DNA from: a virus
DNA length: 35,913 nucleotides
Virus record (IMG/VR): IMGVR_UViG_3300035130_000084
Span: 1 to 35,913 of that record
Direction: 5' to 3' (one strand)
Shown here: positions 1 to 35,913 of the stretch, one piece after another
Position numbering within the stretch: the first letter of the stretch is position 1
Layout: every line of letters starts with the position of its first letter
Made by a program: the position numbers and the translations under genes
Notes under the pieces: model-generated
Told to the model about the DNA's origin: nothing
The model's input: the letters and a program-made list of their open reading frames with translations, nothing else
Database searches by the model: none

Positions 1-3000
1 CCGGAGCCGCTCTGGATCGAGTGGACGATCCTTCCGTTCTTCACCAGGAGGATGTGCGCCTGCTCGAGGGCGGTGCTGCGGGCGACCTGGGCCAGGGCCC
101 CGAGGTCTTCGAGGGTGAAGACGTGCTTGCCCACCCAGTTCACCCTCCAGTCGCGGGCGAAGTCGGCGGCGATCACGCTGCCCAGGTAGCCCCACTCCGG
201 GTTGTCCGCGGCGCGGAGCGACCGCCCGGCCCCCACCACGTCGGGGATGTAGAGCGGCGTGCGGACGGAGTCTACCGCGGCGACGGCCTCGAGCTGGTCT
301 TCTGCGGTGGCTCGGTGCCCGCCTTGGTAGTCACCTTCCCGGAGTCGATCTTCTCCTTCGCCAACCGGAGGATGTCCGAGTATCTCGTAAGAGCGTCCGC
401 TAGCCCTGGCCTCAGTCCCGAAGTAAGAGACGAAGCGCCGGACGGCGTCGGCGTGCTGCTGGAGGACCGTCGCGTAGTCATTGATTTCCTCCTCGCTCAG
501 TCCTTCCTGGATCTGCTGGGCTCCCCAGATGGCCGATGTTACCTCGGCGTTCTGCCAACCCAGTTCCTCCGCGGCCTGGCGCATGGCCTCTTCCGCGAGC
601 TCGCGCTGCGCCTTGCTCGGGGTCATGCCGTCCTTGAGGGCCTTCCTGCCGAAGAAGAACCGGGCAACGTGCCGGTCCACCCACACCTGGCTCATGTCGC
701 CCATGAGGGCCCGGGTGTACGGATCGAGCTTCGGCCCTCGGACGCCTTCCTCCTCGCGGATGCGCTCGAGGTTCTCGACCACGCCCTTCATGTAGCCGCG
801 GAACGGCTCACCCTTCCGCAGCTGGAAGTACGCCTTGAGGGCCAGGGAGACGTTGCCGGCCACCGTGTTCGCCGCGCTCGTCGCCCCCAGGAGCTCCTGG
901 AACAGCCCGGCGTCCTCGCCGAACAGGAGGTCCAGGGTGTCTCGGTGTCGCTGGGGCCAGCTGCGGAACGACTCGTACTTCGGGAGATCCCGGATCAGGT
1001 CCTCGACGCCCCGGAGAAGGCGAACCTTCTTTCTGCCGGGCGCGGCGAGCCTCGTCCTGGTGTAGGCTCCCCGGGCGAGCTTGGGATCGAGAATCACCCA
1101 GGCGCGATGATCTATCCCCGCGTAGCCCATGCGCTGGCCGCCCAGGTACGTCAGGACGTCGTAGCCGGCGGCGCGGAGCCATTCGTTTGCGAACCCCGCG
1201 TCTCCGCGCTTGCTGATGAGGGCCTGGTAGATGTCGTCCACGCTGAGGCCCGTCTCCCTGCGCTCGACAAAGCCGTCGCGCACAGCGCGGGCAACGAGAT
1301 GCTCCGGAGCCCGGTCGGCGTCCATGTCGAGGACCCTGTCCTCGTCCACGGTGACCCGGATCGGGTAGATCCCGGCCCTTTCGCCGACGAGGCCCCCGAT
1401 GACGCCCGGGCCCCCGCGGGTGTATTCGTTCGCGAGGACGGGGTTGTCGGTGACGTAGATGCCGGGACCGTAGAGGGCGTCCTTGTCGAACCGTTCCGGG
1501 TCGAACCGCTCGAAGCCGGACTCCCGCGTGCCGTGGTAGACGATCCCCTGGGGCGGCCCCGGCGGCGTGACCCGGTACTCGTGGTCGATCAACTCCGAGC
1601 GGGCTCGTTCCAGCTGGGCGATGCGTTCGGCCAGAGCCATGCCGGCAATGACGTCTTCGGACTTGCGCCATACCTGGGCGGACCGCTCTGCTTCGTACTT
1701 GTCGATCTCGGCGTCGATCAGGGAGATCCGTTCGCGGAACTCCATGCTCGTCGCGGTGGGGTTGCCGGTCTTCGGGTCAAAGAACCCTCGCGTGTCGGCC
1801 AGGACCAGTTGCCTCTCGTGTTCGGGCAGCTGGTTGAGCTCGACCGGCGTCACGTCCTTGCTGTTAGCGATGAGGCGGTTGCCCTGGAAGCTCTCCATGA
1901 GGACTTCGTCGCCCTCGGCCCGGATGAACTGCCCCAGGACCCCCCCGGCCTCGATAGGCTGGTATGGCTCCTCGAACTTGGGGATGTCCTCCTCGTAGGA
2001 CATCTCGCCGTTGACCCAGCCCCGGTCGCGGTTCGAGGCCCCCTTGGGCTTGACCAGGGTGCCCCGGACGGGCTGGTAGCCCGGCTGCTCGAACTCCCGG
2101 GTGTCGATGGTGAAGTCCCCGTAGCGGTCGACGTTCGCCCCGAGCTCGCCCAGCTTCTTCCGGAGGTAGTCGTACTGCTTGAGCGAGACGATGGCCTTGG
2201 GGTTGCTCGTGCGGCCCTGCCAGGTGGACAGGCTCCGGAGGCTCCCCAGGACCGACTGGCGGGACGGGAGCTCCTTGGCGTCTTCCTCCTTCTGGGTCTG
2301 AGACTTCGTCGGGTCGTTGGCGACCACGGGGGTTCCGAACTCGTCCATCTGCTCCGCGAGCTCCGGATCGAGCTTCTTCACCGCACCGGAGACGAGGGCT
2401 CCCTGGAGGGCGATCTTCGTGGCGATGATGTTCTTGTTCCAGTTGTCGACCTCGTGGTCCGCGATCAGGACCTCGATGTTGGACACCGACCGGGTGGGGA
2501 GCCGATGCGACCGGCCCGCGGCCTGGACGAAGACGTTGGACTCCAGCGGCGCGGTCAGGAAGATCATGGTCCGCGGCGCGTCGCCCTTGCGGTCGTCCAG
2601 GTTGATCCCGGTCCCGCCGGACTCCACGGTGGCGACGACCACGTCCGTCTCGCCCCTCTGGAACTTCTCCATCTCGTCGAACTTGTTCTTCGCCTCGCCG
2701 TGGATGCGGGAGAACTTGATCCCCTGCTCCTCCATCCACTCCTCGAACTGGAGGATGGTCCCCTCGGTGGCTGTGATGAGATCCTCGACGGTGACTTGCT
2801 CGCCGCCGACCCAGACCTTCGACCTCTTGACGACCGCGCTGTAACGAACCCGCTGGGCGAAGATGATGACCTTCCGTCCCTGGGCGAGCTCCTCCTGGAC
2901 GCGCCGCTTCAGGTACGGGATCTTCCCCGGCTCCAGCTGGCGGCGCTGGTGCATCAGGCGCATCCGGCGGTTCTGCGGGGGCTCGTCCTCGCCCGCCGGC

Positions 3001-6000
3001 CACGCCGCGGCGACCTTGTCGAGCTCCTCCTGGACGTCCGGCGGGACCGGGAGCTCTACGAAGTTCACCGGGACCCCGGAGAAGTCGATCTCGCGCTTGA
3101 TGGTGCGGCCACCCGCGGCGAGACGTTGCATGAGCTCGCGGAGCCGCTTCTTCATCAGCTTGCGCGACCGGGGCTTCCAGACGACGACCTTCCCGCCCTT
3201 GGTCGGCATGTCGAAGCTCGTCATGCCGAGGGCTCGCAGCTGTTCGTTCTCGGTCTTCCCCTCGAGGAAGCCGATGCGCTTCAGGTAGCGGAGGTGGTGC
3301 GCCTGGTCCCCGGGGGTTGCCGTGGAGAGGAGAACCGCGTGGGCCTTGTCCAGCTTCTCCTGCCCGGCCAGGCCGCGGGTCGAGGTGGCGTTCTTGACGT
3401 AGTGCGCCTCGTCCAGGACCAGGACGGTGTCCTCGTCCACCGGCTGCTTGTCGATGAACTCGTAGGTCCCGAGGTTCACCTTGCCCGGGATGAGGGCCGG
3501 GGCCTCCACGTCCTTCCGCTTCACCCGCTGGTAGACGATCGGGATGCCCATTGCCTCCGAGTCGTCCTTGAACGAGCCGGTGATCTGGCCCTTCCGGGGC
3601 CCGGACTTCGGGATGTTGAGGACGTTCGCGGGGGCGATGACCAGGACCTTCTTGCCCTGCTTGAGCCAGTAGTGGGCCGTCGCCAGAATCTCGCGGGTCT
3701 TGCCGACCCCGGTCCCGTCAGCGAGGTAGAACCCCCGCTGATCGGTGTTCATGGCGTGGATCGCCTTCCCAACCCCGATCTGCTGGTGCGGATCGAGGTG
3801 CTTGAGAAGCGCCTCGGGGATTAGCTCGAGGTGGGCGGGCGAGCGTTCAGTAAACTCAGACCGGACGGTGATGACGTCGAAGATCCCCTTCGACGGTCGA
3901 GCCTGGCGTTGTGGAGCTCCACCCACTTGTCCAGGCGCGGGCTGTCCTCCCCCTCCGCTTGCATCGTCTCGTCCGGGTCGTTCGCCTCCAGCCACTCCCG
4001 CTGGAGGTCGTCCGGCCAGCCCAGGAACTCCTCCCGGCTTGGGTCTGCTGGCAGTTCCTTCACGCCCTGGAGTTTGACTGTCTACCTTGGGCCTGTCAAC
4101 AGTCTTGGGGGGGCCGAAATCCAGGCCGAGCTGGGCCTGCCGGACGGCCTTCTTGCCCAGCGGCATCGACAGGACCGAGCGCGGGGGCTTCTTGTCCGGG
4201 GCCTCGAACTTCGGGATGTCGTCGTCGTCGGTCACGCCGGGGACATCGAACGGGACGTCGTCCGCTTCCTCCGCGGCGGCGTTGTCGGTGTACTTGTGGA
4301 CGATCCGGGCGTAGAGCCGGCCCTGCTGCGACTGCATCGCGGCCAGGGCGTCCCGGGCGGTGACCGGCTCGTTCGTCTCCGGGTTGGTGAGATCCCAGGG
4401 GAGAAGCGGGTTCTCCTCCTCCGGGAGCTCGTCGAGCTCGCGGGCCATCGCCTCCGCGAGAGTCTGGAGCTCCGCGACCACCTTCTCGTCCATCAGGAGC
4501 CCCTGGGTGGCCCCGTCCTCGAGGAGCGCCTCCTCCAGGCCCCGCATCTGCTTCGTCTTCTCGACGTTGTACTTCAGGATGCGCTTCCAGGCCGGGTGGT
4601 CCGGGCCCTTCTTCAGGGCCGCGGCGACGCCCTTCTCGCCCACACCCTCGGCGTCCTTGGCGAACGCCTCCTTGAGCTCCTTCGGGGTCGCCTTCCGCTC
4701 CAGGGCCCGCTCGACTCTCCGCTGGAGATCCTCGGCCACCGAGGCCTCCTCCACCACCGCGGTCTTCGCGTACTCCAGGGTGCGGGGGCCCAGCGTCTCG
4801 ATCACGATGGTGGACGCCTGCGGGTGCTGCTCCATACCCCGCATCAGCTGGGCGACCTCGGGGATCACGGCGTCCCGCTTCGGCATCCGCTCCCGGGGCA
4901 TCCGGTCCTCGGCGATCAGGAGGAGGCTCTTGAACGCCTTGGGCGCGGCCTTCCGGAGCCGGTCCTTCGTGACCCGGCTCAGGACCTGGGCGTTCGTGAG
5001 CTCGGCGCGGGCGAGCTTCCGCTGCTGCGTGATCCAGCTCTTGGGCTGGCCCGGGCCGGGCTTGAGCTTGTAGGTGAAGTCCTTGTTGCTCTCAGCCGCC
5101 CGGAGCTTCCTGTTCGCGTTGAAGTGCTGCCGGGCGGCCTCCTGGGCTTCGGTGACCTGGGCCTCGGAGGCCCCCGCCATGTTCTTCTTGATCCAGCGAC
5201 CCAGGGCGGCTTCCTGCTGCTCGCTGAGGGCCTGGTCCCCGATCCCGCGGACCTCCTGGGGGGCTCCCGGGCGCTGCTCGTCCGGGGCGAACTGGACGAT
5301 GGGCGGCTTGTCCCCCTGCAGCCGGATGAACAGGTGCCACCCGTCCTTGTAGAACGTCGCCCTGTCCATCGGAAGGGCTCCGTACTCGCGGTCGCGCTCG
5401 TCCGCCCTCCACCCGGCCTTGTTAAGCGCGTCCCGGATCTGATCCAGGGCGTCCATCCAGTTGTCCAGATACTTCGGGGCCCCGGGGATGTTCTTCGCCG
5501 CCGGGTTTTCCACCCGTCCGGGGACGAAGCCGCGATCCCCCAGCTTCGTCCCGTAGGTGTCGTCGAAGCGGGCGTCCTTCGGCCCGAACCGCGGGAGGAG
5601 CCAGGCGTCGCCGGCGGGCGGGTCGGCCTTCCGGAGCTCGGAGATGTAGCTCTCGACCACCTCGAGGAACGGGCCGGCGGCTTCCCTGTTCGCCTTGAGA
5701 TCGGGCTCGATGTCCTCCGCGGGCGCGACCGGTTCCTCCTCCTCCAGGACCTCGGCCATCGCCTCCGGGCGGGTGACCCCGGGCTTCAGCTTCGACCGCA
5801 GCTGGTTCGCGTCGGCGCTCCACTCCAGCGCGTTCCCCGCGCCCTCCTGGGCAGCGGAGAGGACCGGGTCCAGGCGCGCCGCCGAGGTGGCCCCGAGGAA
5901 GTGGAGGCGGGCCCCGTTGTGCTCGCTGACGAGGTACTGAGCCAGCATGAAGACCTGTTCCCGCGGCGCGGCCTGGGCGTTGGCCGGGATGCCCAGGATG

Positions 6001-9000
6001 ATCTGGCGGTCGCCCAGGTCGTAGTTGAGCTCGTTGTCCAGGAACTTCTGGATCTCGGCGGCAAACCGCCGCAGGGACATCTCGCCGGTCTGGACCGGGA
6101 ACACGAAGTCGGCCCGCCCGGTTTCCATGACCTCCGCGATCAGGTCGGCGTTGTCGTAGAGCGCCTTGAGCGTGGCCTTCTGGTCCCCCACCACGTCCGG
6201 CATCGTCAGAAGGAGCGGGGCCCCAGGGGTCTCCCCGACCGCGTTGATGAGCTCGTTGTACTTCTGGAGGATGGTGTCGAAGTCGAGGGCCTTGGCGACG
6301 GCCTCGTTCCCCTCGAGCTTCTGGCGCTTGAGGTTCGCCTTGAACAGCGAGAACGCTCCGGAGTCCACGAACACCGGGGCCTTCGGGTTGGCGGCGATCC
6401 CGCGGGCGAGCTGCTCCAGGCCCCTGTCGGACAGCTGGCCGATGTCCACGCCGACGGCCTTCCCGCGCTTCAGGGCGGCCAGGAAGTCCTTCGACCGGCT
6501 CATCCCGGAGGCGAACTTCGTTCCGTTCCGGGCCTCCGCGCTCATCGTCGGGGCCGGGGCCGGGCCCGCGAACTCGAGATCCGAGATGTTCTGCCAGGAC
6601 CGATCCCTGCGTGTCGTCCCCGTGTAGGTGGTGACAATCCGTTCGACTTGGGCCCGCTCGAAATCGTCAGAAAGGGCGAGGATCGTGCCCTGCCGCGTCC
6701 CGTTGCTCCAGCGGACCTGGTCCCCGACCTTGAACTCGCGGGTGGGCGCGGGCTCCCCGACGACCCCGCCGATTGCCTCCTGGAACTTCGAGGAGAGCAT
6801 CGTCATGGCCTGGGCGACGAGGTTCTGGCCGTTCTGGAAGTTCGCCTCGGCGTTGGCGAGCATCCCGCCGGCCACGGAGGCGACCTCGGCCATCCGCTGC
6901 CGGGCGTCCTCGCGCCGCTGCTTCCCGAACCGGGTGTTGGCGGCGTCGGCCTCCGCGCTGTGGAATTCGCTCTGGTGACCCTGGAGCTCGTCCAGCATGG
7001 CGACGAACGCATCCGGGGCCGGGTTCTCGGGGGTGTCGTACTCGGAGTCCGGCACCCACTTCACGTCAGACGGCTCCAGCCCCACCGTCTTCAGGAAGTC
7101 AGCTGTCTCCTCGCCCTCGACCGGCTCCTCGGGCTCGACTGCGGGGGCCTCCTCGGGGATCTCGTCCTTGATCTCGGCCACCTTCACTTCGGGCGGGAGC
7201 TCCATGTCCGCGGGCGGGTCCGTGTTCGCCATCGGCATCAGGACGGCGACCGGGATCTCGTCCGGGTCACGGTAGGCGGTGATCTGCCCCGCGGCCCCCA
7301 CCTGTTCGCCCACGCCGGGCGCGGCCTCCCACCGGAGATTCTTGCCCTGGGTGGAGAGGATGTGCGCGTACAGGCGCGACTGGACCGGGACGAGCTTGTC
7401 GCCTTCGGTGCGGAACCACACGAGCCCCGGCATCGCGGGGACGCCCTCGCCGCGCTTCTGCGCCGGGGTGAAAGCGTAGGGCTCGATGGTGATGGACTCT
7501 TCCTTCGTCGCGGCCAGGACGTGGTCGATGGCCTCGGGCTCGAGCTTCGTGACGTAGGCCCCCTCGGGGAAGGTCATCTCGCCCCGGACGAGGAAGTGCC
7601 CGTCGCTGTAGTGGGGGACGCCGGTCCCGGACACGCCCTCCAGGATGCGGTCCTGAGCGAGGGACTTCGGGGTGATCTTCCGCGCCCTCAGCTTCGACAC
7701 CGGGTAGCGGGCGTTCTCCCCGATGATGTCGCCCTTTTCGCGCTTGGTGCGCTCCTTCTTGGCCTTCTTCTTCGCCACCGACTCGAACGCATCCAGGGCC
7801 GCGTCGGCGGTCTTGTAGGTGGTGCCGGTCACGCCGGGGAGGGTCCAGTAGTCCTTCTCCCGGTTGTAGGAGAGGGTCAGGGCCCGGACGTTGTCGCCGG
7901 TGCCCCGGACCAGGGTGAAGTGCCGCTCGCGGTTGCCCTTCCCGTACCACTTCCGCTCGGTGACCCGGTAGCCGCGCTTGACCGCGGTCGGGAGGTCCTC
8001 GTCGTACTTCCCGCCCTTCTGGATCTTCTCGATGTCGACGTTCGTCTCGTAGCCCTTCGGGTACTGCTTGTTCCCCTTCGGAACGAAGACCCGCGCCCGG
8101 ACGCGCCCGCCCTCCAGCTCGAACACCTCCCGGACGGTGGCGTCCTGGGTGCGCCCGAACGGGGCCGGGACCTGGACCTCGTCGCCGGCCCTGATCCCGC
8201 TGTGCTCCTCGAGCGTCTTCCGTCCGGGGATGGCCGCCTCTGCCTCCTCGCGGGCCTGCTCGATGGCGGTCTTGATCCCGGTGAGCCGGGCCCGGGGGGC
8301 CTGGAGCTCGGGATCGGCCACGTCCTTCGGGAGATCCCGGACGAGCTTCGTGATGTCGCCGCGGTAGTTCCGGGCGATAGCCATGATCCCGTCGTCGCCG
8401 GTGACCGGGACCTTGAGCCACCCGGCCAGCCGCTTCGCGTCGTCGTGGGTCCAGGACTTCCCGCCCAGCTTGTAGAGGTCGGCGTGCCGGCGGTCCGGGA
8501 AGACCACCTTCGCCTGGCCGTGGACTCCGCGCCCCACCCACCGGGTCCGGTCCGGGAGCGGCTCGGGCCGTCCCGACACGGGAGCCAGGTCCGCGGCGGG
8601 CGCTGCCGCCGGGGCCGGGGCGGCGGGGGCCTCCTCCTTGCCCATCGCCGCCAGCATCCGCTTCCGGAGCTCCTCCTGCTCCGCTGCGGACTTCGCCGCG
8701 ATCTCGCGCTCCTGCTCGACCGTGGTGCCGAACTGCGCCGCCCTCCGCCTGATCTGCTCCTCGGCCTGGAACTCGGGGGCATACTCCTCGAGGAGGGGGA
8801 ACCCGAACAGGGGCTGCACCGCGGCCCGGAAGCGGTTGGTGTCCTTCCCGCCGGTGGCCTGGAGGACGGCCCGGTAGGGCGACTTGCCCTCGTAGAGGAG
8901 CTTCTCGACGTCGGCCAGCCAGGCGTTCGCGTTCTTCTCGAGGGGGACCGAATCCCTCCAGAACCAGCGGTCGTCTCGCCGCCCGGCCCCGACGTTCTGG

Positions 9001-11594
9001 GCCACCGTGGTGGTCAGGGCCTTCGTGATCTCCTTGACCTCTGGCTTCAGGGTCTTCACACCCGCGGCGTCCTCGGTGTAGGGGATATCGAAAGCCAGGT
9101 CCGGGAGGGCCCGCAGCTGCTCCGCTCGCTCCTTCGATCCCAGCTCCGCTCGCTCCTCGTCGGTGAGCCTCGCGGGCGGCGCGGTCTTGACCGGCTTGCG
9201 GACCCCGGTTTCCTTGGCCTCGGCCAGGTCCGGGAACAGCTTCTTCCAGCCGTCGTTGATCGGAACCCCCATCTGGCGGGCGTTCATCAGGGTCCGGTAG
9301 AGGGCCGGGGCCTCGCCGTGCTTGCCGGCGTCGTACCACTCCCTCGTGATCTCGATGGAGTCCTCGGTGGGCCAGTCGTAGGCCCCCGGGGGGTTGATGA
9401 CCGTCTCGTACTCGTCCTCGGAGAGCTTCACCGACCGCTCGGCCTTCCGGTTGGCCTTCAGCATCTGCTGACGGTCCTGGAGGGCGGCCTTGGCGTCCTT
9501 CTTCGTGGCGAAGTCCTCGGCCTCCGTGATCTGACCGCCCCGGTCGAACAGGCGCAGCCGCCAGGTCCCGTCCTTGTTCCGGACCACGTCCCCCCGCACG
9601 GGGGGAAGCTCGGCGCGGGCCGGGGGCTCCTCCTCGGGCTCGGCTCGGACCGCCGGGCTGATCGGCGGGATCGCCGCGGGCGGCGCGGGCGCGGGCGCGG
9701 GCGCAGGGGGGCCCAGGGGGGCCGGGGCGGGGCCCCGGGGCCCGATGGGGGCCGGGTAGGCTGTGGTGGGCGCTCCGGGCTCTGTGGGCGGCGCAGGGGG
9801 CCGCACCGGCCTCCCGGCGGTCGTCACCCCTGCCGCGCCGGGAGCGGGCACCACGGGCGTCGTGGCGGGCTCTCCGGGGACTGTGGGGGCCTCCCCCCTG
9901 ACCACTTCCCCGCCGGGGACCGGCTCGATGGGGCGACCAGCTGCCGCGGCCTCGGCCCGGGCGAGGAGGTCGTCCACCTCGGGCCTGGCCCCCGCGGCTC
10001 GGGCCGCTGCCGCCTCGGTGGGTGGGACGCCGGCCTCGGCGGGCGGCTCGGGCTCTCCGGTGACCCTGGTTCCGGCCCGTGGCCCGGGCGGGGCCTCGCC
10101 GGGCTGCATCCCGCGAGCGGCCATCCACGCCGCCAGGGCCTCGTCGGGGGTCTCGAACGGGGTCCCTTCCGGGATCGTCTCGATCTCGCGCACCGCCGGC
10201 GGCTCATAGGGGCGTCGCCCGCTCTCACCCTCGACCCATTGGAGGTTCCCGTCCTCGTCCACCAGGAACCCACCCTTCCCCTCCTCGGGGGGCTTCGCGG
10301 GGCTCTCGTGGGCGTGGGATCGGCCCGGCTGCCGCAGCTGGGACTCGATGGAGGCGATCACGGCGTCCAGGCGGGCCATTTCGGCGGGATCGGCCATCCC
10401 GAACTCGTCGCCGGCCTCTCTCGCCGCCCGGAGCTCCTGGAGGAGCTGGCGCAGCTGCGCGTCGGACGCCTCCTGGGCCTCGGGCGGGAGCCCCTCGCGC
10501 TCCGCAGGGGTCGGCTCCGCGGCCCGGGGGCGGGTGGTCCGGACGAGGGCCTCGGCCAGGGCGGTGCGGGCCTGGGCCAGCTTGGCGACCTCCTGCATGT
10601 CTCCCGCGGCCTCCGCGGCGATCATGCGTGCGTCGAGGTCGGCCAGGGCGTCCAGCTGGGCCTTGATGGCGCGGAGCTCGGTGGCTCGGGACCCCTCGGC
10701 CCCCGGGAGCTCGGCGTCCACCTGTTCACGGAGGGTGCGGAGCTCCTCCCGCGAGAGCCGCCCCAGGCGGCCCAGCTCCTCGGGAGTCATCCGTCCCGAA
10801 GGCGGGGGAGTTCCAGCGTCACCAGAAGGGGGTTCACCGGCACCGCCGGGCTCCCCGCGCCCTCGAGCTCGTCTGATGGCCCGGGCCCCGGAGACGATGG
10901 GGAGGGCCAGGAGGGCGGCATCGACCCCCGCCTCTGCGGCCTTCTCAGAGACGGCGGGGCTCCAGCCCTCCTTTCGGTACAGGTCGTAGGCTTCCCCGGT
11001 GGCGTCGTAGGTGGCCTTCGCCATCGCCGCGCCGAATCCGAGGTTGACCGCCGTGCCCAGGCCCGGGAGCTTCGCCAGGGCCCCGCCGCCCAGCATGAGG
11101 GCCAGGTTGGTCGGGTCGGCGCTCATGTCCACCACGCGACCGACGACGCCGCGGGCCAGGGCCTTCGCGTGCTGCGTCCCCGCGGACTCCCCGGGTTCCG
11201 GTCGCCCGACGTAGGCGTCCTTGGCGAGCTCCGAAGCCGACACGGGGCGCTCGGTGGGCGGGGCGGCTGTGGGCGGGATCGACTCGTCCCGATACCAGGA
11301 CTCCGGGTCCTGCTGCATCCACCGCGCCGCCTTCTCCCGGAGCGGCTGGGTCGCCATCAGGTTCACCGGGAGGTCCACGAGGTTCGACCGGAGGGACTCC
11401 TGCATCGACCCCAGGGCCGACAGGAGGTTCTCGATCTTCCCGGCCTCCTCCTCCTGGGTCACCCCGGGGGCGGGCGGGACGTAGTCCGGGATCGGTCCGG
11501 TCCCGATCTGCTCGTACCGGTTCCGGAGGCGGTCGATGTACTCCTGGAGTCTCGCGGACGGCTCGGGCAGTCCGAACGGGCGGTCGGTCGCCAT
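1..11594 (-). CDS. Giant phage polyvalent protein (TGT/DpdA-like, SNF2/Strawberry-notch helicase, ART and JAB-like domains), 3' end outside window
   Basis: The frame opens with ATG (MATDRPFGLPEP) directly after the previous stop and shows no stop to the window edge, giving at least 3,864 codons. Visible regions: a helical, Ala/Gly-rich N-terminus (about 1-250); a Pro/Ala linker (565-665); a region with KVVFPDRRHADLYKLGG (about 1020-1095) of a type I recall from other polyvalent proteins; a TGT/DpdA-like TIM barrel (about 1715-1935: VDSGAFS, MPDVVGD, FPVQTGE, LGIPAN, LHFLGA); a superfamily 2 helicase (about 2590-3060: Walker A GTGVGKT with Lys 2632, DEAH 2728-2731, LLSTATPG, GGTGINLDD, QAAGRSHR); an ADP-ribosyltransferase-like domain (about 3345-3505: YHGT, YGPGIYVTDNP, WVILDPK); and the start of a JAB/RadC-like domain (from 3820: FTLEDLGALAQVARS). 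Its position after the tail genes fits an ejected internal protein; an anti-restriction role like DarB is inference. Two inner stretches look coding in another frame, so this could be two genes. Confidence 0.88.
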   Translation of the reverse strand, partial: MATDRPFGLPEPSARLQEYIDRLRNRYEQIGTGPIPDYVPPAPGVTQEEEAGKIENLLSALGSMQESLRSNLVDLPVNLMATQPLREKAARWMQQDPESWYRDESIPPTAAPPTERPVSASELAKDAYVGRPEPGESAGTQHAKALARGVVGRVVDMSADPTNLALMLGGGALAKLPGLGTAVNLGFGAAMAKATYDATGEAYDLYRKEGWSPAVSEKAAEAGVDAALLALPIVSGARAIRRARGRGEPGGAGEPPSGDAGTPPPSGRMTPEELGRLGRLSREELRTLREQVDAELPGAEGSRATELRAIKAQLDALADLDARMIAAEAAGDMQEVAKLAQARTALAEALVRTTRPRAAEPTPAEREGLPPEAQEASDAQLRQLLQELRAAREAGDEFGMADPAEMARLDAVIASIESQLRQPGRSHAHESPAKPPEEGKGGFLVDEDGNLQWVEGESGRRPYEPPAVREIETIPEGTPFETPDEALAAWMAARGMQPGEAPPGPRAGTRVTGEPEPPAEAGVPPTEAAAARAAGARPEVDDLLARAEAAAAGRPIEPVPGGEVVRGEAPTVPGEPATTPVVPAPGAAGVTTAGRPVRPPAPPTEPGAPTTAYPAPIGPRGPAPAPLGPPAPAPAPAPPAAIPPISPAVRAEPEEEPPARAELPPVRGDVVRNKDGTWRLRLFDRGGQITEAEDFATKKDAKAALQDRQQMLKANRKAERSVKLSEDEYETVINPPGAYDWPTEDSIEITREWYDAGKHGEAPALYRTLMNARQMGVPINDGWKKLFPDLAEAKETGVRKPVKTAPPARLTDEERAELGSKERAEQLRALPDLAFDIPYTEDAAGVKTLKPEVKEITKALTTTVAQNVGAGRRDDRWFWRDSVPLEKNANAWLADVEKLLYEGKSPYRAVLQATGGKDTNRFRAAVQPLFGFPLLEEYAPEFQAEEQIRRRAAQFGTTVEQEREIAAKSAAEQEELRKRMLAAMGKEEAPAAPAPAAAPAADLAPVSGRPEPLPDRTRWVGRGVHGQAKVVFPDRRHADLYKLGGKSWTHDDAKRLAGWLKVPVTGDDGIMAIARNYRGDITKLVRDLPKDVADPELQAPRARLTGIKTAIEQAREEAEAAIPGRKTLEEHSGIRAGDEVQVPAPFGRTQDATVREVFELEGGRVRARVFVPKGNKQYPKGYETNVDIEKIQKGGKYDEDLPTAVKRGYRVTERKWYGKGNRERHFTLVRGTGDNVRALTLSYNREKDYWTLPGVTGTTYKTADAALDAFESVAKKKAKKERTKREKGDIIGENARYPVSKLRARKITPKSLAQDRILEGVSGTGVPHYSDGHFLVRGEMTFPEGAYVTKLEPEAIDHVLAATKEESITIEPYAFTPAQKRGEGVPAMPGLVWFRTEGDKLVPVQSRLYAHILSTQGKNLRWEAAPGVGEQVGAAGQITAYRDPDEIPVAVLMPMANTDPPADMELPPEVKVAEIKDEIPEEAPAVEPEEPVEGEETADFLKTVGLEPSDVKWVPDSEYDTPENPAPDAFVAMLDELQGHQSEFHSAEADAANTRFGKQRREDARQRMAEVASVAGGMLANAEANFQNGQNLVAQAMTMLSSKFQEAIGGVVGEPAPTREFKVGDQVRWSNGTRQGTILALSDDFERAQVERIVTTYTGTTRRDRSWQNISDLEFAGPAPAPTMSAEARNGTKFASGMSRSKDFLAALKRGKAVGVDIGQLSDRGLEQLARGIAANPKAPVFVDSGAFSLFKANLKRQKLEGNEAVAKALDFDTILQKYNELINAVGETPGAPLLLTMPDVVGDQKATLKALYDNADLIAEVMETGRADFVFPVQTGEMSLRRFAAEIQKFLDNELNYDLGDRQIILGIPANAQAAPREQVFMLAQYLVSEHNGARLHFLGATSAARLDPVLSAAQEGAGNALEWSADANQLRSKLKPGVTRPEAMAEVLEEEEPVAPAEDIEPDLKANREAAGPFLEVVESYISELRKADPPAGDAWLLPRFGPKDARFDDTYGTKLGDRGFVPGRVENPAAKNIPGAPKYLDNWMDALDQIRDALNKAGWRADERDREYGALPMDRATFYKDGWHLFIRLQGDKPPIVQFAPDEQRPGAPQEVRGIGDQALSEQQEAALGRWIKKNMAGASEAQVTEAQEAARQHFNANRKLRAAESNKDFTYKLKPGPGQPKSWITQQRKLARAELTNAQVLSRVTKDRLRKAAPKAFKSLLLIAEDRMPRERMPKRDAVIPEVAQLMRGMEQHPQASTIVIETLGPRTLEYAKTAVVEEASVAEDLQRRVERALERKATPKELKEAFAKDAEGVGEKGVAAALKKGPDHPAWKRILKYNVEKTKQMRGLEEALLEDGATQGLLMDEKVVAELQTLAEAMARELDELPEEENPLLPWDLTNPETNEPVTARDALAAMQSQQGRLYARIVHKYTDNAAAEEADDVPFDVPGVTDDDDIPKFEAPDKKPPRSVLSMPLGKKAVRQAQLGLDFGPPKTVDRPKVDSQTPGREGTASRPKPGGVPGLAGRPPAGVAGGERPGRDDASGGGGQPAPGQVGGAPQRQARPSKGIFDVITVRSEFTERSPAHLELIPEALLKHLDPHQQIGVGKAIHAMNTDQRGFYLADGTGVGKTREILATAHYWLKQGKKVLVIAPANVLNIPKSGPRKGQITGSFKDDSEAMGIPIVYQRVKRKDVEAPALIPGKVNLGTYEFIDKQPVDEDTVLVLDEAHYVKNATSTRGLAGQEKLDKAHAVLLSTATPGDQAHHLRYLKRIGFLEGKTENEQLRALGMTSFDMPTKGGKVVVWKPRSRKLMKKRLRELMQRLAAGGRTIKREIDFSGVPVNFVELPVPPDVQEELDKVAAAWPAGEDEPPQNRRMRLMHQRRQLEPGKIPYLKRRVQEELAQGRKVIIFAQRVRYSAVVKRSKVWVGGEQVTVEDLITATEGTILQFEEWMEEQGIKFSRIHGEAKNKFDEMEKFQRGETDVVVATVESGGTGINLDDRKGDAPRTMIFLTAPLESNVFVQAAGRSHRLPTRSVSNIEVLIADHEVDNWNKNIIATKIALQGALVSGAVKKLDPELAEQMDEFGTPVVANDPTKSQTQKEEDAKELPSRQSVLGSLRSLSTWQGRTSNPKAIVSLKQYDYLRKKLGELGANVDRYGDFTIDTREFEQPGYQPVRGTLVKPKGASNRDRGWVNGEMSYEEDIPKFEEPYQPIEAGGVLGQFIRAEGDEVLMESFQGNRLIANSKDVTPVELNQLPEHERQLVLADTRGFFDPKTGNPTATSMEFRERISLIDAEIDKYEAERSAQVWRKSEDVIAGMALAERIAQLERARSELIDHEYRVTPPGPPQGIVYHGTRESGFERFDPERFDKDALYGPGIYVTDNPVLANEYTRGGPGVIGGLVGERAGIYPIRVTVDEDRVLDMDADRAPEHLVARAVRDGFVERRETGLSVDDIYQALISKRGDAGFANEWLRAAGYDVLTYLGGQRMGYAGIDHRAWVILDPKLARGAYTRTRLAAPGRKKVRLLRGVEDLIRDLPKYESFRSWPQRHRDTLDLLFGEDAGLFQELLGATSAANTVAGNVSLALKAYFQLRKGEPFRGYMKGVVENLERIREEEGVRGPKLDPYTRALMGDMSQVWVDRHVARFFFGRKALKDGMTPSKAQRELAEEAMRQAAEELGWQNAEVTSAIWGAQQIQEGLSEEEINDYATVLQQHADAVRRFVSYFGTEARASGRSYEILGHPPVGEGEDRLREGDYQGGHRATAEDQLEAVAAVDSVRTPLYIPDVVGAGRSLRAADNPEWGYLGSVIAADFARDWRVNWVGKHVFTLEDLGALAQVARSTALEQAHILLVKNGRIVHSIQSGS
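295..410 (-). other. Segment of the giant gene that looks coding in another frame (compensated frameshift candidate)
   Basis: Here the giant frame reads a low-quality stretch (SYEILGHPPVGEGEDRL) with many A/T third positions. The frame shifted by one base reads a normal polar helix (DALTRYSDILRLAKEKID, then SGKVTTKAGTEPPQ) with G/C at most third positions. On both sides the giant frame is again the G/C-third frame. This looks like a +1 shift near 410 undone near 300. Natural compensated indels and sequencing or assembly errors both explain it. Confidence 0.5.
3821..4063 (-). other. Alternate-frame ORF inside the giant gene (nested gene, gene boundary or compensated frameshift)
   Basis: A GTG-started 80-codon frame. 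Its first 57 or so codons read like a real acidic helical protein (VKELPADPSREEFLGW, DDLQREWLEANDPDE, SPRLDKWVELHNARL) with G/C at nearly every third position. The giant frame over the same bases is a Gly/Pro/Arg linker with many A-ending codons. The last 20 or so codons turn Ser/Pro-rich where the giant frame regains G/C third positions. An in-frame TAG at 4082-4084 precedes it, and a promoter-like element (4071-4099) ends 7 bases before the GTG. It could be a nested gene, the true start of a separate helicase gene, or a pair of indels. Confidence 0.45.
4071..4099 (-). promoter_or_regulatory. Promoter-like element TTGACA-17-CAAACT
   Basis: On the minus strand TTGACA (4099-4094) is followed after exactly 17 bases by CAAACTCCA. 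The same two blocks with the same 17-base spacing occur in front of the lipoprotein at 34394-34366, and I noticed no other TTGACA on the minus strand. The -10 hexamer matches TATAAT at only three of six positions, so a host sigma-70 assignment is weak; the shared motif is the main argument. Transcription would start within a few bases of the GTG at 4063, giving an almost leaderless message. Confidence 0.4.
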
Positions 11595-12956
11595 CTAGGT
11601 CTCCGTGGTAGGTGTCCTCGGCGTCGCCAGCGTGGAAAGGAACGCGGCCATCGGGTCGGATCGCGGGTCTCGGACGGCGTGGCCCATGATGATGTTCGCC
11701 TGGTCGCGGGCGAACCGCTCGAGCATCTCGATGTAGGCGTCCAGCTGCGGGCCGGGCTCCATCGTGTCCCGGGCCTCCTTGATCTTCTCCATGATCCCCT
11801 GGTAGATGCTCACCGCGGACACGATCCGCTCGCTCAGGCCCTGCTCCTTCAGCAGCTGCGGGCCCCACTTCGCCTCCGCGGCGATGCGAGCTCGCTCCAG
11901 GGGGTCGAGCTGGGCCTCGCGGAGCTTGTACTCCTCGGTGGCGATGGCGGCGTCGGCCTGGGCCCGGACGAGGTCCCGCTCCATGTCGCGGGCCTCCTCG
12001 GCCTTCTCCCACGCCCGGCGCTCCATCACGGCCCGGGGGTCCATAGAGAGCTCCCCGCGCCTGAACGCCTCGTTGAGGGCCGCACGGGTGGCCCATCCGG
12101 GACTCGTGTCGCGCTGGCGCGGGATCGCCGCCGCGGCTGCCTCCGCGCCCTCCGCGTCGGTGTAGACGGTCCCCGCGGAGCCGCTGACCACGTCGGAGTC
12201 GCGCCCGCCGAGCTCCTTCACCGCGGTCGAGTAGTCCATCCACTCGCCGCCGGCCTTGGTCACGCGCTGCCCCGCCGGCATATCGACCGAGACGATCTGG
12301 CCGTCCTTGGTCTTGACCATCTTGACCTTGTCGTAGTAGCCGGGGTCGCCCTCCTCCGCTCGCTTCTGGCCGGGCGGTCGCGTGCTGTCGGCCCCGGGCC
12401 CGGTCCCGCCCTTCGGGGCCGGGGGGTCCGTGGGGGCGCTCTTGGGCTGGTTCGAGCCCTGTCCGGGAGGGTCCGCGCCCTCGTTGTAGACGTTCGCGGT
12501 CGAGTGCGCGGCCACGCTCTCCGCGGTCCGCTCGCGGGTCTTGTCGGCCTGGTCGGCGAGGGTCTGGTCGGCCACGCTCTGGACGGCCTCGCGGGACGGG
12601 GCCGGCTCGGGCTGGGCTCGGCGGGGCCACGCCTCCTCCCGGGGTGTCTGCAGATCCCGGATGCCTCGCGTCGTGGCCGCGGATGGCTCGGGCATGGGGC
12701 CCATGTAGGCTCCGGGGTCGCCGCTCACCACGGAGTCCCTCCCGGATCGGTACTCCGGATCGTCAATCCGGGTTCCCTTGTTGGTGCGCCACTCGTCGAG
12801 CCTTCGCATGGGCTCCCGCGAGCCGCGGCCCCGCTTCTTCTTCTCCTTGGCCTCCTCCTCGTCTCCCGTATCGGCCCCCGTGAGCCCCTGCAGCGCCCCG
12901 ACACCCTTCGTGTAGAGGTCGTAGAGGAGGTTGTCCTTCGGCTTCTCGAACGCCAT
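11595..12956 (-). CDS. Putative internal virion protein, 453 aa, function unknown
   Basis: Starts with ATG (MAFEKPKDNLLYDLY) one base after the previous stop; its own stop directly abuts the ATG of the giant gene, so the two are likely translated together. The N-terminal half is charged and disordered (an EEEAKEKKKRG stretch, then Pro/Gly-rich spacers). The C-terminal half, from about residue 290, is an Ala/Glu/Arg-rich helical region (YKLREAQLDPLERARIAAEA) that probably forms coiled coil. No enzyme motif, membrane segment or signal peptide is seen. Its place between tail-tube-type genes and the giant protein suggests an internal core or ejection protein, by analogy with T7 gp14-gp16. That is inferred from gene order only. 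Confidence 0.8.
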   Translation of the reverse strand: MAFEKPKDNLLYDLYTKGVGALQGLTGADTGDEEEAKEKKKRGRGSREPMRRLDEWRTNKGTRIDDPEYRSGRDSVVSGDPGAYMGPMPEPSAATTRGIRDLQTPREEAWPRRAQPEPAPSREAVQSVADQTLADQADKTRERTAESVAAHSTANVYNEGADPPGQGSNQPKSAPTDPPAPKGGTGPGADSTRPPGQKRAEEGDPGYYDKVKMVKTKDGQIVSVDMPAGQRVTKAGGEWMDYSTAVKELGGRDSDVVSGSAGTVYTDAEGAEAAAAAIPRQRDTSPGWATRAALNEAFRRGELSMDPRAVMERRAWEKAEEARDMERDLVRAQADAAIATEEYKLREAQLDPLERARIAAEAKWGPQLLKEQGLSERIVSAVSIYQGIMEKIKEARDTMEPGPQLDAYIEMLERFARDQANIIMGHAVRDPRSDPMAAFLSTLATPRTPTTET

Positions 12957-12957
12957 C

Positions 12958-13284
12958 TCAGTCCTCCTCGCCGTGCGACTTCAGCGGCTCCATCTTGCCG
13001 AGTCGCTTCATCACCCGCTTCTTCTTCAGGCGCGGAGAGTTCCGCTTCTCGGCCATGTGGGCCCCCTCTTCGCCCTGGACTCCGAGGGTCGCCGTCGCGG
13101 TGGGCCTCGGGCGGCGCATGTAGCCCGGGTTGTCGGGCCCGGCGTTCGGGAGCGGCTCCATCGGCCCGTAGCGCGGGTCCGTCTCGCCCGCGGGCGGGAC
13201 AGAGTAGGCGCTCGTCGTTCTGGCGAGCATCGCCTGGAACAGATCCTTCGGCCTCGCCTTCGGTACGTTGTAGCGACCGTTCAT
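12958..13284 (-). CDS. Small basic protein, 108 aa, unknown
   Basis: Begins MNGRYNVPKARPKDLFQAML. The ATG at 13284 shares its A with the upstream TGA (TGATG), the usual junction in this operon, so I prefer it to a longer frame starting at 13302. The middle is Pro-rich (PPAGETDPRYGPMEPLP, then RRPRPTATATLG). The C-terminus is strongly basic (NSPRLKKKRVMKRLGK) and could bind nucleic acid or an acidic partner. The stop lies one base before the next ATG. I do not recognise a family. Confidence 0.7.
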   Translation of the reverse strand: MNGRYNVPKARPKDLFQAMLARTTSAYSVPPAGETDPRYGPMEPLPNAGPDNPGYMRRPRPTATATLGVQGEEGAHMAEKRNSPRLKKKRVMKRLGKMEPLKSHGEED

Positions 13285-13481
13285 CACAGACTCCTGTCCC
13301 ACCTGTCGCGAAGGGCCCGGTAGTAGTCCTTCGCGTTCTTCCTCTTCGGCTTCTTCCCGGTCGGGCTGTCGATGTAGGTTGCCTTGAGCTCGTCGGACGG
13401 GAACGGCTCGTGCCGGGTGAACGTGCTCAGCGGCGAGAACGGAGGCTTCCAGTTCTGCCAGTTGTCCGTGCGGCGGGCCAT
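13284..13481 (-). CDS. Small protein, 65 aa, unknown
   Basis: Begins MARRTDNWQNWKPPF and ends DYYRALRDRWDRSL. Both ends are one-base TGATG overlaps with the neighbouring genes, which fixes the start despite a longer open frame upstream. It is rich in aromatic and basic residues, with a Lys-rich stretch (PTGKKPKRKNAK) in the second half. No known domain is recognised. It belongs to a run of five tiny genes between the tail proteins and the internal-protein genes. Confidence 0.7.
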   Translation of the reverse strand: MARRTDNWQNWKPPFSPLSTFTRHEPFPSDELKATYIDSPTGKKPKRKNAKDYYRALRDRWDRSL

Positions 13482-13693
13482 CACTCGCCTCGCCAGTTCA
13501 CCGAGACCCCCGACGGGAGGATCGCGTATGGGTTCTGCATTCGCCAGTTGGCCGACTCGAGGAAGGCCTGGTAGGCGTCCTGCGGGCGCACCCTCCGGTA
13601 GCGTTGCTCCCGCGGGAGATCCTGCAGGCCGAGTCCCTCGCCGGCCTCTACCAAGGACCCGGACTCCGGGTCCCACCTCAGCGTCTGGGCCAT
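13481..13693 (-). CDS. Small protein, 70 aa, unknown
   Basis: Begins MAQTLRWDPESGSLVEAGEG and ends with an Asn/Trp-containing tail (ILPSGVSVNWRGE). The ATG shares its A with the TGA of the preceding 53-aa gene, and the stop shares its A with the next ATG. The middle (RRVRPQDAYQAFLESANWRM) is probably helical. No family is recognised; location suggests a minor virion or assembly protein. Confidence 0.7.
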   Translation of the reverse strand: MAQTLRWDPESGSLVEAGEGLGLQDLPREQRYRRVRPQDAYQAFLESANWRMQNPYAILPSGVSVNWRGE

Positions 13694-13854
13694 CAGTAGT
13701 CCTCGTATTCGTAGTCGGACTCGTAGGGATTCTTCCGCTTCTTCCTCTTCGGGTTCATGTTGTCGGCGAGGGCCTTTGCGCCATCCTTGGCGCTGACGTC
13801 CTCTTCCATCTCCCGGAAGGTCGCGTCACGCTTGAACCTGTCTCTCCAGTCCAC
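13693..13854 (-). CDS. Small charged protein, 53 aa, GTG start
   Basis: A strong AGGAGG lies 5 bases before GTG at 13854. The frame reads MDWRDRFKRDATFREMEEDV, then a Lys/Arg cluster (NMNPKRKKRKN), and ends in an acidic, tyrosine-rich tail (YESDYEYEDY). The stop forms TGATG with the next gene. The ribosome site and both coupled junctions support expression. Opposite charges at its two halves suggest a protein or nucleic-acid binding peptide, but no family is known to me. Confidence 0.65.
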   Translation of the reverse strand: MDWRDRFKRDATFREMEEDVSAKDGAKALADNMNPKRKKRKNPYESDYEYEDY

Positions 13855-13863
13855 GATGGCCTC

Positions 13864-14391
13864 CTAATACCCGTAGATTTCGCCAAGGTCCGGAGGGGTG
13901 CCCCTGACCTTGCTGCCGAACTGAGTCCACCCGGGCCGGGTCGCCGCCGGGATGAACGCATTCCCGGGGGCCGGGATGTGCCCGAACATCTCCAGGTCGC
14001 GCTGGCGCTTCTCCTGGAGGGCCAGCGTCCGGTCGCGCTGCGCGTCCCGCCGCGCCTGGAGCTCGCGCTGGCGTGCCCGCTGGTCGTTGATCCGCTGGAG
14101 CTCCATCGCCTGCTGCGCCGCCTTCAGGTCCGTGAGCGACTTCTCCTTGAACAGGCTGAACGCCTCGCGCTTGCGGGCCTGCTCCTCGCCGGCGATGTCG
14201 CGGGCGATGTCGAACATCCCGCGCTCGTGCCGGATGTTCGGGTTCCCGTAGCGGTCGGTCCCGGCCTCGTAGTCGGCACCGAAGGCGTACTCGTTCCAGT
14301 TGTCGAAGAGGCCCTGGAGGTCGATGTCGGGGAGTCTGAGCTGCCTGACGTTGAATTCCCCGACGTTTGGAAACTGAAAAGACGAAGACAT
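13864..14391 (-). CDS. Helical virion-associated protein, 175 aa, unknown
   Basis: Starts at ATG 14391 behind GGAGGAAGG. After an N-terminal stretch with the near-repeat FQFPNVGEFNVRQLRLPDID, residues about 55-135 form a long charged helix rich in Gln, Arg, Ala and Glu (for example ELQARRDAQRDRTLALQEKR), a likely coiled coil. The C-terminus is Pro/Gly-rich. No enzyme signature or signal peptide is seen. It may be an internal core or tail-assembly protein, inferred from gene order. Confidence 0.75.
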   Translation of the reverse strand: MSSSFQFPNVGEFNVRQLRLPDIDLQGLFDNWNEYAFGADYEAGTDRYGNPNIRHERGMFDIARDIAGEEQARKREAFSLFKEKSLTDLKAAQQAMELQRINDQRARQRELQARRDAQRDRTLALQEKRQRDLEMFGHIPAPGNAFIPAATRPGWTQFGSKVRGTPPDLGEIYGY

Positions 14392-14401
14392 TTCCTTCCT
14401 C

Positions 14402-15286
14402 CTACCCGTAGCTGCCGCCGATATTCACGGAGCCCATGTTCAGCGAGCCCATGATGTCCCCCCAGTCCGGGATCATCTTGTTCCAGAGGTTTCCGTAGAG
14501 GGCCAGGAGGGCCCGGTCGTAGGTCGACGCCGCGTTGACGTCGATCCCGTACTTGTCGTACAGGAGCTTGTGGATGTCCACGTTCTGCCCGGCCTCCGCG
14601 ATGTCGCGCTCGAGGTCCAGGCGCAGCCGCGTGAACCGCTCGTCCATCGGGCTCCGCATGACATCGACGCCGCCCTGGTACCAGTCCGTCATCATCTTCT
14701 CGCGGCCCAGCTTCTCCTCGGCCATCGCCGCGTTGATGCCGCGCTGGAGCTCGGCCCGCGCCTGGGTCTCGTCGAACGGGACTCCGGCGTTTGCCGCCGC
14801 GGCTCGCATCCGGTCGAGCTCGGCCTCCATCGAGTCCTGCTGCTGGCCGCGCAGAACGTCCATTGCGTAGCCGGTGCCGCTCTCCAGGTCCTCGCCGTGC
14901 TGCGTGTAGTCCGCGGCGAACTTCGTCAGGCGCGGGTCCTCGGGGGCCTGGGGGTCGATGGGGACCGGCTTCGGCTTCGGAGGTTCCTTGACCTTGGTGC
15001 CCCCTCCGCCCCCGCCACCGCCGGGGAGACTGATCTTCCCCCCGCCGCCGCCCCCCCCGCCGCCGCTGATCTTCTTGTCCGGAACGCACACCCTCTTGTA
15101 TGGCGCGCCGCCCATCTCCGCACTCTTGGGGTCCGGCACACTCTCCATGTGCTGCCCCTTCGGGCACATCCCGCCGGCAGACACACCGCCCGAAGGCTTG
15201 CTTCGCGTGGTGCCGGAAGAGATGGGCCCGATTTCGGCCCACCCGCCTCCTCCCCCACCGGAGCCGCCAAACATTCCGGCAGCCAT
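14402..15286 (-). CDS. Glycine-rich virion-associated protein, 294 aa
   Basis: I choose ATG 15286, which forms TGATG with the previous stop; a GTG one codon earlier is possible. Residues 1-100 are low complexity with several oligoglycine runs (one of nine glycines, one of eight) and one Cys pair far apart (GMCPKGQH and RVCVPDKK). Residues about 120-294 form a folded helical region (EDPRLTKFAADYTQHGEDLE, then ELDRMRAAAANAGV) ending in a hydrophobic, Gly-rich tail. The arrangement, flexible Gly arm plus helical body, fits an internal virion protein. The family is not recognised. Confidence 0.75.
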   Translation of the reverse strand: MAAGMFGGSGGGGGGWAEIGPISSGTTRSKPSGGVSAGGMCPKGQHMESVPDPKSAEMGGAPYKRVCVPDKKISGGGGGGGGGKISLPGGGGGGGGTKVKEPPKPKPVPIDPQAPEDPRLTKFAADYTQHGEDLESGTGYAMDVLRGQQQDSMEAELDRMRAAAANAGVPFDETQARAELQRGINAAMAEEKLGREKMMTDWYQGGVDVMRSPMDERFTRLRLDLERDIAEAGQNVDIHKLLYDKYGIDVNAASTYDRALLALYGNLWNKMIPDWGDIMGSLNMGSVNIGGSYG

Positions 15287-16080
15287 CACGCACTCCTTTC
15301 CGGGGGGACGACCCCGCGCTCGCTCATCGACTGGAACATGTCACGCGGCCCCCAGGGCATGGGAGACGCCCCACCGGTCTGCCACGGCGTCATGCCCCAG
15401 GGGGGCATCGACCAGGGCGACGGCGGCATCATGGGCGGGTAGCTCATGCGGGTCGGCCCGCCGGGCGATCCGGGAAGCGGGAACCCCTGCCCGGGGACCG
15501 GGTAGTTGGGCGAGCCGGGATAGCCGGCAGCCCCGGCCCCGGGCCATCCCGGAGGCGTCGGGCCGGGATAGCCGCCGGCCCCGCCGCCCCAGCTGCCCCA
15601 GGGCGTCCACGGACCCTGGCCGCCCTGGTGGCGAGCCACCGTCTGACCGCCCCAGCCGGTGAAGTAGCCCATGTCTCCGGGGAGCTGCGTGGCCCCGCCG
15701 CCGGGCATGGGCTCGGGCCCGCCGGTCTGCGGGGGTGGATCGGTTCCCCCGGTCTCGGGCTTCGGCTCGGCCCCGCCGGTCTGCGTCGGAGCCGTCTGGC
15801 CCCCGGCCTTCTTCTGCCGCTTCTTGCGAAGCTGGCGGTTCAGCCACGCCCGGTGCTTCGGGTCCTTGAGGTCCTCGACGGTCCCGGCCTTGTTGCCCAG
15901 CTTCCGCTGGACCCGGCCCCACCACGCCGCATCCACGCCCTCGGGGAGTGCGCCCTGGCCCGCCGCCGTGGGCGGCGGGGTGCCAGCGGGCCCCTTCGGT
16001 GGGGAGGAATCCGCGCCGGGAAGCGTCTGGACCCGGTCGTCCGGTATGTCCTCCTGGTAGTCCCGGCCCCACCTTTCCAT
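15286..16080 (-). CDS. Proline/glycine-rich protein with TGG repeats, 264 aa
   Basis: Starts at ATG 16080 behind GGGAGGGAG. Residues about 45-95 hold a short folded basic segment (AAWWGRVQRKLGNKAGTVED, HRAWLNRQLRKKRQKK). After it come imperfect QTGG/ETGG repeats with Pro (APTQTGG, KPETGG, PPPQTGG). The remainder is almost entirely Pro, Gly, Trp, Tyr and Met (GWPGAGAAGYPGSPNYPVPG), likely disordered or sticky. It may be an internal or tail-tip component, but nothing diagnostic is visible. The stop overlaps the next ATG. Confidence 0.7.
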   Translation of the reverse strand: MERWGRDYQEDIPDDRVQTLPGADSSPPKGPAGTPPPTAAGQGALPEGVDAAWWGRVQRKLGNKAGTVEDLKDPKHRAWLNRQLRKKRQKKAGGQTAPTQTGGAEPKPETGGTDPPPQTGGPEPMPGGGATQLPGDMGYFTGWGGQTVARHQGGQGPWTPWGSWGGGAGGYPGPTPPGWPGAGAAGYPGSPNYPVPGQGFPLPGSPGGPTRMSYPPMMPPSPWSMPPWGMTPWQTGGASPMPWGPRDMFQSMSERGVVPPERSA

Positions 16081-16112
16081 TGGCTACTCCCTCCCCGCAA
16101 TATGGTAAGTCA

Positions 16113-18329
16113 TCAGCAGGAGCCCCCGGGATCGCTAATCGTGATCGGGACTTCTTTCCACGCCCCGCACGCCGCCTCGGCTGGCGTTTCGGGCTGGTCG
16201 ACGTAGCCGATCAGGCGTGCCACCCAGTCGGTCCGCTCCCGGAAGAGGGCGCACGTCAGTTCGGCCTCGGTGATGAAGAGGGCCGGCGTGACGCCGCCGC
16301 TGGACGCGACCACCTTGCCGGTATCCGGGTTGCGGATCTCGAGCGCCCACCAGTTCGCCCCGGCACTCCCGTTGTCCAGGTCGATCCCGACGACGGTGGC
16401 GAGCCCGCCGGCGAGCGGATAGTCGAGCGGCCCGGCGACCACCTGGATGTCCACCGCGCCGTTGTTGCAGAGCGCCTCGTCCCGCGGCGGCTTGTGCGCG
16501 GGCCCGGGCGACCACATCCCGCCGACCCCGCGGTACTTCACGCCCACCGGCTCGAGGACCTGGACCTCGAACGTGAACCCGCGCCCGACGACCTGTTCGG
16601 GCAGCATGTAGTGGACCGCCTTCGCGCAGTATTCGTAGGCGTACACGGAGCCGTCCGGGCGCGTCCTGGTCTGCACCTCGGCGCTGGCCTCGTGGTCGGC
16701 CTTCCAGAAGTGACGCTCGTTGTCGGGCCGCACGGAGTCCCAGGTGTCCTCGTCGCCGCCCATCGCGTAGAACGTCCAGGGCACCAGCTCGGACTCCATG
16801 TGGGCCCACACCTGGTCGAGCCGCTTCCCGCTCTGGATGTCGTCGCCGGGCTGCTGAAACAGGAGGTGCGAGTGTCGGGCGATCATCTTCTTCTGGACCG
16901 TGTCGCCGTCGTCGTCCCCGCCGTACTGGGTCGGGGAGAACGGCGGGGCCATCAGGGCGTCGTCGCGTGCGGACGCGAGCTCGCACGGCTTGATCTGCCT
17001 TCGGATCTGTCCGTCGCAGGACGCGATGTAGAGCTCGTTCCCTGTCGTCCCGCCGTTGACGGACCCGCCGTAGAACGACGAGGAGTCCTGCCGCCCGCGG
17101 AAGTCGAAGGTCCAGTCGGGCTGGAGCTCCTGGCCGTTCATCGACGGCTCGAACTCGCCCAGGTACCCCACCCAGATCACGGTCTTCGGGTAGATGTCGG
17201 TCTTCGGTTCCCACTCCGCGGGCTCGTCCCCGTCCGCGATGGTCGGGGCCTGGAACAGCATGTAGACCTTGTTGAGCTTGTCGTAGACGGCGAAGGAGTC
17301 CTCGAGCGACTCCCGGTCCTTGCAATACTCGTCCTCGAACTTGAGCCGCATGTCGTCCAGGACGTAGCGGAACGAGCCGTCGTAGATCCACACCCCGTCC
17401 CGGGCCGCGAACCAGAGCCGGTTGTGGATCTCCTTGATCGTGTGATGGCTCAGGCACCCGACGTTCGAGTCGAGCCGCTCGATGACGAAGTCGTTGTTCC
17501 CCTGGCCGAACTGCCGGATCATGTACGAGTTGTCCTGGCAGAAGACGACGAGCTCGTTCCGGCCCCGCCACATCCCGGTGATCGTCTCCTTCTCGAGGGT
17601 GTCGAGGAAGAACGAGCTCCCGACGTACTGCGGGTAGCCCGGCTTCGAGTACCAGATCCGGTAGGGGAACTCGGCGTTGTTGGCGTACCACATCCGCTGC
17701 GCCCAGGGGTGGATGTAGCGAATGCCCAGCGGCGGGATGTCGTTGTTGAAGTCGTTGGGCCCCTGCAGCGAAAGCCGGGACGTTCGGACGTTCTCGGAGA
17801 CTGCGGTCACCCCGTAGGGGGCCTCCCACGCCATCCGGTAGGCGGCCCCGTTCATCGAGACGTAGCCGCGGACGTGAGTCACGCGGGCCTCGGCGAAGGT
17901 CGCCTGGATGTTGCTCCAGTCCCGGCCCTCTCCGGAGAGGGTGCCGACGTCCACGATGTTCGACGGGTTCGACTCGCAGATCACCCGGTTGCCCTCCTTG
18001 TGGAGGAAGGTGATGTAGGCCAGGCAGTCGCCGCTCGAGCCCCCGCCTCCGGTCCCGGGGGCGACCGACACGGCGTCCTGGGGCGGCTTGATCCCGGCCA
18101 GGACCCAGGAGCGGTCGGTCATGTGCCGGACGAGGACGCGACTGAACGATCCGGCGAGGTAGATGTCGCCGCGGAAGTTCTCGAAGACGGGCCGGTATCC
18201 CGTGCGGAACACTCCCTGGTCGGAGAGCGACTTGTAGGTGGCCCCGCCGACACCAGAGGTGTTGGCGATGATGGTCGACTCGCCGCCCCCGCCGTCTACG
18301 AGCTCCTGGACGTAGATGATTGTGGGCAC
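16113..18329 (-). CDS. Beta-propeller-like tail protein (nozzle / tail tubular protein B type), 738 aa
   Basis: A GTG start at 18329 follows a GAGGAG site that overlaps the end of the upstream gene. The protein is rich in beta strands and aromatic residues, with propeller-like blades such as HPWAQRMWYANNAEFPYRIW, GMWRGRNELVVFCQDNSYMI and LWFAARDGVWIYDGSFRY. This is the look of podovirus nozzle/stabilisation proteins (T7 gp12-like) and fits its place after the adaptor. The C-terminal third (from about residue 480) may be a separate beta domain. The last residues include several cysteines. Family assignment is by fold appearance and gene order, not a sequence match. Confidence 0.75.
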   Translation of the reverse strand: MPTIIYVQELVDGGGGESTIIANTSGVGGATYKSLSDQGVFRTGYRPVFENFRGDIYLAGSFSRVLVRHMTDRSWVLAGIKPPQDAVSVAPGTGGGGSSGDCLAYITFLHKEGNRVICESNPSNIVDVGTLSGEGRDWSNIQATFAEARVTHVRGYVSMNGAAYRMAWEAPYGVTAVSENVRTSRLSLQGPNDFNNDIPPLGIRYIHPWAQRMWYANNAEFPYRIWYSKPGYPQYVGSSFFLDTLEKETITGMWRGRNELVVFCQDNSYMIRQFGQGNNDFVIERLDSNVGCLSHHTIKEIHNRLWFAARDGVWIYDGSFRYVLDDMRLKFEDEYCKDRESLEDSFAVYDKLNKVYMLFQAPTIADGDEPAEWEPKTDIYPKTVIWVGYLGEFEPSMNGQELQPDWTFDFRGRQDSSSFYGGSVNGGTTGNELYIASCDGQIRRQIKPCELASARDDALMAPPFSPTQYGGDDDGDTVQKKMIARHSHLLFQQPGDDIQSGKRLDQVWAHMESELVPWTFYAMGGDEDTWDSVRPDNERHFWKADHEASAEVQTRTRPDGSVYAYEYCAKAVHYMLPEQVVGRGFTFEVQVLEPVGVKYRGVGGMWSPGPAHKPPRDEALCNNGAVDIQVVAGPLDYPLAGGLATVVGIDLDNGSAGANWWALEIRNPDTGKVVASSGGVTPALFITEAELTCALFRERTDWVARLIGYVDQPETPAEAACGAWKEVPITISDPGGSC

Positions 18330-18330
18330 C

Positions 18331-19962
18331 TCAGAGCTCCTCGTCGTTGAGCACGATGTCCTCCGGGGCGACGATCAGGGCCTGATTCCCCACGTCGGGA
18401 CCGATCTCGAGCGGGATGGGGTTGTAGTAGGTGGCGCGGAGCTGGTTGCCCGAGAGGTCGCCCCATTCCGTCACCTCAGCGATGATCTCTTTCTCGTTGA
18501 ACTGCCCCTGGCCGATGTCGCTCTCGATCCAGACCCCACCAAAGAACGTGCGTCCCTTCGCTGTGACCAGGACCCAGCGGAGCTCGGCCCCGAAGTCCTG
18601 GTACCAGTTGATGGGGAGGGGGTATCGGAACCAGTTCGTGCCGTCACCGCCGCCCGTTTCGCGCCAGACGTGCCAGTTGCCCGAGCCCAAAAACGCGGGC
18701 CTGAAGATGACGACGAAGAGGTGCCCGGACCTGGAGAAGAAAAGCCCGCCCGCGGTTTCCGTCGGGTTGCCTGTGAACTCGTACCGGAACGTGACGTTTC
18801 CCCCACCGACCGCCGTGAACATCCTGGCCCCGGCCCACCCGGAACCGGAGGGGATGCTCGAGATGATGAAGACCTTCCCGGCGTAGGAGTAGAGGTCGTT
18901 GACGTTCAGGACGTAGGGCACGGTGCGAGCCGTCCAGGACCCGCCCACCCCGTCCAGGTGGTAGGCCACGGTCGAGGTGCTGGCCACGTCAGTTCCAATG
19001 GCGTAGACCCCGATCTCGTTCACCGTGGCCAGGCGAAGCTGGTGGGGGCTCCCCACGTCCAGGCTCTCCTGGACCGTGGTGCCGTCGAAGTCGAAGACCT
19101 TCCCATCGTGCCGGGAAATGAACAGGTGCTCCTTGATCCGCTCGTCGCCGCTGATCGGGTCATCGTTGCGTCCGAAGACGGTCACCATGTCCCTGACCGC
19201 CTCGCCGTCGGCGTCGAAGTTCGTGATCTGCCAGAGGTCCTGGTACAGCGTGTAGTCCGCGAACGGAGTCTCCTCGTCCTCCGGGAGCTTCACCTCCCAC
19301 AGGCACGCCCAGGTCTGCAGCGCAGTCGGATCGAGCTCGTTCGGGTTCTCTGGGTCGAGTCGCACCCGGGTCCCGACATGGAGGAGCCGCTTGCGGTACT
19401 TGATGAGGGCCGTGTAGGTGTGCTTGAGCGGGCTGTAGCCGATCCTGGGCTCGGGGTTCTCTACGGCGGTGGGAAGCCCAAAGACCCCGGTGCTGGGCGG
19501 GTCGTAGAGGGTGAGGTCGTTGTAGCGCCGGAAGTCGGCCCGCTGGTTCGAGCGGGAGGCAAACGGGCTTTCGTAGGTTCCGGTCTTCGTCTCGTTCAGG
19601 TTGGCGAGGATCGCGTTGAAGTTGTAGGTGGCGCTCCCGTCCGATGGAGTCAGCCAGAGCCCCACGCCGACCTCGTCAATCTCGATCATCCCCGTGATGC
19701 ACCCCTCGCCCGCCTCGGACGTGTGCTCGGGGAGCAGGCCGGGACGGTCGATCATCCCCGCGGGGGTCAGGCGCACGTTGGTGAGGAGGTGGAACTGATC
19801 GTCCGGGATCGAGGCCGGGTCCGCGGAGCGGTTCATCCCTCGGAGCCTCTTGAACTCGGCCCCGGGCCGGATCTCGAACGGGGCTACGCCCTGGTCAGGG
19901 GTTCGGCGTGGCATCTCGAGAGCTCCAAGGAGAAGCAGTCCGACGACGAGTAGGTGTCGCAT
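18331..19962 (-). CDS. Beta-rich tail protein (propeller-type), 543 aa
   Basis: Sequence such as FHLLTNVRLTPAGMIDRPGL, KYRKRLLHVGTRVRLDPENP and HLFISRHDGKVFDFDGTTVQ has repeated beta blades typical of podovirus tail-nozzle proteins, like its downstream neighbour. The ATG at 19962 adds a short hydrophobic leader (MRHLLVVGLLLLGALE). A second ATG at 19914 (MPRRTPDQGVAPF) has GGAG 8 bases upstream and gives a soluble start, which I consider at least as likely. The stop lies one base before the next GTG. It probably acts with the next gene in the tail tube or nozzle. Confidence 0.75.
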   Translation of the reverse strand: MRHLLVVGLLLLGALEMPRRTPDQGVAPFEIRPGAEFKRLRGMNRSADPASIPDDQFHLLTNVRLTPAGMIDRPGLLPEHTSEAGEGCITGMIEIDEVGVGLWLTPSDGSATYNFNAILANLNETKTGTYESPFASRSNQRADFRRYNDLTLYDPPSTGVFGLPTAVENPEPRIGYSPLKHTYTALIKYRKRLLHVGTRVRLDPENPNELDPTALQTWACLWEVKLPEDEETPFADYTLYQDLWQITNFDADGEAVRDMVTVFGRNDDPISGDERIKEHLFISRHDGKVFDFDGTTVQESLDVGSPHQLRLATVNEIGVYAIGTDVASTSTVAYHLDGVGGSWTARTVPYVLNVNDLYSYAGKVFIISSIPSGSGWAGARMFTAVGGGNVTFRYEFTGNPTETAGGLFFSRSGHLFVVIFRPAFLGSGNWHVWRETGGGDGTNWFRYPLPINWYQDFGAELRWVLVTAKGRTFFGGVWIESDIGQGQFNEKEIIAEVTEWGDLSGNQLRATYYNPIPLEIGPDVGNQALIVAPEDIVLNDEEL

Positions 19963-19965
19963 TCA

Positions 19966-20907
19966 TCAGTAGGTCGGCCTTCCGAAGAAAGAGGGCAGCT
20001 GCCGGAACTCGCCCTGGAACCGACCCTCCTCGCGCTTCATGTCCATGAGGGCCTTCTGGTAGCTGGCGAACATCGCCTGCCAGCGGGCGTCGCCCTTCGA
20101 CTCGCGGGACTTGGCCTTCAGGCCGGGGATGATGACCAGCTGGTGGTACTGCTCCGGGATCTCCTTGATCCGGTCGACGTGGCCGGTCAGGTCCACCACG
20201 GGCCCGGCCCCCTCGGCCACGAGGGTGTCCGCGGAGCGGCCCTGGATCGGCATGGCGTTCGCCGTGACCGTCCCGGTGATCTCGAACTCCCCGTTGTTCT
20301 CGTCGTTGGCGAACCCGGAGATGGTGACCGCCTTGGCGTTGAGGAACTGGGTGGTGAAGTCGGTCGTGACCGAGGTGAGGATCGCCCGCCGCCCGGAAAC
20401 CGCGGTGACGGCGACGTCGACCAGGCCGAAAAGGCCGACGACCTCGTCGATGAAGGCCGGGTTCGGCTGGTACTGGACGGAGAGCTCGAGCTCGGCGTTC
20501 GTGGGCGGGACCTGGAGCTGCGAGATGTTGGCGGCGTCCTGGCCGAAGATGGCGAAGATGTGCGGCGGCGAGCTGCGGTAGTCGCTGGCCCGAAGGTCCA
20601 GGATCACCGACTCCGGGACGAACTCGAGGCGTCGCCCGTCTCCAGAGCCGGCGATGGGGTAGTAGACCCCGCCGTACCAACCGATGGAGGCGAAGTCCGA
20701 GGGAAGGGAGGCCGTGCCCGGCCCGACCGGAACCGTGACCGTCTCGCTACGCCGCTTGAACGGCCAGTCGCGGGCCCACCAGACCTCGGCGTGAACCTCC
20801 CGGAGATACTCCAGGATGCGCTGACGCCGCTGGGTGTTGTGGGCCGCGCTCTCGGCCACGTTGTCGTCCCGGGAGACGACCTGGTCGATGATCTGTGTGA
20901 CGTTCAC
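19966..20907 (-). CDS. Head-tail adaptor (tail tubular protein A-like), 313 aa
   Basis: A GTG start at 20907 is preceded by GGAAGGAGGG. The N-terminus (RILEYLREVHAEVWWARDWP, then FKRRSETVTVPVGPGTASLP, then SDFASIG) has the pattern of podovirus adaptor/gatekeeper proteins: helices with Trp, followed by a beta strand pair and a PxDF turn. The C-terminal helices (DARWQAMFASYQKALMDMKR) resemble the usual adaptor C-terminus. A beta insertion at about 165-225 (AVTAVSGRRAILTSV, VTISGFANDENNGEFEITGT) looks like an extra Ig-like domain. Position between capsid and propeller genes agrees. Confidence 0.8.
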   Translation of the reverse strand: MNVTQIIDQVVSRDDNVAESAAHNTQRRQRILEYLREVHAEVWWARDWPFKRRSETVTVPVGPGTASLPSDFASIGWYGGVYYPIAGSGDGRRLEFVPESVILDLRASDYRSSPPHIFAIFGQDAANISQLQVPPTNAELELSVQYQPNPAFIDEVVGLFGLVDVAVTAVSGRRAILTSVTTDFTTQFLNAKAVTISGFANDENNGEFEITGTVTANAMPIQGRSADTLVAEGAGPVVDLTGHVDRIKEIPEQYHQLVIIPGLKAKSRESKGDARWQAMFASYQKALMDMKREEGRFQGEFRQLPSFFGRPTY

Positions 20908-20925
20908 GGCCCTCCTTCCCGGTCA

Positions 20926-21741
20926 TCAGGAGGCTTGTGCTCCCTCCTGCTTGACCTTCAGCTTGTCGATCACGAGCTCGACCATCTCGGTGTCGTTCTC
21001 CAGGAGCCCGGCGAGCTCGGTGCGCGTGAGCTTGACGCCGGCCTCCTTGGCCTCGTGGTAGAGCCGGATGTTCTTCTCGACCTCGTCGTCCGGGATGTCC
21101 ACCGGCACCGTCTCCACTACGGGCGGCGCGGCTGTGGCCTCGGGCGACGGCGGCGCGGTCCCGCTCAGGACGGCCTTGATCTGGTCCGCGCCGTACTCCG
21201 GGCGGTCGGCCTTCCGGCCAGGTCGGGACAGGTGCTTCATCGCCCAGGCGACCTGTTCGGCGCTCGAGCTCTCGGGCGGGTCCTGCCCCTTGTCCCGGAA
21301 GCCCTTCTGGCGCTCCATCTCCGTCGCCAGGATCTGGTGAGCCCTCGCGTCCTCGGCGGCCTCGTAGCGCGGGAGGGCGTCGTCCATCGCGACGCCGATC
21401 TCGCCGGGCTCGGACACGATCTGGAAGCCTCGCTCGAACAGCCGCTGTCGGTCCCGGTCGAGGAAGCGGCAGCAGGCGTCCACGTCGAAGGTCTTCGAGT
21501 AGCCGCCGTCCGGGGTCCGGCTGAGGATGTCCTTGACCACGATGGTTCCGGGCACGGCGCGTCCGTTCCCGTCCTTCGCGGACTCGAACCGGTACATGCT
21601 TCCCGGCCCCACCTTGGCGACCTCGTGGCGCGGGGGGACGTAGAAGATGAACCCGCTGTACTTCAACTGCAGCGGTCGTTCCCCGGCCCACACGAAAATC
21701 TGGTTCTGCTCTCTGTTCCAGAGCCTCTTGATTGGCCTCAT
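20926..21741 (-). CDS. Structural protein of unknown function, 271 aa
   Basis: The ATG at 21741 shares its A with the previous TAA (TAATG), so I prefer it to an upstream frame start. Residues 1-100 form a small beta-rich domain (FVWAGERPLQLKYSGFIFYV, AVPGTIVVKDIL). The middle is helical (LFERGFQIVSEPGE). After an Ala/Pro linker, the C-terminal helix (ELAGLLENDTEMVELVIDKL) is amphipathic. It lies between the capsid and the adaptor and may be a minor head or connector protein. The family is not recognised. Confidence 0.75.
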   Translation of the reverse strand: MRPIKRLWNREQNQIFVWAGERPLQLKYSGFIFYVPPRHEVAKVGPGSMYRFESAKDGNGRAVPGTIVVKDILSRTPDGGYSKTFDVDACCRFLDRDRQRLFERGFQIVSEPGEIGVAMDDALPRYEAAEDARAHQILATEMERQKGFRDKGQDPPESSSAEQVAWAMKHLSRPGRKADRPEYGADQIKAVLSGTAPPSPEATAAPPVVETVPVDIPDDEVEKNIRLYHEAKEAGVKLTRTELAGLLENDTEMVELVIDKLKVKQEGAQAS

Positions 21742-22445
21742 TACTGACTCCTGGAGGGGGCGACCCTCCCGTATGTCTCCCACGGGGTCCGGGGCGACCG
21801 GCCCGCCGCTTTCCCGACTGCGACCATCGGCTTAGGCTCCTTGCGTTCCGGGACCGGCGTGCCCTCGCGCATCGCTTTCTCTCGCGCCGCGTGCCAGGCC
21901 GCCAGCTTCTCCCAGTCCGCTTCCGACACCTTCTCGAGCTGCTTCAACAGATACGGCTCGATCTGCCTCTTCCGATACTCGATGTCCTCCTCGTGCTCCT
22001 TCTGCAGCTTCGCGATGATGTCGAAACGCTTCCGGAGACGCTTCAGGTACTCCCCCTCCTTGATCCGGTCGAACTGCTCGCGGCACCAGCGGTAGACCCC
22101 CCAGTCCCAGGGGATGTACTCTCCGGGCCCGCCCATCTTGTAGCTCAGGCAGTAGTTGTCCTCGAAGATCGCGTCGAGGAAGTTGGGGGCCTCGAAGTCG
22201 GCACCCGCGGGCATCTCGACGCGAAACGGACGGCGAACGTAGCGCGGGACCGGGTAGTACCTCCCGATCCCGTGGTGGACGAGCTTCCGCTCGACCCTGT
22301 CGGGCCCGACCCAGAGGCTCACCCTCCAGATGGGGATGAGCCCCGGGTCGAACTCGCGGATGGCAGCCGTGACCGCCGGGTCCACGTCGAACCCAGGTGG
22401 TGCGACACAGGTGATGCGCTCTGCTCTCCATACCCAGCTGTCCAC
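21741..22445 (-). CDS. Structural protein of unknown function, 234 aa
   Basis: A GTG start at 22445 sits 5 bases after AAGGGGGG. The N-terminal half (FDPGLIPIWRVSLWVGPDRV, RYYPVPRYVRRPFRVEMP) is beta-rich with many aromatics, and the C-terminal half is a long charged helix (KRFDIIAKLQKEHEEDIEYR, LLKQLEKVSEADWEKLAAWH). The C-terminal tail is basic. The stop overlaps the next start. Gene order suggests a head or connector accessory protein. Confidence 0.75.
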   Translation of the reverse strand: MDSWVWRAERITCVAPPGFDVDPAVTAAIREFDPGLIPIWRVSLWVGPDRVERKLVHHGIGRYYPVPRYVRRPFRVEMPAGADFEAPNFLDAIFEDNYCLSYKMGGPGEYIPWDWGVYRWCREQFDRIKEGEYLKRLRKRFDIIAKLQKEHEEDIEYRKRQIEPYLLKQLEKVSEADWEKLAAWHAAREKAMREGTPVPERKEPKPMVAVGKAAGRSPRTPWETYGRVAPSRSQ

Positions 22446-22467
22446 GGCTACCCCCCTTGGTTGCCGA

Positions 22468-23493
22468 CTACGGGATCTGCGCGGTGAAGATGACCGGGCC
22501 GGCGTCGACCTGGCCGTCGTTGCAGAGGATGTTGGCCTCGGCCTCCTGGATCTCGGTGTTGACGTGGTGCAGCCGGTAGTAGCTGAACTGCTTGTAGTCG
22601 ATGATCCCGCCGCCGAGGGCCGACCGCCACCACATGAACGGCAGGAGGATCTTGTCCGCGGGGAAGGCGAAGTTCGGCGGGCCCGGGAGCTCGTCGCCGT
22701 TCACCCAGAACCCGCACCGACCGTCCTTCTCGATGCAGGCCAGCTCGATACACTCGTTGAGGTCCCCCGCCGAGCTGCTGAGGCTCTTGACCGAGGGCGA
22801 GACGAGCGGGTCGCCGCCGTTGAGCGTCGGCGTCTTCCCCTCGACGTCGAGGTTGAACAGGTCGACACCGTCCGACACGAACCGGAGGCAGGCGTAGTCC
22901 TCGTAGGCGGTGTAGTCGTCGGCCCAGAACTTGGCGGGGTCGAGGTCGGCGGGATACGCCCGGACGCCGAAGACGAGAAGGACGGTGTCGAGCTCCGCAG
23001 TCACCTCGTCGGAGAACTGGGCCAGGCCCACCTTCATCTTCGTCAGGAAGCCGCGGTTGAGGGCCTTGCCGACCTTGTGGGCGAACCGGCCCGGGTACCA
23101 GGTGACGGTGTCCCCCGCGGAGTTGCTCCCCATCGCGTCGGTCCAGAGGTGCTGCACACCATCGAACGGCGCTCCGCCGCCGGCGGGCATCGGGAAGCCG
23201 TAGGGGGACAGCGCGTACCCCTGGTCAAACGCGACACCGTTGGGAACGTCGCGGGTCGCCACGTTGTGGTTCTGGAACCCCATCATCACGCCGGCCCCGG
23301 CGACGATCTCGGAGTAGACGGGGGCGGGGAAGTCCCCGGGGAGCTTCTGGGTCCAGTTCCCGGTGGTGAACTTCTCCTCGACCACCAGGCCCTCGAGGAT
23401 CTCCCTGTCGAGCTTGAACCCGACGATCCCCGAGTCCCGAACCGAGCGGGAGGTGATCCCCCCGGTGTTCTTGATTCTGCTGAGAAGCGACAT
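22468..23493 (-). CDS. Putative capsid decoration or lectin-like (concanavalin/LamG-type) structural protein, 341 aa
   Basis: Starts at ATG 23493 (MSLLSRIKNTGG) behind AAAGGAGG. The second half reads like a beta-jelly-roll lectin domain: YEDYACLRFVSDGVDLFNLD, ECIELACIEKDGRCGFWVNG, IIDYKQFSYYRL. An FWVNG turn followed by a late ligand-like strand is common in concanavalin A-like/LamG folds. Directly downstream of the capsid gene and with its own strong ribosome site, it is likely abundant. Head decoration, head fibre and receptor-binding protein are all possible; the fold call is by eye. Confidence 0.65.
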   Translation of the reverse strand: MSLLSRIKNTGGITSRSVRDSGIVGFKLDREILEGLVVEEKFTTGNWTQKLPGDFPAPVYSEIVAGAGVMMGFQNHNVATRDVPNGVAFDQGYALSPYGFPMPAGGGAPFDGVQHLWTDAMGSNSAGDTVTWYPGRFAHKVGKALNRGFLTKMKVGLAQFSDEVTAELDTVLLVFGVRAYPADLDPAKFWADDYTAYEDYACLRFVSDGVDLFNLDVEGKTPTLNGGDPLVSPSVKSLSSSAGDLNECIELACIEKDGRCGFWVNGDELPGPPNFAFPADKILLPFMWWRSALGGGIIDYKQFSYYRLHHVNTEIQEAEANILCNDGQVDAGPVIFTAQIP

Positions 23494-23528
23494 GGTGTGC
23501 GTCCTCCTTTCACCCCTTGCGGGGAACT

Positions 23529-23557
23529 CCGTGGGGGGCCATGTCAGCCCCCCACGG
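23529..23557 (-). terminator. Strong stem-loop between the capsid and lectin-like genes
   Basis: A perfect 11-bp inverted repeat (CCGTGGGGGGC with its complement) surrounds a 7-base loop. It lies downstream of the capsid stop and 36 bases before the next ATG. No T-run follows on the minus strand, so it may be an attenuator or an mRNA-stabilising hairpin that sets capsid dosage and not a simple terminator. A second mini-hairpin (CCCC-GCAA-GGGG, 23513-23524) follows, next to the ribosome site of the downstream gene. Confidence 0.6.
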
Positions 23558-23592
23558 GGCACCGACGTTACGTCGAGATCACCACCAACCCA

Positions 23593-24882
23593 CTAGGGGA
23601 TCGGGGAGATCGGGTCCTGGAGGTTCTCCAGGCGGGACGAGGCCCGGGGCATCGTGTTGATCTGGTTCTCCACGCAGCCCACATACGCGAGGAACCCGGC
23701 GCGGTGACCGCCCGCGGTGGGGATCATCTTCAGGAGCGCGTCGTCGTCGATCCAGTCGACGTCCATCGACGTGTAGCGCCCGAAGACCTCCCAGCACAGG
23801 AAGTAGATGCGCCGCGGCTCGATGTCGGTGTCGACCTCGAGCTTGACGTTGATGCCGGGGGCGATGATCTGGAGCGAGTCCTCGTCGTAGCCCACGGTGT
23901 AGCGGGGTGCCGAGCCGGTGGGCCCGGGGTAGCGGCGCTCGGCCTGGATGAACTCGACGTACTTCCGGGCCTGGCCGGTGTTGGTGAGGGCCTTGCTGAT
24001 CCGCTTGCCGGTCTCCCGGAACGGGAGGTCGATGGTGTTGAGGATCAGCTGCTCCGTCAGATCGTTGCCGCCCGCGTCCTCGACGAAGGCGTTGAGCTCG
24101 GGGTACGTCGCCCGCGACTGCCCGAAGATCAGGGCCGAGTCGGAGGCGTCCCCGACGATCATCGAGAGGGTCCAGATGGTCCGGCCCGAGGTGTTCTCGA
24201 TGTAGATTTCGTCACCGGCGAGCACGGTCGGGTCGTCCGCGCCGTCGTAGACGATGGTCCTGGTGTCGCGGTTCAGCACCGTGATGGTCTGGGACTGGAG
24301 CGCACGAAGCCCCGCGCCCGGAGCCTTGGCGTCGATCCGCATGTTCCGGTTGAGGAGCTCGGCCCCGAGGGGCTTGTTGAGCACCAGGGTGTTGGCGGGC
24401 GTGAGGTTCGCCTCCACGGTCGCCAGGACGCCGCCGCCGACGTTCACCGGATCGGCGTTGCCCTGGGACCCGGCGTACACCTTGTTGATGTACTTGCCGA
24501 GCTCCGCGACGGTGTTCTCGACGCGGTCGGCCATGATGCCGCCCTGGTTGAAGGTCCCCTTCTTGGACTTCGCCGCCACCTTCGTCTTGACGCCGATGGA
24601 GAAGGAGCCCACGAACAGCTCCGGGGTCACCTCGCCCTGCACGCGGACGGGATCGACCGGGGTGGGGAACTCGCCGATGTCGGGGATCATCCCGACGTTC
24701 CAGGACGACGCGATGCCCAGGGGGAACCGGGCGATGCCTTCGTTCATCACCAGGTCGACTCTCTGGATGTCGCGACGGTACTTCGACATCTTGTTGACCG
24801 GCTCCTCGAAGGTGCCGGGGGGGTATGCGTTCTTGAGCTCGGTGGTGATGTCCTCGAACGCACCAGCTACTGGGGTTGCCAT
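23593..24882 (-). CDS. Major capsid protein, 429 aa
   Basis: Starts at ATG 24882 behind AGGAAAG. The sequence (FEDITTELKNAYPPGTFEEP, RRDIQRVDLVMNEGIARFPL, VYAGSQGNADPVNVGGG, NRDTRTIVYDGADDPTVLAG) and its 429-residue length suit an HK97-fold coat protein. It follows an acidic coiled-coil scaffold and precedes a connector block, the canonical order. The protein ends with the disordered tail NLQDPISPIP. I cannot name its closest relative. Confidence 0.85.
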   Translation of the reverse strand: MATPVAGAFEDITTELKNAYPPGTFEEPVNKMSKYRRDIQRVDLVMNEGIARFPLGIASSWNVGMIPDIGEFPTPVDPVRVQGEVTPELFVGSFSIGVKTKVAAKSKKGTFNQGGIMADRVENTVAELGKYINKVYAGSQGNADPVNVGGGVLATVEANLTPANTLVLNKPLGAELLNRNMRIDAKAPGAGLRALQSQTITVLNRDTRTIVYDGADDPTVLAGDEIYIENTSGRTIWTLSMIVGDASDSALIFGQSRATYPELNAFVEDAGGNDLTEQLILNTIDLPFRETGKRISKALTNTGQARKYVEFIQAERRYPGPTGSAPRYTVGYDEDSLQIIAPGINVKLEVDTDIEPRRIYFLCWEVFGRYTSMDVDWIDDDALLKMIPTAGGHRAGFLAYVGCVENQINTMPRASSRLENLQDPISPIP

Positions 24883-24902
24883 CTTTCCTACGCCTTACGC
24901 CC

Positions 24903-26099
24903 TCACAGATTCTTCGTCGCCAGGTACTGTCTCGCCCTGAGCATTGCCGGAGTCTGATCGGACGTTCCCATGAGAGACGCAGGGACAGGCTTGCCCGGAC
25001 CGCCCTTCGGCGGCGCGGACGGGGCCCGCCCGGTCACAGAACGCTTCTGCCTCGAACGCTCGTTGAAACGCTGACGCACGGCGATATCCCGGTCCTCCAG
25101 GTACTCCTTGACGTACCCCTGGATCATGGACGGCACATCGACTTCCTCGATGCCCTGCTCGCCCAGCCTGTAGAGGTCGACCATCATGGCCTGGTTGACG
25201 TGCTTCCAAAGACCCCGACGAATCTTCTGGTCCTTGGGCGCCCCGAGGGCTTCTGCCTCGCGGGAAATCTGTGCGTCTACGAACTTCGGGAACTCGGCGT
25301 TGAACTGCTCCCTTCTCTGCGACTCGGCTTCGTGTGCCTTCGTCTGGTTCTTGTAGACGTTCTGGGCCCAGTCCCGGTCCTGGAGGAGGCGTTCCATGTC
25401 GTAGGACATCTGCTGCCGGCGATCATCGAGGTCTTGGTACCGCTCCACGATGGTCGTTCGCTTCAGCTGTGCCGCGTCGAGTCGTGCCTCCAGGAGCCCA
25501 GCCTTGTATTCGTCCCCGCCCTCCTTCGCGATCTCGATGTGCGCCTCGAGCTTGGCGATGGTCTTGTCGGCCTCGGCGAGCGAGACGAGCTGCTTCTGCT
25601 GGGTGGCCTGGACCTGTTCGTCCTTCGTAACCAGCGACTTGATTCGTGTGTCGAGCTTCTCGATGTGGGGGTTCGTCGGAGGCTCGTCGGGTTCTCCGTC
25701 AGCGTCGGGCGTCTTCGCTCCCGCGATACGGGCGAGCTCGGCCCGGGCTTCCTCGTTCTCCTTCCGTACCTGGGCGGCGTAGTTGGTCTTGTCCCACCAC
25801 GCCTTTCCCATCGCAGCCCTGCGGTCACGGGGATTCTTGATGTGCTGGAACTTCTGCTCGAAGTTTCTCCAGGCTTCGTCTTCGTCGTCATCCCCGCCGG
25901 CTGCACCCTCATCGGGCCCGTCGCCCAGGTCGTCGTCCGAGGGCGTCTCGAACTCCTCTCCGGGCTCACCGGCTTCTCCACCGTCGAAGTCGCCGGGCTC
26001 GTCACCGGGGGTCGACCCCGGCTGCTGGAAGTCGTCTCCAGCGTCAGGCGTGCCTTCGTCCGAGGGCGGCTCGGCGGGCACGTTCGATTCTTGGGACAT
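24903..26099 (-). CDS. Capsid scaffold protein, 398 aa
   Basis: Two adjacent ATGs (26102 and 26099) follow GGAGG; the second has better spacing. The first 90 residues are acidic and Pro/Gly-rich (DDDLGDGPDEGAAGGDDDED). Residues about 95-320 are a long charged helical region likely to be coiled coil (AAQVRKENEEARAELARI, EQVQATQQKQLVSLAEADKT, QRREQFNAEFPKFV). The C-terminus is basic (QRFNERSRQKRSVTGRAP), as in scaffolds that bind coat protein through a basic tail. Position just before the capsid gene matches. No protease motif is seen. Confidence 0.8.
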   Translation of the reverse strand: MSQESNVPAEPPSDEGTPDAGDDFQQPGSTPGDEPGDFDGGEAGEPGEEFETPSDDDLGDGPDEGAAGGDDDEDEAWRNFEQKFQHIKNPRDRRAAMGKAWWDKTNYAAQVRKENEEARAELARIAGAKTPDADGEPDEPPTNPHIEKLDTRIKSLVTKDEQVQATQQKQLVSLAEADKTIAKLEAHIEIAKEGGDEYKAGLLEARLDAAQLKRTTIVERYQDLDDRRQQMSYDMERLLQDRDWAQNVYKNQTKAHEAESQRREQFNAEFPKFVDAQISREAEALGAPKDQKIRRGLWKHVNQAMMVDLYRLGEQGIEEVDVPSMIQGYVKEYLEDRDIAVRQRFNERSRQKRSVTGRAPSAPPKGGPGKPVPASLMGTSDQTPAMLRARQYLATKNL

Positions 26100-26129
26100 C
26101 ATCTACCTCCGGGGGACGACCCCGTGTTG

Positions 26130-26165
26130 ATCCGAAAGTTGAGTCGTATGTTACCATTCGACTCG
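26130..26165 (-). promoter_or_regulatory. Dyad and possible promoter upstream of scaffold-capsid genes
   Basis: The 115-bp gap before the scaffold gene has a perfect 6-bp dyad (GAGTCG at 26141-26146, CGACTC at 26159-26164). On the minus strand it contains TGGTAACAT (26156-26148), an extended -10-like element, and ATACGACTCA (26149-26140), which equals ten consecutive positions of the T7 promoter recognition region. The rest of the T7 consensus is poorly matched. A scaffold/capsid booster promoter is plausible; the dyad could also be an operator or hairpin. Confidence 0.4.
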
Positions 26166-26216
26166 GGCCAGAAACCCCGTGGGGGTGGGGGAGAGGTCCA
26201 GACAGACCCCCCTACC
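26166..26216 (-). terminator. G/C-rich hairpin region after the GroES-like gene
   Basis: Just after the co-chaperonin stop, the minus strand carries opposed G6 and C5 runs followed by CCCC-CAC-GGGG-TTT (26180-26167). This could be a weak terminator or attenuator separating the co-chaperonin gene from the scaffold/capsid promoter. The short T-run makes it uncertain. Confidence 0.35.
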
Positions 26217-26217
26217 C

Positions 26218-26538
26218 TCACGCTACTTCCTCCTCCTCTTCAGCCTTCTTCGGCCACCTCCAGGCCAGGATCTCGTCCTCCCGGAGGATCACGAGCTCCG
26301 GGTTTCCGTCCTGGAGCTCGACGCCGCCGAACTTGGAGAACATGACCTCCATGCCCTTCTCGATCTGGAGCCGCGCCAGGTTGCCGGTCACCGAGGGCCG
26401 ACCGCGGCCCGTCTCCAGGACGACGCCGACGTTCTTCTCCTGCTTCGCGGCCTCGGGGACGACCGTCGCCCCGATCATCTCGTCGGGTGCGTGTCGCCTC
26501 ACCAGGATCTTGTCGTACAGGACCTGCCAGTTGCCCAT
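26218..26538 (-). CDS. Phage GroES-like co-chaperonin (Cpn10), 106 aa
   Basis: Starts at ATG 26538 (MGNWQVLYDKILVRR) behind AGGGGG. The Cpn10 pattern is clear: N-terminal LYDKILVRRHAPDEMIGATV followed by VPEAAKQEKNVGVVLETG, the KGMEVMFSKFGGVELQDG strand, and the LVILREDEILAW C-terminal strand. Length and motif order match GroES (about 97 aa). The mobile-loop region (about residues 15-30) is present, and the C-terminus adds an acidic tail (KKAEEEEEVA) absent from typical GroES. It sits in the head-assembly cluster just before scaffold and capsid, so a role in folding capsid protein with host GroEL, like T4 gp31, is a well-based inference. Confidence 0.85.
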   Translation of the reverse strand: MGNWQVLYDKILVRRHAPDEMIGATVVPEAAKQEKNVGVVLETGRGRPSVTGNLARLQIEKGMEVMFSKFGGVELQDGNPELVILREDEILAWRWPKKAEEEEEVA

Positions 26539-26546
26539 GAAACCCC

Positions 26547-27197
26547 CTATCCTCTGAACCACTTGTAGAGCTGCATGTACGGGATGCCTCCGACCCCTCC
26601 CGCGCCGCCGCTCGGGGCCGGGGGCCCCAGAGGAACGGGCGGTGTCGGCGGGGGCGGGGGCGGCGGTGCCGCCGTCGCCGGCGGCGTCGGAATCGCGCCC
26701 GGGGGCGCGTACTGCGGGTAGACCTGGCCCTGGGTGGGCAGGCCCACCGGATGCTGCGGGCCCACGGCGGGCCTGGCCCGCCTGGAGAGCACGTTCGCCG
26801 CGCCCCGGACCCCGGCGACACCCCCGGCTACCGTTACCGGGTCGGAGATCGCCGTGCCGAGGAGCCGCGCCGCCTCCGCGGCCTGGATCGGGAGATCGGT
26901 GTCTCTCTCGACGGCCTCGCCCAGGAGCTCGCCGTAGCCCGCGGGGCGCTGGCCCGTCTCCGGGTCGTAGCCGTAGAGGATGTAGTCGAGGGGGTCCCCC
27001 TCCCACGCGCCCTCCGAACCCTCGAGCTTGCCGACCTCGTGACCCGCCGCGGTCACAGCTCGGGCCGGCATCGTGGCGACGTGGGCGGTCGCGTCCAGAC
27101 CCGGGGCCGCGGCGCGGAAGCCGCGCTCGGCCACGCGCCCGATCCCGGACATCACCTCGTCGAACCAGGTGCCCCTCAGGTCTTCCCTCAGTCCCAT
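26547..27197 (-). CDS. Pro-rich small structural protein, 216 aa
   Basis: Starts at ATG 27197 after AAGAAGGG. The first half is a helical Ala/Gly-rich segment (RVAERGFRAAAPGLDATAHV, GELLGEAVERDTDLPIQAAE). The second half has a run of prolines (APPPPPPPTPPVPLGPPAP), then Gly residues and a hydrophobic end (IPYMQLYKWFRG). It may be a minor head or assembly protein; the Pro linker suggests an exposed tether. The family is not recognised. Confidence 0.65.
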   Translation of the reverse strand: MGLREDLRGTWFDEVMSGIGRVAERGFRAAAPGLDATAHVATMPARAVTAAGHEVGKLEGSEGAWEGDPLDYILYGYDPETGQRPAGYGELLGEAVERDTDLPIQAAEAARLLGTAISDPVTVAGGVAGVRGAANVLSRRARPAVGPQHPVGLPTQGQVYPQYAPPGAIPTPPATAAPPPPPPPTPPVPLGPPAPSGGAGGVGGIPYMQLYKWFRG

Positions 27198-27201
27198 CGG
27201 T

Positions 27202-27324
27202 CTAACCCTTCTTCATCGACTGCATGATCGCGTAGGCCGCGTCCTTGCAGCTGCGCCCCTTCCGGGGCTTGAGCTTCCCCGACCGGCATTTCGCCATCAG
27301 GGCCTTCTTCTGAGCTTCAGGCAC
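27202..27324 (-). CDS. Small basic Cys-containing peptide, 40 aa, GTG start
   Basis: The frame from GTG 27324 reads MPEAQKKALMAKCRSGKLKP, then RKGRSCKDAAYAIMQSMKKG. It starts 4 bases after the previous stop and ends 4 bases before the next gene, filling the gap exactly. It is basic, with two cysteines and a helical end. No family is recognised; the fit between its neighbours and its amino-acid character support it. The ribosome site is weak. Confidence 0.5.
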   Translation of the reverse strand: MPEAQKKALMAKCRSGKLKPRKGRSCKDAAYAIMQSMKKG

Positions 27325-27328
27325 GGCC

Positions 27329-27655
27329 CTACTCCATGTAGCCGACCGACTTGAAGAACGCCTCCTTGCCCTTCGACCCCTTCGCCCCGGGGGTCCGGCA
27401 CGCCAGGGCGTGCGCGGCCTCGGTAGCGGAGAACCGCCCCCGCCGGCGCTTGGAGTTGATGCGCCTGACCTCGCGCTCGAGGTTCTTCCCGGGCGGCATG
27501 ATGTTCGAGTAGTCGCTGACCTCGTTGCCGGTGACCCGGTCGTAGCCGCGCCGGTGGGCGGCGTCCGGCTCCCGGAAGTCATCGACCCCGGGCATCTTGG
27601 CCCCCTTGACCTTCATGTTCCCCTGGTACGGGGGACGCGACAGCTTGCCCTTCAT
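27329..27655 (-). CDS. Small protein, 108 aa, unknown
   Basis: Starts at ATG 27655 behind GGAGGAGACG, which overlaps the portal stop. Basic N-terminus (MKGKLSRPPYQGNMKVKGAK), then a polar middle (VSDYSNIMPPGKNLEREVRR) and a Gly/Lys-rich end (RTPGAKGSKGKEAFFKSVG). No domain is recognised. It may be an assembly factor, judged only by its location after the portal gene. Confidence 0.65.
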   Translation of the reverse strand: MKGKLSRPPYQGNMKVKGAKMPGVDDFREPDAAHRRGYDRVTGNEVSDYSNIMPPGKNLEREVRRINSKRRRGRFSATEAAHALACRTPGAKGSKGKEAFFKSVGYME

Positions 27656-27664
27656 CGTCTCCTC

Positions 27665-30463
27665 CTACTGTGGGGGCGGCGGTGCCCCACCTCCGGGCGG
27701 TGCGCCTCCGGGCCCACCGGGCGGTGCGGGAGCGCCCATCGCGCTCGCCATCGCCGCCTGCTGCTGCTGGAGGCGGTACGACTCGATCACGGCTCTCATC
27801 CGGACCAGAAGGTCCAGGACCACGAACTGCTCCTGCGAGGGCTGCATGGCCTCGACGGCCATCGCGGCGCGGGCCCCCAGGAGCCCCTGCTTGATCGAGG
27901 GGTTCAGCCGCATCCAGACCGCGGCGATCTTCTCGTTCAGGGCCTCGGGCAGGAACGGCTGGACCGGAGGCTTCGGGAACTCCTGCATCGGCGGCGGCTC
28001 CGGGGGCGGCGGCGGCATCTCGCCTCGCTCCTGCGCCGACACGGACAGCTCCTGCCAGGACTGCTGGGCCTTCATGTGCGCGTCCACCGACTTCTGCACG
28101 AGGTCGCTTCCGGCCTGGTAGATTTGCTCCCACGTCGCCGGGTCCTGGGCTCCGTAGATCGCCTTGACCGGGGCCTCCTGGGCCTCCATCTCGGCCATCT
28201 TCTGCTCCCAGTTGGCGAGGCTCGGGAGGATGTCGCGCCACCCGGCCTTCTCCTGGAGGATGTAGCACTCGTCGGAGAACCACCGCTTGCCCAGGACCGC
28301 GTACCACGTCATCGGGTCCTCGATGGAGTAGTCGGGGATGTGGACCTTCTGCAGCCGCATGAAGTCGGACCACGCCATTTCGGCTCGCTCGACCTGGATC
28401 GTCTGGTTCTCGTTGACGTCCTTGGGCAGCTTCATCAGGTCGAGGATGCGGTCGATGGCCGCGGGGCTGTCGAGCTGGTAGAGCCCCATCTGGAGCGCCT
28501 CGCCGGCGGCCTCCTTGTTGTAGAGGGTCTGGTCGTAGCCGGCCTCGGCCTCCATCTTGACCCTCATGTCGCCCAGGAGGTCCGTCCCGGTGAAGGACTT
28601 CTCCTCGTAGACCCCGCCCTCGCTCTTGATCTCGTAGGTGGCGTCCTCCTTCCGGAACGCCCAGGTCATCTGGAGGATGTGCTGGAAGGCCGACTCGTAC
28701 ATCTCGGTCAGGGCCCGCTCTCGAGGAGCTCGCTTCTGGCTCGCCTCCTCCGACAGGAGCATCAGGCCCGACGTGGTCTTCACGGAGCCGGGGGCCTGGC
28801 CGATCTCGATGTCCTGCGGTGCGCCGACCAGCTGCATGTCGTTGAGGATGTCGGTGCGCTCGGAGCCGTAGACGTTCCCGGTGATCGGCATTCCGGGGAA
28901 GATCCCCATGCGGGGCTCCCATGCCGGGTTCGGCGAATCGTAGTTGATGACCGTGAGCGACCCCTGGACATCGTCGCGGGTGTAGAGCTCGGTCCCCTCC
29001 GGGGTCCACATGTTCGGCTTCCCGCGCTCCCGAAGGTCCACCACCTGGGCGTCGAGCTCGTTGAGCCGACGCTGCAGCGGGATCAGGTCGTCCACGAACG
29101 ACCGGCCCCAGAAGTTGCGGGGGATGCGCTTGAACCGGGCGAAGTGGTACTTCACCCGCGGGACCTGGGTCCAGCCCTGCTCGCCCTGGACGTCCACGAT
29201 GAGCTCGCGCCGGGCCACCTGGTCACCACAGACCGCGAACTGCACTCCCCGCTCGAGCCCCTTCACGTTGGGCCGGGGGAGGATGACGACCTCCTTGAGC
29301 CGGGCGTGGTTGTAGAACGCCTCGAGGCCCGTCGAGAGGTTGTAGCCCAGGAAGCCCGACAGGATCGGCTCGGCGTAGAGCGGGTTCAGCCGGATGAGGT
29401 CCTGGGGCGACTCGGGGGCGAGCTGGTCCTTGAACTCCGGGAAGCGGAGCGCGATGAACTCCAGCTCGCGGACGGACTGGCTCATCCAGATCGTCTGCTC
29501 GTGCGGCTCGACCGAGATGCCGCCGTTCTGCGGGAAGAACTCGTGGATGGTGAGCACGTCCATGAGCGGGTTGCCCCGGGGGACCAGCATCCCGATCTCC
29601 CGACCGAAGGCGTCCTTCTCCAGGGCCTCCTGGGGGTTGACCGGGTACTCCTTGAGCTCCTGGGCCGTCTCGCAGAACGGGCAGAACTGCATCTCCACCA
29701 TTGCGATGCCCTTGGGGTGGACCGCGGAAGCCTCGCCGGGGGGCATCTCGGCGGGCGGGATGTCGCGGAGCGTCTCCGCGTGCCGCATCTCGAGCGGGCC
29801 CTCCTCCTCGCCGCCGCCGGGCATCCCGAGGGTGGCGAACGATCGGGGCACCTGGGGGGAGGCGAAGACGCGCCCGCACCCGTCGCACCGGCGCGAGTCC
29901 TCCGGGGCGATCAGTTCCGTCTCGACCTCGTTCTCGTCCCAGTAGGTCCGCAGCTGCGCGTTCGAGTCGATGCAGAGGTTGAAGGCGACCTCGTCGCGCT
30001 TCTCGCCCCACATCTGCTTCGTCATCTCCCAGCGGAGGATGTCCTTCGCCAGGCGGGCCGCGGCCATCCATTCGGGCTGGTTCTTGCCGGCGGTGGCCGC
30101 GGGGACCAGCTCCTTCCGGCTCAGGCGGGCGACCTCGTTGTCCACCGAGGGCCCGATGTAGTTCGACACGGGCCGCGGGAAGGCCGACCGGCTCTGGCGG
30201 TAAATCTCCTGGAAGTGGTAGACCCCGTTCCCAGGCGCGAGCTCGGAGCGCGGCTCGATCCATTGCCGGCCCATGTAGAACCACAGGTTGAGCGACGCCC
30301 GCTGCGTGTGGTAGCGCCGGCGGTGCGACATGGGGTTGAGGTGCTGGTTGACCCAGTCCAACACCTCGCGGTCCTCGGAGTGCATCGTCGGCGTGCCTAC
30401 CCAGTCGGGCTGGCCCGGCGACGGCTTTCGTCCGCTGTCGAGATTCGAGACTGGAAGGGACAT
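27665..30463 (-). CDS. Portal protein, 932 aa, with zinc-ribbon-like insertion
   Basis: Starts at ATG 30463 next to the preceding stop. A long portal-type protein: N-terminal helices (EDREVLDWVNQHLNPMSHRR, LNLWFYMGRQWIEPRSELAP), a middle region with NVKGLERGVQFAVCGDQVAR, the NELDAQVVDLRERGKPNMWT helix, and a helical C-terminal part with Gln-rich stretches (EQFVVLDLLVRMRAVIESYR) ending in Pro/Gly. Residues about 190-263 contain two Cys pairs (CDGC and CPFC) that can form a zinc site, separated by about 65 residues. At 932 residues it is longer than the T7 portal (about 536). It follows the terminase, as expected. Confidence 0.82.
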   Translation of the reverse strand: MSLPVSNLDSGRKPSPGQPDWVGTPTMHSEDREVLDWVNQHLNPMSHRRRYHTQRASLNLWFYMGRQWIEPRSELAPGNGVYHFQEIYRQSRSAFPRPVSNYIGPSVDNEVARLSRKELVPAATAGKNQPEWMAAARLAKDILRWEMTKQMWGEKRDEVAFNLCIDSNAQLRTYWDENEVETELIAPEDSRRCDGCGRVFASPQVPRSFATLGMPGGGEEEGPLEMRHAETLRDIPPAEMPPGEASAVHPKGIAMVEMQFCPFCETAQELKEYPVNPQEALEKDAFGREIGMLVPRGNPLMDVLTIHEFFPQNGGISVEPHEQTIWMSQSVRELEFIALRFPEFKDQLAPESPQDLIRLNPLYAEPILSGFLGYNLSTGLEAFYNHARLKEVVILPRPNVKGLERGVQFAVCGDQVARRELIVDVQGEQGWTQVPRVKYHFARFKRIPRNFWGRSFVDDLIPLQRRLNELDAQVVDLRERGKPNMWTPEGTELYTRDDVQGSLTVINYDSPNPAWEPRMGIFPGMPITGNVYGSERTDILNDMQLVGAPQDIEIGQAPGSVKTTSGLMLLSEEASQKRAPRERALTEMYESAFQHILQMTWAFRKEDATYEIKSEGGVYEEKSFTGTDLLGDMRVKMEAEAGYDQTLYNKEAAGEALQMGLYQLDSPAAIDRILDLMKLPKDVNENQTIQVERAEMAWSDFMRLQKVHIPDYSIEDPMTWYAVLGKRWFSDECYILQEKAGWRDILPSLANWEQKMAEMEAQEAPVKAIYGAQDPATWEQIYQAGSDLVQKSVDAHMKAQQSWQELSVSAQERGEMPPPPPEPPPMQEFPKPPVQPFLPEALNEKIAAVWMRLNPSIKQGLLGARAAMAVEAMQPSQEQFVVLDLLVRMRAVIESYRLQQQQAAMASAMGAPAPPGGPGGAPPGGGAPPPPQ

Positions 30464-30721
30464 CTACTCGATCTCCACCTTGTCCTTCGGGCGCACCGGG
30501 TCGGGCTCGTAGCCCGGGAAGTACGACGGGCGCTGCCCCCGAAGGCCCGTGTGCGTCTTCGGCTCCACGGGTCGTGGCCCCCTTTCGGCCTTGTCCACTC
30601 GCCAGGCCGCGCCGGGGTCCGCGAGCTCGAGGAGCCGCTTCTGTGCCTTTTCGAGCTGCTCCCGCAGGAACTGGAGCTCGCCGTCCTTCGCCCGGCACGC
30701 CCGGCACTCGAACAGAGCCAT
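30464..30721 (-). CDS. Small CxxC coiled-coil protein, 85 aa
   Basis: The ATG at 30721 shares its A with the TGA of the large terminase. The sequence starts MALFECRACRAKDGELQFLR, with a CxxC knuckle, then a charged helix (EQLEKAQKRLLELADPGA), then a Pro/Lys-rich tail ending DKVEIE. Its stop directly precedes the portal ATG. A small zinc or redox motif plus a helix might dock the terminase or portal; no family is recognised. Confidence 0.65.
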   Translation of the reverse strand: MALFECRACRAKDGELQFLREQLEKAQKRLLELADPGAAWRVDKAERGPRPVEPKTHTGLRGQRPSYFPGYEPDPVRPKDKVEIE

Positions 30722-32277
30722 CAGATACCCCCTCCCGACATGACCTCGCGGCCCTCGCGCTGGCGCTGCTGGTGCTTGATCTTCTCGTTGATCTTGCCCC
30801 GGAGCTCGTGCCACAGGAGCTCGCGGTTGTTCGTCGGCCTCAAGTTCCGCTTCTCCCGCTCCGTGAGGTTCTCGTGGGCCCAGCCCTTCGGCATGAGGTA
30901 CTCGATGGCCTGGACCATCGCGTCCACCGTGTCGTCGTGGGCTCCGTGCGGGAACTGCGCCGCCTCGTCCACCAGGACCGAGGAGTACGACCGGTTGCGG
31001 GGCAGAAAGACCTGGCCGCGCTCGATGATGGCGCTCACCGAGTTGACGCCCCAGGTGAGCCGCACCTCCTTCGACCGGGACCTCGTCCCCACCGGGACGA
31101 TCCCCTGCATCTCCCGTTGAAGGATCTGCATGATGGCGAAGCCGGACGCCGAACGCTCGATCAGCTTGAACTTGGCCTGCGGCCACAGCTCGGTCATCGC
31201 CCGGATGGCCCGGAGGGTGTCCGGGGTGTTCATCCGCTGCCGCACGGCGTCGAGGTAGTAGAACTCGTTGCCGCGCCGGCCCCAGACCTGGCCGACCACG
31301 AAGTCCGAGGTGTCGGCGTCATCGAACGTCGGGTCCCAGGACTGGATGATCTGCTCGCATTGCTGCGCGATGACGGACGGGTCCTCGTCGTACCACTTCC
31401 ACCAGAGCCTCTGGATCGCCGCGCCCTCGGGGGCGGTGGGCCGCTGCTGGTAGAGGGCGTTGAAGGCCCGCGAGCCGACCTCGGCCTTCTTCGTCTCCAG
31501 GGCGAGCTCGTCGAAGCGTTCCGTCCAGAGCGCCTGGCCGGGGGACCGGCCCAGGACGTCCTCGTCCTCGGCGATGGCGGGGAAGTTGATGATGTCCCAC
31601 AGCTTCGCCTCCGGGCTGGCGAGGATGCGCCCGGCCAGGTCGTCCTCGTGCCACCGGGTGAGGATCAACACGATGACGGCTTCCCGGCCCTGGTGGTCCG
31701 GATCGGTACGGGTCAGGAAGACCTTGGTCCACCACTCCCAGAGGTTCTCGCGGATGACCGCGCTGTTGGCCTCCTCCGCGTTCTTGATCGGGTCGTCCAG
31801 GATGAGGACGTTGCCGCCGCGCCCGGTAACCGGGCCTCCCACGCCGGCGGTCACCATCCCGCCCCCCGCCGAGGTCTCCCAGCGGTTCGCCGCCCTGGAG
31901 TCGTCCAGGATGCGGGCCCCCAGGAGGGGGTAGTGCTCCTGCACGGAGCGGCGGGCCTTGCGTCCCCAGCTCGCCGCGTAGCTGGCCTCGTAGGACGCCA
32001 GGATCACCTTGTGCCTGGGGTCCAGGGCCAGGAGCCAGACCGGGAGCCAATGGCTGCAGAGCTCCGACTTCCCGTGGCGCGGCGGCATCGTGACCATGAG
32101 CCGGCGCTTCCCGCCCGGGGGCCTCGAGACGAGCTCGACCAGCTTGTTGGAAAGGTGGTGGAGGTGCGGGGCGTAGTCGTACTGGTTGGGCATCCCGTCC
32201 GTGGCCGTGATCGCCAGAGCCAGGGGGCTCAGGAGATGGGCGAACTCGGCCTCGGGGAGCTCAGCCGGTCTGCTCAT
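30721..32277 (-). CDS. terL: Terminase large subunit, 518 aa
   Basis: Packaging ATPase-nuclease. Residues 60-80 hold the Walker A-type motif MPPRHGKSEL, with the Walker B VLILDDP about 90 residues later and the coupling motif LILTRWHEDD after it. The nuclease half has QSWDPTFDD (first Asp), then NSYSSVLVDEA-type middle sequence and HDDTVDAMVQAIEYL near the end (catalytic Asp pair). Length is normal. The start overlaps the upstream gene by 17 bases. It pairs with the adjacent small-terminase candidate and acts at the portal. Confidence 0.93.
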   Translation of the reverse strand: MSRPAELPEAEFAHLLSPLALAITATDGMPNQYDYAPHLHHLSNKLVELVSRPPGGKRRLMVTMPPRHGKSELCSHWLPVWLLALDPRHKVILASYEASYAASWGRKARRSVQEHYPLLGARILDDSRAANRWETSAGGGMVTAGVGGPVTGRGGNVLILDDPIKNAEEANSAVIRENLWEWWTKVFLTRTDPDHQGREAVIVLILTRWHEDDLAGRILASPEAKLWDIINFPAIAEDEDVLGRSPGQALWTERFDELALETKKAEVGSRAFNALYQQRPTAPEGAAIQRLWWKWYDEDPSVIAQQCEQIIQSWDPTFDDADTSDFVVGQVWGRRGNEFYYLDAVRQRMNTPDTLRAIRAMTELWPQAKFKLIERSASGFAIMQILQREMQGIVPVGTRSRSKEVRLTWGVNSVSAIIERGQVFLPRNRSYSSVLVDEAAQFPHGAHDDTVDAMVQAIEYLMPKGWAHENLTEREKRNLRPTNNRELLWHELRGKINEKIKHQQRQREGREVMSGGGI

Positions 32278-32677
32278 CCGTCACTCCAGGGAACGGGAGG
32301 GTCTTCCGCTTGACCACCTTCGCGTCCAAGACCTTCGCGGCCTCGGGGTGGTCCCGCATGAAGGCGACGAGCTTCTGGCGGGACTCCTCGATCCGCTTCA
32401 GCATGTGCTTCGCCTCCTCGTTCTCGGCCTTGGGCGGGTCGCCGAAGCGGTAACGCCAGAGGAGCATCTCGATGTTGCCGGCCTCGCCGGCCCGGAGACG
32501 GTCGAGGAGGTTCGTCTGGTACTCGGGGTCGTCCAGGAGCTTCGCCGCCACGCGCTTCGCCTCGCGCTGGCGCTCGCTCCCGAACTTCCCGTCCGCGGTG
32601 CGGTTCTTCGTCCGCTCCTCCACGGACGGGAGGTTGTCCTCGGGACGATGCTCGAGCTCCAGGCCGACCTTCTTCAT
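32261..32677 (-). CDS. Probable terminase small subunit, 138 aa
   Basis: Starts at ATG 32677 by an ATGA overlap with the previous gene. Mostly helical and charged: NRTADGKFGSERQREAKRVA, EYQTNLLDRLRAGEAGNIEM, KHMLKRIEESRQKLVAFMRD. Size, helical content and location directly upstream of, and overlapping, the large terminase fit a small terminase subunit that selects DNA. No helix-turn-helix is clear to the eye, so this rests on context. Confidence 0.6.
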   Translation of the reverse strand: MKKVGLELEHRPEDNLPSVEERTKNRTADGKFGSERQREAKRVAAKLLDDPEYQTNLLDRLRAGEAGNIEMLLWRYRFGDPPKAENEEAKHMLKRIEESRQKLVAFMRDHPEAAKVLDAKVVKRKTLPFPGVTDEQTG

Positions 32678-32871
32678 CGGTGGGGTCCGAACTGCGGCTT
32701 CGGCCTCGAGGGCCTTGAGTCGAAATCCGACTCGCCGGGCTTCTCTGGCCCGTCCTGCTGGTTCAGAAGGATCTCGTGGTCACCCGCGCCAATCGAGATG
32801 CCCTTGGTCCTCTGAAGCCACTTCCACGAGGGAAAGATCGCCCGGAGGATGTCGCCCAGGGGGAACCTCAC
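32674..32871 (-). CDS. Small protein, 65 aa, GTG start
   Basis: GTG at 32871 overlaps the preceding TGA by the four-base GTGA junction, and its stop overlaps the next ATG, so the start is set by coupling. Residues 1-30 (RFPLGDILRAIFPSWKWLQR) look folded, with an aromatic patch; the remainder is polar and Pro-rich. No family is recognised. A longer frame that begins farther upstream overlaps the preceding genes and is not used. Confidence 0.6.
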   Translation of the reverse strand: MRFPLGDILRAIFPSWKWLQRTKGISIGAGDHEILLNQQDGPEKPGESDFDSRPSRPKPQFGPHR

Positions 32872-32975
32872 TTCTTCCCCGCACGGAGTCGCTTCTGCCA
32901 GTCCTTGTAGCTCTCGCCCTTCTTGGGGTTGCAGTCCTGGACCTGGACCTTCTTCTTCGCCTTCTTCTTCGGCAT
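32868..32975 (-). CDS. Tiny basic protein, 35 aa
   Basis: The ATG at 32975 shares its A with the preceding TGA, and the ribosome site is GAAAGGAGAG. The sequence is MPKKKAKKKVQVQDCNPKKG followed by a polar end with RLRAGKK, very Lys-rich. Such peptides could bind DNA, RNA or the terminase. The coupled junctions and the duplicated upstream module give support, but at this length it remains tentative. Confidence 0.5.
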   Translation of the reverse strand: MPKKKAKKKVQVQDCNPKKGESYKDWQKRLRAGKK

Positions 32976-33012
32976 CAACGCTCTCCTTTCGCGTAGGTGG
33001 GCGCGTTCGCGC
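32967..33012. repeat. Direct repeat, copy A: C-terminal tail, ribosome site and next start codon
   Basis: 46 bp identical to copy B (33125-33170) except one base. The repeat covers the coding end (NAPTYA[E/K]GER), the GGAGAG ribosome site, the TGATG junction and the first codons of the next gene (MPK). Confidence 0.85.
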
Positions 33013-33133
33013 GGAGCTTCTCCCAATCGCGGCGCAGCCAGAGGCCACACTTCTCGCATCGGGCCTTGAAGGTCCCGTTGTCCTGCGCCACGAGCTCCAG
33101 GGAATGCTCTCCGTCAGCGCACACCTTCGGCAT
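32975..33133 (-). CDS. Zinc-ribbon-like small protein, 52 aa, with duplicated C-terminal tail
   Basis: The ATG at 33133 is a TGATG overlap with the lipoprotein gene. The sequence MPKVCADGEHSLELVAQDNG continues with FKARCEKCGLWLRRDWEK, so one Cys, one His and a CxxC could hold a zinc ion. The last residues (ANAPTYAKGER) nearly copy the end of the lipoprotein before it (ANAPTYAEGER), so the gene shares a duplicated tail. Function unknown. Confidence 0.6.
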   Translation of the reverse strand: MPKVCADGEHSLELVAQDNGTFKARCEKCGLWLRRDWEKLRANAPTYAKGER

Positions 33134-33170
33134 CAACGCTCTCCTTCCGCGTAGGTGGGCGCGTTCGCGC
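33125..33170. repeat. Direct repeat, copy B
   Basis: Partner of copy A, 158 bp away, 45 of 46 bases the same. Protein similarity extends a little farther upstream (RWETFCANAPTY against DWEKLRANAPTY). Confidence 0.85.
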
Positions 33171-34320
33171 AGAACGTCTCCCACCGTCCCCGACAGTCAC
33201 TCTGGGCGGGGTTCCCCCTGTAGGGCGGGTACGGCTCGCCGTTGCACTTCCACTTCTGGTCGCACAGCTCGGCCTCGCAGATCGGCCTGAGCGGGTCCCC
33301 GTCCCCCCGCACCGGGCAGCCGCCCCGCGGCACGCACCCCGGGGAGCCACAGGTGTTTGGGGGGTTGCCCGTTCCAGGCATACAGCAGTATCCGATGGAG
33401 GCGCAGAAGTCGGGCTGGTTGATCGTGACCCATGTGCAATCGAGGATTCCGTTGTGCTCGCGGCACTTGAACTGCATCCGTGCGGTGTCCGGGTGCGGCT
33501 CCGGGCAGTCACCAGATGGAGGCGGGGTTGGGGGAGGTGTAGGGCCCGGGCCACCGCCGCACGCCGAGGGGTCGTTCAGTTTCCAGGCGGGTCGGTCGGC
33601 GTTGGGTGACCAGATCACCTTCCCGCCGCCGTAGTTGTAGACCTTGTAGCCCTCCCACCAGCCGTCGCAGCGAGCGGCCACCGCGATCTCGTCAGTCCCG
33701 CCTGGAGTCGTGTCGATGTGCCTGCCGGCGCACAGCCCCGTGGTCTTGACGGCCTCGATCACGGCGTGCATCCACTCGTCGGGCTCCATCCCGGTGCGAC
33801 AGTCGGTCCCGATGTCGCAGCCGGTGAGCTCGCGCATGGCGGTGTTCACCGTGGGGGCGTAGTTCCGCATGACCGGGCCCATGGTCAGGTTCTGCTCCTG
33901 GCCCTGGGGGAACGAGCAACCCTCGTCGGGCTCGCAGGGGTTCCAGGTCTGCCCGAAGTAGCAGTCGCACGCCTGGCTCTGTGGCCGGAAGGTCCCGCCC
34001 CTATCGGTGAAGGTGGGGCATTGGGGCTCCGGAAGCGGCTCGCCGCCGTCGCACTTCGGGGCCTCCTCGCAATGCCGCGGGTCCTGGCTCGGGTTGTGGA
34101 CGCACGGGCTCTCGACGCTCGAGCATTGCTGGGGCGGCTCCTCGTGGCACCACTTGTAGCCCTGGTCGAGGAGCTCCTGGCACTGCTCTGTGTGCGGGGG
34201 TGTCGGCTGCGGAGTCGGTGTCGGCTGCGGGCCCGGTCCGGGGCCGCCGGGACAGGCGGGGAGGGTGAGGACTCCGAGGATGACGAACGGAAGAACAGAC
34301 TGTCCGTCTAGACTCTTCAT
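33133..34320 (-). CDS. Cysteine-rich lipoprotein, 395 aa, first gene of the late operon
   Basis: ATG 34320 with GGAGGG upstream. The N-terminus has a charged residue, a hydrophobic run and a lipobox (VLPFVILGVLTLPAC), so it should be exported and lipid-anchored. A Pro/Thr linker (PQPTPTPQPTPP) follows. The exported part holds about 30 cysteines in many short spacings, likely disulfide-rich. A central part (TGLCAGRHIDTTPGGTDEIA, YKVYNYGGGKVIWSPN) looks like a folded domain. As a phage product made first in this operon, a surface role such as superinfection exclusion, receptor masking or virion-associated lipoprotein is possible. I do not recognise the family. Confidence 0.75.
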   Translation of the reverse strand: MKSLDGQSVLPFVILGVLTLPACPGGPGPGPQPTPTPQPTPPHTEQCQELLDQGYKWCHEEPPQQCSSVESPCVHNPSQDPRHCEEAPKCDGGEPLPEPQCPTFTDRGGTFRPQSQACDCYFGQTWNPCEPDEGCSFPQGQEQNLTMGPVMRNYAPTVNTAMRELTGCDIGTDCRTGMEPDEWMHAVIEAVKTTGLCAGRHIDTTPGGTDEIAVAARCDGWWEGYKVYNYGGGKVIWSPNADRPAWKLNDPSACGGGPGPTPPPTPPPSGDCPEPHPDTARMQFKCREHNGILDCTWVTINQPDFCASIGYCCMPGTGNPPNTCGSPGCVPRGGCPVRGDGDPLRPICEAELCDQKWKCNGEPYPPYRGNPAQSDCRGRWETFCANAPTYAEGER

Positions 34321-34365
34321 CTCATTCTACCCTCCGATTCAGAGACGGACGTCTCGCTCCGGTGG

Positions 34366-34394
34366 AGTTTGCCCCTACACGGGAAGCGTGTCAA
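34366..34394 (-). promoter_or_regulatory. Promoter-like element for the late minus-strand operon
   Basis: TTGACA (34394-34389), then 17 bases, then CAAACTCCA. It lies about 46 bases upstream of the lipoprotein ATG and shares its two blocks and spacing with 4099-4071. The -10 block is poor for sigma-70, so a phage-encoded or alternative factor is possible. Confidence 0.45.
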
Positions 34395-34411
34395 CAACAA
34401 CCGTTGACACG
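34387..34411. promoter_or_regulatory. Inverted repeat (operator candidate) between divergent operons
   Basis: Perfect 9-bp arms (CGTGTCAAC and GTTGACACG) separated by 7 bases. Each arm contains the TTGACA of one of the two divergent promoter-like elements, so a dimeric repressor bound here could block both directions at once. Confidence 0.6.
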
Positions 34412-34432
34412 AGCGCACGCCTTTGATACGTT
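34404..34432 (+). promoter_or_regulatory. Promoter-like element for the recombination operon
   Basis: TTGACA, 17-base spacer, then TACGTT. The predicted start of transcription falls at about 34439-34440, next to the ATG at 34441. No Shine-Dalgarno is seen before that ATG, so translation may be leaderless. Confidence 0.45.
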
Positions 34433-34440
34433 GCGCGGGC

Positions 34441-34803
34441 ATGGCAGCCAAGAAGACGCGCCCGAGTCGGGCCACGGTGATCGAGGAGGTTTCGGACGCC
34501 GATGCGAACAAGGCCAGCTACGAGCTGGTCCGGCGTCGCCAGGGGGCCAAGCCCTCAGCCGCTGCCTCCGAAGCCGCACGCCTGATGCAGCAGCGCCGCT
34601 CCGCTCAACAGACGGTCGAGGAGCGGTCGGAGATGATGCGGAAGGCGGCGACGGCCTACTGGAAACGACTGACTCCAGCCCAGCGCAAGCTGGAGGCCCG
34701 CAAGCGTGCGAAGAAGCGGGCAGCCAACCGCCGGGCCCGCATTCGGGCAAAGCTCAAAGGGGGTAGTGGTGGGAGAGATTCCGGAGCCGGGGGCCTACGC
34801 TGA
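34441..34803 (+). CDS. Small basic helical protein, 120 aa
   Basis: I choose ATG 34441 (MAAKKTRPSRATVIEEVSDA) over an upstream TTG. The protein is almost all Ala, Arg, Lys and Glu, with a helical core (ELVRRRQGAKPSAAASEAAR, MRKAATAYWKRLTPAQRKLE) and a strongly basic C-terminus (RKRAKKRAANRRARIRAKLK). It may bind nucleic acid; the YWKRLTPAQRK piece faintly recalls an HMG-box helix but is not enough for a call. First gene of the recET-type operon and overlapping the exonuclease start by 35 bases. It could be an early regulator or DNA-binding protein. Confidence 0.65.
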   Translation: MAAKKTRPSRATVIEEVSDADANKASYELVRRRQGAKPSAAASEAARLMQQRRSAQQTVEERSEMMRKAATAYWKRLTPAQRKLEARKRAKKRAANRRARIRAKLKGGSGGRDSGAGGLR

Positions 34804-35608
34804 CGTTTCGTTCGACGACTACGCGGCCTGGCCGGCAGTAAACCACTCCATCCTGCGCCACTTCCGGAAGACGGCGGCGCACGTTCGGCACGAGATGGAG
34901 AGCCAGGACGAGTCCTCGAAGCACCAGGAGCTCGGGCGGGCGGTCCACACCGCCGTGCTCGAGCCCGGCAACTTCGAGAGCGAGTTCGTCGTCAAGCCCA
35001 AGATGGACCGGCGCACCAAGGCGGGGAAGGCCGCCTGGGCCATCTTCGAGAAAGAGGCCGGGGGCAGGAGAATCCTCACCGAGGAGGAGTGGGCGGTCTG
35101 CGAGGGCATCATGCGGTCCATCGAGAAGCACCCGACCGCCCGGGCCTTCCTCCGCGGCAAGGGGGTCAACGAGCTGTCCCTCCTGTGGCGGGACCAGGAG
35201 TTCGACCTCCTCTGCAAGGCCCGCCTGGACCGGCTCCTGATCTTCGAGGGGCACCCGTACATCCTCGACGTGAAGACGATGCACAAGCCCGCGTCCACGC
35301 ACGCCTTCCAGGTGTCCGTGGAGTCGTACCAGTACCACTCCCAGGGGGCCTTCTACCTCCGGGGGGCCCAGCAGCTGCAGCCCGCCGAGCGCCGCTTCGC
35401 CTGGCTGGCCTGCGAGACGGAGCCGCCGCACCTCGTTCGCCTGTTCGATGCTGACGACGAGGCGCTCAAGATCGGGGCCGACGAGGTGGCCTCGTGGCTC
35501 CAGAGGTTCAAGGAATGCACGGAATCCGGTACGTGGCCGGGCTGGGGAGACGGAATGGATATCGCCGGGCTCCCTCCGTGGGTGATGAAGCGGTTCAATA
35601 TTGAGTGA
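34769..35608 (+). CDS. RecE/YqaJ-like PD-(D/E)XK exonuclease, 279 aa
   Basis: A likely 5'-to-3' exonuclease that makes single strands for the annealing protein next to it. The family pattern is seen in order: LGRAVHTAVLEPGNF (the conserved His helix), LLCKARLDRLLIFEGHPYIL with a first Asp, then LDVKTMHKPAS (Asp-x-Lys), and the YQYHSQGAFYLRGAQQ helix, as in the PDDEXK_12/RecE C-terminal (DUF3799) group. GTG at 34766 or 34769 follows AAAGGGGG; I prefer the latter for spacing. The RecT-like gene follows after 11 bases. Confidence 0.88.
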   Translation: MGEIPEPGAYADVSFDDYAAWPAVNHSILRHFRKTAAHVRHEMESQDESSKHQELGRAVHTAVLEPGNFESEFVVKPKMDRRTKAGKAAWAIFEKEAGGRRILTEEEWAVCEGIMRSIEKHPTARAFLRGKGVNELSLLWRDQEFDLLCKARLDRLLIFEGHPYILDVKTMHKPASTHAFQVSVESYQYHSQGAFYLRGAQQLQPAERRFAWLACETEPPHLVRLFDADDEALKIGADEVASWLQRFKECTESGTWPGWGDGMDIAGLPPWVMKRFNIE

Positions 35609-35619
35609 GAGAGGCTCAG

Positions 35620-35913
35620 ATGTCAGAGAACAAGGGGGACAAGACCCTCCAACGGGTTGAAGTAGCCGACAAGGATATGGTCTTCACCGACCGGGGGGTC
35701 CGGCTGGACTCGCCGGCGGCGGCGGTGAACTTCGCCAAGTGGTGCTACGAATCGGGCTATCTGCCCGAACACATCAAGAACGCCAAGCAGGCGTTCGCCA
35801 TCCTCGCCCGGGGGGCCGAGCTGGGGCTCTCGCCCTTCGCCTCCTGGCGCTTCGTCTACATGACCAAGGGGGGCCGGCTGGCCCTGGAGACGGAGGGGGC
35901 CCTGGCCGTCTGC
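35620..35913 (+). CDS. recT: RecT-like single-strand annealing protein, 5' part (98 codons in window)
   Basis: ATG 35620 after GAGAGAGG. The first 40 residues are polar (MSENKGDKTLQRVEVADKDM). Then comes the RecT-type region AFAILARGAELGLSPFASWR with VYMTKGGRLALETEGAL, where a helix with GxELGL is followed by a beta strand pair. It is the usual partner of the RecE-type exonuclease just upstream. The frame is open at the window edge, so length and C-terminus are unknown. Confidence 0.82.
   Translation, partial: MSENKGDKTLQRVEVADKDMVFTDRGVRLDSPAAAVNFAKWCYESGYLPEHIKNAKQAFAILARGAELGLSPFASWRFVYMTKGGRLALETEGALAVC

Follow-up and report, generated by a model that had tools for sequence, protein, structure and literature searches.

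Back-to-back -35 elements as the best reading of a palindrome between the late and recombination operons of an uncultured phage

A perfect palindrome between two divergent phage operons raises the question of whether it is an operator or a consequence of the promoters on either side of it. The palindrome CGTGTCAAC-N7-GTTGACACG (34387 to 34411, with no strand of its own) lies in IMG/VR virus record IMGVR_UViG_3300035130_000084, a 35,913-bp stretch from an uncultured phage group that was analyzed in full (here, the window). It is sited within a 120-bp divergent intergenic gap, with a leftward packaging/structural operon on one side and a rightward exonuclease/RecT operon on the other. All nine bases of each arm (34387 to 34395 and 34403 to 34411) are paired across a 7-nt loop, AACAACC. 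The initial annotation assigned to each 9-bp arm the -35-like hexamer of one direction, and this is exact: TTGACA is found at 34404 to 34409 on the plus strand and at 34394 to 34389 on the minus strand, with 9 bp between the hexamers.

The same annotation took the gap to part a late operon from a recombination operon, which the gene content bears out, with terminase and virion genes to the left, an exonuclease to the right, and RecT-like genes following in relatives L002 and L003. Codon-usage gene calls to the left of the gap are all leftward. The first late gene (33133 to 34320, minus strand) encodes a 395-amino-acid cysteine-rich protein with an N terminus that looks lipoprotein-like by eye, and a Shine-Dalgarno-like GGAGGG can be read upstream of it (34330 to 34335, minus strand). 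The terminase large subunit is encoded at 30721 to 32277 (minus strand; phrog_38, E value of 1.1e-105), and further products of the late operon include head-tail adaptor-like, major-head-like, and internal-virion-like proteins. An open frame of more than 3,860 codons (3 to 11594, minus strand) continues past the left end of the record. On the right, the first early open reading frame (ORF) (34441 to 34803, plus strand) encodes a strongly basic protein of 120 amino acids, which has no family match at an E value of 0.001 and shows short similarity in L003 and L012. It is followed by a gene for an exonuclease VIII-like PD-(D/E)XK protein (DUF3799; 34706 to 35608, plus strand), for which the codon-usage caller prefers a later start at 34766. 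The window stops shortly beyond the exonuclease; the next genes in L002 and L003 encode RecT-like and replication-initiation-like proteins.

Judged from their sequence, the two arms are likely the -35 elements of opposite promoters. The late -35 element (TTGACA, 34389 to 34394, minus strand) is kept in L002, L003, L013, and L022. It is paired over a 17-bp spacer (18 bp in L002) with a -10-like CAAACT of the SAMACT type (34366 to 34371, minus strand), and the late start is predicted at about 34359. The counterparts in the relatives are TTGACA-18-CAAACT (L002), TTGACA-18-GACACT (L003 and L022), and TTGACA-18-GAAACT (L013). The pattern TTGACA-16/19-SAMACT, in which the SAMACT motif was picked after viewing these same sequences, matches four of the six relative records, once each; every match lies in the gap that precedes the late operon, and the control gave one match. 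TTGACA-17-CAAACT also occurs at position 4099 (minus strand) within a giant leftward gene of the window, and the late motif is thus not unique to promoter positions.

The early -35 element (TTGACA, 34404 to 34409, plus strand) is kept in L002, L003, and L012 and is followed, after a 17-bp spacer, by a -10 element, TACGTT, of the TANNNT type (34427 to 34432, plus strand), with a predicted start at about 34439 to 34441. The relatives have TTGACA-18-TAGATT (L003), TTGACA-18-TAGAAT (L012), and, by eye, TTGACC-18-TAGTCT (L016). TTGACA-16/19-TANNNT matches the early start in three of the six relative records, and four other matches occur in those records. Because the ATG lies only 14 bp past the first T of the -10 element, the first early mRNA is probably leaderless. 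The distance from the -10 element to the ATG is 7 bp in L003, 8 bp in L012, and 5 bp in L016, and PMC3160421 describes TANNNT some 12 bp ahead of the start codon as the signature of leaderless genes in high-GC bacteria. Two side observations concern the record of L012. At 5920 to 5960 of L012 (minus strand), GCTAGCG repeats stand on either side of the early -35 element. The same record (G002) holds two more TTGACA promoter-like matches ending in GTAACGT (17247 to 17274 and 19522 to 19550), one of which contains ACGTTAC-N3-GTAACGT across its -10 element, a possible operator family.

Neither window promoter was called in a simple sigma-70 scan. Both -10 hexamers, which stand 17 bp from their -35 elements, agree with TATAAT at only three of six positions; the same types recur in relatives. 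With the terminase as query, 35 loci were found in species genomes, and no host can be named because the best match has 46% identity and the loci come from several phyla. A DNA search with positions 34300 to 35913 gave no match in phage records, and terminase relatives in the phage collection have less than 60% identity in all 2,220 records.

The poor -10 elements bear on a reading with a single real promoter, the second TTGACA being a decayed copy or there by chance. It would also fit L012, where the late -35 element is TTGACT, and the pattern search, which found no SAMACT late promoter in L012 or L016. Against it, TTGACA occurs only three times on both strands of the entire window, two of these in the palindrome, and the facing pair recurs in L003, whose terminase is 64% identical to that of the window. 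We regard a single working promoter as improbable.

How much of the symmetry exceeds what the hexamers impose? Two TTGACA elements that face away from each other across 9 bp are bound to form an inverted repeat. In the window, four perfect inverted repeats have arms of at least 9 bp and loops of up to 10 nt, compared with a mean of 3.6 (range, 0 to 11) in 40 dinucleotide shuffles; a 9-bp palindrome as such is not unusual in this GC-rich DNA. Within the 120-bp gap it is unusual, such a repeat arising in 19 of 4,000 shuffles. With the hexamers held fixed, the arms reached 9 bp in 523 of 20,000 shuffles (2.6%) and at least 8 bp in 1,816 of 20,000, and most of the palindrome signal therefore comes from the hexamers. 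The symmetry beyond them is a weak excess, which gives some slight scope for selection on symmetry. ACACG/CGTGT half-sites occur three times around the late -35 element (34377 to 34381, 34387 to 34391, and 34407 to 34411), in steps of 10 and 20 bp.

Comparison with relatives shows what has been kept. The opposite-strand -35 elements share one intergenic gap in the window and again in L002 and L003; the facing TGTCAA/TTGACA pair is thus present in three of seven records, the window included, and was not found in the records of L012, L013, L016, and L022. In L002, whose proteins are 98% identical to those of the window, both arms are unchanged, and one loop base and one base of the late spacer differ; these two changes are too few to weigh. 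In L003 (exonuclease identity, 55%), both hexamers are kept in the same gap, 8 bp apart, and the symmetric arms have shrunk to TGTCAAG/CTTGACA, with the outer arm bases changed. The early promoter of L012 has its late TTGACT counterpart 21 bp away. L013 and L022 have the late promoter upstream of late genes without a facing TTGACA; another ORF takes the divergent position there, and neither locus yielded an exonuclease relative. The bases outside TTGACA (TTGACACG) also occur at promoters that have no facing TTGACA, namely, the early promoter of L012 and the late promoter of L022. Because relatives keep the promoters while the spacing and the outer arms change, we favor reading the palindrome as a by-product of a pair of consensus -35 elements that stand back to back.

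Among 80 exonuclease loci, base-by-base comparison was limited to the close relatives in the records of L002, L003, L012, and L016; a scan for facing hexamers alone covered seven that are farther removed, with matches in one, L095. The first late gene has relatives at nine loci. In L299, L300, and L304, the cysteine-rich protein is 48 to 56% identical and no divergent exonuclease operon adjoins it; no facing TTGACA pair was found near this gene, nor an exonuclease relative at a convincing E value, and these loci tip the balance neither way. L302 and L303 were left out, their records starting inside the first late gene.

The same comparisons bear on the operator reading, in which a phage or host dimer would bind both arms and block, or rearrange, both promoters together. 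The perfect 9-bp arms do surround both -35 elements, one inner and two outer base pairs go beyond what the hexamers dictate (p of about 0.026), and the arms of L002 are unchanged while its loop changed, though with only the two changes in the gap. Operators are also plausible in this region, since the L003 gap has other palindromes, one in each promoter spacer: ACCACAA-4-TTGTGGT in the late spacer (5595 to 5612) and a perfect 18-bp palindrome, TACGCTGGCGCCAGCGTA, in the early spacer (5632 to 5649). These would be better operator candidates than the palindrome of the window; the 18-bp palindrome has no second copy with up to three mismatches in the 66,782-bp L003 record. Several results argue against a dimer. 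The initial annotation had called for a search for further copies, and the site proved single in the window at up to three mismatches (shuffle mean, 0.02), the window being a fragment with most of the right arm outside it; operators usually, though not universally, have additional copies. The outer arms and the spacing are not preserved in L003, four relatives lack the facing pair, the outer bases accompany promoters without it, and no regulator gene was identified among the proteins scanned.

We also searched viral contigs for GTGTCAAC-5/10-GTTGACAC, alongside a control palindrome. The search returned 63 stretches, which reduce to 51 distinct sites once duplicates are removed, and the control returned 33 stretches and 23 distinct sites. 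Loop lengths at the 51 sites are spread over 5 to 10 nt, with no favored spacing. Sites outside ORFs of 100 codons number 13 of 51, versus 12 of 23 for the control, by a criterion that is blunt in GC-rich DNA (a true relative, L263, in the record of L002, was counted inside an ORF), and 6 of 51 sites look divergent, versus 1 of 23. An operator common to phages was rejected, as none was found among the 51 viral sites. The earlier proposal that one dimer switches both operons is thus left unsupported by the unkept outer arms and spacing, the single copy, and the lack of a preferred spacing across viral contigs. We consider a dimer operator unlikely, and a more specific version, in which the first early protein (34441 to 34803) or a host factor covers both -35 elements and either holds both genome arms silent or turns early into late expression, somewhat less likely still. 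If it were true, the back-to-back pair would be a two-operon switch worked by one site.

A 9-bp stem with a 7-nt loop could in principle form an RNA or DNA hairpin, as in a terminator, a cruciform, or a replication or packaging signal. Among the relatives, this stem is kept in L002 only, and we give such a function very little credence. The terminator or hairpin reading was rejected, since transcription from either predicted start would begin downstream of the site and the scan gave no terminator call at it.

We think it probable that the palindrome marks where two divergent sigma-70-type promoters overlap and that the two compete for RNA polymerase. The rightward TTGACA-17-TACGTT would drive the small basic protein, exonuclease VIII, and, by analogy with relatives, RecT and replication proteins, and the leftward TTGACA-17-CAAACT would drive the lipoprotein-like gene, terminase, and virion genes; we infer from the sequence that both are in use. 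Counted from the predicted early start, the late -35 element falls at about -50 to -45. That region is inside the usual footprint of RNA polymerase. Because the hexamers are 9 bp apart and the predicted starts about 80 bp apart, a polymerase on one promoter would cover the -35 element of the other, and two polymerases should not fit together. Such occlusion may make the pair an exclusive switch, open to one direction at a time. Having the better -10 element, the early promoter would take the first turn; the late promoter, whose -10 element is poor, would fire after the early promoter is turned off or with the help of an activator.

Overlapping divergent promoters are a known kind, of which the window pair would be a member with its -35 elements back to back. 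The PR/PRM promoters of phage lambda are likewise divergent, with about 80 bp between their starts, and show the polymerase interference proposed for the window. Three CI/Cro operators lie between the lambda promoters, whereas no operators are shown here, and one side of the window pair leads into a late structural operon rather than a repressor gene. Divergent promoters that share DNA exclude each other, as described in PMC12825309 and PMC4207663. The Pc/Pr pair of plasmid pLS20, as presented in the latter, likewise has overlapping divergent promoters, mutual exclusion of polymerases, and one transcription unit on each side of the switch, with exclusion in the window being our reading. It differs in that its -35 and -10 boxes coincide and Rco binds surrounding repeated motifs, whereas the window has -35 elements 9 bp apart and no regulator site was found. 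In bidirectional promoters of Escherichia coli, according to PMC12825309, symmetry accompanies two-way transcription and a second polymerase is sterically excluded, as would be the case in the window. There, the -10 element is shared and the starts are mostly 10 to 23 bp apart, whereas here the -35 elements carry the symmetry and about 80 bp separate the predicted starts. A strict bidirectional promoter with a shared -10 element (PMC12825309) was set aside, the two -10 elements of the window being separate (34427 to 34432 and 34366 to 34371).

Our analysis provides a likely pair of early and late promoters for a group of uncultured phages, with a natural series of -35 distances (8, 9, and 21 bp). 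It also carries a caution, in that facing consensus -35 elements always resemble an operator. If occlusion is real, exclusivity of early and late transcription would be achieved simply, without a repressor.
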